From Marinoscillum pacificum (GTDB taxonomy: Bacteria; Bacteroidota; Bacteroidia; Cytophagales; Cyclobacteriaceae), in assembly GCF_024714495.1 (NCBI RefSeq), contig NZ_JAMZMJ010000006.1, positions 1 to 64,000 of the forward strand: a stretch of DNA of 64,000 bases, written 5' to 3'. Numbering within the stretch: position 1 is the first letter of the stretch; each line of letters begins with the position of its first letter. Shown piece after piece: positions 1 through 64,000 of the stretch. Under the pieces are notes generated by a model. It was given only the letters and a program-made list of their open reading frames with translations. It ran no database searches and was not told the DNA's origin. A program made the translations under genes and the position numbers.

Positions 1-945
1 ACTTATACTCATCTGTAACTTTTGGGTTCCCAACGGACACTTCCGGCTCAAAATAAATTCGAAAAGTTTCGCTTGTGTCTGCTTTGCTACGAGTTGTATT
101 CCTAACTATGATGTCCACATTCTGATCGATCAATGAACCAAAATCTGGTACCGTCCAGGTATAGGTTGAAGAATCTCCATCATGGACTAAATTGCTATAA
201 TATTGATACGTTATGTGAGTGTAGCTAGAACCGCCATTTGTACTATAGAGAAACTGGAAATAGTCATTGTTGCCCAAATCTCCATTCTTCCACTTGATGG
301 TGATCGGATCTCCAAACTTATACTCATCTGTAACTTTTGGGTTCCCAACAGACACTTCCGGCTCAAAATAAATTCGAAAGGTTTCGCTTGTGTCCGCCTT
401 GTTACGTGTAGTGTTTCTTACTAAAATGTCCACATTCTGATCAATCAATGAACCAAAATCTGGTACCGTCCAGCTATAGGCTGAAGAATCTCCATCCTGC
501 AACAAATTGCTATAATATTGATAGGTTATGTGAGTGTAGCTAGAACCGCCATTTGTACTATAGAGAAACTGGAAATAGTCATTGTTACCCAAATCTCCAT
601 TCTTCCACTTGATAGTGATCGGATCTCCAAACTTATACTCATCTGTAACTTTTGGGTTCCCAACAGATACTTCCGGCTCGAAATAAATCCGAAAGGCAAC
701 ACTTGTATCTGCGGCACTTTGTGTGGTATTTCTGACCAATATCTTTACATTCTGATCAATTGAAGAACCAAAATCTGGTACTGTCCATACATAAGAAGAT
801 GAATCTCCATCCTGGATCAAATTGTTGTAATATTGATAGGCAATTTGATTAAAGCTGGTTCCACCATTCGTACTATAGAGAAACTGGAAATAGTCATTAG
901 CTCCCAGATCACCATTTTTCCATTTGATGGTAAGCGTCTCACCAA
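1..945 (-). repeat. Tandem 315-bp direct repeats (three units)
   Basis: Units begin at 1, 316 and 631, recognisable by the shared start acttatactcatctgtaact at the first three boundaries; a diverged boundary follows at 941-950. The period is exactly 315 bp (105 codons), so the repeat stays in frame. The two leftmost units are nearly identical, while the unit nearest the start codon is more diverged. This pattern fits recent expansion by unequal recombination toward the 3' end of the gene. The array continues past the left edge. Confidence 0.9.
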
Positions 946-1060
946 ATTTGACTTCTTCTGTACCTACAGGTTTACCAATAGTTACTGAAGCCTGGGCAAT
1001 TACAGCTTGACCGATTAGCACTAAAAAAAGTGCCAGTAGAATGTGTTGTAGCGGTTTCAT
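1..1060 (-). CDS. Secreted protein with tandem 105-residue beta-sandwich repeats (3' part missing, runs off left edge)
   Basis: The reading frame starts at an ATG at 1060 and stays open to the window edge, so only the N-terminal ~353 residues are visible. The first ~22 residues (MKPLQHILLALFLVLIGQAV, then IAQA) form a Sec signal peptide. Three near-identical repeats of 105 residues follow. Each contains 'IKWKNGDLGxNDYFQFLYS', 'TNGGSSYTHI' and 'YxWTVPDFG', spaced as in Kre9/Knh1-like Ig-type beta-sandwich domains, where a sentence such as 'I.W......v.i.ys.dgG.tw..I' recurs. I infer a cell-surface or periplasmic stalk or adhesive protein. The C-terminus, where a T9SS sorting domain might sit, lies outside the window. 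It is transcribed divergently from the SusC gene across a 226-bp gap. The exact function is unknown. Confidence 0.85.
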   Translation of the reverse strand, partial: MKPLQHILLALFLVLIGQAVIAQASVTIGKPVGTEEVKFGETLTIKWKNGDLGANDYFQFLYSTNGGTSFNQIAYQYYNNLIQDGDSSSYVWTVPDFGSSIDQNVKILVRNTTQSAADTSVAFRIYFEPEVSVGNPKVTDEYKFGDPITIKWKNGDLGNNDYFQFLYSTNGGSSYTHITYQYYSNLLQDGDSSAYSWTVPDFGSLIDQNVDILVRNTTRNKADTSETFRIYFEPEVSVGNPKVTDEYKFGDPITIKWKNGDLGNNDYFQFLYSTNGGSSYTHITYQYYSNLVHDGDSSTYTWTVPDFGSLIDQNVDIIVRNTTRSKADTSETFRIYFEPEVSVGNPKVTDEYK

Positions 1061-1075
1061 TGTTACGGTTTTTTG

Positions 1076-1130
1076 AGTCTAGTAAAATTAGACTGGCAAG
1101 TCAGCCATTGTAATACCGTATTCACGGTAT
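1076..1130. promoter_or_regulatory. Two short inverted repeats in the divergent promoter region
   Basis: AGTCTA (1076-1081) and TAGACT (1089-1094) form 6-bp arms around a 7-nt loop, 16 bases before the start codon of the leftward gene. ATACCGT (1113-1119) and ACGGTAT (1124-1130) form perfect 7-bp arms around ATTC. The gap 1061-1286 separates divergent genes, so these could be operators or leader hairpins. No bound regulator can be named. Confidence 0.35.
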
Positions 1131-1231
1131 ATTGAGCCTCAGGGCACCCAAATAGGCATATGGAATCAGTGATTCAACTAACGATCCGCTAGATTCATCT
1201 ATCTAATTAGGAATAAGGTTCTTAAAATTTT

Positions 1232-1262
1232 ATTTTGGGGTGTTTATTCTAGCTATTTTTAA
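1232..1262 (+). promoter_or_regulatory. Possible Bacteroidota-type promoter of the SusC/SusD operon
   Basis: A TTTTG at 1233-1237 is followed after about 17 bases by TATTTTTA (from 1254). The second element matches the Bacteroidota -7 consensus TAnnTTTG at all but the last base. The spacing to the start codon at 1287 would leave a leader of about 20 bases. The match is weak because such AT-rich strings are common here. Confidence 0.3.
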
Positions 1263-1286
1263 AGCTCCTACAAATAATCTAATCGA

Positions 1287-4200
1287 ATGAGAATATTTAT
1301 CGCCTGCCTAACGATCCTCATGAGTGCTAGCTTTGCTATGGCACAAGGGACTGTCATAAAAGGCAAAATCATTGATCAAAGCACCAATGAGCCTGTTGCT
1401 GGTGCTACGGTTTCCACGGGACCTGACAATTCTACCTTGACAAATGCCAATGGTGAATTTGAACTGACCGTTGAGGATACCTATCAAAACATTACCGTTT
1501 CTGCAGAAGGATTTGGTACCCAAACCATATTCCTTGGTGGCAAAACAAAGGTGGATGTGTCGTTATCATCAAATAGTTTTTCCAATGATCCATTAAATGT
1601 TGGTTTTGGTAAATCCGATAAAAAATCCATAACTGGTAGTGTGTCATCCATTAAAGGAGATGAAGGTACTTCACAACCTGTATTAAATTTAGAACAGGCA
1701 AATCAAGGTAAATCGACCGGATTATTTGTTCAAAGTAATGGAGGAAACCTTGGAGAAGCTGCAACTGTAAGAGTTCGTGGAGGGTCATCTTTATCCAACT
1801 CAAATCAACCTTTATATGTTGTAGATGGAGTTCCTCTCGCATCTAATGCGCAATCAAATATAGATCCTAACAATATTGAATCAATCGAAATCCTGAAAGA
1901 TGCATCCGCTTCTGCCATATATGGGTCTAGAGCAGCAAATGGTGTTATTATAATAACTACTAAATCCGGAAATTCTGGGAAATTGAAAATCAATGCCGGC
2001 TATCAATTTGGAATTAGTCAGACTCCTAAGAAGTTAGATTTATATGATGCAAGAGAACAGCGAATTCAAACAATTGAGGGTATTTTACGCGGAATTTTTA
2101 ATATAGACGATGAAATTACAAGAAATAAATTAGAAGAATGGGTTGACAGTGAACAAACTGTAATCACAGGTTTAAATCCTCCTGTAATCGCTGTAGATCT
2201 TTCTAATTTTGGTTATGAACGCTTAACACAATATGAAACTGATTGGCAAGATGAAATTTTTAGAACTGGAAAAACTCAACAAGCAAATTTAAGCTTACAA
2301 GGTGGTGGTAAAAAATTTGGATATTTCGGCTCAGGGTCTTATACAAACCAAGAAGGTATTCTTATTGGAAACAAATTTGAACGTTTTAATTCATCCCTTT
2401 CGCTAAACGCGCAACCTTCTTCAATTGTCACCTTAACTGGTAATTTGAACTATATCTACACTAAGAATAATAAACTAAATGAAAACCTAGATTTAGGTTA
2501 CCCAATTCAAGCTATATTAATTCCTCCTACTGATGAACTCGATCCTGAAGATGATTTTAGGTTAAAACTAGAACCAGACTTATATAACCCATTTACAGAA
2601 ATAGCTTTTAGTAGCAATATTGAATTTACTAATAGTTTAATTACTAGCTTAGGGGCCTCAATTAATCTAACCAACAAGATATCATTTGATATTAATGGAG
2701 GTTATGAATATTCAAGCATAATTGGCGAACGCATAGAAGGCCCAGAAACGGATGAAGGTAGTGGAACTGGATACTCTGTTTTAACAGAGAATAAAGTCTC
2801 AAACTCAGTATTGAACAGCTTCTTTACTTATTCATCAGAAATTTCAGATAACCAGAATTTATCATTAATTCTAGGAGGCTCATATCAGCAAGAAAGCTAT
2901 ACTTCATCCCAAATTGCTGCCCGTCTAGTTGGAATAAATTTGTTGAAAGAACTTAGAGAAGGTGATCCATTATATCAAGATTTCTATATACCAGATGGTT
3001 CAAATGCACTAATATCTAGTTTTGGAAGACTTGATTATAACATAGCATCCAAGTACCTTTTTCAAGTAAGTGCACGGTTAGACGGATCTTCAAAATTCGG
3101 TAAGAATAATAGATATGGAATATTCCCAGCAGGATCTCTTGGGTGGGTTATAAGCGAAGAAAATTTCTTAAATAATTTAACTTTTTTAAGCTTCCTAAAA
3201 CTAAAAAGCAGCTACGGTATAATAGGAAATGTCCCTGTTGATGACTTTTTATATCGATCAAACTATTTTAATTCCAACTACATTGATTACACGGGGTTAC
3301 GTATATTAAACTATGAAAATCCTGACCTAAAATGGGAAACAACTGCCCAGTTTGCCGCTGGAATTGAATTTGAGTTTCTCGAAAGATTGAGTGGCTCTGT
3401 AGAATATTATAATAAGAAAACAACTGATTTATTATTCCCTGTTCCTGTCACTCAAACTAGTGGCTTCGGTTCTGTATATAGAAACTATGGAACACTTACC
3501 AATACTGGTATTGAAATTACAGTTACTTCTCAGAACATTATCAAACCGAATTTTCAATGGTCTACTGACATTAACATATCTTCAAACGATAATGTAGTGA
3601 CCGACTTAGGTGGGTTAGAATTGATTGTTGGTTCTAATGCATTTATTGAAGGCCAACCCGCGGGAGTATTCTATCTTCCAAAATATGAAGGTGTTAGCAC
3701 TACTACAGGTCGTGCATTGTATACCAACGCAAATGGGATTCCAACACAAGAATATGATGAAGCTGTAAATCAGGTTGTCGGTAATCCGAACCCAAAATAC
3801 TTTGGAGGTGTTAGTAATAACCTTCAATATAAAAACCTAACACTCAATTTTCTATTTCAATTCGTATATGACGTAGATATTTATTTTGCAACTGGCGAAT
3901 TATTGGCTAATAGTGGCATTGGTAATTACCCTCAATTAATGTCACAGGCTACAGACAGATGGTATAATACTGGTGATGCTTTATATCCAGTGCATAACTC
4001 TAACGCAAATGAAAATGCTTCATCTCGTCATATATACCCTGGAGACTATCTTAGACTTAAAAACATAACCCTGTCTTATAATCTACCTGTTGAATTAATT
4101 AATAAAATGGGTCTGACAGAAATGAACGTTTATATAGGGGGTCAAAACCTATTAACCTTCACTGATTATATAGGTTACGATCCTGATGTAAACTACATAG

Positions 4201-4304
4201 ACCCACAAGGAGGAGTAATTGGTCAAAATATAACTAGAGGTGTAGATCTATTTAATGCTCCTCAACCTCGTACATTTATCATCGGATTAAATATCTCGCT
4301 ATAA
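1287..4304 (+). CDS. susC: SusC/RagA-type TonB-dependent outer-membrane transporter
   Basis: A 1005-residue protein, normal length for the SusC family, that imports oligomeric nutrients across the outer membrane together with its SusD partner. Residues 1-20 are a signal peptide ending MAQ. Residues ~22-95 form the carboxypeptidase-regulatory-like domain typical of SusC ('VIKGKIIDQSTNEPVAGATV'). Residues ~110-230 form the plug, with the SusC signatures 'LYVVDGVP' and 'IESIEILKDASASAIYGSRA', followed by 'NGVIIITTKSG'. The rest is the beta-barrel, ending in 'RTFIIGLNISL' with a barrel-type final strand. The stop overlaps the start of the SusD gene by one base (TAATG), so translation is probably coupled. 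No glycoside hydrolase, peptidase or sigma/anti-sigma gene sits directly beside it, so the substrate cannot be predicted. The gene symbol is a family name only. Confidence 0.95.
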   Translation: MRIFIACLTILMSASFAMAQGTVIKGKIIDQSTNEPVAGATVSTGPDNSTLTNANGEFELTVEDTYQNITVSAEGFGTQTIFLGGKTKVDVSLSSNSFSNDPLNVGFGKSDKKSITGSVSSIKGDEGTSQPVLNLEQANQGKSTGLFVQSNGGNLGEAATVRVRGGSSLSNSNQPLYVVDGVPLASNAQSNIDPNNIESIEILKDASASAIYGSRAANGVIIITTKSGNSGKLKINAGYQFGISQTPKKLDLYDAREQRIQTIEGILRGIFNIDDEITRNKLEEWVDSEQTVITGLNPPVIAVDLSNFGYERLTQYETDWQDEIFRTGKTQQANLSLQGGGKKFGYFGSGSYTNQEGILIGNKFERFNSSLSLNAQPSSIVTLTGNLNYIYTKNNKLNENLDLGYPIQAILIPPTDELDPEDDFRLKLEPDLYNPFTEIAFSSNIEFTNSLITSLGASINLTNKISFDINGGYEYSSIIGERIEGPETDEGSGTGYSVLTENKVSNSVLNSFFTYSSEISDNQNLSLILGGSYQQESYTSSQIAARLVGINLLKELREGDPLYQDFYIPDGSNALISSFGRLDYNIASKYLFQVSARLDGSSKFGKNNRYGIFPAGSLGWVISEENFLNNLTFLSFLKLKSSYGIIGNVPVDDFLYRSNYFNSNYIDYTGLRILNYENPDLKWETTAQFAAGIEFEFLERLSGSVEYYNKKTTDLLFPVPVTQTSGFGSVYRNYGTLTNTGIEITVTSQNIIKPNFQWSTDINISSNDNVVTDLGGLELIVGSNAFIEGQPAGVFYLPKYEGVSTTTGRALYTNANGIPTQEYDEAVNQVVGNPNPKYFGGVSNNLQYKNLTLNFLFQFVYDVDIYFATGELLANSGIGNYPQLMSQATDRWYNTGDALYPVHNSNANENASSRHIYPGDYLRLKNITLSYNLPVELINKMGLTEMNVYIGGQNLLTFTDYIGYDPDVNYIDPQGGVIGQNITRGVDLFNAPQPRTFIIGLNISL

Positions 4305-5812
4305 TGAAGCATATAATTCAAAACTTAATTGCAATTGTCATTTTATTCACATTTGCAGCGTGCGAAAGCCTCTTAGACAAAGATGTTGACGATGTAATAG
4401 GAGGAGAGCCGTTTACAACAGAAACCGGAATTGAAGAAGCGCTTCTAGGTGCATACAGTAACCTCGCAGGTACCTATGACGGTTTCGATGGTGGAGAACT
4501 TTTTGGTGGGGATTTTATTATTATTCCTTCATTATTAGCGGTTGAAAGTTCTTTAGAAGCGCAGTGGGACTTTCAGGAAACAAATTACTCTAATTTTTTA
4601 GAAGCAAGATCAAACGCTTCTGGAGGGTTAGATGCAACAAACTCCAGAATATCAGCAAATTGGAGAAGAGCTTATGAAACTATCAATCTGTTAAACAACA
4701 TCATTGCGAATATTAATGTGATCAATTCAACAGAAAACAAAAACAGAATTGAAGGTGAAGCCAAAGTCATGCGTGGACTTCTTTATTTCGAACTAGTTAG
4801 GCTTTGGGCACCTCAGCCTGATGAGTCCAATGGAAATACCCTGGCAATTCCACTAATTTTAGATCCAATTACTTCAGTTACTGATATAGAAACTCCTGTG
4901 AAAAGCACTTTGAACAGTATCTACACACAAGTAATTAACGATTTGGAGAGTGGAAGTCAGTTGTTAAAAGGCTTAAATCAAAATCCTGGCAATTTAAATT
5001 ATTATGCAGCCCAAGCATTTTTAATGAGAGTCAGCATGCAATTGAACAGACCTGAAGATGCAATAGTGTATGCCGATGAGGTATTGTCTGGTCCATACGA
5101 GTTAAACAGGACTCCACTCGATTGTTTTAACAATAACAACTTTTCTCCTGAAGATATATTTGGCATTATGCAAACTTCCAATGCAAACGCCGGAGGAGTA
5201 AACAGCGGTACTGGTATAACATATTTCTTCTCTTCTATAAACGGAGAAGGTGTCGGAGCATTCGGAATATCTGAAAGTTCACAGTTTCTAGAAAGTGATT
5301 TTTTTGATAATGGGCCGCAATTTTCTGATCAAGATCTGAGATATATTGTAAACGACGAAATAACGGAATCCACAAGTGCTGATGATGTAAATGCGCTGTA
5401 TACGAACAATATACAAAGACCGATATTTCTTTCCCCTGCTAAATATCTTACGAATAGCCATGTTATTCCTGTAATTCGTCTTGCAGAAATTTATTTAACA
5501 AGAGCTGAAGCAATATCCGACTCTGATATATTTTCAGTTGACCCGGAAGCAATTGATAATTTAAATACGGTTAGGACCAGAGCCGGGTTGGATGCCCTTG
5601 AAACTACCGATTTTTTAGGTAGTGATGGACCAGATGCGTTGTATGATTCGATTTTACTAGAAAGAAATCGAGAACTTCTATATGAGGGCCAATTATTTCA
5701 TGATTTAAAACGTCAAAATGGTCTGATTGGAACTTCTGATGCAAGAGATTCCCGATTTATTCTTCCTATTCCTGAATCGGAGTGTGAAGCGTCACCAGGA
5801 CTTTGTGATTAA
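4304..5812 (+). CDS. susD: SusD/RagB-family nutrient-binding outer-membrane lipoprotein
   Basis: A 502-residue protein starting in the ATAATG overlap with the SusC stop. The signal peptide ends in the lipobox 'FAAC', so Cys19 should be lipidated. 'ESLLDKDVDD' and 'FTTETGIEEALLGAYSNLAG' are the usual SusD N-terminal features. The middle carries TPR-like helices ('RIEGEAKVMRGLLYFELVRLWA'), and the C-terminal part has the SusD signatures 'VIPVIRLAEIYLTRAEA' and 'ILLERNRELLYEGQLFHDLKR'. It would form the lid over the SusC barrel and bind the ligand. The substrate is unknown because no degradative genes accompany the pair. The gene is followed within four bases by a strong terminator. Confidence 0.95.
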   Translation: MKHIIQNLIAIVILFTFAACESLLDKDVDDVIGGEPFTTETGIEEALLGAYSNLAGTYDGFDGGELFGGDFIIIPSLLAVESSLEAQWDFQETNYSNFLEARSNASGGLDATNSRISANWRRAYETINLLNNIIANINVINSTENKNRIEGEAKVMRGLLYFELVRLWAPQPDESNGNTLAIPLILDPITSVTDIETPVKSTLNSIYTQVINDLESGSQLLKGLNQNPGNLNYYAAQAFLMRVSMQLNRPEDAIVYADEVLSGPYELNRTPLDCFNNNNFSPEDIFGIMQTSNANAGGVNSGTGITYFFSSINGEGVGAFGISESSQFLESDFFDNGPQFSDQDLRYIVNDEITESTSADDVNALYTNNIQRPIFLSPAKYLTNSHVIPVIRLAEIYLTRAEAISDSDIFSVDPEAIDNLNTVRTRAGLDALETTDFLGSDGPDALYDSILLERNRELLYEGQLFHDLKRQNGLIGTSDARDSRFILPIPESECEASPGLCD

Positions 5813-5815
5813 CAC

Positions 5816-5845
5816 AAAAAGGCCTCTAATAAGGCCTTTTTTTTT
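5816..5845. terminator. Bidirectional intrinsic terminator between susD and the converging T9SS gene
   Basis: AAAAAGGCCT (5816-5825) and AGGCCTTTTT (5832-5841) form a 10-bp stem with the 6-base loop CTAATA. A T run follows on the plus strand, and the A run before the stem supplies a T run on the minus strand. It can therefore end both the SusC/SusD transcript and the converging gene that stops at 5859. Confidence 0.9.
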
Positions 5846-5858
5846 CGCTTAACCTAGA

Positions 5859-8800
5859 CTAGTGAGACACAATGATTTTATATGTTGCTCGATAGTTAGT
5901 GTCCTTTTTCGAGTTTACTTTTAATAAATAAACACCTTCAGTCAGATCATCAACTGGAATCTTAAAGTCTTTTGACTTCATGACATCTATTTGTATTTGA
6001 TCCAGCACATTGCCGACAAGATCCATTAATTGTATAGTTACATCCTTCAAGTTAGACTTGCTAAAATCTATATTCAACCAATCACTTGTTGGGTTTGGAA
6101 ATACCTCAAATTCATCTTTCATTTCACCTGAAGACAATTGCTCTATGCGTTCCACAAATATGCCATTCTCTGTTATCAGGGCTTGAAGTAGCAATACATC
6201 ATCTTCAATTCCACCTGGCCCCAAAGTAAATTCGATAAATGAGTCAGGATCCATCGGTATACCCGGATAATCAATATTGAATCTATAGGTGCCATTCTCC
6301 AGATTAGTAAATTCAAACCTTCCATCATCATCGGATTGAACATAGGCATATAGCACAAACTCTCCTTCTTCTTGATCCGTGCGACCTTTAGGAACAAACC
6401 TTCTCACACTACAGCCTGCTCTTTTAACTTTTCTTCTTGCTTTTACACGTCCATTGTTTGATTCACTTATAAAATCAGACTCCACAATCCCCATCACAGT
6501 GGTACTACCTGGTGTTGGTTGAGGTCCTTCAGGCACGTCAATTAATCGAATACTTGTCTCCAGGTTTAAGCGAAACTGTAATGTATCAGCTTCACTCCAA
6601 CTGTCTGTGTTACCGAAATAGGTTGGTAAATATTCACCAGATTCGGGATCTACTACAATAAGGTAATCTCCTAATGGGAGGTTCTCAAAAACAAATAAGC
6701 CAGATTGTACTTCAATCGTACTTAAAGTATCATAAGGAGCACCCTTTTCACGGATCTTCAATGCTCTAGCATTTCCAGATTCCGTTGGTTCATTCTTTGA
6801 GTTAATTACGGAAATTGTAATATTCCCTGTCACCGTGATCCGTTGACTTGCCGACATTATGTTCAATTCTGGTAATATTGGATTACTAGCAATTAAAAAA
6901 TAATGTCCGTTCTGGTCAATAGTAAGGTTCTCCAATGTCAAAGAAGAGCTAGTTTGACCACCTACAGCAACAGTATCTCCAGATTCAACAAACATCCATT
7001 GATAATTATTTAACTCCCCACCAATATCAAAGCTCATCTCATAAGTTGATCCTACAGATAGAAATTGTTCCGTGCTGGTACCAACTATACTCTGACCAGA
7101 ATACAGGAAATTTGAAACAAAAATGTTCGGCTCTAAATCATCAAACTCCAATGAATTTTCGGCGACATTGAGAAATAAAAGCGAAGAAAAACCTCCAAGA
7201 TCTGGCAAACCTTGCAAGCCATTACCACTCAAATCGAGACTGTCAAGTGCTTCCAGTCCTCTACTTATTATTGGGAAATTGCCAATCACATTATTGGATG
7301 ATAGATTCACTTTGGTCACCCTTATTTCATCATTTACCAAATTCAATGTCACACCGTCCCAGTTGGAAATACTTAATCCGCTTTTCCAATTGGTCACTTC
7401 AGTCCAACTGTCTCCAGCTAAAGAATCATATATAGTGATAAGTGCAAGTGAATCCTGAACAATAGGCGCTGCTGGTGAAAGTATAATTATCGCTTCCTGA
7501 ACGGTTAGTGTATTTGTATTACCTAAAGTATCTTCCGCTCTGAGAATAGCACTATACGTCATAGGCTCAAGTGATGCAATAGTCCCCTCGGAAATTGACC
7601 AGGAACTATCCAACGAAACTGTCGCATCATAAGCTATCCCCTCAATTGTGACAGTTAAAGTCGCATGGATATCATCAATAGTACCAGTTAAGGTCGGACT
7701 GATACTTGCAGTTACTAAAGGGTCCAATGTAACGTCAGGAGCAGTTAAATCGATTATCAATTCATTGATTGTAGTATCCTGCAACGTATTCCCTAATAAA
7801 TCTGTACCTGTTGCCACTACATCAAATACACCATCAGGTAGGGTTTCAACTGTTCCACTATCCAATGACCAGGTACCGTCCCCATTATTTACCGCTGAGT
7901 ATGATTGTCCATTTAAGTCAACAGAAATAGTAGCTGTAGTTTCTTCAATGGTTCCTGATAAACGAGGGGAAGGGGAATTGATTACTAAAGAATCAATTGT
8001 AATTATAGGACCCGTTAAATCAATAATTAATTCATTCGTGGTTTCATCTGTAGCTACATTTCCAGCAGAATCTGTTGCTGTTGTTACTATATCATACACC
8101 CCCTCAGATAAATCTGAAAATGTGCCAGCTTCGACTAGCCAAGTTCCATCATCATTAATAATTGCTGAGAACGTTTGATCATTTAGTGTTATTTGCAAAA
8201 TAGCGCCTGTATCATCAATAGTACCAGACAATGTTGGTGACAAATTCGTAGTGCTCAGAAAATCAATAGCTACTATTGGAACCGTACTGTCAATTACTAA
8301 TTCATCTGATGAATTATCCATGCCTTCATTACCTGCTCTATCTGTTGCAGTGACGGCTATGTCATAAACTCCATCTGATAAATCATTGAGTGTGCCCGCC
8401 GGAAGCCGCCAGGTATTGTTTTCATTGTTTATCGCCAAAAAGGTTTGTCCATCAATGGACACCGTAATTGTTGCAAATGGATCGTCAGTTGTACCCGTTA
8501 TTTCCGGGGAGGAGGAATTCGCAAGAGAATGATCAATGGTCACTTGAGGAGCATGAAGATCTATGGTTAGTTCATCAGTAGTGGAGTCATTGCCCACGTT
8601 TCCTAAAGGATCAGTGGCAGTAATCTCAACATCATACGATCCCTCAGCCAATGTCGAAAAGATATTCCCAGCTATTGTCCATGTACTATCTCCATTATTG
8701 GTAGCTGCAAAGGTCTCACCATTTAGAGTCACAGACAGTATTGCTTCAATATCATTTACTGTACCATTAAGTGCAGGGCTGAGGTTAGTGGTAAAAAGTG

Positions 8801-11800
8801 TATTCACTGTTACGGTAGGAGCAGTTGCATCAATGTAGATTTCATCAGTACTCAAATCCGTTGCTGTCAGTGAGGTTTCCGGATTGGTTGCCTGTACAAT
8901 AACATCATGAAACCCATCAGCCAAATTTGAAATGGTACCTGATGGAACAGCCCATGTACCGTCTCCATTATTACTGGCTACATATTCTACCGCGTCTATT
9001 GTTACCAAAATCGTGGCGTTGTTTTGATTGATGGTACCTGTTATTTCTGGCCTTCTAATAGAGGTGCTATCCTTGTTAACAGTTATTACTGGGGGAAAAG
9101 GACCTGATTCTATCCAATTAGAACCTGATGTGAAGGTAAAGCCACTTAAGTTTCCATGATTTTCATTAATTGTCTTATCTGTTAATATGGAACCAGCACC
9201 ATCATCCATATCATAATATGCTATTAGGTTCTGTTCATCACCATTTAAGCGATCTGCACGATCAGTAAAGTCCGTTTTAGCGTAGGACCATAACCTGAAA
9301 TTATCCACCGTACTACCACCAGCCATTAGTGTCTGTAAACCTGAAACAGGAAATTCAATCGACTGGATAGCAGCTGTTCCTGAGACGTCCAAAATCCCGT
9401 CTACAAAAATTTGCATTGTATCGCCAGATCGTATGTACGCCATGTGGTGCCAATTACCATCTGATACAGGTGTATTGCCTGTTAAAAATGGTGTTGCTCC
9501 AGAGTTGGTAACTCGTGTAAAGTAATAGGGTCTACCATTTAATAGGGCAACAATAATTGTTTGAGGTTGACCACCACCATTCGTATCTGATTGTGTGAAA
9601 ATGTTAAACTGACCTGACGTATGGGTTGATTTGAGCCAAAATTCAATAGTATAATCAGCCCATGAGTTTTGAAGTCCATTATCAAAGTTTACCGTATTAC
9701 CACTTGCGAATTCTAGTGCAAAATCATCCGTTCCTAAAATGTCTCCATTAATTGACCACAAAAATTTTATCGTGAGACTATCTCTCGCAAAAGTAGCACC
9801 AGGTGAGTATGTGAGATCAGTAGCTCCGAATGCCACTTGATCTATAAGTGTCTGATTAGACCATCCGACTAGGGTGCGGTTATAGTTTAATGTATTTAGG
9901 CCGCTGTAACTCAACATGTCTGTTGCATCAGTCACGCTGCTCATGTCCCAGTCTCCTAAATCCTGATCAAAAGTATTAGCCTGATAAAAGGCATTAGACA
10001 TATCTGAAACCCCGGAAACATCCCATGTTGACAAATTCTGATTAAAATTAATGGCTCCACTAAACATTGAATTTATCGAAACAGCTGATGACATGTCCCA
10101 GCTAGATAAGTTTTGATTGAACGCTTCAGCTCCAGCAAACATCCCTTCAAAATCAACTACCGATGAAACATCCCAATTATTTAGAGATTGATTGAATACT
10201 GTACAGTTTCCAAATGCACGGCTCAAACTAGTGGTAGCTGTAAGGTTTGGTACATCTGCCGCTGTAACGTTCATGTTTGTACAACCCATGAATGCATTGG
10301 AAAATGTATTCCATGAAATATCTCCCCACTGTTCAACTGTTCTCAACTTTGGACCGTCTATCGCGCTACTGTTAAAATAAATAGCTGGAAAATCACCAAC
10401 AATTTCTACTTGATAAGTACTTCCATTTTCTAACCCTGAGATAACTTGGCTAGAAGATACATTTTCCAAAGCACCATCACCAACTCCTGTATTGGTCAAA
10501 TTGGTCCAGATAATATTATAATTATAGGTGTAATCGCCTGGATTAATTGGTATAGTGATGGACCCATCTGAAGTTATCCATGTGGTTATGAATGGGTCTG
10601 GCACCTGCACTAATGAATGATTACTAAAGATTGAGCTTCCATTAGAGGTGTTTGTACTGTTGACGAGCAATACATCTCCTTCGGATAGGCTTAGCTCATT
10701 CATTGACCAATTGCCACCTGAAACAGTTGTAGAACCAAGGTATTCCTGAGCCTGATATGGTAAGCAGCCACTATTGTCTCGATACACTTCTATTACATCT
10801 CCTTCAGCACATCCTGAGCAGGTTCCTGCTACTTTTCCAAGTGTCGATGCAAGGTTAATAATTGGTGCCGGTTGGTTGCCGTTTATACCTCCGTCTCTAG
10901 TCATTCCCTGATTATTACAGAAAAAGGAATTCTGAGACAGGTCCGTACCGGTACCACTGGCCAGGTCTAATGCCGCACCATCAATATATGCGAATGTATT
11001 ACCCGAAATCGTGTTGTTTCCTCCACCTCTCACATAAATGCCGACATATGGAGTTCCTAATCCTGAAGTACCAGTTACATCCGTTCCACACTTGTTATTT
11101 GTAATAATTGCCCGGTCATCTAATAAGATAATTGAGCCGTCACTTACTATCACATTATTTGAAATAGTTGTACCTGCGCCACTTCTGACAAACACACCGC
11201 TTCCACTTGTGGAAAGCTTTTGGGTTCCTGTAAAATCAGTGCCCAAGTAATTATGGTTAATCGTGGCGGTAACATCTGTTGTCACACCACCAATGATGAC
11301 ATTGCGTCCGTCACTTGACCCATTACCTACTGCATTTCCAGTACCCATAGAAATAAATATTCCCCCGTCGGTATTTGCTCTACCTACTGAACCTGAAAGG
11401 TCAGTTCCAATATAATTGTTAAGCACGGTTATTTGACCTCTTGTGTAAATACCATGTCCAGAATTGGAACTAATAATATTTCGCTCGCCAGGTGCCGTTC
11501 CACCAATGTTATGACCTGTAGAACCAATGCCATAAATACCAATGCCGTGATCTCCATTAGCTAGGGGAGTAGTTCCATCTGACTCCAAACCAATGATATT
11601 ACCTTTAATTGTCAAGTTATTGCCAGCGCTATGACGAATGCCTACTCCATTGCCACTAATGGTATTGCCTTTAGCGGAAGCACCAATTGTAGCATTCTCA
11701 GCACCAACCAAAATTCCATACGTATTGAATCCTCTAATTTCCAATCCATAAATTTCTACAGCTCCAGCGCCTATATTAATTCCTGTTGGTATTGATGCCC

Positions 11801-12128
11801 CATTATTCAAAATGATTTTGTCAGTGGAAGACCAGCCAGCCTGAGTAGTTGCATCAATGACTGTACCTGCTGCGGTTATTTGCGGTAATGCTGTAATCAA
11901 ATCAATCTGCCATGGAGCGGATGTACCTATATTGAATTGAATAATACTACCAGGGTCACCATTGGCTGTATTGATCGCGGCTCTTAATGAGCCTACTCCG
12001 CTATCATTTAGATTAGTTACCAAAATAGTTGCCTGGATTCCTTCCGATTTTGGAGTAGCGAATAAAAGACTTGCTGAAACACAAAGTATTAAAAATGACA
12101 ATGTGTTTTTGAGTTTCAAAAATGACAT
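5859..12128 (-). CDS. Large T9SS-secreted surface protein: beta-helix, BspA-like repeats, LamG, six Ig-like repeats, LRR, sorting domain
   Basis: A 2089-residue protein with a signal peptide of ~30 residues. Visible modules in order are: a right-handed beta-helix (~35-420) opened by 'VTNLNDSGVGSLRAAINTAN'; a BspA/DUF285-type block (~577-750) with recurrent 'NQNLSSWDMSS' and 'MFSGAINFNQNL'; a LamG/concanavalin-like domain (~800-1000); six Ig-like repeats of ~88 residues (~1010-1537) with 'GTIDDxxAxLxVTLNGxxF'; one LRR segment (~1550-1670); an Ig-like domain; and a prealbumin-like domain. Then come the conserved KVKRAGCSVRRF motif (~1900) and a T9SS type-A sorting domain (~2008-2089, 'FEVFPNPTSDWLNIDF'). 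It belongs to the five-member family here but has only one LRR/Ig unit in its tail instead of two. I infer a surface-anchored adhesin; the ligand is unknown. It converges on susD, and the shared hairpin at 5816 ends it. Confidence 0.9.
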   Translation of the reverse strand: MSFLKLKNTLSFLILCVSASLLFATPKSEGIQATILVTNLNDSGVGSLRAAINTANGDPGSIIQFNIGTSAPWQIDLITALPQITAAGTVIDATTQAGWSSTDKIILNNGASIPTGINIGAGAVEIYGLEIRGFNTYGILVGAENATIGASAKGNTISGNGVGIRHSAGNNLTIKGNIIGLESDGTTPLANGDHGIGIYGIGSTGHNIGGTAPGERNIISSNSGHGIYTRGQITVLNNYIGTDLSGSVGRANTDGGIFISMGTGNAVGNGSSDGRNVIIGGVTTDVTATINHNYLGTDFTGTQKLSTSGSGVFVRSGAGTTISNNVIVSDGSIILLDDRAIITNNKCGTDVTGTSGLGTPYVGIYVRGGGNNTISGNTFAYIDGAALDLASGTGTDLSQNSFFCNNQGMTRDGGINGNQPAPIINLASTLGKVAGTCSGCAEGDVIEVYRDNSGCLPYQAQEYLGSTTVSGGNWSMNELSLSEGDVLLVNSTNTSNGSSIFSNHSLVQVPDPFITTWITSDGSITIPINPGDYTYNYNIIWTNLTNTGVGDGALENVSSSQVISGLENGSTYQVEIVGDFPAIYFNSSAIDGPKLRTVEQWGDISWNTFSNAFMGCTNMNVTAADVPNLTATTSLSRAFGNCTVFNQSLNNWDVSSVVDFEGMFAGAEAFNQNLSSWDMSSAVSINSMFSGAINFNQNLSTWDVSGVSDMSNAFYQANTFDQDLGDWDMSSVTDATDMLSYSGLNTLNYNRTLVGWSNQTLIDQVAFGATDLTYSPGATFARDSLTIKFLWSINGDILGTDDFALEFASGNTVNFDNGLQNSWADYTIEFWLKSTHTSGQFNIFTQSDTNGGGQPQTIIVALLNGRPYYFTRVTNSGATPFLTGNTPVSDGNWHHMAYIRSGDTMQIFVDGILDVSGTAAIQSIEFPVSGLQTLMAGGSTVDNFRLWSYAKTDFTDRADRLNGDEQNLIAYYDMDDGAGSILTDKTINENHGNLSGFTFTSGSNWIESGPFPPVITVNKDSTSIRRPEITGTINQNNATILVTIDAVEYVASNNGDGTWAVPSGTISNLADGFHDVIVQATNPETSLTATDLSTDEIYIDATAPTVTVNTLFTTNLSPALNGTVNDIEAILSVTLNGETFAATNNGDSTWTIAGNIFSTLAEGSYDVEITATDPLGNVGNDSTTDELTIDLHAPQVTIDHSLANSSSPEITGTTDDPFATITVSIDGQTFLAINNENNTWRLPAGTLNDLSDGVYDIAVTATDRAGNEGMDNSSDELVIDSTVPIVAIDFLSTTNLSPTLSGTIDDTGAILQITLNDQTFSAIINDDGTWLVEAGTFSDLSEGVYDIVTTATDSAGNVATDETTNELIIDLTGPIITIDSLVINSPSPRLSGTIEETTATISVDLNGQSYSAVNNGDGTWSLDSGTVETLPDGVFDVVATGTDLLGNTLQDTTINELIIDLTAPDVTLDPLVTASISPTLTGTIDDIHATLTVTIEGIAYDATVSLDSSWSISEGTIASLEPMTYSAILRAEDTLGNTNTLTVQEAIIILSPAAPIVQDSLALITIYDSLAGDSWTEVTNWKSGLSISNWDGVTLNLVNDEIRVTKVNLSSNNVIGNFPIISRGLEALDSLDLSGNGLQGLPDLGGFSSLLFLNVAENSLEFDDLEPNIFVSNFLYSGQSIVGTSTEQFLSVGSTYEMSFDIGGELNNYQWMFVESGDTVAVGGQTSSSLTLENLTIDQNGHYFLIASNPILPELNIMSASQRITVTGNITISVINSKNEPTESGNARALKIREKGAPYDTLSTIEVQSGLFVFENLPLGDYLIVVDPESGEYLPTYFGNTDSWSEADTLQFRLNLETSIRLIDVPEGPQPTPGSTTVMGIVESDFISESNNGRVKARRKVKRAGCSVRRFVPKGRTDQEEGEFVLYAYVQSDDDGRFEFTNLENGTYRFNIDYPGIPMDPDSFIEFTLGPGGIEDDVLLLQALITENGIFVERIEQLSSGEMKDEFEVFPNPTSDWLNIDFSKSNLKDVTIQLMDLVGNVLDQIQIDVMKSKDFKIPVDDLTEGVYLLKVNSKKDTNYRATYKIIVSH
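7520..9100 (-). repeat. Six tandem Ig-like (Big-type) coding repeats
   Basis: Within the 2089-residue protein, six units of ~88 residues (about 264 bp) each run from a 'VTVNxLxTxxxSPxLxGTIDD' opening to 'ATDxxGN...TxELxID'. They are clearly diverged from each other, so this is an old expansion. Each unit also carries 'NNGDGTWxxxxGTxxxLxDGxYDV'. Such domains usually act as spacers that hold a binding head away from the cell surface. Confidence 0.75.
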
Positions 12129-12237
12129 AGTGCTGCTAGGGTATAGTTTTTGGTTTTACTATTCCATTAATAATTTTTCAATAAGGATATTGCTGAGAGA
12201 TGATAACACTACTATCCAAGTGACAGGAGTATCTACA

Positions 12238-12245
12238 CAAATGTA
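12238..12245 (-). promoter_or_regulatory. Candidate -7 box (TACATTTG) for the 2089-residue gene
   Basis: Read on the minus strand, TACATTTG matches the Bacteroidota -7 consensus TAnnTTTG exactly, about 110 bases upstream of the start codon at 12128. No TTTG-like -33 element is visible at the expected distance. That would suit an activator-dependent promoter, or mean the box is a chance match. Confidence 0.35.
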
Positions 12246-12277
12246 AAGAGTAACGGGGCTTTAAGTTCCTAGATAGG

Positions 12278-12299
12278 GGTTTACAAATGGTTTACAAAT
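12278..12299. promoter_or_regulatory. Tandem 11-bp direct repeat, possible activator site
   Basis: GGTTTACAAAT occurs twice in immediate succession (12278-12288 and 12289-12299), a period of one DNA helical turn. It lies about 33-61 bp upstream of the candidate -7 box at 12238-12245, a typical activator position. It also lies just past the stop codon of the neighbouring membrane-bound regulator gene (12309-13955). Binding by that regulator is an inference only. Confidence 0.45.
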
Positions 12300-12308
12300 C
12301 CGTTAATA

Positions 12309-13955
12309 CTAGAATTGCAGAACTATTTCAGACAAGGTCTTATCTTGATCTAACTTTTTCCTCAATCGATTTCTTGCCATCTTAACAGCTTGTACACTGA
12401 CTCCTGTCAATTCCGATATTTCTTTAACCTGCAAATTCATTTTAACATATGCCAGATGTCTCAGGTCATTAATACTTAGTTGTGGATATTGACGTTGTAA
12501 ACTCTCAAAAAACCTAGGATGAACATCTTCAAAAATCAATCTGAAATTCTCCCAATAGTTAGTGCTCGATCTATCAGAATGAATGAGTTTTTCTATTTTT
12601 TGTCGTAGCAAAGAATCTGAAGTTTCTTGGGTAAGTGAAGTGAGTTTCTCAATGCGTCTTTTATCTTTCAATAACGACGTTGCAAGTTTTCGATCTTTTT
12701 CTTCTTTCTCTTGCCTTAATCGATTTTCTCTATTTGCAGCGTGAGCTAACTCCAACTCTCTTCTCTTCGCCGATTCACTTGCTATAACATGATCCTTAAC
12801 CAGCTGTCGATAACTGACCGCCACTGCAATTGATAATATTAATACTTCGGCTATTGTTGCTAAAAATAAGCCATTACTAGACCAAAAACCTGGTGGTACT
12901 ACACCGAAATTTCTGAGCATGAACATGACAATTCCTAATGCATAAATAAACCATGCCGGAAACAAATATTTAGCAGTATTATTTCCTTTTAATGCATACA
13001 CAATTGTTATAATACAAAAGCTTATCACTTTAATAAAGCTTGCAGTACCAGATGTAAATAATGCTAAACGAAAGTTGACAAGCTGAATAAAAGGTGCAAT
13101 TAACATGAGAATTGCGAGCAAAAGAAGAAATATAGATAGCTTACCATGCTTAATACTTAAAATCTCTCGAGCAAATAAAATACTAAATATTCCACCCATA
13201 GATGCCATGGTGATTGGCATCATATTATAAACCGACGATAGGTTAGGTAGGACATACTGAAACCAATGTCCTGTTTGAGTCATGAAAAATATCAGGACTG
13301 CAAAAACATAAATCCCATAGTATAAATGGGTATTGACGCGAGTCACGATATATGAAACCATCCCCAAAATCACAGCTATTAATAAGACCCCGTAGGACAA
13401 CCCTTGAAAAATTCTTTGACTTTGTATGTGAGCAATCCAGTTTGACTCTGCATATGCATTAAGCGGGATAACGAAAATATTTCGCTCACCCTGAATTCTA
13501 AAGATTATGCTGTATTCCTTTGAAGTTTTAAGGTGTACTGGAAATGTAAACTCCGCTGTTTGAATCAATCTTTTTGAAAACTTGAAATCATCACCGGTTA
13601 ACTCATGATAAATAAGTGAATCTGCAACAAATACAAAACATTCAACACTATCCAATGGAGGATGAGCGATTTCGAAGTACCAATCTGATGGATGGGATTC
13701 ATTCACAATATCTAATCTCAACCAAACGGCACCATCAAAAAAATTAAGATTAGGCATTGGTGATTTTTGAACTTTCAAGTTCAAAAATTCATCTATGGTC
13801 AGATTTTCTGTTGAGTCTAAATACCATTGAAACTCACCATTAAGCTGCTCTGAAGAATATTCTCTATTACTCAGGTGTAGCTGTTGCGAATGGCATACCT
13901 GCGCAAAAAGCAAAATTAATATAATGAAAATCAGTCTTAAAATTTGAAGCATCAT
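12309..13955 (-). CDS. 7TMR-DISM membrane sensor fused to a C-terminal helix-turn-helix DNA-binding domain
   Basis: A 548-residue protein. Residues 1-23 are a signal peptide. Residues ~30-165 match the extracytoplasmic 7TMR-DISMED2 type of beta-sandwich ('FFDGAVWLRLDIVN', 'WYFEIAHPPLDSVECFV'). Residues ~175-385 contain the seven transmembrane helices of the 7TMR-DISM family. A charged coiled coil (~390-450) follows, and then a C-terminal helix-turn-helix (~480-548) with 'LSINDLRHLAYVKMNLQVKE' and 'VSVQAVKMARNRLRKKL'. No kinase domain is present, so it would act as a one-component regulator held in the inner membrane. It lies between two T9SS cargo genes, and its own upstream gap (65 bp) holds the terminator of the preceding gene. 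Ligand and target genes are unknown. Confidence 0.88.
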   Translation of the reverse strand: MMLQILRLIFIILILLFAQVCHSQQLHLSNREYSSEQLNGEFQWYLDSTENLTIDEFLNLKVQKSPMPNLNFFDGAVWLRLDIVNESHPSDWYFEIAHPPLDSVECFVFVADSLIYHELTGDDFKFSKRLIQTAEFTFPVHLKTSKEYSIIFRIQGERNIFVIPLNAYAESNWIAHIQSQRIFQGLSYGVLLIAVILGMVSYIVTRVNTHLYYGIYVFAVLIFFMTQTGHWFQYVLPNLSSVYNMMPITMASMGGIFSILFAREILSIKHGKLSIFLLLLAILMLIAPFIQLVNFRLALFTSGTASFIKVISFCIITIVYALKGNNTAKYLFPAWFIYALGIVMFMLRNFGVVPPGFWSSNGLFLATIAEVLILSIAVAVSYRQLVKDHVIASESAKRRELELAHAANRENRLRQEKEEKDRKLATSLLKDKRRIEKLTSLTQETSDSLLRQKIEKLIHSDRSSTNYWENFRLIFEDVHPRFFESLQRQYPQLSINDLRHLAYVKMNLQVKEISELTGVSVQAVKMARNRLRKKLDQDKTLSEIVLQF

Positions 13956-13968
13956 TTAGGAGTTACTT

Positions 13969-13976
13969 CAAATATA
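13969..13976 (-). promoter_or_regulatory. Candidate -7 box (TATATTTG) for the membrane regulator gene
   Basis: Read on the minus strand, TATATTTG is an exact match to TAnnTTTG, only 13 bases before the start codon at 13955. The preceding terminator hairpin occupies the place where a -33 element would lie. If used, the leader would be extremely short. It is offered as a weak candidate. Confidence 0.25.
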
Positions 13977-13979
13977 GAA

Positions 13980-14009
13980 GAAGAGACCCTTAATGATTAG
14001 GGTCTCTTC
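13980..14009 (-). terminator. Intrinsic terminator after the 1016-residue gene
   Basis: GAAGAGACCCT (13980-13990) and AGGGTCTCTTC (13999-14009) form a perfect 11-bp stem with an 8-base loop. It starts 11 bases after the stop codon at 14021, and on the minus strand a T-rich stretch follows (TTCTATATTT). It separates the fibre/LRR operon from the membrane regulator gene. Confidence 0.8.
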
Positions 14010-14020
14010 GTTAAGTTATT

Positions 14021-17000
14021 TCAATGATTGACAATCACTTTGAAGGTGGTGATGTTCTCTGAGCCTTTGCTCGAGTCTACAAAGTTGAGGATGTAGATAC
14101 CGCCGCTGATGCCACTCACGTCCATGTCCAGTTCCTGATTATTGCCTTTAGCAATCTGTTGCTCTCTGATCACATTGCCTTGTAAGTCTATCAAACGAAC
14201 CGTAACATCTGCACTCATCAGTTTGCCATAGCTGATTCTTACATAGCTGTCTGCTGGGTTAGGGTATACACTCAGGTCCTGGAAGTATTTTCTGTAGAAG
14301 CCTAAACGTTCGATCTTCTCTACCACAATCCCATCTTCTGTTACCGTAGCCTGTAAGATCAACTCTTCTTCTTCAATACCGCCTTCGCCAATCGTGAACT
14401 CTACATAAGAGTCTTCATCCATCGGGATACCTGGGTACTCGATGTTGAATCGATACAATCCTTCTTCCAAATCTGTGAACTCAAATAGCCCTTCATCATT
14501 GGATTGGACATAGGCATACAGCACAAACTCTCCGTCTTCCTGATCTGTTCTACCTTTAGGTACAAAGCGTCTAACTGAACATCCTGCTCGCTTCACTTTT
14601 CTTCTTGCTTCTATTCTGCCTCCTTCTTCTGCAAAGTCTGACTCTACTGTTCCGGATACTTCTGCTGTACCCTGGCCTTCGCCCGGGATTTGTGCCATGT
14701 TGAGTGTACCAAACCTGTCTTCTCTTAACAATAGTGTATCTGCTTCAGTCCACAGGTCAGTATTTCTATAATAAGTCGGTAAGAACTCTTCCAGGTTATC
14801 CGGTGCCACTGCAATCAGGTAATTGCCCAGTATCAGGTTCTCAAACAAGAATCCTTCTCCAGCTACTCCTCGTATCGCCTGAACAGTATCATAAGGCTGG
14901 CCTTTTGGCTTAACCATCAGTGCATAGCTCTCTCCAGCTATAAACTCTTCGCCTCCTAAGTCCAGTGCATTGAAGCCAAGGTCTGCCCACGCAAGGTGTG
15001 TCTGTGGCTCGCTTGTCAAGGTAAGGTCTGGCACCAGGCTGTTCATCACTCGCAGCTCATATTTACCCATGTTATCAAAGTTCAACGAGTCTATAGTGAA
15101 GGATGAAGCTGTCAGTGTATCGATCAATTGATCTTCGATCACCTGTGTGGTATAGTACCACTGGTAGGTGTTGTTAACTCCTCCAACTGGAAGGTCAATG
15201 GTTATAATAGATCCCACATCCATGGTATCTCTTACTGCTGTACCAAATAGCTGTTGATCCGCATAGTTTAGCGTAGTTAGCTCTGCATTAGGCTCCAGGT
15301 CTTCAAAGGTGAGTTTGTTACCTGATACATTCATTCCTGTCATATTGGGTAGGTACCCAACCAATTCAGGAAGTCCTTCTATATCATTATCCGATAGGTT
15401 AGCAGTCACTAAGCTCTGGATATCGGTGATGTCTTCTGGAAGTGTCCCTGACAATCCTGATGAGGATAAATCAATAGCGGAAACTCTGTTATTGGTAGTG
15501 GTCACCTCTGTCCATGCACTCATTGGTTGTGTTTTCCAATTGGTTAAGGTAGAGTTAGCTCCATTCAATGAATCATACACTGCAATAAGTGCTACAGAGT
15601 CTCGCTCAATACTAGATACTCTCAGCAATATTGGTGCAGTTGTCAGTTCCAACAATGGCACATTCGGATTTGTCACCTTCGCCACATACCGGCCATCAGC
15701 GGTAAAATCTTCGATAGTGACATCAAAACTTCCTGTGGTCTCTGTTAGAGTATTACCATTTTGAGTCCAACTGTATACATTATCTGTTCCTGTGATGGTT
15801 CTATCCAAAGTATAAGTAGCATCTATGGCCTGTAAGGTTCTAATGCGTTCTAGTAGTTCTTTCTGTGGAGCATACGTTACATCTGGGCCTGAGAAGACGA
15901 TAGGTTCTAAGGTTCCAAATTGTAAACGGTTATCTGAGATCCCCAAAGTAGCCAATGATGATAGATTAGATAAATCTCCAATGTCTGTCAGCTCATTGTT
16001 GCTCAAGTTCAGGTTCGTTACCTGTTCCAATCCTATTGGCATATCTGGAACTACTCCTACCAGATTGTTCAATGAGAGATTTACTTCTGTAACACGCTTT
16101 TCAAACAAGCTGATTCTTGCCCACTCATCCAGGTTAGCTGTTGTCCACCCTGTAGAGGTTGTCCAGTTGGCTCCACCGGCATTTTCATAAATGCTTATCA
16201 ATGCCAGGGAGTCCTGTACTCGCAAGGTCTCATCAAAATATCTTCCAATCGCATATATACCTGCGCCGCCTGGAGTCTCTGAAAGCACTGAGCCATCTGC
16301 TATGGTTCCTGTATTCACAGCCTTACCTAATCCTGTAAATCGCTCGCCTGTTGCTGAACCATAGGCAACACTAGCTTCAGCAATATCCGTTACTACCGTT
16401 TCATTGATCGACGGAAGTTGAATAACCGCACTGGTAAACGTGCCACTGACCTCACTTACCTGCCAATATTGATCTGTTGATACGTCAAGCAAACCATAGC
16501 CTGCCGTTCCTGTCGGGTCACCTGTGACATATCCAACTGCGATAACAGGAGTAGTCCCGCTTATCGACGAAAGCACAACTGGTGTATAAGTTGTCGCATC
16601 ACCAATTGGGTAAACCAAGGAATCGCTACCTGATCTGGCCAATGGACCCATGACATAGCTACCTGCTCCGAAGCCTTCAATATGGCCCCTCACTAATAGT
16701 CTGTTGGTATCGGTCACAATGGACGCGCTACTCAAAAACAAACTATCTACTGTTAAATTGCCATGTAAAGTCTTAAAGCCTCCTGAAGCATCCAATAGGG
16801 CTACCGTGTCGCCATTCAGATAAATATGTTGGTCCGCTCCGCCTGCTATCAAGGATCCATCACCATGGTAAGTAGATACCATCAGTGTATCCATAAAGGT
16901 CAGCATACCATCATTGCGCAAAGCAGAGGCTATCTGTAGCTTGCCAGAAACATTAACCTCTAAGCCACTGTCTATGCCTATCGATAGACCAGGGCCTACT

Positions 17001-17071
17001 ACGATCTGCTGAGCAGAGAGGTTAAGAGACCACAGCAGTGTCATTGATAAAAAATATCTAGAAATCTTCAT
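14021..17071 (-). CDS. T9SS-secreted LRR/Ig-like surface protein (cassette copy 1)
   Basis: A 1016-residue protein with signal peptide 1-20 ('LLWSLNLSAQ'). Residues ~21-280 are a beta-rich head containing 'GSYVMGPLARSGSDSLVYPI' and 'YWQVSE'. Two LRR/Ig-like units follow: LRR ~285-400 and ~490-620, each followed by an Ig-like domain. Next are a prealbumin-like domain ('FLPTYYRNTDLWTEADTLLL') and the motif domain with RRKVKRAGCSVRRF at residues 823-836. The end is a T9SS type-A sorting domain ('LSVYPNPADSYVRISYG'). I find only one cysteine in the whole protein, in that motif. It starts 8 bases after the 544-residue fibre-like gene, so the two are probably one operon. The 1017-residue protein at 39157-42210 has the same layout, with the motif at the same residue number. 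I infer a surface-exposed structural or adhesive protein. Confidence 0.92.
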   Translation of the reverse strand: MKISRYFLSMTLLWSLNLSAQQIVVGPGLSIGIDSGLEVNVSGKLQIASALRNDGMLTFMDTLMVSTYHGDGSLIAGGADQHIYLNGDTVALLDASGGFKTLHGNLTVDSLFLSSASIVTDTNRLLVRGHIEGFGAGSYVMGPLARSGSDSLVYPIGDATTYTPVVLSSISGTTPVIAVGYVTGDPTGTAGYGLLDVSTDQYWQVSEVSGTFTSAVIQLPSINETVVTDIAEASVAYGSATGERFTGLGKAVNTGTIADGSVLSETPGGAGIYAIGRYFDETLRVQDSLALISIYENAGGANWTTSTGWTTANLDEWARISLFEKRVTEVNLSLNNLVGVVPDMPIGLEQVTNLNLSNNELTDIGDLSNLSSLATLGISDNRLQFGTLEPIVFSGPDVTYAPQKELLERIRTLQAIDATYTLDRTITGTDNVYSWTQNGNTLTETTGSFDVTIEDFTADGRYVAKVTNPNVPLLELTTAPILLRVSSIERDSVALIAVYDSLNGANSTLTNWKTQPMSAWTEVTTTNNRVSAIDLSSSGLSGTLPEDITDIQSLVTANLSDNDIEGLPELVGYLPNMTGMNVSGNKLTFEDLEPNAELTTLNYADQQLFGTAVRDTMDVGSIITIDLPVGGVNNTYQWYYTTQVIEDQLIDTLTASSFTIDSLNFDNMGKYELRVMNSLVPDLTLTSEPQTHLAWADLGFNALDLGGEEFIAGESYALMVKPKGQPYDTVQAIRGVAGEGFLFENLILGNYLIAVAPDNLEEFLPTYYRNTDLWTEADTLLLREDRFGTLNMAQIPGEGQGTAEVSGTVESDFAEEGGRIEARRKVKRAGCSVRRFVPKGRTDQEDGEFVLYAYVQSNDEGLFEFTDLEEGLYRFNIEYPGIPMDEDSYVEFTIGEGGIEEEELILQATVTEDGIVVEKIERLGFYRKYFQDLSVYPNPADSYVRISYGKLMSADVTVRLIDLQGNVIREQQIAKGNNQELDMDVSGISGGIYILNFVDSSKGSENITTFKVIVNH

Positions 17072-17079
17072 GATATTAA

Positions 17080-18714
17080 TTACTGCGCAGCTGTGTTATA
17101 AACAGTCTCTACTGCCATCCAAAAACTACCATAAGATCTCAATGTTACAGATATGAGGCCCGTAGAACTCATCGCAAAAGAAGGACTGGCGTCACCTTCC
17201 ACGTTAATGTTTTCACCCTGCGTTAGAATCGTATGATTCGTGATATTTCCATAATCCCCAATTGAAATAATGATTTCTCTCCCAAGATTCGCTGAAGATA
17301 CCGGCAAAGTAATATTCTGCCCTCCTGCTGGAGCCGTCAAAACAATGATATGATCAGAGTCCTGAATATTACGGGTAGTCCCAGCTTCTTGTACAACATT
17401 TGAAAAAACTGCACCGTCAGTTGAATGATTACCTGTAATGGACAAAGAACTAGAAATGGTACTATTTAATTCGCCAAATGACGTTACAGACCCGTTGTTA
17501 TTAATCGATAGTCCTGCCCCGCTTCCACTATTTAAGATTTCAATGATATTATTGGTTGAGCCCGCATTGGTGTTTACAAATGTTGCCGCAGATCCAAGGC
17601 CATTCGAATTTATAATTAAGGTAGGGTTTGAATTTGATGGATTGGTTATCTCGAAGTAACCAGCTGTACCTGTTCCAGCAGTTCTCGCTGCCATTGCATT
17701 TTCATTATTGCCTGCACCGGTAATATTAAACTCTGCCGCCGTACCATTTCCATCATTATTCACATACAGTGCAGAAGAGCCAGTATTGTTAGAATTCGTA
17801 ACAATATTAACCGCGTTTGCCGTAGCAGCACTGTTATTCAAATTGAAATAGGCGACACTTCCGTCACCAATATTTTCCAAATCAAACAAATTTGTAGCAG
17901 CATTTACGGTTGATTGATATGGAAGGGACAATCCACTTGAAATATTCGTCCACTCCACCCCATCATAGAGATATAAGTCAGATGACTCATATGCCAACAT
18001 ACCAGATTGAATATCTGAGCTATCTCTAACGGATCCAATCTCCACTGCACCTCTAAATTCCGCATGATTATTAGCTTTCAATGTCAAACTACTGTTGATA
18101 TTTTCTGTAGCAAGTAGATCTGACTCTGCTGTGTTTGCGTCCGCGTATAAAAACTGAATTTCTCCATCAGGAGCCATATAAATGAAGCTAACTGGTCCAT
18201 CGACAGTATTTCGAAGTGTTGTACCATCAAAATATATATTGCTACCTATTACATTGCCCTCAATAGTGTTCGGAGATGTCACCAAGAAGTGAAACATATG
18301 AAAGTTTTCACCTACCTGAAACGCACTGACCGGGTTAGCCGTGCCTACACCTACATTACCCAGTTCATAAGAAATATTGGATGCAGAAGGTATCCAAGGC
18401 GAACTATTTGTATCTACATACGCTTCAGTTGCCGCTGGTACCCATTCACCAGTATACCAGAAATAAAGTATTCCTTCTGTAACATCAAACACCATCAACC
18501 CATTGTCAGCATTCGTCAGATTATCTGTAAAAGTTGCCGCAGTTCTTTGCGTTGTAGTATAACGCGGTATTAAAAAACCTTGATTACCAGATGGTGAAAC
18601 AATTTCCACAACAGCGTTAGGACTAGGAGTATCTGTACCAATACCCATTGAGTTTTGAGCGCTTACTCCAATTGCAGCAAGCATAATAGCGATGAATAAT
18701 TTACCCTTTTTCAT
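17080..18714 (-). CDS. Secreted fibre-like protein with solenoid-type repeats (cassette copy 1, first gene)
   Basis: A 544-residue protein with signal peptide 1-19 (MKKGKLFIAIMLAAIGVSAQ). The mature start 'NSMGIGTDTPSPNAVVEIVS' and following 'GFLIPRYTTTQRTAATFTDN' are shared with the 878-residue protein at 42207. The middle (~280-410) has glycine- and asparagine-rich short repeats such as 'GNGTAAEFNITGAGNNENA' and 'GLGSAATFVNTNAGSTNN', which suggest a beta-solenoid shaft. The C-terminus ('IIVLTAPAGGQNITLPVS') resembles the end domains of phage-tail-fibre-like proteins common in Bacteroidota. No T9SS sorting domain is visible, so it may reach the surface only with its operon partner; that is inference. 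It begins after a 253-bp gap with no other gene. Confidence 0.85.
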   Translation of the reverse strand: MKKGKLFIAIMLAAIGVSAQNSMGIGTDTPSPNAVVEIVSPSGNQGFLIPRYTTTQRTAATFTDNLTNADNGLMVFDVTEGILYFWYTGEWVPAATEAYVDTNSSPWIPSASNISYELGNVGVGTANPVSAFQVGENFHMFHFLVTSPNTIEGNVIGSNIYFDGTTLRNTVDGPVSFIYMAPDGEIQFLYADANTAESDLLATENINSSLTLKANNHAEFRGAVEIGSVRDSSDIQSGMLAYESSDLYLYDGVEWTNISSGLSLPYQSTVNAATNLFDLENIGDGSVAYFNLNNSAATANAVNIVTNSNNTGSSALYVNNDGNGTAAEFNITGAGNNENAMAARTAGTGTAGYFEITNPSNSNPTLIINSNGLGSAATFVNTNAGSTNNIIEILNSGSGAGLSINNNGSVTSFGELNSTISSSLSITGNHSTDGAVFSNVVQEAGTTRNIQDSDHIIVLTAPAGGQNITLPVSSANLGREIIISIGDYGNITNHTILTQGENINVEGDASPSFAMSSTGLISVTLRSYGSFWMAVETVYNTAAQ

Positions 18715-18776
18715 AATAGTTTAATGTGTTGGCAGTGGTTATGAAGAATCAAATGGCCATGTTCAATAACAGGATT

Positions 18777-18784
18777 CAAATTTA
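18777..18784 (-). promoter_or_regulatory. Candidate -7 box (TAAATTTG) for the fibre/LRR operon
   Basis: Read on the minus strand, TAAATTTG matches TAnnTTTG exactly and would give a leader of roughly 55 bases before the start codon at 18714. I see no clear -33 element. The rest of the gap 18715-18967 is AT-rich with nothing else recognisable. Confidence 0.3.
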
Positions 18785-18967
18785 TGAAGAATATAGTTCC
18801 CTAATGAATTTGGCGGCCGGAACATGTGAGATTCAGAAATACAAACTACTTTGACAAATTAATTTGAGCGTTATCTGAATATTATAATTAAATCATTATT
18901 AAGTACAATCTAATAAATTTTTAGGATATTCATCTCTAAAAGTCTGATATTCAGCACCCAGTAGATC

Positions 18968-19660
18968 TTAAATTGTGAACAGAAACTCTTGAAGCTGGGT
19001 CTTGTAAGCTTTACCGATGGGCAGATGAACTTCATCTAAATGCACCATTCCTTCTGTAATGATATCTATGCGTTCAAAATTGATCAAATAAGACTTATGA
19101 ATTCGTATGAACCCTTTATCCATGAGTTTCTCCTCTGTCTTCTTTAATGTATGAGCCAGCATAAATTTCCCTTTGTCGGTATGCACCTTGCAATAATTAT
19201 CATCTGCCTCCACATAAATAATTTCACGTGGTGCCACCGCTACTAAATCCTGATTGTTTTTGACAAATAACTTATTGCTGGAAAAGCCTCCTGCTTTCTT
19301 CAATTTCATCAACGCCAAATCAATGTTGATTTTCAAATCTTGCTCATCAAATGGCTTGATAACATACGCTGCTGGAAAGGTGTGTTTTGCTCTATCTACT
19401 GTGGCTTTGTCATAATATGAGGTGATGTAGATAAATGAAATTTTGGCCTGATGCAATATTTCTCCCAGGTCAATGCCATCCTTATCGCTATCAAGATTAA
19501 CATCCAACAGGGTTAGGTCAGGCTTTTTTGAAAGAATCTCATCATGTGCTTTCTCAAATTTGCCAGACTGACCAATAACTTCATGACCCATATCTTCCAC
19601 ACAGAACACCAAATCCTGTCTAATGATTGGTTCGTCTTCTACAATGTAAATGCGGGCCAT
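18968..19660 (-). CDS. LytTR-type response regulator
   Basis: A 230-residue DNA-binding response regulator. The receiver domain (1-~122) has the acidic pair 'VEDE', the phospho-acceptor Asp53 in 'LTLLDVNLD', a conserved Thr80 in 'FIYITSYYD' and Lys102 in 'YVIKPF'. The LytTR domain (~135-230) shows 'IIYVEADDNYCKVHTDKGKF', 'FIRIHKSYLINFERID' and 'HLPIGKAYKTQLQEFL'. LytTR proteins bind pairs of short direct repeats about two helical turns apart. The start codon directly follows the stop of the histidine kinase, with no gap, so the two are co-transcribed and almost certainly partners. The targets are unknown; the 21-bp-spaced repeats at 44924-44972 are one candidate. Confidence 0.95.
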   Translation of the reverse strand: MARIYIVEDEPIIRQDLVFCVEDMGHEVIGQSGKFEKAHDEILSKKPDLTLLDVNLDSDKDGIDLGEILHQAKISFIYITSYYDKATVDRAKHTFPAAYVIKPFDEQDLKINIDLALMKLKKAGGFSSNKLFVKNNQDLVAVAPREIIYVEADDNYCKVHTDKGKFMLAHTLKKTEEKLMDKGFIRIHKSYLINFERIDIITEGMVHLDEVHLPIGKAYKTQLQEFLFTI

Positions 19661-21535
19661 TTATGCAAGTTTGTAATTTGAGACTTTTATTAGATAACGA
19701 GTTCCTTGATCATTGAATGATTGTACCGAAGCATCTAATTTCTCAGCCAAAGAGTCTATCAAAGTTAAACCAAATGAATTTTTTCCTGATGAGCTCTTTG
19801 TTTCAAACCCCACTCCATTGTCTGATACTTCCAGATTCAATGAATTCTCCTCCTCAAATAATTTAATTTTCAATTCACCGGTTTGATCTTCAGTAAAAGC
19901 GTACTTTAATGAATTCGTCAAGAGCTCATTGATAATTAATCCCAATGGAATAGCCGTGTCAATATCCAAAAGAATCGGAGACACTTCTTTGCTTATAGTT
20001 AAACGATCATTGGTAATTTTATAGGAAGATACCAGCGATGACATTAGGTTATCAATATACTCCGGCATGTCAATTCCTTCAATATTATCTTGCTGATATA
20101 ATTTTTGATGAATAAGCGCCATTGACTTTACTCGATTACGACCTTCCTGTACGGCATCTACTGCCGTTTGGTCTTTGATGAATCGCGCTTGAAGGTTTAA
20201 TAAACTAGAAATAATCTGAAGGTTGTTCTTAACCCGATGATGAATTTCTTTCAGTAGAATCTCTCGCTCTTTTAGAGCATTGGAGATTGTTGCATTTTTA
20301 TCACTTAAAGTTTTATTGAACTTACTTTTCTGAATTACCTGCCAAGATCCGAGCCCAATAACTACGAGCAATGCTACGATGGCAAAAATATACATGAGCT
20401 TTTCCGACTCTTGTTTATCTAACAACAGGACATTCTGCTCATTTTCAAAAGCAAGAGCTTCAATTTGCTTTTGTTTCAATTCTCCCTCATACTTCTTCTC
20501 CATTTCATTCAGTGAATTGATGGCTTCAATGTTGAGAAGTGAATCCTTAAATAACAAGTATTCTTTATGTTCTGCAAGAGATGCCTTGTAATCTCCCTTA
20601 AGTTCATACGCTTGATAAAGCAGTTCATGGGCATCGCGTATATAAGGCAACACCTCTCTTTCGATTGCCCTGGACACCATAGCCTTAGCTAGTGAAATTG
20701 CTTCATCTGGTTGTTTCTGAAGTATTTTAAGTCGGGCAAGATTAGAATAACCGGAAAGTGATACTTCTATGTTTCCAGTTTCATCTTGAATCATTTGCCG
20801 ATACAGCTTTTCGGCATTACCAAGCTTACCTTGTTCTTCATAGATTTCAGCCAAATTAATGGTATTGAAGCCCCTCAAATAATCATTATCATACTCTTCA
20901 ATGTATTTTGCCGCCTTTTTACTTGCCTCCTCCGCTTCCTGGTAATTTCCTTCATTAAGTGCAATAAAAGCCAGACCTACATAACAATATGCTAATTGAT
21001 CTCCATCATTAAGCTTAGTTGATAACTCAATACTCTGTTCGGTGAATTCACGAGCTCTATCTAACTGCCTCATATCAAAGTATATTCCCGAAAGATTGTA
21101 AATAATAGATGCATAAAATCTTATGCTAGCGCTATCCTGCTTATTTTCAACCACAGTCAGTGCCTTCTGAAAATGATCAAGTGACTCCTCGTTTCTACCT
21201 GTTCTTCGCAGTACATTGCCTATTCCACTATACCCTCGAGCTAATTGATAATGATCACCACCCTCCTTATTTAGAAAAATCACACGTTGAAAATAACTTA
21301 TCGCTGAATCTACTAAGCCCATAGTTCCATATGCGATCGCATATTGTAAGTAATATTCACTCTTCAATGTGTCAGAAGAGTGAGCAAACTCTTGCTTGTA
21401 ACTATTAAGAATTTCTATTTTCTCCAGTGGATTATCTATTGTATCTGCGGAATGAAGCTTAACAGACAAATCTTGGGCATGACCAAGGAAACAAAGACAT
21501 AGAAAAAATAGCGGTAAGGTAAATTTGTGATTCAT
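19661..21535 (-). CDS. TPR-containing membrane histidine kinase (HisKA_2 type)
   Basis: A 624-residue protein. Residues 1-20 are a signal peptide ending 'GHAQ'. About six or seven TPR units (~35-345) face the periplasm, for example 'ARGYSGIGNVLRRTGRNEES' and 'LAFIALNEGNYQEAEEASKK'. A coiled coil and one transmembrane helix (~380-402, 'LMYIFAIVALLVVIGLGSW') follow. The kinase core begins with 'EREILLKEIHHRVKNNLQII', with phospho-acceptor candidates His432/His433 as in the HisKA_2 family. The ATPase domain has the N box 'LIINELLTNSLKYAF', 'VSDNGVGF' and a 'GLTLIDSLAEKL' lid. It would sense protein-protein or envelope signals through the TPRs and phosphorylate the adjoining LytTR regulator. It sits between two T9SS cargo transcription units. 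Confidence 0.95.
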   Translation of the reverse strand: MNHKFTLPLFFLCLCFLGHAQDLSVKLHSADTIDNPLEKIEILNSYKQEFAHSSDTLKSEYYLQYAIAYGTMGLVDSAISYFQRVIFLNKEGGDHYQLARGYSGIGNVLRRTGRNEESLDHFQKALTVVENKQDSASIRFYASIIYNLSGIYFDMRQLDRAREFTEQSIELSTKLNDGDQLAYCYVGLAFIALNEGNYQEAEEASKKAAKYIEEYDNDYLRGFNTINLAEIYEEQGKLGNAEKLYRQMIQDETGNIEVSLSGYSNLARLKILQKQPDEAISLAKAMVSRAIEREVLPYIRDAHELLYQAYELKGDYKASLAEHKEYLLFKDSLLNIEAINSLNEMEKKYEGELKQKQIEALAFENEQNVLLLDKQESEKLMYIFAIVALLVVIGLGSWQVIQKSKFNKTLSDKNATISNALKEREILLKEIHHRVKNNLQIISSLLNLQARFIKDQTAVDAVQEGRNRVKSMALIHQKLYQQDNIEGIDMPEYIDNLMSSLVSSYKITNDRLTISKEVSPILLDIDTAIPLGLIINELLTNSLKYAFTEDQTGELKIKLFEEENSLNLEVSDNGVGFETKSSSGKNSFGLTLIDSLAEKLDASVQSFNDQGTRYLIKVSNYKLA

Positions 21536-21583
21536 ATGAATTAGGCTACGATTGTCTCAATTTACCTATTTTTTCATATTGAC

Positions 21584-21612
21584 AATTAAAAAGGCCTCAA
21601 TTGAGGCCTTCT
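21584..21612 (-). terminator. Intrinsic terminator after the 5784-residue gene
   Basis: AAGGCCTCAA (21591-21600) and TTGAGGCCTT (21601-21610) form a perfect 20-bp palindrome; on the minus strand it is followed by TTTTAATTG. It lies 26 bases past the stop codon of the giant gene and shares the GGCCTC core with the other terminators of this array. Confidence 0.85.
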
Positions 21613-21635
21613 TATACTTCTTGGTAATCCGTATT

Positions 21636-24600
21636 TTAATGCTTCACAAAGACCTTAAATGTTGTGATTTTCTCTGCTCCTAAACTAGTGTCTACAAAAT
21701 TTAACAAGTAGATACCGTTGGTAATCTCACTAACATCAAAATCAAATTCTAAGTCGTTACCTTTCTCAATACGCTGCTCTTTCACAACTTTACCATCCAG
21801 GTCAATCAAACGCACTGTAACATTTGAACTGAGAAGTTTACCATAGCCAATAGTTAGATAGTTATCTGCCGGGTTTGGATAAACATTGAGGTCTTTGAAG
21901 TATTTTCTGTAAAACCCGAGTCTTTCAATTTTTTCAACGACAATACCATCTTCCGTAACGGTAGCCTGAAGTATCAATGACTCTTCTTCAATTCCTCCTT
22001 CACCTATAGTGAACTCAACAAAGGAGTCTTCGTCCATCGGTATACCAGGATACTCTATATTGAAGCGGTAACGGCCGCTTTCTAATTCAGTAAACTCGAA
22101 CTGCCCTTCATCGTCCGACTCCACATATGCGTAAAGTACGAACTCACCATCTTCCTCCTCTTGATCTGTTCTACCCTTAGGAACAAACCTACGTACGGAA
22201 CATGCCGCCCTTTTCACTTTTCTTCTCGCTTCTATTCTGCCTCCTTCACCTTCTGGAAAATCCGACTCTACAGTTCCAGAAACTGAAGCACCCGTTGTAC
22301 CTCCACCACCTTTGGCGCCTGGGTTTACGATCATGGATAAAGTCTCCGCTGAATCTCGGCGTAATCTCAATGTATCAGCAAATCTCCATCGATCATTGCT
22401 CTCAAAGTAGGTGGCTAAAAATTCATTATTGTTATTCGGAGCAACTGCGACCTTGTAATTATCTAATATCAAACCTTCAAAAACAAACGCTCCTGAAACG
22501 GTCTCACTAGTACGTTGAATAGTATCATACTTTTGCCCCACAGGTCTAATTTTCAATACTAAAGCCTCTGCAGTCGTAAATGGATCATCACCTTGATCCA
22601 GTGCAGTAATGCCGAGGGTCGCACTTGCCAGCACCTGCTGTGACTCACTCTTCAACACCAAATCTGGAACCAACTCGTTTGTCACTGAAAGTGTGTAAAC
22701 ACCCATTGTCTCATAATCAATACCAGATATTCCTAACGAAGATGTGGATGCTGAAGCCACCACGGCAGTATCTACCGGACTCATAAGGGTCCACTCATAA
22801 GCATTTGAGGTACCACCTACTGGAACATCAATAGTATAATCTGAACCTTCAGGAATCACCTCAGTCAGTGGAGATCCAACAAGTTGCTGATCGGAGTAAT
22901 CGATTCCTACTACAGCGGTATTTTCTTCTAAATCTTCAAAAGTCAATTTATTTCCAGAAACGTCAAAGCTTGTAAGACTAGGCAAGTAGCCTTCCAGATT
23001 AGGCAATCCATCAATATCATTTCCAGAAAGATCAACATTAATCAATCCTTTAACATCCGTGATATCCTCTGGTAAACTTCCTGTTAGTCCCACTTCAGGA
23101 GCAGAAAGACCAACAACACGGTTTCCGGTGATAGTAAGCTCTGGCCAATCCTGTACGGCTAATGAAGGCCAATCACTTAGACTAGAGTTGGCGCCATCCA
23201 TTGCATCGTAAACCGCTCTTAATGCTGCAGAGTCTCGTTCAATACTAGACACTCTCAACACAACCGGCTCAGTAGTAAGCTCTATAAGCGGAATTACCCC
23301 ACTGGTTACTTTAGCTACATAGGTACCATCAGCAGTAAAGTTTTCAATGGCAACATCGAAACTGGCAGTTGTCTGGGCAATTGCTACACCGTTTTTCGTC
23401 CAGGTATATATGTTAGCCGACCCAGATACCGCACGATCTACTGTATAAGTTGTGCCAATTTCCTCTAATGTTCTAACCTTACTCAATACCGTCTTTTGCG
23501 GAGAAACTGTAATTTCTGCGTCTCCAAAGAACAATACTTCAAGCGATGCAAATCCCAATTTATTTTCTGAAACATCGGCAGTCGATAAAGCTATCAGATT
23601 ACTTAAATCCAAAATACTGGTTATTTGATTGTCCTTTAGATTTAAAGAAGTTAATGCTTCAAGACCAGCTGTAATCGCAGGGAAATCGCCTTTCAAATTA
23701 TTCGATGACAAATCAAGAGCTGTTACTCTTGTATCCGTCATAGTTACTCCTGTCCATTCAGTCAATGGAACACTCTCTTTCCAATTTACGGCTGTCCAAT
23801 CAGCACCTGATAGGGCATCATATATCGAAAGAAGAGCTAAAGAATCTGCTTCTGTTTCTGGATCCTGACCTTCAGGTATATCATTAATGGTAATGGTCAA
23901 TGCAAATGTTGTTGAATTAATTCCATCAGTTAACCCTATGGAAAGATCAAACTGTGTTACCAACTCAAAATCAATATCTGCAGAATCACTAACTGTAATA
24001 ATTCCGTCCGTATCTCCAATAGCAAATGGCAAGTTGGAGTCCAGGTTGACATCCGTATTTCCGCTTTCTATACTCCAGGTGTATGTGGCACTTGTCGTAT
24101 CTGTATCTGTGAACTCCAGAGCTACCACCTCTGAACCTGCTGTGCTATTTTCAAATAGACTCACGGCTCCAGGATCAGTTATGACCGGAGTATTATCATT
24201 CACATCTAGTATGGTAATCTCCAAAATGTGTGAGACACTATTTGATAAACTATCGGCAGCTTCTAATACCAATTCATATACATTGTCTGTGTTGGCATCG
24301 GTTGGCACTTCAAAATCAGCAGCTGTTAATAATGACAATTGGCCGTCAGTCGTGATCTCAAAACTTGCTGCATCTGATCCACTTAAAGACCATGTTACGA
24401 TTTCTCCAGAAGAATAGGTATTAACAAGCGTAGTATTTTCATCTATTGAAACTAAAGTATCTCCAACTATGGAAGGAGGTATCGTATCCGCTGAAATGAT
24501 AGAGAAGAGATTTCCGTCTACCAGATCTGAAGTAAACTTATTTTTAGGATCTGCAACACCAAAGCTTTCTACTGGATCATTTACATCTAAACCGATATTG

Positions 24601-27600
24601 AATGAACCCGAGACCACAGCATTTGAGGCAAGGGATGCACTTGTGTACAGATACACTGTACTACCCGCTGCGAATGTTTCGGTAAAACTCCACCCAACAG
24701 TAGTATCACTCAAAACGCCTAATGAGGTCGTTCCAGCAGAAGTAGCTGTTGAGAAGTCATTCGTACCCACATTATACCATAGTTCAAAACCGTCTGTCTG
24801 GAAGTCTGTAACATTGTAATCTCCATCCACATTGAAATAAATACCCTCAAAAGATGCTGGAGTACCTGTCACTGTAAATGAAGTAGCAAACACTAAGTTA
24901 TCCGAAGATCCTTGATACAAATCAGATGAAGGAACATTTACAGCACTAAATTCAACATCAGGAATTTGAGCCGCAAAAATCAACTCAAACCCAGAGTTGT
25001 TGCCCGTTCCCACATGAATATCATCAGCACCGTCGCCATTGATATCCGCTAAAGCAATGCTTTGAACTCCATTAAGAATTACTTGTACCAAATCATTGAA
25101 TGTACCATCACCTATACCTGTAAATATTCGTAGATCATCATTAAAATAACTCCCTGTAATGATGTCCAGATTGCCATCTCCATTAAGATCGCCGGTTACC
25201 ATGGACCTTAAGTCTTTGTCACCAGCCTCCAGTGCAAGAGTAGCCTGGAATGTACCGTCTCCATTACCAGCCACATAGAACACCGATGTTGAGGTAGAGG
25301 TGTTGCTAGCTCCAGCGACAATATCCAGGTTTCCATCTTTATTAAAATCACCGGAAGAGATAGCTTGTGGTTCTGCTCCCGTTGCTAAGGTTATCATGAT
25401 TGGATTATCAAAACCTGTATTGTTAACATTTCTTAAATAGACTGCAACCTGATCACTGTTTAATATGGTTACTGCTACGTCATTCAACCCATCATTATTA
25501 AAATCACCAATGGTGGCTTTTCTTCCTGTTTCTCCAGCTACTGGCAAAGCCTGAGGCGCTTCGAATGATGCACTGTCGGCGCGTTTATAAATAACACTTG
25601 CCGGACTAGTAGTATTGGTTGTTACTAATACATCATTGAGCCCATCGCCATTCAAATCACCTACACTAAGACTAGTCACTGCAGTACCGTTCACATCTCC
25701 CAATGCTTCATATGACTCATTGAACATGCCAGTCCCATCGTTATAGTTTACTCGAACAGGAAAAACTCCCGAAGAATTTGTTCTAGACGTGATGATGTCT
25801 GGGTAGCCATCAGCATTCATATCCGCCACTTCTACAAAACTGGTTCCAGTGGGAATTACAAAAAATAATCCCGTTTCATAGCCATCATTTGAGGAGTTTC
25901 TATGTTCCACCACCACATCTCCTGCATTCAATGCCAAGCGCACTCGATCCATCAAACCGTCTCCATTTACATCACCCATGGCTACATCCCACGAATAATT
26001 GGTATCAAACTGGCTAGATGTATAAGAAGTACTATTAATGAAACCTCCAAGGTGCGTCGTGTTGAGTTGGTTATTCACTCCGGCTCCAGGAGTTGCATAG
26101 GCTCTTCCCGCTAGTACGTTAACTGGTGCATAGGAAGTTGAATTTTCTGGTACGGTAAAAGAGATACTGGTACTTGTCTCAGTGTCGACTGCAACTTCTT
26201 TATTCCCAACAAACACTCTATTTCCCGTGCTTAAAAAGTCCGTACCTGATACAGAAACTGTAGAACCAACATCACCAACAGCAGGTGTAATGCTTGCAAT
26301 CTGTGGTGATACTCCTGTGTTCAATACTGTCGAAACAATATTCGAGAAATTACCATTGTCTCCCACAAAGTAGATATAATAGGTTGACTCAGGTGCTAAT
26401 GGACGATCAGTCTCAAAACCTCTACCTACCTCGAAAGTTAAAGTTCCAGCCGGGCTTTCAAGGTACGTATAAGCACCATATGCCGGATTACCATTCTCAT
26501 CCTGACCATTGCTAATTCTGGTTGCAGAAGGAGCAGTACTAGATGTAGTTATGACATATGAGATATCAGCCACCTCAGAATTGGTCAATTGGACTTCTGC
26601 GGAAGTAGATGCTACATAATTTCTAACCACCCCACCTAATGTGGTAGGGTCAACTATAGTGAAAGTAGTAGCCTCAGACTCACAGCCAGATCCTCCACCG
26701 TCTGTAGCAACTACTGTATAACTACCAGCAGGCAAGTTACCTATGCTACTAGCAGTTGAGTCTGTCATGATTGTTGATGTGCCTACTCCATAATACCATT
26801 GATAACTAAACTCTCCTGAACCTCCTGATACTGCTGCATCTACATCAATAAACCCATTCGAACCACCAACTGTTGATGGATTTACTAGATTAGCAAAATT
26901 TGAGTCAATAATTGGGAGGTCTGGCACATCGGATATGGTGATAGACTCGACATCAACACATGTAGGTGAACCATTTAATTCTGTGACCACCGTGTAAAGA
27001 CCTCCTTCGAGATCTGAGAATGTCCATGAACCCATATCAGAAGTCGACTGCAATGGAACAGCAGATGTATCTGTACCTGCGTATAATCTAAAATCAGTTA
27101 AAGACAGTGCTACTGAATCATAGACATATATACTGCCATTACCAGTAGAACAAGCAGTATTATCTAAGCCCGTCAAATAGATTCTAGGTGAACCATCATC
27201 AATATATATAGGTCCCGAGATGATATTAGAACTAACACCTCCAATTTCCGCTGAAATATCAGTATACTCACCCGCTGGTAAGCCATAAATACTAGCCCCT
27301 TCACTTACATATACGGACATGGTATCTATCACATTACCATTGTGGGTAAAGGTCAAGTTATAATCAAGGCCATAAGCTAATCCACCAATATCCATTGAAC
27401 CTGAATATTCACCACAGTTATAAGCATCATAAGGATACAAATAAGTTAGGTTTGGCGGACCTATTTGAAAAATATCACTTTCGTATTCATAGCCTGTAGT
27501 TACATTAGTAACCTTGACGCGAGCACTCTCGACAATTGCGGTATCTTCAAGTGTAAATGAGTAATAGAAATAAGTACTTCCATAGAAGTTAAATGGGTTG

Positions 27601-30600
27601 CCAGTCTCTACTACCGAATAAGTAGTGCCACCATCATCACTATAACTAAACTCAACTATATCAGTGTCATTAATACCAAAAACCTCAAAGTCAAAATAAA
27701 TACTTTCTCCTACTGTTAAATTGCCTTCAGCACTAGGCTCATAAAATGTAATGTAAGGATCTACAACAGTGAATGGTTGAGAAACCCATTCATAAGGATT
27801 GGTAAGGTTTTCTACTTTAATTACAGTATTAGCTGAAGATTGTTGAGCCACTGTATCAAACTCGTAGCTCTCTATCAAATAATCATCAAACGGATCGCCA
27901 GTCTTCAAAATAGTATAAGTGGCACCTCCATCATAGCTGATACTGATTTGTGAAAGGTCAGCTGAATTCTCAGTTTGCCCTAAATTCCATATAATCGTAA
28001 AATTTTCGCCTACAAAAAATTCATCTCCGATATACGGAGCTTCGATGTATATAGGAAAATCTACATAGACTTCTATAGAGTCCTTGTATCCCCCAGCTTG
28101 ATCATCAATGTTTTCAATTTTGAGATATACATACGCTTCTTCCGCTGTGGATGCATCCCATTGATAGTTGGCTATAGTCAAATCATCGATAGTTCCTGTG
28201 GCCAATAATGAATAAGTATCGCCACCATCATAACTAGCACTTATTTCAAGATTATCAGTACCCGCATAACCGGTCGCTGAAAATTCAACATCTTGTAGTA
28301 TAGATGGATCAACAAAATCAAAATTGACCGGGTTGGTGATTGATATGGATGATTGTGCTTGGGTGGTGAAAGTCCAGGCGGAGAGTGCGACTATTGCCGC
28401 AGCGGTTTTTCCAGTTAAGCTCATAACAGCGTTTTCAGGGATTAAGACGGAATATTCGGTAGCGATCTGTAATAGACCTGGTGAAAATTCTAAGACATTA
28501 CCAACTACTGTTACGTCAGTTGTCACATCAAAGGTTTCCACCAAAGTTGAATCTAGCCGATCCCAAATTTCAATATTCCCCGTCCCAATTACAATATTTT
28601 GATCGAAAGTTGCCTGAATTGTGGTATTCAAAGGCACCTCTATGTCCCCTATATTGGGTAGTCTTGACACAATAACAGGTGCTTTATCAAACGCTCCAGA
28701 GGAAATCCAGTCTGTATCATCCATCGTTCCATTCAAAATTCCAGTCGACCCGCCGGTCTGATCAAACGTTTCTAACCCCAGACCTTCGTTCATCTTATAA
28801 TAAAGCACCAGCCCAGAGGTGTCACCTGGAACCGGTCCATAAATATCCGAGAAATCCGATTTGACCACATTCCACACTTTGACCTCATCCACAGCTCCCT
28901 GGAAAAACTCTGTATCGAAAGCTTGACCAATTTTGAAATCGTTAGCTCCCACAAAATTGGTCATCAGTGAATCCGCTGGAGTTACATCTTCTCCATCGAG
29001 ATACAATCTGGTGGCACCCGTAGCATTCTTAAATGTAACCGCAATGTGATGCCAATAATTGTCAGACACTCCAGAAGTTGCTGCCACATTATCACCAGAG
29101 TATAGATCCACTTGTAAGATGTTGCCAGCGCCAAACCCAAAATGCAAGTAACTGTTGGATGAAGGAGTGTCCCCAACGGACATAACCCAACCCGTTTCAT
29201 TGATGGCATCTCGTCTTACCCACGCTTCTAATGTAAAATCCCCTGTTGTAAAGTCGTGAATATTTCCAACTGAGAGGTAATCATCAGTACCATCGAGCGC
29301 CAGGGCAGTATGCTCATATGTGTAGGTATCAGAAAAGACCTCATTGGAAGGGCCATCTCCTTGTGGACCTACCACAACAGCTCGCCACCAATAACCAGTA
29401 TCCAGTGGTTGTATTGCTGTGATAAATGATGTCTGGTCTATTCCCAAACCAACTGCTTCATCTGTCCAGGTTATTTTATCATAGGATTTTTGAATCTTGT
29501 AATCTGTTTCATCACTGGCATTATCGACCCAATTGAGTGTAAATGCTCCATCTCCATGATCCAAGACTGTAAGATCAGAGGGAGCCAAAGGCGGATTGTC
29601 CACCATGGCAAAACTCCAGAAAGTGGTATCAACCAGTCCAGGATACGCCACATCTCCCAAAACAAAAGCTCCACTATCAATAGTAATTGAATAAGTTCCT
29701 CCCGTCTGAAGATTGCTAAATGACAACCAAACACTATCTGATGGCATACCATCCATCAACGCAACATTGATTGACTCCACCACAGAACTATCTGCCTGAT
29801 CAATTGCATGTACAAAGCCTGAACCAGCCTGAACAGTAGTGTTGAAAACTATTGAAAAAATGGAATCCAGTGCGATATCTGTTCCATCATTGGTAGGATA
29901 AACTGCCTCGATATAGGGTTGAGGATTGTCAAGTGCTACTCCTTGAATCCAGATGCTCGTGTTATCCACATTGATTAAGTTCCCATCATAACCATTTCCA
30001 GTAGAATCACCTAAAACACTGTATCCTGGTCCCTCAGACATCGGATAATAGGTAAACAAACCTGGAGTATCAAAAGCTACCTTATGGCGATATGCTGACT
30101 TAATTTCAAAAGCCGATCTGGCAACATTCCATATTCTGAACTCATCAAAGGTGGCATCGGCATAATCTCCAGGAGTCGGACCCGAATCATATTCCATTCC
30201 AATTGACCAAAGGTCTGTGGCAGTGAATGAATAATCAGGTGTATGCGTACCAATCAGTTCCCCATTCACATACATGGATCCTGTAGTTCCATCTGTGGAA
30301 TAGGCCACATGGTACCATTCTCCGAGAATGACTCCATTATAGATGATCTCGTCAGCACCACTAACACCGTCATAAATGGTGAATATTCTAGATCCTGCAT
30401 TATTCTTGTAAAGGATCAACAATGAATTAGTACCGGTAGATGCATTGACAGCCAACATTCCGTCCTGTGAATTGGTGGCATCTGTTTCCATTTTGATCCA
30501 CCACTCAGCCGTGAAGCTCGATTGCTCACCGGCCATGGCAGTTGCAAAACCAGATCCCAGATCTACATAATCATTGGTACCATCTAAAGCAACAGCAAAA

Positions 30601-33600
30601 TTGCTGATTGCCTGTGCGTACAATGAAGTCCCCATGGTATCAACGGATACTGTTGCCAAATACACTTTATTTTCGTCGAAAGACCCACTGAAAGACCAGG
30701 TATCTCCGATCACATTTGCACTGTCAATCAAAGTCTTACCCTGAGGAGACAAGGAGCCATCACTTTCATACAGATGCAACTGTACCTGACCTGTATATCC
30801 TCCTAAGTTTCCTTGTAGTGTCCCAGCAATAATAGAAGCGTTAAACGTTTGGATTACTGGCGGAAGGATGCCTTTATTCAAAACAGCGCCAGAGGTACTG
30901 GGAGAGTTGGCAATAATTCCTTCAGTGTTCTCGTAAATGCTATTGTTCAGCACAAAGAAACTTTCAGTGGCACTGGTACCAGATGTAGGTAAATCAAAAT
31001 CAATTGCAGGTCCATTATTATATGCAATGATGTTTTCCTGACCAGGCAGATTACCTCCAATCACTGAGAAGCTTGGCCTGTAAACTAAAGTGATCCCTCC
31101 ATATCCACAACCAAAATCTTCTGTGCCAGAAACTCCCGTCCCAATAACATTGCCCTGGATTCTGGTTTCATCAGAATCAAAGTAGATGCGTATTCCCCAC
31201 TGACCAGCATTGCCGATGTAGTTATTTAAGATTTGAGCCTTCGATCCGAAATTAATATGTATCCCATCAGTGCTGGAGCCATTACCCGGTGCAGAGAGGG
31301 TATCCGGCGTGAGACCAATTAAATTGCCCATTATCACTACACTATCTGGTGTACTGTTGAAAGAGATACCATGAGATGTATTTCCTGTAATCACATTATG
31401 CAACACTTGTCCATAATCCCGATTACTTATGGCAACACCGGTTCCTGAGTTTCCAAGCACTGTGCCCTGTGGTGTAATTCCGATGTAATTGTTTTGTACT
31501 ATACCATAATGGCCCAAACTAGAAACTCCGTTACTGCCATTGCCAGCGATATAGTTTCTGTCTCCTTCATTTGGTCCACCAATCACTACATTGCTAATAT
31601 CTGGAGCAATCCCGCCTCCAGTATTTCCAATATCTGCTCCAGAAGGGCTTACGCCAATATAGTTTCCTCGTATGTGACCATAGTTGCCCGAAGTAAATCG
31701 AATTGCCGTGAATGTGGTAGAAGCGCCATTAAATCCAATAATGTTATTTAAAACCAAAACCGAATCTGAATTTGTACCAGTTACTGCATAATTTGTCATT
31801 CCTCCAGCAGTGAGGGTGTCATAATCCACTCCAACTAAATTGCCCTGGAATACCATGTAATCAGCATTAGAAGCAGAGACCGAATTGGCAGAATTCAGAA
31901 AAATGTTGCCTCGAGATAGGTCGCCTATAATTAAGTGATGGGCAGAGTTTGCTTCTATGGCTTGATTTCCCCAGCCTTTAAATCTTAACCCATAGATTTC
32001 AACATTTTCAGCATTCACTTCTAGTCCATCATATAAGGTGTTGTTACTAGACCAATTAGAGCCATCCAAAGTAATCATCATTCCGGTGGAGGGATCCCAT
32101 CCAAGCTGTGTTGATCCATCGATCACCAATGAATCATCGGTTATTGTAGGTAATAAATCAACCGGAGTGATGGTCCATGGACCTGATGACAAGATGTCAA
32201 ATTGGATCGTGTCAGGACCAGGATTGATGTTCGCATATTCTATTGCTGCTCGCAAAGATCCGGCTCCATCATCCAAAGTATTGACTACAGTAGTGGAAGA
32301 AGCAGTAGTCATTGCACCCGAAACCACCCAATCTGTAGCAGCATCCATATTTGTCAGCGCACCGTCATAAGTGCTCTTGAGGTCATATAAGGTCGAGCTG
32401 CCAGTACCTTTATCAAACGGGTAATGAGCAATCAGTTCTGGGTAATCAGGATGTGAATTGTCAATACTTTGGTAGATATAATTGAACAGCGTATCCTCAC
32501 TCAAGGCCTTGCCCCAGATGCGGATCTCATCCATTTGACCACTCCAGTTTTCACCTTTGGCAGCAATGGTATTGTCCTCGGAAATCACAAAATCAATACC
32601 TGTTAAGTCGGAAGTAGATGCTGGAATCGTGCCAACAAACGTTAGCGCTTGCTGTTGTCCATTTATATAGATTTTCAATCTCTCCGCATTGGTTGATTGT
32701 GTGCCGTCAAATACCATGGCGTAGTGGAACCACTCACCCGCGGTTACTACTTGAGAATAATCAAAGTACCCGTAACAATTAGTTGTTCCATTATGAACAT
32801 AGCTAAACAAGTTTCCGTCACTCCAGGTACGTGCGCGAATCATGCTCGTGGTACTGGCAATTTTTCCAAACATCCCTCCAGTTACATCTAATGCATCCTG
32901 ATTGAACCATCCTTCAATAGTAAATGCTGAAGTACTATTCAGCTCAGAAATGTCACCAACATTCACTTCATCATCGACACCATCAAAGTCCAGAGCCAAT
33001 CCCGGAGCTACGTTTGATGACACTGCAGCATAAGTCGTGTCCGGAGCAGCGCCTCCGCCATTAAATGCCGAAACTCTGTAGAAATAATAATCAGGATCAA
33101 AAGCACCAAAATCACTGAAGGAAGTAACATCAGCCGGTTCATCTGCAACGATTATCCAGTTGAGTTTGTCTTTGGATCGCTCAATGATGTACCCAGCCTC
33201 ATCGGTATCATTGTCATACCAGGAGAGGTCGACCTGAGTTGCTGGAACTAAAGTAGCAAGCAATGAATCAGGACCAAAAGTAGGAGTGATGCTTCCAGAA
33301 ACGGGTAGAGAGTATTCCGATGTACCCAAAGTATCAACTGTCACCGTGGCGATGTAGCTCGTATCTACCACAAAAGCTCCGGAGAAACTCCAGTCATCAC
33401 CGGTAGTATTCAAACTATCAACCAATGTTACTCCCTGATCAGAACCATTGTGCTTATAATACAGATGAATCTGTAAATCAGCATTTTTTCCAGCCAGATT
33501 TCCCTGCACAGTTCCAGAAATTGACCCTGAGGTTACTGATGTAATGATAGGAGGTTGAATCCCGTCATTGACCAATTCTGAGCCAGAGCTGTTATTTAAA

Positions 33601-36600
33601 AAACTAATTCCTTCCACATTGGAGAAGATGGAATTGTTGAGAATCTGATTGTAATTGGCTTTGTTCGTAGATCCCGAAACCTCAATCTGGATGGCTGGAC
33701 CTCCATTGATTGCAATCACATTTTCCTGTCCCGGCAAGTTGCCGCCAATGATGTTATGATCTCCATAATCCGATATGAAAATACCACCTAGCGAATTGCC
33801 CATTAAGGCATTTACTGAATTGGTTCCAATGAAATTCCCTTGATACACATTGTAATCTGAATCCCATATCGTCTCAATTCCCCAATCATTTGAAGAGCCT
33901 ACTATGGTGTTATTGATAATGGTCTTGTTGCTTCCAGCTCTCATGTAAATCCCTTCACCATTTGAGCTAAGCAAAACTAAACCTGTACTATCTGTTCCGA
34001 TCAAATTTCCATCCACCAGCAGGGCATCGGTATTGTCTCTAATTACTATCTCTGAAGAAGAATTACCTGCAATTACATTGTGGAGAATAACCCCAGCTCC
34101 AAGGCTTTCAATGCCATTACTAGAGTTGGCCAATATGGATAATCCATCAGGACTAACACCCAGGAAGTTATTTTCTATCCAGGCTTCTCCGTATTGTGCA
34201 ATACCATCTCCAGTATTTCCCGAAATGACATTTCTATCCAACTGAGATGGGCCACCTATAATAGCATTGGTCACAGTAGCTTCTATTTCAATACCTCCTC
34301 CAGCATTTCCCAGACCAGGATCTCCATTGGTATTTGTTCCAATATAGTTTCCTCGAATAGTAATTGAGTCTCCTGTTACCAGACGAATACCGTAATCTGA
34401 TGTGAGTCCTCCAACTATGACATTGTTATAGATTTTCACTTTATTGGAAGCGTTTGTCTCGATTTGATGGCCATATTGCCCATCCAGTGTGACAGTATCT
34501 GATTCGACACCAACCAAATTGTTATAAATCTCGGTAAAATGTGACTTGCTTAGATAAATAGCATTGGACGAACTCCCAACAAAAATACACTGACTTATCC
34601 GTGCATGGTCAACCACACCATCCGATGCATCAGATATATTAATTGCATCCAACCAGTTATCCATTCGCAGACCGCTGATATCCGCAGCATAAGCATTCAC
34701 ATCCAACCCCATAACAGAACCACCCGGACCGGTTAGCGAAACCATGTTTCCAGTTCCAAAATCATAGCCTGGCTGCGTGGTGCCATCAATTACGGTGCTA
34801 TCACCTGTGATGATCAAACTTGAGGATAATGGTATATTCCAGGGTCCACCTCCAGGTAGCGCAAATTTTATGGTATCCGTTCCAGGGTTGGTATTGGCAA
34901 AATCTATGGCCGCTTGAAGTGAACCTGCTCCGCTAGCAGCACTGTTTAGTACTAGTAAATTATAATCTGGCACATTGGCACTGAATGCATAAGAGTTGAC
35001 CCAATTGGATGTATTACCTGTATAGGCAAATCCATTTAATGTTCCATCAAGTGCATTGGTTGTCATATCAATTAGAGAATCCAGCCCGGTGTTATCACCT
35101 TCCGGAAGTCCCTGATCAAAATTGTAATAAGCCACAAGATTAGGCTCATTTCCAGTTAGTGGAGTCTGAATATATTTTCTCAAACTATCTAAAGGTCGGG
35201 CTTCACTCCATACTCTTACTTCATCCATTGAGCCAGTGAAATAGGACGGAGTGGAGGCATGGCGGTAGCCTAAATGAAATGGGAGAGTGGCTGCATTGAG
35301 ACTGGCAAATATTGCTGACGTGTTTTCATTGTCCAGCTGTCCATCAATGTATATTCGGAGAGCTGTTGATGGTTCATAAACTGCAGCTACATGATGCCAC
35401 TGACCATCATCAATAGCCGTGATACTCGAAACAGTTTGTGATGTTGTGGCTCCATTGTTTACCGTCAATTGTATTAAACCTGTACCACCCATTTCCAAAT
35501 TGGAAGCAATTCCTGCTGCAGCATCGCTATTTCGTCTACCCATTACAAAACTCTGAACAGATGGATCTTTCCTTATCCACACTTCATAAGTCAAAGCACC
35601 AGTAATCTGCAAAGCTGCAGGTGATCCCATGGCCACATAATCTCCAGCACCATCAAAATTCAATGCATTGTCCGTAAACGGTATGAAAGCCGAAGCAAAC
35701 TCAGAGGTACCATTGGCATCGGTTAGTGTAACCACTATCTGGTCACCTGGAGAGCCCAACATTCCCAAATAGCTCCATGAGCCTCCAAAAGAAGAAACAG
35801 AATCTATCAAAGTTTGCCCCTGTCCATTTCCATCTCCAGAGTAGATATGAATCAAGCCATCACTTGCCACTGTACCCCCAATGGAGTCATACGCCATAAA
35901 ATCGATGGAAGGAGCTGTGATTCCGCTATTAGCTTCATTAAGAACGATTCCCTGACCATTGTTATAAATACTATTCGCTTCTATAAACAATTGATCAGTG
36001 AGTGGTCCGTCTACTGAAATAGCAGCTCCGGTACTGTTAGAAATGATATTGCTATCTGGAAAACCTCCTCCAATATGTGTGTTCAATAAGTCTGACCGGT
36101 CATCTATCTGGAATCCTTTGCCATTAGGCATTGGTACACCATTGATGTTTTCTCCAATGACATTACGGAGAGCTGTCGTATTTTGCACTCCGAAAAATAG
36201 CTCAATTGCGGTTGTGGAATAATTCGCAATGTAGTTGTCTTCAATGACTGTATTGTTGGAAGTGAGATAAATGCCTTTGGTTCCAGAAGTGGCATTAGCA
36301 CCTTCCTTTTTACCATCCAGGCCTATCGTATTGCCTTTTATGAGCGCTCCATTATTGACACTATTTAAGGAAATGGCCACATGACTTACATTGCCAATTA
36401 GGTTATTAAACACATAAGCACTGTCTACAAAAGAGTCTAACACTATGGCGCCTCCATTGATTGTCATCCCTGTTGAAGTAACACTGTCTTGCTGATAACC
36501 AAAATAGTTGTTTGTAATTGAAGCCAATGTGGCATCTACAAGGCCTAATACTTCATGTGTAGAACTGCTTCCCACACCACCAAACACACAGCTGTCTATT

Positions 36601-38990
36601 CTCAAATTTCTTAATTGACCTGTACCCGTGTTATTGGAAATGATTGTAGAGCCTGTAAATCCAGTAAATTTGAGTTTTTCTATTGTAACATCATCCGTTC
36701 CAGTTCCGGACTGAATCGTCAAAAAGTTGGTCACACTTCCATTAATGGTAATCATGTTATCCGCTGCAAAGTCGAACCCTTCTTGAGTAGATCCATCTAA
36801 TGTGAAAGATGAGTTCATTGTCGGGAGTGCAGAACTAATCGTTGCTGTCCAAGGTCCACCTCCCGCATAATTGAAATCTATCCAGGTGTTTTGTGCATCA
36901 AGCGCATTGGAGAAAGTGAAGGCATCGCGCAGCGTACCCGCTCCAGAGTCAGCAGTATTGTCTACTGAATAATAACCAGCTGTTCTCATGACAGAAGTAC
37001 CATCGTTAAGAGTGGTCAGGGTTGCTGAGTATGCATGGTTTCCAAAAGAGCCAGAATAAGAGAATTTTTTGCTCCCGCCATCATCAAAAATCGTCGCTTT
37101 TCCAAGGTATAACTTACCCTGATCGTTGCTACAAGTATCTGTGGATTGGTAGAGATGCACTTCGGAACCTATAGGGATGGTATCATTGACATAGCCTGTA
37201 ATTTCGGTTGGCGAAATGGAGGTAAAATAAGGTGCTTCAATTCCGTTCTGAGGAACTCCTCCATATGCAGGGTCAAAACTGATACTAGCCTCACTATTGC
37301 AAGACATGGAGTTGCCAACAATTCGGTTACCTACTGAGGTATTGTACAAAACATCTACGCCGGGAGCTACAGAAGAAGCTCCATTGTGGTAGATGTAATT
37401 AGCCTCCGAAGGGTCATCCCCTCCAATGATGTTGAAACTTGCTCCCTGAGTAAGGACTATCCCAGATTTATTATTTCCCAGATCTGTCAGCGAAAAGTCT
37501 GTCCCAATATAATTTCCTTGAACACTGTTAAAATCTCCTCCTACAAATGAAATCCCTTGTGTATTGTTCGTAATCACGTTTCCCTTTCCAGGCGCACCGA
37601 TTACGTTATAAGAACCCGTAGAATATAAGCCAAGATTGATGGTTTGGCTAAACCCATCAATATGTAACCCATAAACTTCTACACTGTCAGCATTAATTCG
37701 AATTCCTCCTCCATTGGTGGCATTTGGTGTACTAGATCCATCCAGAACAACCATTTGACCAGTATTGATATCCCAGCCAGTTGCAGTGGTGGCATCTATG
37801 ACCATCGGTCTGGTGATAAATGGTAATACGCTTGACAGGGTAATGACGTCACCGGCATTTAAACCAGAAAAACCAATCTCAACATAAGGTTCAGTACTAG
37901 CATTCGCATCAATAATGGCTTGTCTAAGTGACCCAGCTCCTGAGTCATTGATATTGGTCACCTCAAAAGTTTGTGTGAAAGAAGATACCCATGCTGGTGT
38001 ACCCGCAATAGTACCATCATTAGAATTTACCGATCGATCATATAGTGTAGTTCCTGCGTTTTCATCAAAAGAATAATAAGCTAGAAGTCCCGGTTCATTA
38101 CCAATAAGTGGAGTATATCGATCTGAGAAGTCGGTTTTTGCATAATTGTAGATTTTTACCTCATCCATTAGACCGTTGAAGAAATTGGAACTCAAATTGG
38201 CACCAAACTCTAAGGGCAGAGTTAAATTTTCCATGGCTGTATAAGCAGAGCTAGTTTGATCAACTGATACGCTCACTCCATCAATGTAAATAGAAAGACC
38301 AGACTGAACTCCTGATCCGTCATAGGTACATCCAACATGATACCATTGATTCGTTGTAGGGATAAAACTGCTGGTTTCCGCATTTAAGAACCCACTCGTT
38401 GAACCATCAAATAGCGTAAATTGGATTTTATTAGTGCCTAGTAATTGAATGACATATTCTCGATCAGCAGCAACAGAACCTCTTCTTTCAATTAATGACT
38501 GACCCTGACCTAACGCATCGAAACTGACCCAAAACTCAATGCTAAAAGGACTATCAGATACTCCATCTCCGAAACTAAAAATGTCATTATCTGCGACAGA
38601 AACAAAATCGTCTAATCCATCAAAATCTATGGCATTTCCCGGATAGCTATCCACAGACCCAAATTCTACATTAGAAGCAGGAGCATTGCCAGAGGCATTG
38701 TAGGCTACTATTCGAAAATAATAGGTCGATGCGGGAGCAAATACATAAGAAGTATCATCCGCTGTAACAGTATCAATGGTAAAGGGAGAAAGGAACAAGT
38801 CGTCATCGGATCGCTGCACAATAAACCCTAACTCATCAACAGAATTATCCGTCCAGGAGAGAGATAGCTCAGTAGTTCCGGTTTTATATACAATAAGGTT
38901 TGATGCAGCATTTGGTACTTGTGCCCATAGCATCGACGATACAATTAGCAGAAAACTGCTAACTAGAATTTTCTTGGCGGTGAATTTCAT
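21636..38990 (-). CDS. Giant T9SS-secreted multidomain adhesin (5784 residues)
   Basis: The N-terminus has a signal peptide ('LLIVSSMLWAQ') and an Fn3 domain. Visible modules are: LamG domains at ~117-317, 1110-1303, 2000-2196, 2800-2993 and 3227-3417; four beta-helix blocks opening with 'DSGAGSLRxAI'-like sequence at ~341, 675, 1346 and 2234; two SbsA-type Ig-like domains (~3033-3133, ~3433-3540); three or more Kre9-like beta-sandwiches (~3550-3850); and SprB-like repeats (~3850-4120). A TIG/IPT domain (~4227-4300), seven FG-GAP/VCBS calcium loops (~4330-4670) and two cadherin-like domains (~4837-5037) follow. The common tail (~5044-5784) has two LRR/Ig units, a prealbumin-like domain, KVKRAACSVRRF (~5590) and a T9SS sorting domain ('LNVYPNPADNYLTIGYG'). 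The motif region has one extra Glu compared with its siblings. I infer a very long calcium-stabilised surface adhesin. No enzyme active site was recognised. Confidence 0.92.
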   Translation of the reverse strand: MKFTAKKILVSSFLLIVSSMLWAQVPNAASNLIVYKTGTTELSLSWTDNSVDELGFIVQRSDDDLFLSPFTIDTVTADDTSYVFAPASTYYFRIVAYNASGNAPASNVEFGSVDSYPGNAIDFDGLDDFVSVADNDIFSFGDGVSDSPFSIEFWVSFDALGQGQSLIERRGSVAADREYVIQLLGTNKIQFTLFDGSTSGFLNAETSSFIPTTNQWYHVGCTYDGSGVQSGLSIYIDGVSVSVDQTSSAYTAMENLTLPLEFGANLSSNFFNGLMDEVKIYNYAKTDFSDRYTPLIGNEPGLLAYYSFDENAGTTLYDRSVNSNDGTIAGTPAWVSSFTQTFEVTNINDSGAGSLRQAIIDANASTEPYVEIGFSGLNAGDVITLSSVLPFITRPMVIDATTATGWDINTGQMVVLDGSSTPNATNGGGIRINADSVEVYGLHIDGFSQTINLGLYSTGSYNVIGAPGKGNVITNNTQGISFVGGDFNSVQGNYIGTDFSLTDLGNNKSGIVLTQGASFNIIGGDDPSEANYIYHNGASSVAPGVDVLYNTSVGNRIVGNSMSCNSEASISFDPAYGGVPQNGIEAPYFTSISPTEITGYVNDTIPIGSEVHLYQSTDTCSNDQGKLYLGKATIFDDGGSKKFSYSGSFGNHAYSATLTTLNDGTSVMRTAGYYSVDNTADSGAGTLRDAFTFSNALDAQNTWIDFNYAGGGPWTATISSALPTMNSSFTLDGSTQEGFDFAADNMITINGSVTNFLTIQSGTGTDDVTIEKLKFTGFTGSTIISNNTGTGQLRNLRIDSCVFGGVGSSSTHEVLGLVDATLASITNNYFGYQQDSVTSTGMTINGGAIVLDSFVDSAYVFNNLIGNVSHVAISLNSVNNGALIKGNTIGLDGKKEGANATSGTKGIYLTSNNTVIEDNYIANYSTTAIELFFGVQNTTALRNVIGENINGVPMPNGKGFQIDDRSDLLNTHIGGGFPDSNIISNSTGAAISVDGPLTDQLFIEANSIYNNGQGIVLNEANSGITAPSIDFMAYDSIGGTVASDGLIHIYSGDGNGQGQTLIDSVSSFGGSWSYLGMLGSPGDQIVVTLTDANGTSEFASAFIPFTDNALNFDGAGDYVAMGSPAALQITGALTYEVWIRKDPSVQSFVMGRRNSDAAAGIASNLEMGGTGLIQLTVNNGATTSQTVSSITAIDDGQWHHVAAVYEPSTALRIYIDGQLDNENTSAIFASLNAATLPFHLGYRHASTPSYFTGSMDEVRVWSEARPLDSLRKYIQTPLTGNEPNLVAYYNFDQGLPEGDNTGLDSLIDMTTNALDGTLNGFAYTGNTSNWVNSYAFSANVPDYNLLVLNSAASGAGSLQAAIDFANTNPGTDTIKFALPGGGPWNIPLSSSLIITGDSTVIDGTTQPGYDFGTGNMVSLTGPGGSVMGLDVNAYAADISGLRMDNWLDAINISDASDGVVDHARISQCIFVGSSSNAIYLSKSHFTEIYNNLVGVESDTVTLDGQYGHQIETNASNKVKIYNNVIVGGLTSDYGIRLVTGDSITIRGNYIGTNTNGDPGLGNAGGGIEIEATVTNAIIGGPSQLDRNVISGNTGDGIAQYGEAWIENNFLGVSPDGLSILANSSNGIESLGAGVILHNVIAGNSSSEIVIRDNTDALLVDGNLIGTDSTGLVLLSSNGEGIYMRAGSNKTIINNTIVGSSNDWGIETIWDSDYNVYQGNFIGTNSVNALMGNSLGGIFISDYGDHNIIGGNLPGQENVIAINGGPAIQIEVSGSTNKANYNQILNNSIFSNVEGISFLNNSSGSELVNDGIQPPIITSVTSGSISGTVQGNLAGKNADLQIHLYYKHNGSDQGVTLVDSLNTTGDDWSFSGAFVVDTSYIATVTVDTLGTSEYSLPVSGSITPTFGPDSLLATLVPATQVDLSWYDNDTDEAGYIIERSKDKLNWIIVADEPADVTSFSDFGAFDPDYYFYRVSAFNGGGAAPDTTYAAVSSNVAPGLALDFDGVDDEVNVGDISELNSTSAFTIEGWFNQDALDVTGGMFGKIASTTSMIRARTWSDGNLFSYVHNGTTNCYGYFDYSQVVTAGEWFHYAMVFDGTQSTNAERLKIYINGQQQALTFVGTIPASTSDLTGIDFVISEDNTIAAKGENWSGQMDEIRIWGKALSEDTLFNYIYQSIDNSHPDYPELIAHYPFDKGTGSSTLYDLKSTYDGALTNMDAATDWVVSGAMTTASSTTVVNTLDDGAGSLRAAIEYANINPGPDTIQFDILSSGPWTITPVDLLPTITDDSLVIDGSTQLGWDPSTGMMITLDGSNWSSNNTLYDGLEVNAENVEIYGLRFKGWGNQAIEANSAHHLIIGDLSRGNIFLNSANSVSASNADYMVFQGNLVGVDYDTLTAGGMTNYAVTGTNSDSVLVLNNIIGFNGASTTFTAIRFTSGNYGHIRGNYIGVSPSGADIGNTGGGIAPDISNVVIGGPNEGDRNYIAGNGSNGVSSLGHYGIVQNNYIGITPQGTVLGNSGTGVAISNRDYGQVLHNVITGNTSHGISFNSTPDSVVIMGNLIGLTPDTLSAPGNGSSTDGIHINFGSKAQILNNYIGNAGQWGIRIYFDSDETRIQGNVIGTGVSGTEDFGCGYGGITLVYRPSFSVIGGNLPGQENIIAYNNGPAIDFDLPTSGTSATESFFVLNNSIYENTEGIIANSPSTSGAVLNKGILPPVIQTFNASIIAGTLQGNLGGYTGQVQLHLYESDGSLSPQGKTLIDSANVIGDTWSFSGSFDENKVYLATVSVDTMGTSLYAQAISNFAVALDGTNDYVDLGSGFATAMAGEQSSFTAEWWIKMETDATNSQDGMLAVNASTGTNSLLILYKNNAGSRIFTIYDGVSGADEIIYNGVILGEWYHVAYSTDGTTGSMYVNGELIGTHTPDYSFTATDLWSIGMEYDSGPTPGDYADATFDEFRIWNVARSAFEIKSAYRHKVAFDTPGLFTYYPMSEGPGYSVLGDSTGNGYDGNLINVDNTSIWIQGVALDNPQPYIEAVYPTNDGTDIALDSIFSIVFNTTVQAGSGFVHAIDQADSSVVESINVALMDGMPSDSVWLSFSNLQTGGTYSITIDSGAFVLGDVAYPGLVDTTFWSFAMVDNPPLAPSDLTVLDHGDGAFTLNWVDNASDETDYKIQKSYDKITWTDEAVGLGIDQTSFITAIQPLDTGYWWRAVVVGPQGDGPSNEVFSDTYTYEHTALALDGTDDYLSVGNIHDFTTGDFTLEAWVRRDAINETGWVMSVGDTPSSNSYLHFGFGAGNILQVDLYSGDNVAATSGVSDNYWHHIAVTFKNATGATRLYLDGEDVTPADSLMTNFVGANDFKIGQAFDTEFFQGAVDEVKVWNVVKSDFSDIYGPVPGDTSGLVLYYKMNEGLGLETFDQTGGSTGILNGTMDDTDWISSGAFDKAPVIVSRLPNIGDIEVPLNTTIQATFDQNIVIGTGNIEIWDRLDSTLVETFDVTTDVTVVGNVLEFSPGLLQIATEYSVLIPENAVMSLTGKTAAAIVALSAWTFTTQAQSSISITNPVNFDFVDPSILQDVEFSATGYAGTDNLEISASYDGGDTYSLLATGTIDDLTIANYQWDASTAEEAYVYLKIENIDDQAGGYKDSIEVYVDFPIYIEAPYIGDEFFVGENFTIIWNLGQTENSADLSQISISYDGGATYTILKTGDPFDDYLIESYEFDTVAQQSSANTVIKVENLTNPYEWVSQPFTVVDPYITFYEPSAEGNLTVGESIYFDFEVFGINDTDIVEFSYSDDGGTTYSVVETGNPFNFYGSTYFYYSFTLEDTAIVESARVKVTNVTTGYEYESDIFQIGPPNLTYLYPYDAYNCGEYSGSMDIGGLAYGLDYNLTFTHNGNVIDTMSVYVSEGASIYGLPAGEYTDISAEIGGVSSNIISGPIYIDDGSPRIYLTGLDNTACSTGNGSIYVYDSVALSLTDFRLYAGTDTSAVPLQSTSDMGSWTFSDLEGGLYTVVTELNGSPTCVDVESITISDVPDLPIIDSNFANLVNPSTVGGSNGFIDVDAAVSGGSGEFSYQWYYGVGTSTIMTDSTASSIGNLPAGSYTVVATDGGGSGCESEATTFTIVDPTTLGGVVRNYVASTSAEVQLTNSEVADISYVITTSSTAPSATRISNGQDENGNPAYGAYTYLESPAGTLTFEVGRGFETDRPLAPESTYYIYFVGDNGNFSNIVSTVLNTGVSPQIASITPAVGDVGSTVSVSGTDFLSTGNRVFVGNKEVAVDTETSTSISFTVPENSTSYAPVNVLAGRAYATPGAGVNNQLNTTHLGGFINSTSYTSSQFDTNYSWDVAMGDVNGDGLMDRVRLALNAGDVVVEHRNSSNDGYETGLFFVIPTGTSFVEVADMNADGYPDIITSRTNSSGVFPVRVNYNDGTGMFNESYEALGDVNGTAVTSLSVGDLNGDGLNDVLVTTNTTSPASVIYKRADSASFEAPQALPVAGETGRKATIGDFNNDGLNDVAVTILNSDQVAVYLRNVNNTGFDNPIMITLATGAEPQAISSGDFNKDGNLDIVAGASNTSTSTSVFYVAGNGDGTFQATLALEAGDKDLRSMVTGDLNGDGNLDIITGSYFNDDLRIFTGIGDGTFNDLVQVILNGVQSIALADINGDGADDIHVGTGNNSGFELIFAAQIPDVEFSAVNVPSSDLYQGSSDNLVFATSFTVTGTPASFEGIYFNVDGDYNVTDFQTDGFELWYNVGTNDFSTATSAGTTSLGVLSDTTVGWSFTETFAAGSTVYLYTSASLASNAVVSGSFNIGLDVNDPVESFGVADPKNKFTSDLVDGNLFSIISADTIPPSIVGDTLVSIDENTTLVNTYSSGEIVTWSLSGSDAASFEITTDGQLSLLTAADFEVPTDANTDNVYELVLEAADSLSNSVSHILEITILDVNDNTPVITDPGAVSLFENSTAGSEVVALEFTDTDTTSATYTWSIESGNTDVNLDSNLPFAIGDTDGIITVSDSADIDFELVTQFDLSIGLTDGINSTTFALTITINDIPEGQDPETEADSLALLSIYDALSGADWTAVNWKESVPLTEWTGVTMTDTRVTALDLSSNNLKGDFPAITAGLEALTSLNLKDNQITSILDLSNLIALSTADVSENKLGFASLEVLFFGDAEITVSPQKTVLSKVRTLEEIGTTYTVDRAVSGSANIYTWTKNGVAIAQTTASFDVAIENFTADGTYVAKVTSGVIPLIELTTEPVVLRVSSIERDSAALRAVYDAMDGANSSLSDWPSLAVQDWPELTITGNRVVGLSAPEVGLTGSLPEDITDVKGLINVDLSGNDIDGLPNLEGYLPSLTSFDVSGNKLTFEDLEENTAVVGIDYSDQQLVGSPLTEVIPEGSDYTIDVPVGGTSNAYEWTLMSPVDTAVVASASTSSLGISGIDYETMGVYTLSVTNELVPDLVLKSESQQVLASATLGITALDQGDDPFTTAEALVLKIRPVGQKYDTIQRTSETVSGAFVFEGLILDNYKVAVAPNNNNEFLATYFESNDRWRFADTLRLRRDSAETLSMIVNPGAKGGGGTTGASVSGTVESDFPEGEGGRIEARRKVKRAACSVRRFVPKGRTDQEEEDGEFVLYAYVESDDEGQFEFTELESGRYRFNIEYPGIPMDEDSFVEFTIGEGGIEEESLILQATVTEDGIVVEKIERLGFYRKYFKDLNVYPNPADNYLTIGYGKLLSSNVTVRLIDLDGKVVKEQRIEKGNDLEFDFDVSEITNGIYLLNFVDTSLGAEKITTFKVFVKH
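24980..26000 (-). repeat. FG-GAP/VCBS calcium-loop repeats inside the giant adhesin
   Basis: Seven loops of the DxNxDGxxD type are encoded in a row: DVNGDGLMD, DMNADGYPD, DLNGDGLND, DFNNDGLND, DFNKDGNLD, DLNGDGNLD and DINGDGADD. Seven such blades are the number expected for one complete integrin-alpha-like beta-propeller. Calcium binding is inferred from the loop pattern. Confidence 0.8.
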
Positions 38991-39104
38991 AGTTTGGTCA
39001 GTGTGCTCGAATTTGTAAGATAATTTCTATAGTTAAGAATCAGACAGAATACCTATGTTAAATGACTGATAATTAGATGAATAGTCTCATTACATGGATT
39101 AATG

Positions 39105-39130
39105 AAAAAAGGCCTCAATCGAGACCTTTA
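39105..39130 (-). terminator. Intrinsic terminator after the 1017-residue gene
   Basis: On the minus strand AAAGGTCTC, a GATT loop and GAGGCCTTTTTTC form a stem in which one position is a U.G wobble; the same position is a C-A mismatch on the plus strand. A run of six T follows. The strand-specific pairing supports action on the leftward transcript that ends at 39157. Confidence 0.8.
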
Positions 39131-39156
39131 CTAATTACATATAACTTCCTGTCCAA

Positions 39157-42100
39157 TCAGTTGTGATGGACCACTACTTTGAAAGAGGTAATTTTTTCAG
39201 CTCCTAAGCTTGAATCAACAAAATTAAGAATGTAAATCCCTCCACTAATCTGGCTGACATCAAGTTTTAACTCTTTATTGTTTCCTTTTTCAATAACCTC
39301 CTCCGTTACAATGTTGCCATCTAAATCTACCAAGCGAACCTTTACAGATTCGCTCAATAATTTCCCATAGCCAATAGTCACAAAACTATTCGCAGGATTA
39401 GGGTAAACCGTCAGATCCTTAAAGTAATTCCTATAAAAGCCCAGACGCTCAATTTTCTCCACGACAATTGCATCATCCAATACCGTAACCTGAAGGGTCA
39501 AAACTTCATCTTCAATTCCTCCTTCACCTATTGTAAATTCTACATAAGAGTCTTCATCCATAGGTATACCAGGATATTCTACATTGAATCGATAAAGGCC
39601 ATCTTCCAGTCCGTTGAACTCAAACTGACCATCATCATTAGACTGTACATAAGCATACAATACAAATTCACCATCCTCTTGATCAGTTCGACCCTTTGGT
39701 ACAAAGCGACGTACAGAACATCCAGCTCGTTTAACTTTTCTTCTAGCATTGATTCTGCCTCCCGATTCTGTAAAATCTGATTCTATATTTCCAGAAATGG
39801 ATGCTTCTCCATCGATGATACCAGGAACAGGAGCCATAGATATGGTATCGGCTTCATCCTGACGTAGTTGCAAGGTGTCGGCTTCAGTCCATAGATCAGT
39901 ACTTGAATAATAGGTTGGCATGAATTCTATGAGATTATTCGGTGCAACTGCTAAGACATAGTCATCCAACAACAATTCAGAGAAAGTAAACTTGCCATTT
40001 GATGGCTGTGCTGTCTGAATGGTATCAAATGGCTGACCTGGTTCGGTTACTTTTAAAGCATAGGCTTCACCGTTACTGAACAGCTGATTTCCAAAATCTA
40101 ACGCAGAAATCTCAACATCAGCACTTGCCAGGACGGTCTGATATTCACTCCTAAGAATCAGATTTGGGACAGCTGTGTTTATGACCCGCAATTCATATTG
40201 CCCCATATTGGAATAATTGATCGAATCAAGAATCAATGTAGATGAAACCAATCCTCCCATGGCTTGGTCAGTAACCTGCTCGTTTGAATAGAACCATTGG
40301 TATTGATTGAAGTTACCTGCTACATCCTGGGACAAATCGACTAATGATCCGACATGAATCGTATCATTAACGGCCACGCCAAATCGTTGCTGATTTGAAT
40401 AATCCAAAATGGCAACAGCAGCATTTGGCTCTAAGTCATCAAACATTAAACGGTTACCGCTCAGATCCAACACAGTCATATTTGGAAAATATCCGTTTAA
40501 ATCAGGGATTCCAGTGATGTCGTTTTGAGAAAAATCGGCGAATGTCATCCCCTCAATGTCCACAATATCCTCAGGAAGCTCCCCATTCAAATTAGCTTCT
40601 GAAACATTCAAGCCCGTGACTCTTGAGTTGGTTAGTGTGATTTCCTGCCAATCGGCAATTGGAAGGTTTGGCCAATCACTCAAAGTAGAATTTGGTCCAT
40701 CCAATGCCTCATATACAGCCATTAATGAAACAGAATCACGCTCCAAGCTGGAAACTCGAAGAATTACTGGCTCTGTCGTCAATGTAAGTCCATCAACCAG
40801 GCTATTGGTCACTCTGGCGATATACGTTCCATCTTGTTCGAACCCTGTAATATCAACATCAAAAGCTCCTGAAGTTTCAGCAATATTTGATCCATTTTTA
40901 ACCCATGTGTAAGAATTGCTCGAACCCGAAATTGTTCGGTCTATGGTATAGGTTGTCCCAATTTCTTCTATTGATCTAACCTTATCCAAAATAGTTTTCT
41001 GAGGAGCGTAGACAGCTCCCGCACTAACAGAGAGAACACCTTCCAGGCTCCCAAACTGTAAGCGATTATTGGAAACATCTACTGTTTGTAAAGCAGCCAT
41101 TCTTGAAATATCCCCAACTTCTTCCAATTCATTACTACTCAGATTCAAATCTGACACTAATTCTAAACCCTCCGAGATTGTAGGAAAAGTACCTGTCAGG
41201 TTATTGGAAGACAGATTCAATGTCGAAACACGTTTGTCTGTCAAGATGATTTTATCCCACAAATCAAGATTATTAGTCATCCAACCACTTGCACCAAGCC
41301 ATTCATCACCTCCAGTACTTTCGTAAATGCTAACCAAAGCCAATGAATCCTGGACTCTTAGTTGTTCATTAAAGTAATATCCAATAGCATACAAACCGGC
41401 TCCGGAAGTAACAGGAGCTGTGACTGTTCCAGACACTAAGTTTCCAGAACGACTTGAAGCTGTCGCTCCAGTAAATGTTCCACCCACAGTGCTTCCATGA
41501 GCAATAGTCGTTTGATCGATAAAAGGCATTCCTGATTCGTCAATTAACGGAAGCTGCAAGTTTGCATCTCCAATAGTGCCAGATTCTTCGCTGATTTGCC
41601 AATAGCGTTGATCTGAGACATCCAGCAAGCCATAACCTGCAGTTCCTGCTACATCTGAAGAAACAAGTAATACTCCAACAACCGGTGAAGCGCCACTAAT
41701 CTGTGTAAGCACAACCGGAGTATAGTTCACACCATCACCAACCGGATAAAACAATGAGTCTGATCCGGTACGAATCAACTTACCGATGACGTAGGAAGAA
41801 GCACCTTCTCCTATAAATGAACCAGTTACTTCAAGACTGTTCGTATCCACATCAATTATGCTTTGATCCAATTCTAGATCCGCAACAGTTACGGATTGAT
41901 GTAACTTTTTTTGACCTCCTGTAGCCATTAAACTACTAATTGTAGCACCATTTAGGAATAACTGCTGATCCACTCCCTCAGCTATTACGTGACCGGAACC
42001 TGTGTACGTAGCAAAATCAATGGTATCTCGTAATACCATTACCCCATCATTGAGCACCGATGAACTTACTGAAAGTTTATTGTCAAAGCTCACCGTCAAT

Positions 42101-42210
42101 CCACTTCCTATTGCCACTGGCAAACTGGATTCTACCTTGACCTGAGCAGTCAGGCTAGAAGCAATTGCCAGTATCTGTATGAATAGTATGATTCTCATAT
42201 TCATCATCAA
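39157..42210 (-). CDS. T9SS-secreted LRR/Ig-like surface protein (cassette copy 2)
   Basis: A 1017-residue paralogue of the protein at 14021-17071, with the same module order: signal peptide (~1-23, 'IASSLTAQ'), beta-rich head with 'SSYVIGKLIRTGSDSLFYPV', LRR, Ig-like, LRR, Ig-like, prealbumin-like domain ('FMPTYYSSTDLWTEADTLQL'), KVKRAGCSVRRF motif and T9SS sorting domain ('LTVYPNPANSFVTIGYG'). The motif lies at residues 823-858 in both. I find no cysteine apart from the one in the motif. Its start overlaps the stop of the 878-residue fibre gene by four bases (42207-42210), so translation is probably coupled. The N-terminal MMMN leaves some doubt about the exact first codon. Same inferred role as copy 1. 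Confidence 0.92.
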   Translation of the reverse strand: MMMNMRIILFIQILAIASSLTAQVKVESSLPVAIGSGLTVSFDNKLSVSSSVLNDGVMVLRDTIDFATYTGSGHVIAEGVDQQLFLNGATISSLMATGGQKKLHQSVTVADLELDQSIIDVDTNSLEVTGSFIGEGASSYVIGKLIRTGSDSLFYPVGDGVNYTPVVLTQISGASPVVGVLLVSSDVAGTAGYGLLDVSDQRYWQISEESGTIGDANLQLPLIDESGMPFIDQTTIAHGSTVGGTFTGATASSRSGNLVSGTVTAPVTSGAGLYAIGYYFNEQLRVQDSLALVSIYESTGGDEWLGASGWMTNNLDLWDKIILTDKRVSTLNLSSNNLTGTFPTISEGLELVSDLNLSSNELEEVGDISRMAALQTVDVSNNRLQFGSLEGVLSVSAGAVYAPQKTILDKVRSIEEIGTTYTIDRTISGSSNSYTWVKNGSNIAETSGAFDVDITGFEQDGTYIARVTNSLVDGLTLTTEPVILRVSSLERDSVSLMAVYEALDGPNSTLSDWPNLPIADWQEITLTNSRVTGLNVSEANLNGELPEDIVDIEGMTFADFSQNDITGIPDLNGYFPNMTVLDLSGNRLMFDDLEPNAAVAILDYSNQQRFGVAVNDTIHVGSLVDLSQDVAGNFNQYQWFYSNEQVTDQAMGGLVSSTLILDSINYSNMGQYELRVINTAVPNLILRSEYQTVLASADVEISALDFGNQLFSNGEAYALKVTEPGQPFDTIQTAQPSNGKFTFSELLLDDYVLAVAPNNLIEFMPTYYSSTDLWTEADTLQLRQDEADTISMAPVPGIIDGEASISGNIESDFTESGGRINARRKVKRAGCSVRRFVPKGRTDQEDGEFVLYAYVQSNDDGQFEFNGLEDGLYRFNVEYPGIPMDEDSYVEFTIGEGGIEDEVLTLQVTVLDDAIVVEKIERLGFYRNYFKDLTVYPNPANSFVTIGYGKLLSESVKVRLVDLDGNIVTEEVIEKGNNKELKLDVSQISGGIYILNFVDSSLGAEKITSFKVVVHHN

Positions 42211-44843
42211 TCAGGGCTGCCCACTTGGTAATAGATTTTCACACCAGTAAGAGTGGCTTGAGATGTCCAGGCCTGAAATGTTACGAAATAATTATTAAGG
42301 TTATTATTTATGGTGATTGAAAGACCCGTGGCATTATAAGTAGTGACTCCAGAAGCACCTGGTGGAATACTATTGATTAAAGTAGGAGTAGACGCAGTAC
42401 TATAAGATTTTTCTACCAGGTTAAAGTTTGCCGGATTGGTTCCTGTATTTCTACCCATAAAATCGATTTGTGTGATAACTGCCCCATCTGGAAGATGAAC
42501 CGGTGCTGCTATGGTAACATCAGTTCCTGCAGCTACGGAATAAGCACCCACTTCGATACCTCCATTATATGTAGCACTATAATCTTCATTTCCGATTTGT
42601 TTCAATACGATAAAATCAACTGGAGAAATTGCATATAGTTTGGCTTTTGGAGTAGCATATACCACATCACCTGTTACTCTTACATTTCCTATTACATCTA
42701 AAGCTTCAACAGGTGAGTTATTGTTGATACCAACTAGACCGGCACTATAATATATGTCAGATCCACTCGTAATCCACTGCGATGATACGATAGCTCCAAC
42801 CTGCGTGTCTACATAACTTTTACTAGCTGCATCACCAGCTAACGTAGGTGCTGCTAGATTGGTAATCTTATTTCCGCCAACGGAAACGTCTACCAAAGCT
42901 GCTCCAAATCCACTTAATGCAATGTTTGCTTTATCAAGGTCTGCACCAGCGATAGTACCATCTAAAATCTTAGCAGAAGTAACAGAACTGTTCAATAAAT
43001 CAGCTGTTGCAATGGAGCTTTGTGTTGCAAGTGTACCCAAACCCAAATTTGCTCTAGCTGTTGCAGCACTTCCCGTCAATTCACTCAAATTATTACTCGC
43101 CTGTAAAGCCCCAGAAAGAGTTGCGTTAATCGAAGATATGTCAGAGGTATTCGTACTAATGGCGGTTGCATTCGAAGCAATATCAGAAGTGTTTGTACTG
43201 ATTGCTGTTGAGTTGCTACTCACTGAAGTGTTCAGAGACGAAATATCTGTTGTATTGGTACTAATGGCGGTAGCGTTTGAAGCAATGTCCGAGGTGTTCG
43301 TACTGATGGCTGTAGAGTTGCTACTCACTGAAGTGTTCAAAGATGAGATATCCGATGTATTGGTACTAATGGCGGTTGCATTCGAAGCAATGTCAGAAGT
43401 GTTCGTACTAATCGATGTGGAGTTACTACTCACTGAAGTGTTCAGCGATGAGATATCCGATGTATTGGTACTAATAGCAGTGGCGTTTGAAGCAATGTCT
43501 GAGGTGTTCGTACTAATCGATGTGGAGTTGCTACTCACTGAAGTGTTCAGAGACGAGATATCCGATGTATTGGTACTAATGGCAGTAGCGTTTGATGCAA
43601 TATCAGAAGTGTTCGTACTGATCGCTGTGGAATTACTACTCACTGAAGTGTTCAGAGACGAGATATCTGATGTATTGGTACTAATATCAGTAGCGTTGGA
43701 AGCAATGTCAGAGGTGTTCGTACTGATCGCTGTAGAGTTGCTACTCACCGAAGTATTGATAGACGAAATATCCGATGCATTTGTGCTGATAGCTGTAACA
43801 TTTGCATCAATATCTCCCTGCAATTCATCCAAACCAGCTTGAACATCAGTAGAGGTCAGGTTTCCAGAAGGTGTTACTGGCACCTCCACAGCTGTTTGAT
43901 TATCCCCATCGGAAATTCCAACAGGAACACTAGTCAGTTTACTCCAATCAACGTCACTGATTTTGGCATTCGAAATACCATTATCTCTTACTTCAAGAGC
44001 ACTCGCTCCAACACTATACGCTATAGTCACACCATCCACGAATGAGGTAGATAAACTATCCGCAGATTCTGCTCTATCGACCAAACTGTTTGCATCAGTA
44101 TCGTAAGCACTTTGAAGCATATCACCTCCAGCGGACCCAGCATCAATATCTGCTTGTAATTCTAACAATGCAGATTGTACATCTTCTGAAATCAAGTTAC
44201 CAGAAGGAGTCACTACAACATCTGTGGCAGTTTGGTTATCGGTAAAGATGGCACCAACAGGCACCGATGTTTCTACGGTGAAACCATTCAGCGTATTGGC
44301 AACATCTGCAGTATCCACATAGCTATTAAGGTCTGTATCGAATACGCTAAGTAGCATATCACCGGATGCACTTCCTACAGGTGCCCAATCTGGATCCATC
44401 CAGAAATAGAACAACCCTTCATCTGAATCAAAAACCAACAATCCATTGTCAGCAGATGAAAGATTATCCGTAAACGAAGCTGCTGTACGTTGTGCTGTGG
44501 TATAAGTAGGTACTAAAAACCCCTGTGCCCCTGTTGGCGAAACAAGTTGCAGCACGGCGTTTGGATTTGGAGTTTCAGTACCTACTCCCATAGAGTTTTG
44601 CGCTTGCGCGATAAACCCTAGTGCGGTGAAAAATAAAAGCATCGTCCCTTTGACTAAAACAGGACTAAGTCGTTTTGAACGAGAAAATGGCGACCCATCA
44701 GGCTGTAGCCCTATAGTGCCCGAATGGGTCACCGATTTTCCTTTGAACCCCCAACCAGCTAAATTGGATTCAAATGTGTTCGATAATATTTTGGAAATAG
44801 AGGACCTGAACAGTCCGATCAGCGGAGAGTAATAAAATTTCAT
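42207..44843 (-). CDS. Secreted trimeric-fibre-like protein with 35-residue coiled-coil repeats (cassette copy 2, first gene)
   Basis: Residues from 'AQNSMGVGTETPNPNAVLQL' onward match the mature start of the 544-residue fibre protein. Tail-fibre-like units follow ('NLTSTDVQAGLDELQGDID'), then ~227 residues (~345-571) of 35-residue repeats made of five heptads, such as ISTNTSD-ISSLNTS-VSSNSTA. The C-terminal ~250 residues form a beta-rich end domain. No sorting domain is visible. The start is uncertain. The outermost ATG at 44843 places the hydrophobic signal segment ('MLLFFTALGFIAQAQ') after 67 residues that do not look like a protein domain. A GTG at 44732 and an ATG at 44642 are alternatives, although the latter leaves no positive charge before the hydrophobic core. 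The outer limit is given here. It is coupled to the 1017-residue gene. Confidence 0.85.
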   Translation of the reverse strand: MKFYYSPLIGLFRSSISKILSNTFESNLAGWGFKGKSVTHSGTIGLQPDGSPFSRSKRLSPVLVKGTMLLFFTALGFIAQAQNSMGVGTETPNPNAVLQLVSPTGAQGFLVPTYTTAQRTAASFTDNLSSADNGLLVFDSDEGLFYFWMDPDWAPVGSASGDMLLSVFDTDLNSYVDTADVANTLNGFTVETSVPVGAIFTDNQTATDVVVTPSGNLISEDVQSALLELQADIDAGSAGGDMLQSAYDTDANSLVDRAESADSLSTSFVDGVTIAYSVGASALEVRDNGISNAKISDVDWSKLTSVPVGISDGDNQTAVEVPVTPSGNLTSTDVQAGLDELQGDIDANVTAISTNASDISSINTSVSSNSTAISTNTSDIASNATDISTNTSDISSLNTSVSSNSTAISTNTSDIASNATAISTNTSDISSLNTSVSSNSTSISTNTSDIASNATAISTNTSDISSLNTSVSSNSTSISTNTSDIASNATAISTNTSDISSLNTSVSSNSTAISTNTSDIASNATAISTNTTDISSLNTSVSSNSTAISTNTSDIASNATAISTNTSDISSINATLSGALQASNNLSELTGSAATARANLGLGTLATQSSIATADLLNSSVTSAKILDGTIAGADLDKANIALSGFGAALVDVSVGGNKITNLAAPTLAGDAASKSYVDTQVGAIVSSQWITSGSDIYYSAGLVGINNNSPVEALDVIGNVRVTGDVVYATPKAKLYAISPVDFIVLKQIGNEDYSATYNGGIEVGAYSVAAGTDVTIAAPVHLPDGAVITQIDFMGRNTGTNPANFNLVEKSYSTASTPTLINSIPPGASGVTTYNATGLSITINNNLNNYFVTFQAWTSQATLTGVKIYYQVGSPD
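43130..43810 (-). repeat. 105-bp tandem repeats encoding heptad coiled coil
   Basis: The string ctactcact/ctactcacc recurs at 43216, 43321, 43426, 43531, 43636 and 43741, exactly 105 bp apart, giving six copies. Each encodes 35 residues, or five heptads, of the form I/V-x-x-N-T/S-x-x with one Leu in place of Asn. The copies differ by scattered, mostly third-position changes. Confidence 0.92.
44671..44774 (-). promoter_or_regulatory. Strongly folding segment at the 5' end of the fibre gene (candidate structured leader)
   Basis: Read on the minus strand, three hairpins follow each other almost without spacers. The first pairs TTTGAATCC with GGGTTCAAA (44742-44774). The second (44683-44740) pairs GAAAAT, GGTGACCCAT and CGGGC with GCCTG, ATGGGTCGCC and ATTTTC. 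That makes 21 base pairs interrupted only by two single-base bulges, with a 14-base loop. The third is CGTT-CAA-AACG (44671-44681). The segment ends 28 bases before the ATG at 44642. It could be a regulatory leader RNA if translation starts there, or part of the coding sequence if the outer ATG is used. I cannot match it to a riboswitch class I know. Confidence 0.45.
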
Positions 44844-44923
44844 AAGGGCTACAGTATAAGTTGGGACTCTAATAGTAGAGCTTAAGGCAAACTCCCTATT
44901 TCTTATCTGAAAATCAAGTCATT

Positions 44924-44972
44924 TTTAGTAAACGACCTCTCACCTTTAGTGAACCCGACCAAATTTTTAGTG
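44924..44972. promoter_or_regulatory. Three direct repeats (TTTAGT) spaced exactly 21 bp
   Basis: TTTAGTA at 44924, TTTAGTG at 44945 and TTTAGTG at 44966 are each 21 bp apart, two helical turns, which places all copies on one DNA face. They lie 81-129 bp upstream of the outer ATG of the 878/1017 cassette, just after the terminator of the 4624-residue gene. Direct repeats with about this spacing are how LytTR regulators bind. The known LytTR consensus is not clearly matched, so the binding protein is uncertain. Confidence 0.5.
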
Positions 44973-44973
44973 T

Positions 44974-45007
44974 GTAAAAAAGAAAAGGCCCCTTTCGAGG
45001 CCTTTTG
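44974..45007 (-). terminator. Intrinsic terminator after the 4624-residue gene
   Basis: AAAAGGCC (44983-44990) pairs with GGCCTTTT (44999-45006) around an 8-base loop (CCTTTCGA). On the minus strand the stem is followed by CTTTTTTAC. It lies about 22 bases beyond the stop codon at 45029. Confidence 0.85.
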
Positions 45008-45028
45008 CTTAATTAAGTTATAGTTGGT

Positions 45029-48000
45029 TTAGTGTTTGACGAATACCTTGAAGGAAGTAATTCTTTCAGATCCGAGGCTCGTATCCACAAAATTGATCAG
45101 ATAGATTCCATTGGTAATTTCACTCACATCAAAGTCTAATTCCTTGTCGTAACCCTTCTCAATTTGTTGTTCTTTGATCACATTGCCATTAAGGTCAATT
45201 AGTCTAACTGTAACATTTGAACTCATCAATTTTCCATAACTGATGTGTAAATAATTGTCAGCAGGGTTTGGATAAACGCTGAGATCCTTAAAGTACTTTC
45301 TGTAGAATCCTAATCGCTCAATCTTCTCAACAACAATTCCATCTTCAGTTACCGTAGCTTGTAAAACGAGCACTTCATCTTCAATACCACCTTCGCCAAT
45401 GACAAACTCTACATACGAGTCTTCGTCCATTGGGATACCAGGATATTCAATATTGAATCTGTATCGGCCATCTTCCAATTCGGTAAACTCAAACTGACCT
45501 TCATCATCAGACTCTATATAAGCGTATAAAACAAATTCTCCGTCTTCTTGATCTGTTCTTCCTTTAGGCACGAAACGACGCACGGAACAAGCTGCTCGCT
45601 TCACTTTTCTCCTAGCTTCAATTCTTCCTGATGTTGTTGCACCAAAGTTAGACTCTACATTTCCGTTAACTTTACCACCATCTGGACCTCCCTTTCCTGC
45701 AGATCCTGGAGTAACCACCATTGCCAACTCCTCTGTAGTATCAGACCTTAACATCATCACGTCTGCTTCTGTCCAAAGATCCGTACTTTCGTAATAGGTA
45801 GTTAAAAACTCATTATCAAAATCTGGAGCTACAGCGATCAGGTAATCACCGAGTATAAGGCTTTCAAAAGCAAAAGCGTTATTAGTACCACGGACTGTTT
45901 GAAGAGTATCATAACCTTCAGGATTGTCACTGATCTGCAATGCATAAGCCTCACCAGTATCAAATGGATCTCCACCCTGATCTAAAGCTGTAAAGTTCAG
46001 ATTGGCACTGGCCAATATTTGTTGAGGCTCTCCTTTGAGCACCAAGCCCGGAACTAAATCATTTGTCACTTGCAGTGTATAAGTACCCATGGACTCATAA
46101 TCTATAGAAGGTATCTGTAATTCTGAAGAAACCTCACCTTCAACTACTGCAGTGTCTACAGGACTCATAAGCATCCACTCATAAGCATTGGAAGTTCCTC
46201 CGACAGGCATAGAAATGGTGTATTCTGATCCTTTTGGAATTACTTCCGAAACCACCTCACCAAAAGCCTGCTGATCAGAATAATCAATTCCCGTAACTCC
46301 AGTATTTTCCTCTAAATCCTCAAATGTTAACTTATTGCCAGACACATTAAAACTGGTCAGGTTTGGCAAATACCCTTCCAGGTTAGGTAAACCATCGATA
46401 GCATTTCCTGCCAAGTCAACAGAAACTAAACCTCTAATATCAGTTATGTCCTCAGGAATAGAACCTGTTAAACCAGCTTCTGGTGCATTCAAGGCTGTAA
46501 CTCTATTATTAGTAACTTCTACTTCTGGCCAATCGCGGATAGATAATGTCGTCCAATCACTCAAACTAGAATTCGCCCCATCCAATGATTCATATATAGT
46601 CATCAAAGAAGTAGAATCACGCTCTAAGCTAGACACTCTTAATACCACTGGCGCTGTAGTTAATTCTACTAATGGTATGACATTACTTGTTACTTTGGCT
46701 ACGTAAGTTCCATCCGCACTGAAATTAGCAATAGATATATCAAAACTACCAGTTGTCTGTGCGATAGCTACACCATTTTTAGTCCAACTATAAACGTTGT
46801 CCGAACCTGATACGGTTCTGTCTACAGTGTAGGTTGTCCCAATTTCCTCCAATGTTCTAAGCCTTGTCAACAGAGCTTTCTGTGGAGAAACAGTGGCAGC
46901 AATACCCGCGAAGAAAACATTCTCAATCGAGCCGAATGCCATTCGGTTGTCAGAAATATCAATTGTCTCTAAAGCAGCAAAGTGACTAATGTCTCCAATA
47001 CTTGTTATCTCGTTGTTAGAAATATTGAGCGCAGTTAAGGCCTCTAAACCGGAAGTTATTGCAGGGAAATCTCCTTTCAAATTATTTCCTGATAAATCCA
47101 GACCCGTCACTCTTGTTCCAGTCATTGATACTCCGGTCCAATCAGATAATGGCAATGTCTGTGTCCAATTATTGGTTGTCCATTCAGAACCCGACAATGC
47201 TTCATAAATTTCTAGAAGTGCCAGTGAATCCGCCGTTGTGTTTGCATCACTCAATGTAGAGACGGTAATCACATTACTATATGGCGAAACTGCCCCGCCT
47301 TCATATACGGCTCTCGCTCGATAATAATAAGTGGTATTATAATCCAGACCTGTAACTTGCACAGTGGTATCTGTCAATGACAGGTTATTAAAGCCAGTTG
47401 CTCTATTAACGAAAGTAATGTCAGTCGCTACATCAAATTCATAATTAGCAACTCCTCCTCGACTAGACCAGTAAGCTCTAAAACTAAGGAAGTCAACTTC
47501 CTCCGCATCATAAGCGATAGGTGCACCAGGCAAAATTTCTAACTCTGAAGAAGTCCCGTCTGTACCCGTATTACCGGCACTATCCAATGCCTGAACTATC
47601 ACATCATAAACATTGACAGGTAATCCCTCGATGATACCTGATGCAAGAGTCCATGTCCCATCTTCGTTATTTGTGGCTGTATAACTCTGAGAATTTACGG
47701 AAACTGAAACGTCGGCATTAACATCATCGATTGAACCGCTCAACTCAGGAGAATCATCTTCTGTCACCACAGTATTTATAGTAACAAAAGGAGCCGTCAA
47801 GTCTATTTCCAAAGTCGCTGTGACTGTACTTGCATTTCCAACAGAATCAGTTGCCACCACATTAAATGAATACACTCCTTCTGCTAAATCTCCAATAGTA
47901 GCTTGAGCCAATGTCCATGTACCATCTGCATTGTTCACTGCATCATAAGCAGCTCCATCCACGGTGATTGAAACACTGGCATCGGTATCATCTATTGTTC

Positions 48001-51000
48001 CTATCAGTTCTGGACTGATATCGTTGGTCAACAAATCGTCTGCTGTAATTATTGGTGCTGTAACATCTGCAATTACTTGATTCAAATTGATATTCAACAA
48101 CAAGGTATCGTTGAACAAACCATCATTTAAAACTACTTCTAAGGTAAATGAAGGCGCTAATTCAAAATCAAGATCTGTAGAATCTACGACAACTATTTGT
48201 CCAGTAGAATTGATTCCAAATGGAAGCTCAGTATTACTATTGATATCTAAATTTCCAGAAATGATGGACCATGTATTTATGGAAGTAACGGTGTCAATAT
48301 CGGTAAACTCACAGTCAACCACTAGTGATCCTACTAAGCTTCTTTCATCAATACTTATTGCTCCAGGGTCTAGAATCACAGGTGCATTGTCATTGGCATC
48401 GGCAACATTCACCACTGCAAAAATGGTATCATTATTCCCTTCCAAATTGGTTGCAATGACTTGAAGGTTATGAACGTTATCAGCATTTAAATCACCTGCT
48501 GATTCAAAATCAGGTGCATTCGTAAATGAGAGTGTGCCATCTACACCCAACGTGAATAACGCAGCATCATCACCTCCCAGCGTCCAGGATACAGTCTGAT
48601 CAGCTGAATAGGCGGTGACCTCAGTCGTATTTTCCACAATGGTAATTTCTGAAAGACCTGTAATAACCGGATAATTCACTGAAACTACCAATTCATTTGT
48701 AGAAGCATCCGTTGCGACATTTCCTGCATAATCACTCGCTTCTACCTGGACATCATAAGTGCCATTAGCAACACCTGTATAGTCATTACTCCATGATCCA
48801 CCATCTACAACTAATGTGTCCCAAACTATTCCATCTAAAGAAACTCTTAGATAGTTTGTACCAACCTCGTCATAAGTTCCTGTCAAGGTAAAGAAGCTTG
48901 TTGTACTTGACAGAGTATTCACCGTCGGTGCCGCTGGAGGAGTAGTATCAACAACTAACGCCTCTGATAAGTCTGTAGAATTACCTGCAGTATCTGTAGC
49001 CGTAATTTTGAATAAAGGATAGTTTCCTCCATTAACATCCCAATCTGGGTGAGTTGTTAAGTCAAATGACCAATCTGTACCAACTACTACACCTACACCT
49101 GTTAACCTTGATGCGGTAAGCTCAATATCCAGAACAGCATCTGCTTCTATGGTACCTGTAAGTATAGTGCTATTAACATAGCCATCATTTGTATTTACAG
49201 TAACGTCCGGTGCTACTACATCTTTTAAAGTAAATGTCACAGTAGAGTCAGCTACCGGCTCACCATTTGTATCGAATATCGAATTGGCAGCAAATGATAT
49301 TCCAATAGTCTCTGCACCTGTAGGAAAATAATCTTGATCCAATAACAGTGTCACCAATGGATCTCCTGCACCAGTTTGAGTAACCGAAGTAATCTGGGCA
49401 TTCAGGTCAGAAGGATTACTAGTAATAATGAAGTCAGAAATCTCAAGAAGTCCTGACCCTGCATTTGTTGCATATACATTATCAGAGAAAGTGATCGTTA
49501 CTTTGTTATTATCAAAGAATACACTTGACTCTACTACAGTTTGGTTACTAACAAACTTCGGAACTGGAGCAAACTGAAAGTCATCAACAATCAAATTACT
49601 TGTTCCACTTTCTGGTACAATTTTTAGTCTTACAGAATCAGTTTCTGAGGTATAGTAATAGAACTCTTCATAGAATCCAGAAGTAGCACTTAAAGAAGTT
49701 ACTAATTCAAAAGTCCCTTCATTTTGCTGCTCATAAACTGAGAAGTCCACATCCGTTCCATAGTATTGGAAATACATTTCCGTTCCACCAATAAGATACG
49801 GAGTTATGATTTCACCCGTTCCTACAGTCACTCCCATTGAGAATGAACCACTATTATTAGGTCCGTCATTTCCATAGGCGTTGGTGAAGTCCCATTCTCC
49901 GGAAGGCAAAATAGTTGGACCATCGTAAGCTTGTAAGGAGACTGATTCAAAATCCTCCACTGTAAAATCCATTTCTGCACCAAGTATGCCATCAGTCGAA
50001 AACTCATCAATCAATCCCGAGTCATCAGCTGAAGAATTGTAAACGATTCTAATTGGGCCTGTATATGGTTCGCTAAAACTATGATAGAATTCTTCATAGG
50101 TTAGTGACGTACCTCCACCAGAAGTTTCTAGGATACTAAAAGTAGCCCCTTCATCATCGGATAAATAAATGTCAAAAAGGAATCCGGTGGTTCCTCCATT
50201 GACAGCTCGATGCTGGAATGCAAACTCAGTAGCACCGTACACATATGGAGTCTCCAGGTAATTTCCTTCAGCCACATTCATGAGAGCTGCATCTCCTTCT
50301 CCATTCAATGGGTAGGAAGCATTAACTGAAAATGCGGAAATAATGCCTTGTGTATTCCAGGTACCAGAATATAACTCAACGCTAGATTCCTCGGTATCGA
50401 GTAAGCCAAAATCAAATGATTCGTAAAGTGAGTTAAGCCCTCCAAAACCATCAACAATGAAAAACTGATCAGAGAATGTCTCTGTTCCGGCCGCTGAAAT
50501 TTTAATGACAGCACTTTCTGTGATAAACTCTGAGCCTGTAGGAGTCCAGTAAAATTGACCCATCAAGTTTTCAGAAAGGTCTGATATCAAGGTGTAAGGG
50601 AAAGAGCTACCACCATCTATAGAAAGCTCAACGGTCACGACATCCGCTGCATCAATGTTTTGCTCATTCCAGTAGATATAATATTCATAGTCTAACGGAA
50701 CTTCTTCCCCTCCATACGGGCTATAAATTGTTATGCCAGGACTAGTGTCATAAGCTACAAAAGAGAAATCATCGATGAATAGCGTGTCCGAAGAATTCAA
50801 ATCGTTCATTTGAATCATATAGCGCACAGAGGACCCTGAATAATATGGATTATACTCGTAGTATTGATACGTCCCTGATGACTCATTGATTGTCTCTACC
50901 GTTTCAAAGACTCCTTCATCAATTGATTGCAGAATCGTAAACTCAGCACCATTAGAATAGTATTGGAAGGAGAATGAATATTCGGCATCAATTAAAGGTG

Positions 51001-54000
51001 AAATTGCCGAAGCTGTGTTTTCATCTAACAAGCCTAGTGAAACAGCACCATTATATGGATGGTTATTAGAACCTATTGCTCCAACCAATTCCCAATCTCC
51101 GGAAGGAAGTGTTGTAGTACCACTATACGTTGTGGCATCCATCGTTTCGAAATCTTCCAAAACCACCTCAACGCTTGTAAGCATGATCCCTCCATAGTAG
51201 TATGCTTCGTTTAATGACAAGTCAGTAGCAACTATTTGAATGTCATAATAGGCATCACCATAATAACTTGGGTCAGAGCTCAAATCGTAAGACCAACTTC
51301 CTCCATCTACAGCTATTGCGGTAAATGTGGTTCCATAATCCAATGAAATTTCTACAGTGGCATCAGCATCAGACACAAATCCAGTAATGATGGTGTTATT
51401 ATTCTGTGTAGTACCGTCTTCGTAGAACTCTATTGTTAGTTCATTACTCTCTGTATTAGTCAAGGTGAATGTAGAACCGGTGGTTAAGCCACCATCAATT
51501 TTCGTCACCTCACCTTCAAAACCAAAATTGTTTTCCGTATCAGGAAGTTCAAAGTTGAATGATGCACCTTCACTTACTACACCTGCCATATCTGCAGTTA
51601 CATACAAGTACACAACATCTCCTGCCAAGTACGTAGTATTCCATAGGTGCCCTATGGCTCCATCTGGTAATTCAGGATGACCATCAGTGAAGAAGGTGGA
51701 AGTAATATGCGTCGCTCCACCAAAGTCATCAGCATTGATTGATTCATAAATATCAAACTGCGCAAAATCTGACTGTGAATAATTATCCGTAGAGTCATTT
51801 GGGAATAATACAAATCCAACCATGTCTGCATCTCCGTCTGCAATATCCATTCTTAACTTGTAAAGTAAATTATCGGTAGAGTTAACCGATAACTCACCAC
51901 CAGTAACAGATTCTGATGAAATGGTGACCTGAGATGGAATAATTGTGCTAAAGCTATCACTGTATACAGAAGTAACATTAGTTACATTTAGTGCTTCCTC
52001 TCCATACCAGTAGATATGGTAAGTAACTCCAGAACTAAGTCCTCCAATACTTAAGTTAGATGTACCAGTCAATTGGCCATAATTACCTGCCACAACCGCT
52101 CCAACACCATCTCCATCAAGCTCACTTTTAATTTGAGTAGGTGTTGGGGTTGTCGCCGATGTAGAAATAACATAATAGAAATCCGTACCTATATCCACGG
52201 TAAGATCTACAGTAACGTCGGTTACATTTCCATAATGATTCAATTGTGTAACCTGTGGAGGGAATGTTGATCCTCCTGTATATTCTTTAAATGTGAAATC
52301 ATCTACGACTAACTCTTGATCACTGATTTGATCATTGAATGTAATACGGATTCTTACAGCACTTCCAGCACCTTCAGCAAGACTCACCGTTTGTTCGGTA
52401 AACGTAGCAGATGTTGCTGTTGGAGTAGATACGACAATGTATGCTCCTCCATTAACTGATTTTTCAACAGTATAATGGGATTCACCATCTCCAGTTGCAG
52501 CCACAAAGAATGAAAAATCCGAATTCCCGTCTATCAGTGGAGTGGTTATTGTTCCATAACCATAAGATAGTCTCAGACCGATAGATCCAGAATTCGCAAT
52601 ACCATCAGAAACCACATTTGCTGCATGATAGTCACCTGTTGGCAAAGTATAAAGTGATTGACCTCCAGATGCCGTTTCGAAATCTTCAGTTACAGCAGTC
52701 TGACTGGAATAACCTAAGGTAACTAATTGCCCATTATCTATAGTCACTCCATCAAATGTGACAACTCCACTATTGTAAGAAGCACCGCCGAAAGTTACTG
52801 CATCAGACCAAACACCATCATTGTCTACCATCAAGATATAATTGGAGGCGTCAACACCAGGATATCCAAGTCCGTTAAGGTCCAGGCTCAATGATAGTGT
52901 CCCTGTTTGGCCCGTTTCTACGGCTTGCCACACTGTTGCCATCCGCTCATCAACTCCTGCAGGATTACCTGTAGTGATCACTGAACCATAGTCCATAGGT
53001 CCTGAGTCATGACCAAGGAACAAGAAGTTTTTGTCAATTAGTGTTCCTGAATTGGAAGTATTGTCTAACGCAATAGCATCTACTGCTACTGTTAATATCT
53101 TTTCTGTAGAGCTAATAGACTGTTTCTGATCCAGTAAGGAGACATTATCCCTCCCAATTGCTGTAATTCCGTTAGTATAGCTTCCTGAATTATTGAAAAT
53201 GACATTTCCATCAGAATCCAAATAGTTTGTTACAAGAGGAATTCCATATTTAATTGCTAAATAGGATTGAATTTTTTCTCGTTCAACTGAACCCAACAGT
53301 TCATCATAGAAGATAACCTCAGCTATGTTTCCATCCCAATATTCACCATTCGCATTGAGTGCACCAATTGTAAAGAAAGAATCTCCGTCTGGGTTGGATA
53401 CGATAGTCGATCCTGTCACACTACCATTTACATAACTAGCAAATGATCCCGCGGTGTATTCAAAATTGAGTAAATACGTCGTATCAGCTCCAATTTCTAT
53501 TATTGACCCTACAGGAGTTCCTCCTGCAGCGAAATAAGAAAGGTTGGTACCAGACCTACTGTCCAAACCAATAGATCGCTGGTAAGAACCACCTGCTAAT
53601 GGATCATGACCAAACAGCTTTCGGTGAGTAGTCCCTTCATCGTTGGAGTTGAAGACCACAAATCCGGTAATATCTGGATTAATTGACGGACTAATGTCAA
53701 ATGGAACTTCCATGTATTGATCTACACCATTAAAACTTAACGCCTGATTGTAGTTGATAGCAGACGATTCAATTGCCGGTTGATTTAGTGTGGTGACCTG
53801 GGAAGCATCATTGGTGTTTCCAGACTGATCAGTCCAAGCTGAAGCATTAGTTGATCCAACAACACCTGCATCAGCTTTAAGCCAAACTGCAAGACTCTTC
53901 TCCACATTGGCTATAGATGGAGGTGGAACTGGAGTGAATCTCACAGCATCATTATAGATACTAAATACTGACTGATTTCGTCCAAGAACTGTTATGTAAT

Positions 54001-57000
54001 CTGTGCCATCTTGATTTTCCAATCCTTGCGTGAAGGCTTCCTCCGATGTGTAACAAGACTCACAGTGAATCTCTACTTCATTGGTTGTCTCAAATAATTT
54101 GATTTGGAAATTAACCAGGTTGGAGGCATTATTAAGGTGTGGCACATCTTTATATTGAATCACATATATTCTATTAGGAGCCGTACCAATTAACTCCACC
54201 TGATATCCATCAGCTGGAGCTGACGAACCATCAAGATCAGACCAATATCCTGCTATTAACCCATTGGCTGATCCTTCCGAATCTACCGTGGACCCTTCAG
54301 GATCAGGAAATTTCTCTCCAGAATATGCAGAAGCGTCATTTGTTTCTATAAAACTAACCCACCCATTGGAGTTTACATAGACTGAACTGTAGGTCTGCCC
54401 AAAGAACTCAAAGTCAAAACCAATAGTCTGAGCAGTAGAGGTGGCATCATCATTCAAAACTTCTGATAATGTGGTAGGAGAACTTAACGTTTCATAGCCA
54501 TAACTCGATGTAGAAATGGTATAAGAGGTTGTTTCGGAATAGTTATATTCCAGGACATTTGAGGCCCCATTGAAATTTGAGTTCAAATCTTGAACTACGT
54601 CTGAGGCCAAAGATACTTGTACCACACCAGTAGAGGTCGGGGAGATATCAGCCGTAAAACTTATATTGTCTGAAGTAGATAGATTAGTAAGAGTCGCATT
54701 GGTAACAGTAAAATCACCTTCAGTTAATGACGCAACTTCTCTATTGAATACTACATTTATACTTAAAGTTGACTCACTTGATGGGTCACTCAAGAAACTA
54801 TTGTAGGAAAGCTCTACATTGAATGGAATTGCCATAGCACTTGAAGCTACCCATTCTGTTCCAGCAGAATTTTGAAAGACTCCATCATTTCCATACATAC
54901 TTAAATCTGGAAGAGCTGTACCAGATACTTCATCAAACCTATAGTAAGCTACTAAACCAGGGTCACTACCAGATACAGTCTTTTCTGCAAATTCAATGAT
55001 CTCTGCTTCTGATCGAGCGTAGTTCCAAACCCTTATTTCGTCTAATTGACCATCCCATTCATTGTTAACATAATCAGCTCCAATCCACAGTTCTGAACTG
55101 TTTAATGTACCCCAGGTGTCAGAAATCGTTTCTTTTAATTCACCATTCACGTATAGTAGGAAGTCAGTACCAGATTGAACAATGGCAATGTGTGTCCAGG
55201 CCAACTCAGCTAGTCCAAAACCAGTAACATTTTCATTGACTCCATGGATAACTAGTGCGCCTTCAGGATTAATATAGATGCGGTAGTTACGAGAATTGCT
55301 ATCCACAAACTTGGAAATAATAGCGTGAGGGCTTTCATCGAACCCGTTCCAATAAGCCCAGAATTCAATGGTGGCATCACCATTCAAATCCAGTTCGTCG
55401 CTATCGGTAACAGTGACATATTTACTAGTACCAGGGAAGTCGAAGGCATTACCCGGACCAACCATGAAGGAGTTTGAGACCGCATACCCACTTTGCGTAC
55501 CGCCAAAGTCAGCTTTTACTCGATAATAATATTGTGAAGAAGTATTTAACGAAACACTTACATCCACACCACCAGAAGTACCGATACTTATATCCTGACC
55601 TGATGGCAAGAATGAACCAAAGTTCGGATCAGTCGAAACATCTACAATCATATCAACAGCTCCGGCTGGCACCTCAACATTTGGAGTAAATCCAGAAATA
55701 GTGACATTGGTGGCATTATAAATGATTGGCAATCCTGCATCCGAAGAAACAAATGAAGCTCCAATTATATCAGCATCAATGCTGTTGACAGATCGGTCAA
55801 CAAGTTTCGACCCACCATTCTCATCCATCGTATAGTAAACTGCCAGCTTCGGTTCATTACCCATCAACGATGTAAACCTGTCTGAGAAGTCGGTTTTAAC
55901 TGAATCAGCCCATACTCTGACTTCATCAATTAAACCATCAAAATATCCATCAGTAGAAGTACGCACTCGTGCTCCTAAAGATATTTCACCATTCGGAGGA
56001 GTACCATTAATTACACCTGCATCACCATCTGCCAATCCATTGATATACAACTGTGCTGCTCCTCCTGTTTTCACCACTGCCACATGACTCCACTCATTCA
56101 GAGGTAGAGCTGTAGAAGAAGTGATTCCTTGATAAGTAACATCACTTTCACCATATCCGACTAATCCAGCTGGAGTGAAATAAATTTCTCCACCAGTTTG
56201 ATCTACTGTGGTATTTCCTCTCCAGTAGGCCCACGAATTGGATGCTCCGAATGATCTGGGATATACCCACGCCGAAATAGTAAGGGTTGACAAATTACCT
56301 AGAGACTCAGGAGCATTGGTATAATCATCTCCATCAAAACTCAATGCATATCCAGGGAAATCTTCTGTAGTTGCAAATTCAATAACTGATTGGCTTGAAG
56401 CATCTTCGAATCCGTTGGTAGCAGTCACTCTGAAGAAATAGCCCTGATCAGGCCCAACACCAACTACAGCACCCACTGCATCACCGGTCCCAACTACACT
56501 ACTACTCACGATATTGGCGTCGAAACTTTCATAGCTCGTTGACCACTCTACCAGATAATCTGTATTGTCTGCAGCCACATCTGTCCAGGCCAGCTCAATG
56601 CTAGTAGCATCTCTGTAGTATCCTACTAGATTTATTGGGGCAGCTGGAGGAGGTGCCGTCAGATCCTGAATATTAAATGTATGAGCAATGGAAACACATC
56701 CTGAAATATTATCAGCAACCTCTAAAGTATAATCACCAGCAGATAATCCTGTTACAGAAATACCGGTACCAACCACAGTTCCTGCAGTTGAAATGCCTTC
56801 ATGCCACGAATAGGAGTAATCACCAGATCCGCCACTTATCGCTCCAGTGGCATCTATAGATCCCCCTGAACCAGAATCATCGGTAATGGTCACAGAACCT
56901 GGTGTTATGGCAGGGGCATCTGGATTATCAGAAATCGTATAGTTAAATACATCGATACAGCCAGTGGCATCCTCTTTAATAACTATTGTATAATCATTGG

Positions 57001-58903
57001 CTACAAGACCAGTAACACTATATCCAGTATCGCCAATAAATGAAGTACTATCCTGAATGATTGTTCCCCCTGTACCTATACCTTCATAAACCACTCCTTT
57101 GTAGTTCCCGGAACCTGTTCCAGAAGTAGCAGCCTGAATAAATAGTTCTCCATTTCCGCCTATACAATAAGAATTATCAGTAATCGTGACTGTGGCTTCT
57201 GGAAAAGCTGAATTGTCGCTTATGACAGCAGATACAACGTCATGACAGAAATTATCATCATTGATAACCTCCAGGGTATAAATGCCAGCGCTAAGTCCAG
57301 AATAAGAAAAACCGATCGAACCATCCAAAATTTGGTCTTCTTGTAAGAGCATTCCCGGATCTGGAACTGCTCCTTCGTAGAATTTGTACGTATAACTACC
57401 TGGCTCACCTGTAGATGTTGTGGAAGTAAAGTCAAGCAGTCCATTACCGCCTACACATAAAGTATTATCTGTTGATACTGGGATTATAGTTAAGACACCA
57501 CAGGTTTCAGCTGCAACAATACCTGGTCCATCTACCCAATCAGAAGATGGCTCCATATTGTTAAGTGTTCCGTCATTTGCATTGGTTGACAAATCTGTAA
57601 GAACTGACGATCCTATACCATCTTCAAATGCATAATAGGTTATTAAGCCATATTCATCGCCTCTAAGCTGTTGTTCCTTTAATGCATCGATTTGTGATTG
57701 AGTATGAGCTTTGTTCCAAATTCTCACCTCATCTATAGACCCTTGAATAAAAGAGGACAGATCCATTTTTGATCCTATATAAATAGGTCCGTCACCGATT
57801 GTTAAAGTTTTAGCTATGCCAGAGGTGGGTGTTTCCAATCCATCTACATAGGTTCTTACCACAGTAGCATCATATGTAACAGCCAAATGGTGCCAGTCAT
57901 TGTCGGCAAATGAATAGCCCGTGTTGTAATCATCAGACTCACCGTAGAAATACAGATCATTGTCAGTAAGAAAAAAGCCAAATCCACTTGAAGGCGACTG
58001 AGCCCCTAGAGTTACTGGGTGAGTAATTCCTGAATTGGTTCCATTTTTATACCAAAATTCCAGAGTAATTGGATTTCCTCCTGTAATGCCCAAATTGCTT
58101 CCACTTACCACATAGTTATTAATCCCATCAAAATCTAAGGCTGTATTAAAAGATGATACCGGAGGAACATCACTAGACCAAATAGGACCATTCAATTCTC
58201 CATCAGCAGGCGTACTGTTATCTCCATTCAATAATGTTCCAAGATGATTGTTAGGAGTTAAATCTGTCAATGTTGATCCTGTACCATCATTGAAGTTATA
58301 ATAGGCAACCAGGTTAGGCTCTGTTCCTGATAATTCTTCATTCATCTGAGAAGAAATCATAGATGGATCACGATAAACATCCCATACCCGAACTTCATCA
58401 ATCCAGCCCATAAAACCATTATCACCATCATGATATCCAATCCCAGCGCTATTACCATTTCCTGCGGGAAGAGCCGTTTCACTTGCTTGTTCTACTCCAT
58501 CCACCACTAGATGTAAGGAAGATCCATCAAATGCTGCGGCAACATGTGTCCATACATCTGGTGTTATTTCATATGTTGGACTGGTTGCAGCTATTTGAAG
58601 GTTAATCCCATTGTTTAAACCGAAGTAAGGGGCGTCATTCCCAAATTCTAAAATAGTTCTCCATCCAGTTGGAGCAGACGCATCTATTTTAATCCAAGCC
58701 TCATATGTGAACGGTGTGCCTGTTGATGAAGCAACTAAAGAGGGGAGGTCTACATAATCTTGTTCATTCAGAGCAGCACCATCAAACTGTAAGGATGTGT
58801 TTTGTCCTAGACCGGTCCAGGAAAAGAATAAAAATGAACTAAGAAATAGGATTGATTTAAGAACTTTTGTCCCTCGTGGTGTATCAAGTCTTGAATTGGT
58901 CAT
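45029..58903 (-). CDS. Giant T9SS-secreted multidomain adhesin (4624 residues)
   Basis: The signal peptide has a long basic n-region ('LKSILFLSSFLFFSWTGLGQ'). Visible modules are: LamG domains at ~35-215, 252-448, 852-1052 and 1155-1352; SprB-like repeats with paired cysteines (~468-752); an Fn3 domain (~752-845); a nidogen-like beta domain (~1458-1655); a LamG-like domain followed by a 'GRDNVSLLDQKQSISS' block (~1662-2065); and four jelly-roll domains resembling cleaved-adhesin/MAM folds between ~2070 and 3115. SbsA-type and other Ig-like domains (~3115-3408), two cadherin-like domains (~3415-3611), two Ig-like repeats (~3618-3795) and an Fn3 follow. The common tail (~3885-4624) has two LRR/Ig units, a prealbumin-like domain, KVKRAACSVRRF (~4432) and a T9SS sorting domain. 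Its tail is closest to that of the 5784-residue protein. I infer a long surface adhesin with several carbohydrate- or protein-binding heads. No catalytic motif was recognised. Confidence 0.92.
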   Translation of the reverse strand: MTNSRLDTPRGTKVLKSILFLSSFLFFSWTGLGQNTSLQFDGAALNEQDYVDLPSLVASSTGTPFTYEAWIKIDASAPTGWRTILEFGNDAPYFGLNNGINLQIAATSPTYEITPDVWTHVAAAFDGSSLHLVVDGVEQASETALPAGNGNSAGIGYHDGDNGFMGWIDEVRVWDVYRDPSMISSQMNEELSGTEPNLVAYYNFNDGTGSTLTDLTPNNHLGTLLNGDNSTPADGELNGPIWSSDVPPVSSFNTALDFDGINNYVVSGSNLGITGGNPITLEFWYKNGTNSGITHPVTLGAQSPSSGFGFFLTDNDLYFYGESDDYNTGYSFADNDWHHLAVTYDATVVRTYVDGLETPTSGIAKTLTIGDGPIYIGSKMDLSSFIQGSIDEVRIWNKAHTQSQIDALKEQQLRGDEYGLITYYAFEDGIGSSVLTDLSTNANDGTLNNMEPSSDWVDGPGIVAAETCGVLTIIPVSTDNTLCVGGNGLLDFTSTTSTGEPGSYTYKFYEGAVPDPGMLLQEDQILDGSIGFSYSGLSAGIYTLEVINDDNFCHDVVSAVISDNSAFPEATVTITDNSYCIGGNGELFIQAATSGTGSGNYKGVVYEGIGTGGTIIQDSTSFIGDTGYSVTGLVANDYTIVIKEDATGCIDVFNYTISDNPDAPAITPGSVTITDDSGSGGSIDATGAISGGSGDYSYSWHEGISTAGTVVGTGISVTGLSAGDYTLEVADNISGCVSIAHTFNIQDLTAPPPAAPINLVGYYRDATSIELAWTDVAADNTDYLVEWSTSYESFDANIVSSSVVGTGDAVGAVVGVGPDQGYFFRVTATNGFEDASSQSVIEFATTEDFPGYALSFDGDDYTNAPESLGNLSTLTISAWVYPRSFGASNSWAYWRGNTTVDQTGGEIYFTPAGLVGYGESDVTYQGITSSTALPLNEWSHVAVVKTGGAAQLYINGLADGDAGVINGTPPNGEISLGARVRTSTDGYFDGLIDEVRVWADSVKTDFSDRFTSLMGNEPKLAVYYTMDENGGSKLVDRSVNSIDADIIGASFVSSDAGLPIIYNATNVTISGFTPNVEVPAGAVDMIVDVSTDPNFGSFLPSGQDISIGTSGGVDVSVSLNTSSQYYYRVKADFGGTQSGYAVSNSFMVGPGNAFDFPGTSKYVTVTDSDELDLNGDATIEFWAYWNGFDESPHAIISKFVDSNSRNYRIYINPEGALVIHGVNENVTGFGLAELAWTHIAIVQSGTDFLLYVNGELKETISDTWGTLNSSELWIGADYVNNEWDGQLDEIRVWNYARSEAEIIEFAEKTVSGSDPGLVAYYRFDEVSGTALPDLSMYGNDGVFQNSAGTEWVASSAMAIPFNVELSYNSFLSDPSSESTLSINVVFNREVASLTEGDFTVTNATLTNLSTSDNISFTADISPTSTGVVQVSLASDVVQDLNSNFNGASNVLEYNYSETTSYTISTSSYGYETLSSPTTLSEVLNDDATSTAQTIGFDFEFFGQTYSSVYVNSNGWVSFIETNDASAYSGEKFPDPEGSTVDSEGSANGLIAGYWSDLDGSSAPADGYQVELIGTAPNRIYVIQYKDVPHLNNASNLVNFQIKLFETTNEVEIHCESCYTSEEAFTQGLENQDGTDYITVLGRNQSVFSIYNDAVRFTPVPPPSIANVEKSLAVWLKADAGVVGSTNASAWTDQSGNTNDASQVTTLNQPAIESSAINYNQALSFNGVDQYMEVPFDISPSINPDITGFVVFNSNDEGTTHRKLFGHDPLAGGSYQRSIGLDSRSGTNLSYFAAGGTPVGSIIEIGADTTYLLNFEYTAGSFASYVNGSVTGSTIVSNPDGDSFFTIGALNANGEYWDGNIAEVIFYDELLGSVEREKIQSYLAIKYGIPLVTNYLDSDGNVIFNNSGSYTNGITAIGRDNVSLLDQKQSISSTEKILTVAVDAIALDNTSNSGTLIDKNFLFLGHDSGPMDYGSVITTGNPAGVDERMATVWQAVETGQTGTLSLSLDLNGLGYPGVDASNYILMVDNDGVWSDAVTFGGASYNSGVVTFDGVTIDNGQLVTLGYSSQTAVTEDFETASGGQSLYTLPTGDYHAANVVSDGIANSGSIGLRLSYGYGTITTPLIDGNSDFSFFVAATGDGESHYTVEKSVNGGAYIVVSTPTATSATFTEQTVSLAEGAGSAVRIRITFNDQISDQELVVDDFTFKEYTGGSTFPPQVTQLNHYGNVTDVTVDLTVDIGTDFYYVISTSATTPTPTQIKSELDGDGVGAVVAGNYGQLTGTSNLSIGGLSSGVTYHIYWYGEEALNVTNVTSVYSDSFSTIIPSQVTISSESVTGGELSVNSTDNLLYKLRMDIADGDADMVGFVLFPNDSTDNYSQSDFAQFDIYESINADDFGGATHITSTFFTDGHPELPDGAIGHLWNTTYLAGDVVYLYVTADMAGVVSEGASFNFELPDTENNFGFEGEVTKIDGGLTTGSTFTLTNTESNELTIEFYEDGTTQNNNTIITGFVSDADATVEISLDYGTTFTAIAVDGGSWSYDLSSDPSYYGDAYYDIQIVATDLSLNEAYYYGGIMLTSVEVVLEDFETMDATTYSGTTTLPSGDWELVGAIGSNNHPYNGAVSLGLLDENTASAISPLIDAEYSFSFQYYSNGAEFTILQSIDEGVFETVETINESSGTYQYYEYNPYYSGSSVRYMIQMNDLNSSDTLFIDDFSFVAYDTSPGITIYSPYGGEEVPLDYEYYIYWNEQNIDAADVVTVELSIDGGSSFPYTLISDLSENLMGQFYWTPTGSEFITESAVIKISAAGTETFSDQFFIVDGFGGLNSLYESFDFGLLDTEESSVELYSGTWNTQGIISAFSVNASYPLNGEGDAALMNVAEGNYLETPYVYGATEFAFQHRAVNGGTTGFLFDIYLSDDEGATFSILETSGGGTSLTYEEFYHSFSEPYTGPIRIVYNSSADDSGLIDEFSTDGILGAEMDFTVEDFESVSLQAYDGPTILPSGEWDFTNAYGNDGPNNSGSFSMGVTVGTGEIITPYLIGGTEMYFQYYGTDVDFSVYEQQNEGTFELVTSLSATSGFYEEFYYYTSETDSVRLKIVPESGTSNLIVDDFQFAPVPKFVSNQTVVESSVFFDNNKVTITFSDNVYATNAGSGLLEISDFIITSNPSDLNAQITSVTQTGAGDPLVTLLLDQDYFPTGAETIGISFAANSIFDTNGEPVADSTVTFTLKDVVAPDVTVNTNDGYVNSTILTGTIEADAVLDIELTASRLTGVGVVVGTDWSFDLTTHPDWDVNGGNYPLFKITATDTAGNSTDLSEALVVDTTPPAAPTVNTLSSTTSFFTLTGTYDEVGTNYLRVSLDGIVWDTLVVDGGSWSNDYTGVANGTYDVQVEASDYAGNVATDASTNELVVSVNYPVITGLSEITIVENTTEVTAYSADQTVSWTLGGDDAALFTLGVDGTLSFTNAPDFESAGDLNADNVHNLQVIATNLEGNNDTIFAVVNVADANDNAPVILDPGAISIDERSLVGSLVVDCEFTDIDTVTSINTWSIISGNLDINSNTELPFGINSTGQIVVVDSTDLDFELAPSFTLEVVLNDGLFNDTLLLNINLNQVIADVTAPIITADDLLTNDISPELIGTIDDTDASVSITVDGAAYDAVNNADGTWTLAQATIGDLAEGVYSFNVVATDSVGNASTVTATLEIDLTAPFVTINTVVTEDDSPELSGSIDDVNADVSVSVNSQSYTATNNEDGTWTLASGIIEGLPVNVYDVIVQALDSAGNTGTDGTSSELEILPGAPIAYDAEEVDFLSFRAYWSSRGGVANYEFDVATDITFVNRATGFNNLSLTDTTVQVTGLDYNTTYYYRARAVYEGGAVSPYSNVITVSTLSDANTTADSLALLEIYEALSGSEWTTNNWTQTLPLSDWTGVSMTGTRVTGLDLSGNNLKGDFPAITSGLEALTALNISNNEITSIGDISHFAALETIDISDNRMAFGSIENVFFAGIAATVSPQKALLTRLRTLEEIGTTYTVDRTVSGSDNVYSWTKNGVAIAQTTGSFDISIANFSADGTYVAKVTSNVIPLVELTTAPVVLRVSSLERDSTSLMTIYESLDGANSSLSDWTTLSIRDWPEVEVTNNRVTALNAPEAGLTGSIPEDITDIRGLVSVDLAGNAIDGLPNLEGYLPNLTSFNVSGNKLTFEDLEENTGVTGIDYSDQQAFGEVVSEVIPKGSEYTISMPVGGTSNAYEWMLMSPVDTAVVEGEVSSELQIPSIDYESMGTYTLQVTNDLVPGLVLKGEPQQILASANLNFTALDQGGDPFDTGEAYALQISDNPEGYDTLQTVRGTNNAFAFESLILGDYLIAVAPDFDNEFLTTYYESTDLWTEADVMMLRSDTTEELAMVVTPGSAGKGGPDGGKVNGNVESNFGATTSGRIEARRKVKRAACSVRRFVPKGRTDQEDGEFVLYAYIESDDEGQFEFTELEDGRYRFNIEYPGIPMDEDSYVEFVIGEGGIEDEVLVLQATVTEDGIVVEKIERLGFYRKYFKDLSVYPNPADNYLHISYGKLMSSNVTVRLIDLNGNVIKEQQIEKGYDKELDFDVSEITNGIYLINFVDTSLGSERITSFKVFVKH

Positions 58904-58981
58904 CGCAGTGATATCTGTACGGTTAAATTTTTGCGGCTGGAAATTTACCGCTTCCCTTTCATTTAATAAATACCATATTTC

Positions 58982-59033
58982 GGGTAGTCGGACTTACCCA
59001 TCACTAAACTACTTTTGCTGAGTGCTTTAGCAC
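58982..59033. promoter_or_regulatory. Two inverted repeats in the divergent promoter region
   Basis: GGGTAGT (58982-58988) pairs with ACT-T-ACCC (58992-58999) with one bulged base. GTGCT (59022-59026) and AGCAC (59029-59033) form a perfect 12-bp palindrome GTGCTTTAGCAC. Both lie in the 292-bp gap between the 4624-residue gene and the CHAT gene, so either could control one or both. Nothing else is recognisable in this AT-rich gap. Confidence 0.35.
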
Positions 59034-59195
59034 GAATAAGTTTCGACCAAATATTATTGTGAGGGGATTAACAATTAAATAGTTATTCCCTATAGACTTA
59101 TTACTTTTAGCTTATCGAATCTCCGTCAAGGAATTTGGTTGCATCAAAAAATATTAGTTATTTTATATTTTCTATTAAAAAAATTTAATTCCGCC

Positions 59196-62100
59196 ATGGT
59201 TCGAATAGCATTTTCATCCCTCCTTACCATTTTATGTCTGGGCATGCTGATGGCACAAACCCCATTCAAAGACAAAAAGGATAAAAAGTTTTACGACAAG
59301 ATCGATAAGCTCTATAATAATGGTGATTACGAAAAAATTCTAGATAATGAAGAGGCCATCATAACCTATGTAGACGGTAGGCAAGATACTGTCGCTGCGG
59401 TAATGAATTTTTTTCTCGGCGATTCTTATCTTATGATCTACAATGATCTGGAAACTAGTTCCAAATTCTTTAGAAAGGAATATGAGTTGCGAAAGCTCGC
59501 TGGATACAAAGATGAAGCCTTTACTCAATCGGCATTCAACCTTGGGTACATTCTGGACGAAATGGGCTATTACAAGGAAACTGAAGACATCTATCTTGAA
59601 TTACTTGAAATAGAAGAAGCTAGTAAAGGAAAGAAAAGTCAGGACTATTATGTAACAGCATCCTCTCTGATGGAGCATTACATGTACACGAATGACTACA
59701 CCAAAGGGCTGGAGTTGGTAAAAGATCTGAAAAAGGTTGTTGATAAAAACACGATCAATGAAGCTATGCTTCTTAAATACGAGGGCGATTACCTTGAAAT
59801 GTCAGGTTCCTATAAAAAGAGTGAGAAGGCATTGCAGAAGTCCCTTGAAATTTTGGATGAGAATGGAATGTACGCCTCAGTTGAGTATGTGGGTGTTTTA
59901 AGTAGTGTTGGTGGACTATACAGTAGCATGGGAAAAATTCCAGTTGCTGAAGAAGCTTACAGAGAAGCTTTGAGCATTTTAGATAGATTACCTAGTGACT
60001 ATTCAGATTATAAATTGGCTGTTAGGGGTAACCTGGCTTCAGTATTATACATTCTAGGAAATTACGATGCCGCGGAAGAGATCTATGTGGAGAACCTAAA
60101 GCAGGATGCAGAGCTTTTTGGTGAAGAATCATTCTATTATGGAAGTGACGCTTACAGTTTGGCAGTTAATTATGTGGAAGCTGGCAAATACAAAGAAGCT
60201 GAGCAAAAATTTACAGAGGCTGCTGCTATTTTTAAGGACATTCTTGGTGAAGAAAGCATCTATTCAGCTCGTGTTCTAGAGCATTTAACAGAACTATATA
60301 CCAAAACAAGACAACTGGACAAAGCCATAGAATCTGGTAAAAAAGCAATTGCAATCATTGAAAAAGTTTCAACTGACCCACAACAAATTGCCATCGCCTA
60401 TTACTATTTAGGAGATGCCTATTTTGCGGAAGGTGAAATAGAAGAAGCAGCCTCATACCATAAGAAAGCATTAGAAATAAGAGAGAAGGGATTAGGAAAG
60501 AGTCACAGCGATTATGCGCAGAGTACCAACAAAATGGCCATCCTTAACTGGAATAAGAAATTGTTGGATGATGCAAAAAAACTCTATCAAGAAACTTTTG
60601 ACAATTACTTCGCTCAGATCAACACCATTTTCCCTATCCTAAGCGAAGAAGAGAAAGCAAAGTTCTATTACAACAAACTTCGCCCAACTTTTGAGCAATA
60701 CAATTCTTTCATTGTTGAAACTAGTATAGAAGAAAAAGAGCTAATTGGTGAAATGTACAATTACCAACTGGCAACTAAAGGACTTATCCTATCTGCTACC
60801 AACAAAGTCCGTGAATCAATCATGAGTAGCGGCAATGAGCAATTGATCGTGCAATATGAAGAGTGGGTAGAGCAAAAAGAGAAACTAGCAAAACTCTTCA
60901 GTACTTCAGATATGCCTGTAGAGATCAGAAACGTCAAAATAGATTCATTGACTAAACTGGCAGATGACCTGGAAAGAGCATTAAGTAAAGAATCTGCCGA
61001 TTTCAAGCAAACATTCGCAAATCGTGATCTGAAGTGGCAAGACATTCAGGCCAAACTTAAGCCGGGAGAAGCAGCTGTTGAGGTTGTAAGATTTAGAGAT
61101 TTCACTCCTGATTCAGCGGGCGTTTTTACGGATGAGGTGTATTATGCTGCATTGATCGTTACTTCTGAAACGAAAGACTATCCTGATTTGGTGCTCATGA
61201 GAAATGGTAAAATGATGGAAACCAGATATCTATCAAACTACCGAAATGCTATCAAATACAAAATTGATGAAGATTTTTCATATAAGTTATTCTGGAAGCC
61301 TATTGCCAACAGATTAGAAGGAGTTAAGAAAGTATACTTCTCTCCAGATGGGGTTTTCAATCAGATTAGTATTTACACGCTAAGAAATTCAGCTACAGGC
61401 AATTTCACATTGGATGAATTAGAAATCCATGTAATGACCAATACTAAAGATTTGGTGGCCTTTAATGGTTCTTCAAATCCTGGAAATAAGTCATATCTCT
61501 TCGGTTACCCTAACTACAACATGGGTGCTATAGATCAAAAAAGAGAAGATGGTGGATCAACAGATGCCTCAAAAATCACTCAGGCTGCTAAAGAAGACAG
61601 AAGTGTAAGAGGTGCAAGTCGTGGCGTTAGAGGATCTCGAGGTGGCGACGATAATATTGAATCATTAAGTAGAGGTGGTGCTATTCCAAGAGGTTTGAGA
61701 GGAAACTTATTGAGGTACATGAGATCCAACCAAATGCTAGCCCTTCTACCTGGTACCAAAAGAGAAGTGAACTTGATTGATAGTCTTTATAATCACAAGG
61801 CACTTCCTGCGACAACTTATTTGAGTAACGATGCATTGGAAGATAGTATCAAGAAGCTTGATAACCCTAGAACACTACACATTGCTACTCACGGTTTCTT
61901 CCTGGAGAACGACCATGATGATGAGCAAACAGATGAGTATGTTCAAAATCCGTTGCTCAGATCAGGCTTGATCCTTGCAGGAGCGAATAGTTTTATCAGT
62001 GAAGGACAAATTTCTAACCAGATCAGACATGACGAGGATGGAATCCTTACTGCTTATGAAGCAATGAACTTGAAATTGGATGGTACTGAATTGGTTGTAC

Positions 62101-62372
62101 TATCAGCTTGTGAAACTGGCCTTGGTGAAGTAAAAAATGGTGAAGGTGTTTATGGTCTTCAAAGAGCCTTCCAGGTAGCAGGAGCTGACGCAATCATCAT
62201 GTCCATGTGGACGGTAGATGATGACGCCACGCAAGAATTGATGACCATCTTCTACGAGGAGTGGTTGAGTGGAAAAAACAAGCAAGATGCATTCATTACT
62301 GCTCAGAAAAGACTGAAAGACAAATGGAAATCTCCGTATTACTGGGGAGCATTCGTCATGATCGGTAACTAA
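59196..62372 (+). CDS. Exported TPR protein with C-terminal CHAT (caspase-like) peptidase domain
   Basis: The ATG at 59196 is preferred over an in-frame TTG at 59139 because it gives a clean signal peptide (MVRIAFSSLLTILCLGMLMA, then Q). The protein is then 1058 residues. Around ten TPR units occupy ~50-460, for example 'AEEAYREALSILDRLPSDYS' and 'ALEIREKGLGKSHSDYAQST'. A helical linker follows. The CHAT domain (~680-1058) carries the catalytic dyad His899 in 'LHIATHGFF' and Cys972 in 'VVLSACETGLGE', plus 'GVYGLQRAFQVAGADAIIMS' and a C-terminal 'PYYWGAFVMIGN'. An Arg/Gly-rich insert (~803-837, 'VRGASRGVRGSRGGDD') lies within the domain. It lacks a sorting domain, so it is probably periplasmic. 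CHAT proteins are predicted cysteine peptidases; the substrate is unknown. The metalloprotease gene follows after 41 bp, probably in the same operon. Confidence 0.9.
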   Translation: MVRIAFSSLLTILCLGMLMAQTPFKDKKDKKFYDKIDKLYNNGDYEKILDNEEAIITYVDGRQDTVAAVMNFFLGDSYLMIYNDLETSSKFFRKEYELRKLAGYKDEAFTQSAFNLGYILDEMGYYKETEDIYLELLEIEEASKGKKSQDYYVTASSLMEHYMYTNDYTKGLELVKDLKKVVDKNTINEAMLLKYEGDYLEMSGSYKKSEKALQKSLEILDENGMYASVEYVGVLSSVGGLYSSMGKIPVAEEAYREALSILDRLPSDYSDYKLAVRGNLASVLYILGNYDAAEEIYVENLKQDAELFGEESFYYGSDAYSLAVNYVEAGKYKEAEQKFTEAAAIFKDILGEESIYSARVLEHLTELYTKTRQLDKAIESGKKAIAIIEKVSTDPQQIAIAYYYLGDAYFAEGEIEEAASYHKKALEIREKGLGKSHSDYAQSTNKMAILNWNKKLLDDAKKLYQETFDNYFAQINTIFPILSEEEKAKFYYNKLRPTFEQYNSFIVETSIEEKELIGEMYNYQLATKGLILSATNKVRESIMSSGNEQLIVQYEEWVEQKEKLAKLFSTSDMPVEIRNVKIDSLTKLADDLERALSKESADFKQTFANRDLKWQDIQAKLKPGEAAVEVVRFRDFTPDSAGVFTDEVYYAALIVTSETKDYPDLVLMRNGKMMETRYLSNYRNAIKYKIDEDFSYKLFWKPIANRLEGVKKVYFSPDGVFNQISIYTLRNSATGNFTLDELEIHVMTNTKDLVAFNGSSNPGNKSYLFGYPNYNMGAIDQKREDGGSTDASKITQAAKEDRSVRGASRGVRGSRGGDDNIESLSRGGAIPRGLRGNLLRYMRSNQMLALLPGTKREVNLIDSLYNHKALPATTYLSNDALEDSIKKLDNPRTLHIATHGFFLENDHDDEQTDEYVQNPLLRSGLILAGANSFISEGQISNQIRHDEDGILTAYEAMNLKLDGTELVVLSACETGLGEVKNGEGVYGLQRAFQVAGADAIIMSMWTVDDDATQELMTIFYEEWLSGKNKQDAFITAQKRLKDKWKSPYYWGAFVMIGN

Positions 62373-62413
62373 TAGTTAGACGAATTATAAGTTTTGCATA
62401 ATGCAAACGCTAC

Positions 62414-63628
62414 ATGAAATTAAGTAGAAGATATGTCTTCGCTATCGTTTTGGCCGTTTCATCCTGCTTGCAGGGAAACGGCCAAAATGTTTATTGTGGG
62501 TATGAAAATTTCCTCAATAGATATCAATTATCAGAGCAGGAATTGACTGATTCTAACCAACGAAACGTTGGCTACTTTTCTGAAAAATTTCAATACATCA
62601 TACCTACAGTCATCCACGTGTTCCATGATTCAACTGCTGGCAAACTATCAGAAGCACAGGTTTTATCTGGATTAGAAATTCTCAATAATGATTTTGCCGG
62701 CTTAAATGATGGTTGGGAGACTATCAGCCCAGAGTTTGATAGCATAAAGTCAACCTTAAATATCCGTTTCGTTTTAGCAAAAGTTGATCCCAATGGAGAA
62801 TTCACAACCGGAATAGTTTATCACGAAGATCCTGATTTAGTTATTAGCGAAAAACGACCGTTTGAATACGCCTGGGACAATTTTAAATACTTCAATATTT
62901 ATCTTCCTAAGTATGTTTACGAACCGGGCTCCAACTTTTCAGGATATACTTCTTATCCAAGTGAATACGTCAGTACAATAGGCGAAGATGGTATAGTCTT
63001 GAGTTCCGTGAGATGGGGTTTTGGAGATCAATCTGATCTGGAAATAGGAGATGACTGGGCCTCCATCAATACGCATGAAGCAGGGCATTGGCTCAACTTA
63101 AGACATACTTTTACTGGCGGTTGTGATGATGGTGACCTGGTAGATGACACCCCACCAACCTTAGGAGGATCTATTGAATTGGAAGGCTGCGAAAACAATG
63201 ACTTTAGCTGTGGAGTAAAGGTCAATGGTGAGAATTTCATGGATTATAATCATCGCTGTAAAAAGATGTTTACTAAAGGTCAGGTTCGGCGCATGCTTGA
63301 TGCATTGCAAGGACCTGCAAGACATCCTATTTGGCAAGAAGAAAACCTGGTAGCAACAGGACTTGGTGACTACTGGATAGAACCACTAAATATCGCTTCC
63401 TCAAAACCAATAATCTATCCGAACCCTGCATATGAAAATGTTAAAATCACTTGTGAAACACCATCCAAACTGAAGATTTACAGCTTTTCTGGAAACATAG
63501 TTCTTGACCAAAGTTTAAAAAAAGGAGAAAATAATGTTGATATCACATCACTGAAATTTGGCACTTATCTATACCAAATAACTGGAGGGAATACTTTTCA
63601 AACTGGTAAGCTTCTTTTATCAAAATAA
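62414..63628 (+). CDS. M43-like (pappalysin-type) zinc metalloprotease with T9SS sorting domain
   Basis: A 404-residue protein. The zinc motif HEAGHWLNLRHTF gives ligands His221, His225 and His231 with catalytic Glu222; the usual Gly in HExxHxxGxxH is Asn here. The Met-turn is Met276 in 'NFMDYNHRC', and the family signature 'DLVDDTPPT' precedes it. Conserved cysteines surround the Met-turn, as in M43 proteases. The C-terminal ~80 residues ('PIIYPNPAYENVKITCE' to 'TGKLLLSK') form a T9SS type-A sorting domain. The N-terminus (MKLSRRYVFAIVLAVSSC) also fits a lipobox (VSSC), but signal peptidase I cleavage near 'GNGQ' is more likely for a T9SS cargo. It follows the CHAT gene on the same strand. 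I infer an extracellular protease; its target is unknown. Confidence 0.93.
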   Translation: MKLSRRYVFAIVLAVSSCLQGNGQNVYCGYENFLNRYQLSEQELTDSNQRNVGYFSEKFQYIIPTVIHVFHDSTAGKLSEAQVLSGLEILNNDFAGLNDGWETISPEFDSIKSTLNIRFVLAKVDPNGEFTTGIVYHEDPDLVISEKRPFEYAWDNFKYFNIYLPKYVYEPGSNFSGYTSYPSEYVSTIGEDGIVLSSVRWGFGDQSDLEIGDDWASINTHEAGHWLNLRHTFTGGCDDGDLVDDTPPTLGGSIELEGCENNDFSCGVKVNGENFMDYNHRCKKMFTKGQVRRMLDALQGPARHPIWQEENLVATGLGDYWIEPLNIASSKPIIYPNPAYENVKITCETPSKLKIYSFSGNIVLDQSLKKGENNVDITSLKFGTYLYQITGGNTFQTGKLLLSK

Positions 63629-63657
63629 CAGTGAGTTGAAATCTATAAACCATTATC

Positions 63658-63682
63658 TAACAAATATTTTATTCATTTGTTA
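63658..63682. other. AT-rich hairpin downstream of the metalloprotease gene
   Basis: TAACAAAT (63658-63665) and ATTTGTTA (63675-63682) form a perfect 8-bp stem with a 9-base loop, 30 bases after the stop codon at 63628. The stem is AT-only apart from one G-C pair and no T run follows, so it is a poor terminator and is recorded only as structure. Confidence 0.3.
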
Positions 63683-63767
63683 ATTCACTTGAAAGAAAGT
63701 TAAGGACAATATTTTTCAGTTGAAAACAACCAGATTTACTGCCCCTTTTTTTATTTTCATACTTTCA

Positions 63768-64000
63768 TGCCGGCGAACACGAAGGGAAAAAATCATTTAG
63801 AAAAAATTCTTTTTGAAATCATCTGTCTCATGATCATCATGGTTATGCTCCACGGAATGATTCAGGGACTTATTTTATTTAATGGAAATACCTTGTCGGT
63901 TGCAGAGTTTATAGTGGCCGTAATTTCGGCTTGCTTTTTTTACCTATCCCGATTCAAAAATAAATTTGAGCAGCTTCGGGTACCACTGGTTATTTTCACC
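63768..64000 (+). CDS. N-terminal part of a membrane protein (runs off right edge)
   Basis: The frame opens with ATG at 63768 and stays open for 77 codons to the window end. After a short basic segment (MPANTKGKNHLEK) come two transmembrane helices, about residues 14-37 ('ILFEIICLMIIMVMLHGMIQ') and 45-60 ('VAEFIVAVISACFFYLS'), a basic loop (RFKNKF), and the start of a third ('LRVPLVIFT'). This layout resembles the membrane input region of Bacteroidota sensor histidine kinases, but no diagnostic domain lies inside the window. The function is left open. Confidence 0.6.

Follow-up and report, generated by a model that had tools for sequence, protein, structure and literature searches.

Why has a 36-residue block remained identical in two surface proteins of Marinoscillum pacificum while its silent sites have become saturated with change, and is the single cysteine within it the reason? 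The block lies in a 64,000-nucleotide stretch of the genome (the window), which encodes five surface proteins ending in a common tail. Two of these, of 1016 and 1017 residues, are referred to here as the cassette proteins; the other three are giant, adhesin-like paralogues. The genes and their copies of the motif are as follows.

14021..17071, minus strand: gene for the 1016-residue surface protein
39157..42210, minus strand: gene for the 1017-residue surface protein
5859..12128, minus strand: gene for the 2089-residue adhesin-like protein, same tail
21636..38990, minus strand: gene for the 5784-residue adhesin-like protein, same tail
45029..58903, minus strand: gene for the 4624-residue adhesin-like protein, same tail
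14498..14605, minus strand: motif RRKVKRAGCSVRRFVPKGR..., residues 823-858 of the 1016-residue protein; loop VRRFVPKGR, genome-specific
39637..39744, minus strand: the same motif in the 1017-residue protein
6330..6437, minus strand: motif in the 2089-residue protein
22119..22226, minus strand: motif in the 5784-residue protein (Ala before Cys; two extra Glu after the core)
45506..45613, minus strand: motif in the 4624-residue protein (Ala before Cys)

The original prediction placed the motif at 14498-14605 and 39637-39744. Both positions are correct; the genes are on the minus strand, and a plus-strand translation of these coordinates gives unrelated letters. Comparison of the two cassette proteins confirmed that residues 823-858 are identical (36 of 36) and that 22 of the 108 bases differ, every change being silent, so that 21 of the 36 codons differ with no residue changed. 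The identical run extends to 38 residues, the longest across the entire alignment of the pair. Only 3 of 918 36-codon windows are fully identical, all three overlapping the motif, and the mean identity is 0.57. Within the motif pS is 0.82, which is saturated, and pN is 0.012, compared with 0.13-0.34 outside the motif and 0.08 in a short linker. The amino acids have therefore been held while the silent sites saturated, which supports the earlier proposal of strong purifying selection and not recent copying.

Each cassette protein contains one cysteine (Cys831), as had been reported. The description “only cysteine” applies to these two alone, since the three giant paralogues hold 9, 12, and 10. 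The motif is kept in all five window paralogues, also as reported; Ala replaces the Gly before Cys in two of them (5784 and 4624 residues), and the 5784-residue protein has two extra Glu after the motif core. Nine copies of the motif are present in the organism’s own genome (G000), and all nine have the Cys.

The region around the motif can be divided into two features, given here for the 1016-residue protein.

14300..14674, minus strand: transthyretin-like / CarboxypepD_reg-like domain with the motif, approximate limits (weak sub-cut-off PF13620 match, AlphaFold2, Foldseek, family alignment)
14066..14269, minus strand: type A sorting domain of the type IX secretion system (Por_Secre_tail), residues 935-1002 (PF18962, 43 bits against a cut-off of 27; TIGR04183, 31.1 against 23)

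In the three proteins scanned, the sorting domain is preceded first by LRR-like and Ig-like stretches, some of them scoring under the cut-off, and then by two stretches that look prealbumin-like by eye. The motif is located in the second prealbumin-like stretch (by eye). Por_Secre_tail (PF18962) scores 43, 45.4, and 49.3 bits in P0002, P0003, and P0006, against the cut-off of 27. From this C-terminal match above cut-off, the surface proteins are type A cargo of the type IX secretion system (T9SS), with display at the cell surface and removal of the sorting domain predicted. They resemble other T9SS type A cargo (PF18962 / TIGR04183) in having a signal-peptide-like N terminus (by eye), a large body, and a C-terminal type A sorting domain. 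They differ in that the motif-bearing transthyretin-like domain is added directly before the sorting domain, with a loop that is genome-specific. Many members of this motif-bearing cargo family are giant adhesins.

The fold of the motif-bearing domain was assessed by profile and by structure prediction. The PF13620 scores in three proteins (15.1, 24.3, and 17.3 bits) miss the gathering score of 32.3, and the nearest Pfam models, CarboxypepD_reg, SpaA, and SdrD_B, are all below their own cut-offs. AlphaFold2 gave a poor model of the 327-residue tail (pLDDT 53) and a mediocre model of the domain alone (pLDDT 59.4, pTM 0.54), in which the Cys is placed in a strand. The top Foldseek matches of the mediocre model are to transthyretin and are not significant (3djr, TMq 0.53, probability 0.87, E 0.61). 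A sequence search against solved structures found no convincing match (best E 0.03). The domain is called transthyretin-like here with that caveat, a mediocre model and non-significant matches. Its second half (DDxGxFxFxxLxxGxYRxxIxYPG) resembles CarboxypepD_reg and other transthyretin-like domains (PF13620, PF17802, PF17210), and many copies with Val in place of the Cys have the sequence GAGVSV at the motif strand. It is unlike them in scoring below the curated cut-offs, in having no significant structure match, and in its strongly basic strand and loop. The motif is perhaps best explained as a core strand of a transthyretin-like domain together with the loop next to it; in this family of T9SS type A cargo, the domain would lie some 180 residues short of the C-terminus.

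A search of 196 genomes of the family for the domain gave matches in 37. From the fetched DNA, 117 unique domain rows were collected, of which 113 cover the motif (35 genomes, 19 genera); the remaining four are without the motif region and were excluded from the 113. Two genomes with weak matches that lack the motif, G113 and G223, were counted as having neither the domain nor its partner gene (described below), and the G223 domain sequence, when read, shows no basic motif. Among 291 genomes drawn from the order, family members included and at most 16 candidates scored in each, the motif-bearing domain turned up only within the family. Seventeen of these genomes match at E 1e-6; six are family genomes with the motif, and the other 11 match part of the profile only. 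Ten of the 11 partial matches begin at profile position 38 or later, while G082 spans positions 17-76 and is ordinary. The basic motif is absent in the four partial matches that were read (G061, G237, G082, and one of two places in G363). Across the 113 copies, the [YFW]xNP box is present in 104, and the remaining nine are PVP or HPNP variants (by eye). The domain is unevenly charged, with a mean net charge of +8.5 for columns 14-36 and −14.5 for columns 37-113.

The original prediction suggested that the cysteine could have a special role, as a site of covalent attachment, disulfide formation, metal or anion binding, or processing. The 113 copies do not support such a role. The column contains Cys in 75 copies, Val in 38, and no other residue; homologues thus commonly lose the Cys, the outcome that the original prediction had named as counting against it. 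By genus, the column is 37 Cys and one Val in this genus, all Cys in eight more, all Val in nine, and split by genome in one. Val thus occupies the column in every collected copy of the nine all-Val genera, in the two copies of G153, and in a single copy here. Entropy is lower than at the Cys column in twenty other columns of the domain (21 counting the often-empty column 1; by eye). The hydrophobic share is 100, 89, 100, and 100% at columns 21, 24, 26, and 28, and 17 and 4% at columns 25 and 27, an alternation that places the Cys on the core side. The Cys forms of this genus are mostly RAGCSV-like. In the tree of the TPR-CHAT proteins described below, genomes with Cys are nested inside genomes with Val (by eye), which suggests one gain of Cys from Val and a reversion to Val in G153.

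A functional Cys, whether a disulfide, lipid, glycan, or metal site, would account for its presence in 37 of the 38 motif copies of this genus, often as the sole Cys, and for the Arg or Lys at column 23 that accompanies it in 73 of 75 copies. It is nonetheless very improbable, given the 38 Val copies, the position on the hydrophobic side, and the apparent single gain in a Val background; in addition, four of five complete Val-form proteins of 797-851 residues have no Cys beyond the first 25 residues. The Cys was rejected as a functional site because the column interchanges between Cys and Val only, on the hydrophobic side, leaving Cys-specific chemistry unsupported. The idea of a processing site is dropped for the Cys and kept for the Arg-rich loop that follows it.

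This loop, columns 28-36, lies next to the Cys; it is near-identical in paralogues that share a genome and differs from one genome to another. It reads VRRFVPKGR in each of the nine G000 copies, [VI]RRFVPKGR in 8 of 8 of G003, [VI]RRFVPRGR in 7 of 7 of G004, MRRFVRRGR in 4 of 4 of G001, and [ML]RRFVR[SA]GR in 6 of 6 of G005. G002 has MRRYTGSGR in three of four copies, the fourth, a divergent Val copy, having LRRFTGSGR. The one signature held in common belongs to G000 and G003, the nearest two genomes.

The 38 copies of these six congeneric genomes were compared by genome and by clade; the pairs are non-independent and uncorrected for relatedness, so the values below serve to describe the pattern more than to test it. 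Loop identity reaches 0.952 for copies of the same genome but different clades (81 pairs) and 0.750 for copies of different genomes but the same clade (177 pairs). For columns 46-113 of the same copies the difference is reversed (−0.138), with 0.660 against 0.776 at columns 46-73, 0.687 against 0.781 at columns 74-91, and 0.426 against 0.628 at columns 92-113. Within the loop, the same comparison gives 1.00 against 0.42 at column 33 and 0.96 against 0.24 at column 34. When loops were swapped among copies within clades, the observed difference was attained in 0 of 5000 trials. Two divergent copies were pooled under a single label (X) in this comparison, though they are not a clade. The pattern was repeated in three other genera, with 1.000 (n=6) against 0.741 (n=12) in g35, 0.926 (n=3) against 0.531 (n=9) in g55, and 0.833 (n=4) against 0.611 (n=8) in g33. 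The rest of the domain is reversed in these genera too, except for columns 74-91 of g35 (0.815 against 0.810).

The clades themselves appear to be old. In a tree of the C-terminal flank they cut across species; clade B contains one copy from each of the six species (support 0.999), and clade C is also supported at 0.999. A tree of the upstream sequence (up to 330 residues, 36 of 38 copies) recovers clade B (0.999) and clade C (1.0), with clades A and D partly rearranged. Clade B copies adjoin the same biosynthetic genes in G000, G001, G003, G004, and G005, a clade C copy intervening at the clade B locus in G000 and G003. The clade A copies of 618-626 residues adjoin one common gene set in G000, G003, G004, and G005. 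The conserved neighbor genes support the orthology of the clade B copies and of these clade A copies. Lineage-specific duplication alone was rejected as an explanation, as the flank groups cross species and two are backed by gene order. In these alignments the comparisons show that the loop is held to one sequence per genome, with small exceptions, and that it shifts jointly between genomes despite the old divergence of the paralogues.

Gene conversion is a known route to concerted evolution, and very short tracts could homogenize the loop in each genome with no partner involved. For copies of the same genome in different clades, silent difference is 0.588 of comparable codons in the loop, 0.625 in columns 14-27, and 0.551 in columns 46-113; between genomes the values are 0.671, 0.645, and 0.569. 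Random draws from the genomes’ own codon usage give an expectation of 0.689 in the loop and 0.591 in columns 46-113. In g35, g55, and g33, silent difference is 0.614 in columns 24-38 and 0.548 in columns 46-113. Recent conversion is not supported as the cause, because the silent difference within genomes is near the random-codon expectation, that is, near saturation. The somewhat lower loop value within genomes than between them leaves room for some old or partial conversion, as does Arg34 of G004, which is AGA in 7 of 7 copies, although AGA makes up 33% of the Arg codons in the fetched G004 genes. Against this, silent codons in and beside the loop are nearly as different within a genome as between genomes, and the codons on either side of Arg34 vary among the G004 copies, so any tracts would be only a few bases long. 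Conversion without a partner is considered improbable.

If the paralogues bound one another in a shared fiber or coat, their loops would have to stay compatible. Up to nine co-encoded copies share one signature, and transthyretin-like domains can oligomerize, both of which fit. The basic motif is kept, however, in genomes for which the family search gave a single motif copy (G007, G036, G144, G126, and G209), and mutual binding does not explain the link to a second gene in the window, described next. Such binding is likewise a poor candidate.

The second gene is divergent from that of the 4624-residue protein and encodes a protein with TPR repeats and a CHAT domain (P0010).

59139..62372, plus strand: TPR-CHAT protein P0010, signal-peptide-like N terminus (by eye), likely start ATG 59196; candidate reader and protease (PF12770, TPR repeats, catalytic motifs, co-occurrence, linkage)
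61518..61742, plus strand: Arg/Gly-rich insert in the CHAT half, about residues 794-868, which marks the co-occurring subfamily
62109..62111, plus strand: Cys991, predicted catalytic Cys

The CHAT domain (PF12770) of P0010 scores 194.7 bits against a cut-off of 24, and TPR repeats are present. The catalytic motifs are HIATHG and SACETG; apart from Cys991, the protein has just one Cys, at position 33 within the signal-peptide region. Among 44 aligned CHAT proteins (the subfamily and others) the His motif is found in 43 and SAC(E/Q)TG in 42, the rest being gaps. By score and by the His and Cys motifs, P0010 is a member of the CHAT protease family, and proteolysis is predicted. The subfamily to which it belongs forms one clade of 36 sequences among 47, with support of 0.892 and no intruder. 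An RGxRG-type insert is present in 33 of these 36, and one of the other three ends before the insert position.

Across 41 longer loci from 15 genomes, no other neighbor cluster accompanies domain genes in as many genomes as the TPR-CHAT cluster does (eight). In one of the eight, G001, the neighboring TPR-CHAT is not a member of the subfamily, and the subfamily member is on another contig. Of the 196 genomes, 112 have at least one CHAT match with E no higher than 1e-30. The subfamily was identified in 35, each with a best place of at least 411 bits, the next genome having 319 (three best candidates scored per genome); this cut-off was chosen after inspection of the score list. The clade labels, the gap in CHAT bit score, and the genera of mixed presence were all read by eye from the outputs.

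Both the domain and the subfamily CHAT are present in 34 genomes, the domain only in one, the CHAT only in one, and neither in 160 (Fisher p ~9e-36, ignoring relatedness). The concern over relatedness is partly met by six genera (g6, g33, g35, g36, g55, and g115) that contain both genomes with the two genes and genomes with neither. Profile searches of seven “neither” genomes, drawn from five of the mixed genera, came up without the motif-bearing domain; in these seven and G223 (g35) no CHAT place exceeds 244 bits with nearly all candidates scored. Two control genes of the window differ from the CHAT pattern: P0004 is found in 4 of 196 genomes (E 1e-40) and P0013 in 14 of 196 (E 1e-30), three of them with the motif domain.

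The CHAT and domain genes are no more than 30 kb apart in 23 of the 34 genomes with both. The other 11 are G001, G002, G003, G004, G005, G046, G102, G111, G129, G148, and G153. In six of these (G001, G002, G003, G004, G046, and G153) the CHAT gene adjoins a very large open frame that leaves the contig or fetched piece before its end. The fetched piece of G129 stops at the CHAT gene, and no giant open frame lies beside the CHAT of G148. Taken together, the survey shows that the motif-bearing domain and one TPR-CHAT subfamily are nearly always found in the same genomes, often in linkage; the proteins of this subfamily bear a signal-peptide-like N terminus.

Our main reading, with a probability of about 0.5, is that the TPR-CHAT protein recognizes the loop as a tag and probably cuts at or near it; both the partner and the cleavage are inferred from sequence patterns. 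The tag would serve one exported protein, most likely the TPR-CHAT protein, and a single reader would keep all tags of a genome in step. The partner would dock on a basic face made by the conserved Arg and Lys that surround the Cys, the remainder of the domain being acidic. Less certainly, the CHAT, as a clan CD cysteine protease, may cut at or near the Arg-rich loop. CHAT belongs to the caspase/gingipain/separase clan, and such a cut is plausible because several members of this clan cleave after Arg or Lys. Cleavage at the loop would sever the adhesin body from the sorting-tail side, making release or maturation of the adhesins the likely outcome.

Several observations argue against this reading. 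G114 has the domain (two copies) but no subfamily CHAT; 77 of its 97 candidates were scored, and the best place reached 214 bits. G055 has a subfamily CHAT but no domain, including by profile search, in a genome that is 82% complete. The giant frame beside the CHAT of G005 ends in repeats, as assembled, without the domain or a sorting tail. CHAT proteins from genomes of other families (G246, G253, and G078) score 410-511 bits without the domain, though they branch apart from the subfamily clade and carry no such insert. The insert does not contain the loop sequence of its own genome, and across genomes the two show no direct sequence correspondence. A match between loop and insert in G000, IPRG beside VPKG, was suggestive but was rejected when other genomes did not follow it. 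The TPR-CHAT protein is also probably periplasmic, because it has no sorting tail, while the mature cargo would be at the surface.

Another shared partner would also account for a genome-specific signature across paralogues: a component of the T9SS, an enzyme of the sortase type, or the species’ own surface polysaccharide or LPS, bound by the basic loop. The charge contrast between columns 14-36 (+8.5) and columns 37-113 (−14.5) is in keeping with such a partner, and PMC9143113 describes type A cargo as covalently joined to anionic LPS. G114, with matching loops in its two copies and no subfamily CHAT, is a further point in its favor. Such a partner leaves unexplained why the domain co-occurs so nearly perfectly with one CHAT subfamily and is so often linked to it, and net charge is not kept at the variable positions (PK, PR, RR, RS, and GS). 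The core parts of the T9SS also serve cargo without the motif-bearing domain, which counts against them as the reader. A partner of this kind is judged unlikely, less so than mutual binding or conversion alone.

The tag reading can be extended, tentatively, to a fuller scheme that we think possible and hold with less confidence than the reading itself. All giant T9SS adhesins of a genome would share an Arg-rich key, which one dedicated, exported TPR-CHAT protease per genome would read and cut, controlling release or maturation of the entire set, and from species to species the keys would drift along with the lock.

Known systems offer partial parallels. In other bacteria LapG releases LapA-type adhesins. 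As here, one exported cysteine protease acts on large adhesins with a common site, cleavage in the present case being predicted; the present system would differ in the protease clan (CHAT), in the T9SS route, and in having its site toward the opposite end of the adhesin. In Craspase (type III-E CRISPR; PMC9729208 and PMC11106740) a CHAT protease is reported to have a dedicated protein substrate. Its TPR-CHAT protein, Csx29, shares the TPR and CHAT architecture with P0010; P0010 is unlike it in bearing a signal peptide-like N terminus, in its position beside T9SS adhesins, and in its Arg/Gly-rich insert. No CRISPR effector (gRAMP/Cas7-11) or Csx30 was noticed among the window proteins read or scanned. 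PorP-like proteins, according to PMC9143113, are partners for a subset of T9SS cargo, as proposed here, but go with type B CTD cargo, whereas the present association is between a TPR-CHAT protein and type A cargo. Within the literature covered, no paper was found on a CHAT domain together with type IX secretion; those on transthyretin-like proteins and type IX secretion bore type VI secretion titles, and those on TPR-CHAT and Arg bore CRISPR or gene-editing titles.

The locus shows that a conserved lone Cys can mislead, being here the equivalent of a Val. Each genome has four to nine old paralogues in which one loop changes in concert although silent sites are close to saturated, and such coordination is an uncommon indication that many proteins follow a single shared partner. 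If the CHAT protein is that partner, the motif-bearing adhesins would be a candidate substrate set for exported bacterial TPR-CHAT proteins, and one enzyme might control a T9SS bacterium’s whole wardrobe of giant adhesins.

The 2089-aa adhesin-like protein (5859-12128) contains DUF285, Big_13, and laminin-G-like domains, followed by the common tail. The 7TMR-DISM receptor gene at 12309-13955, which encodes a weakly HTH-like C-terminus, is flanked by two adhesin genes. Proteins similar to this receptor were found in only 4 of the 196 family genomes. Adhesin genes also flank a gene pair (18968-21535, assigned by eye) that encodes a TPR histidine-kinase-like protein and a LytTR-like response regulator, and neighbour comparison placed the same pair near domain genes in the congeneric genomes G003 and G004. 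A SusC/SusD-like pair, also assigned by eye, borders the adhesin cluster at 1287-5812. SusC-like genes similar to that of the window lie near domain genes in G001, G002, G004, and G005.

The clade B adhesins, an orthologous group of motif-bearing proteins, and the G114 copy adjoin a conserved gene set (loci L074, L079, L084, L087, L091, and L226). This set consists of 3-oxoacyl-synthase-like, methyltransferase-like, UbiA-like, and FAD-oxidoreductase-like genes, named by eye.

An M43-type metalloprotease gene (62414-63628), whose product carries its own T9SS sorting tail, immediately follows the TPR-CHAT gene, the proposed reader or protease of the Arg-rich loop, in the genome of the window.

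Each ~1017-aa tail protein gene is preceded by a tail-fibre-like gene:

17080-18714, (-) strand, tail-fibre-like protein gene, precedes the tail protein gene 14021-17071
42207-44843, (-) strand, tail-fibre-like protein gene (878 aa), precedes the tail protein gene 39157-42210

Both encoded proteins contain the sequence feature NSMGIGTDTPSPNAV, and both lack a recognised sorting tail. The 878-aa protein contains a long array of near-identical NSTAISTNTSDIASNATAIS-type repeats. In the neighbour clustering of loci, tail-fibre-like neighbours form two clusters (c1 and c2), each represented in seven genomes. The tail-fibre-like gene and the ~1017-aa tail protein gene possibly constitute a two-gene surface cassette.
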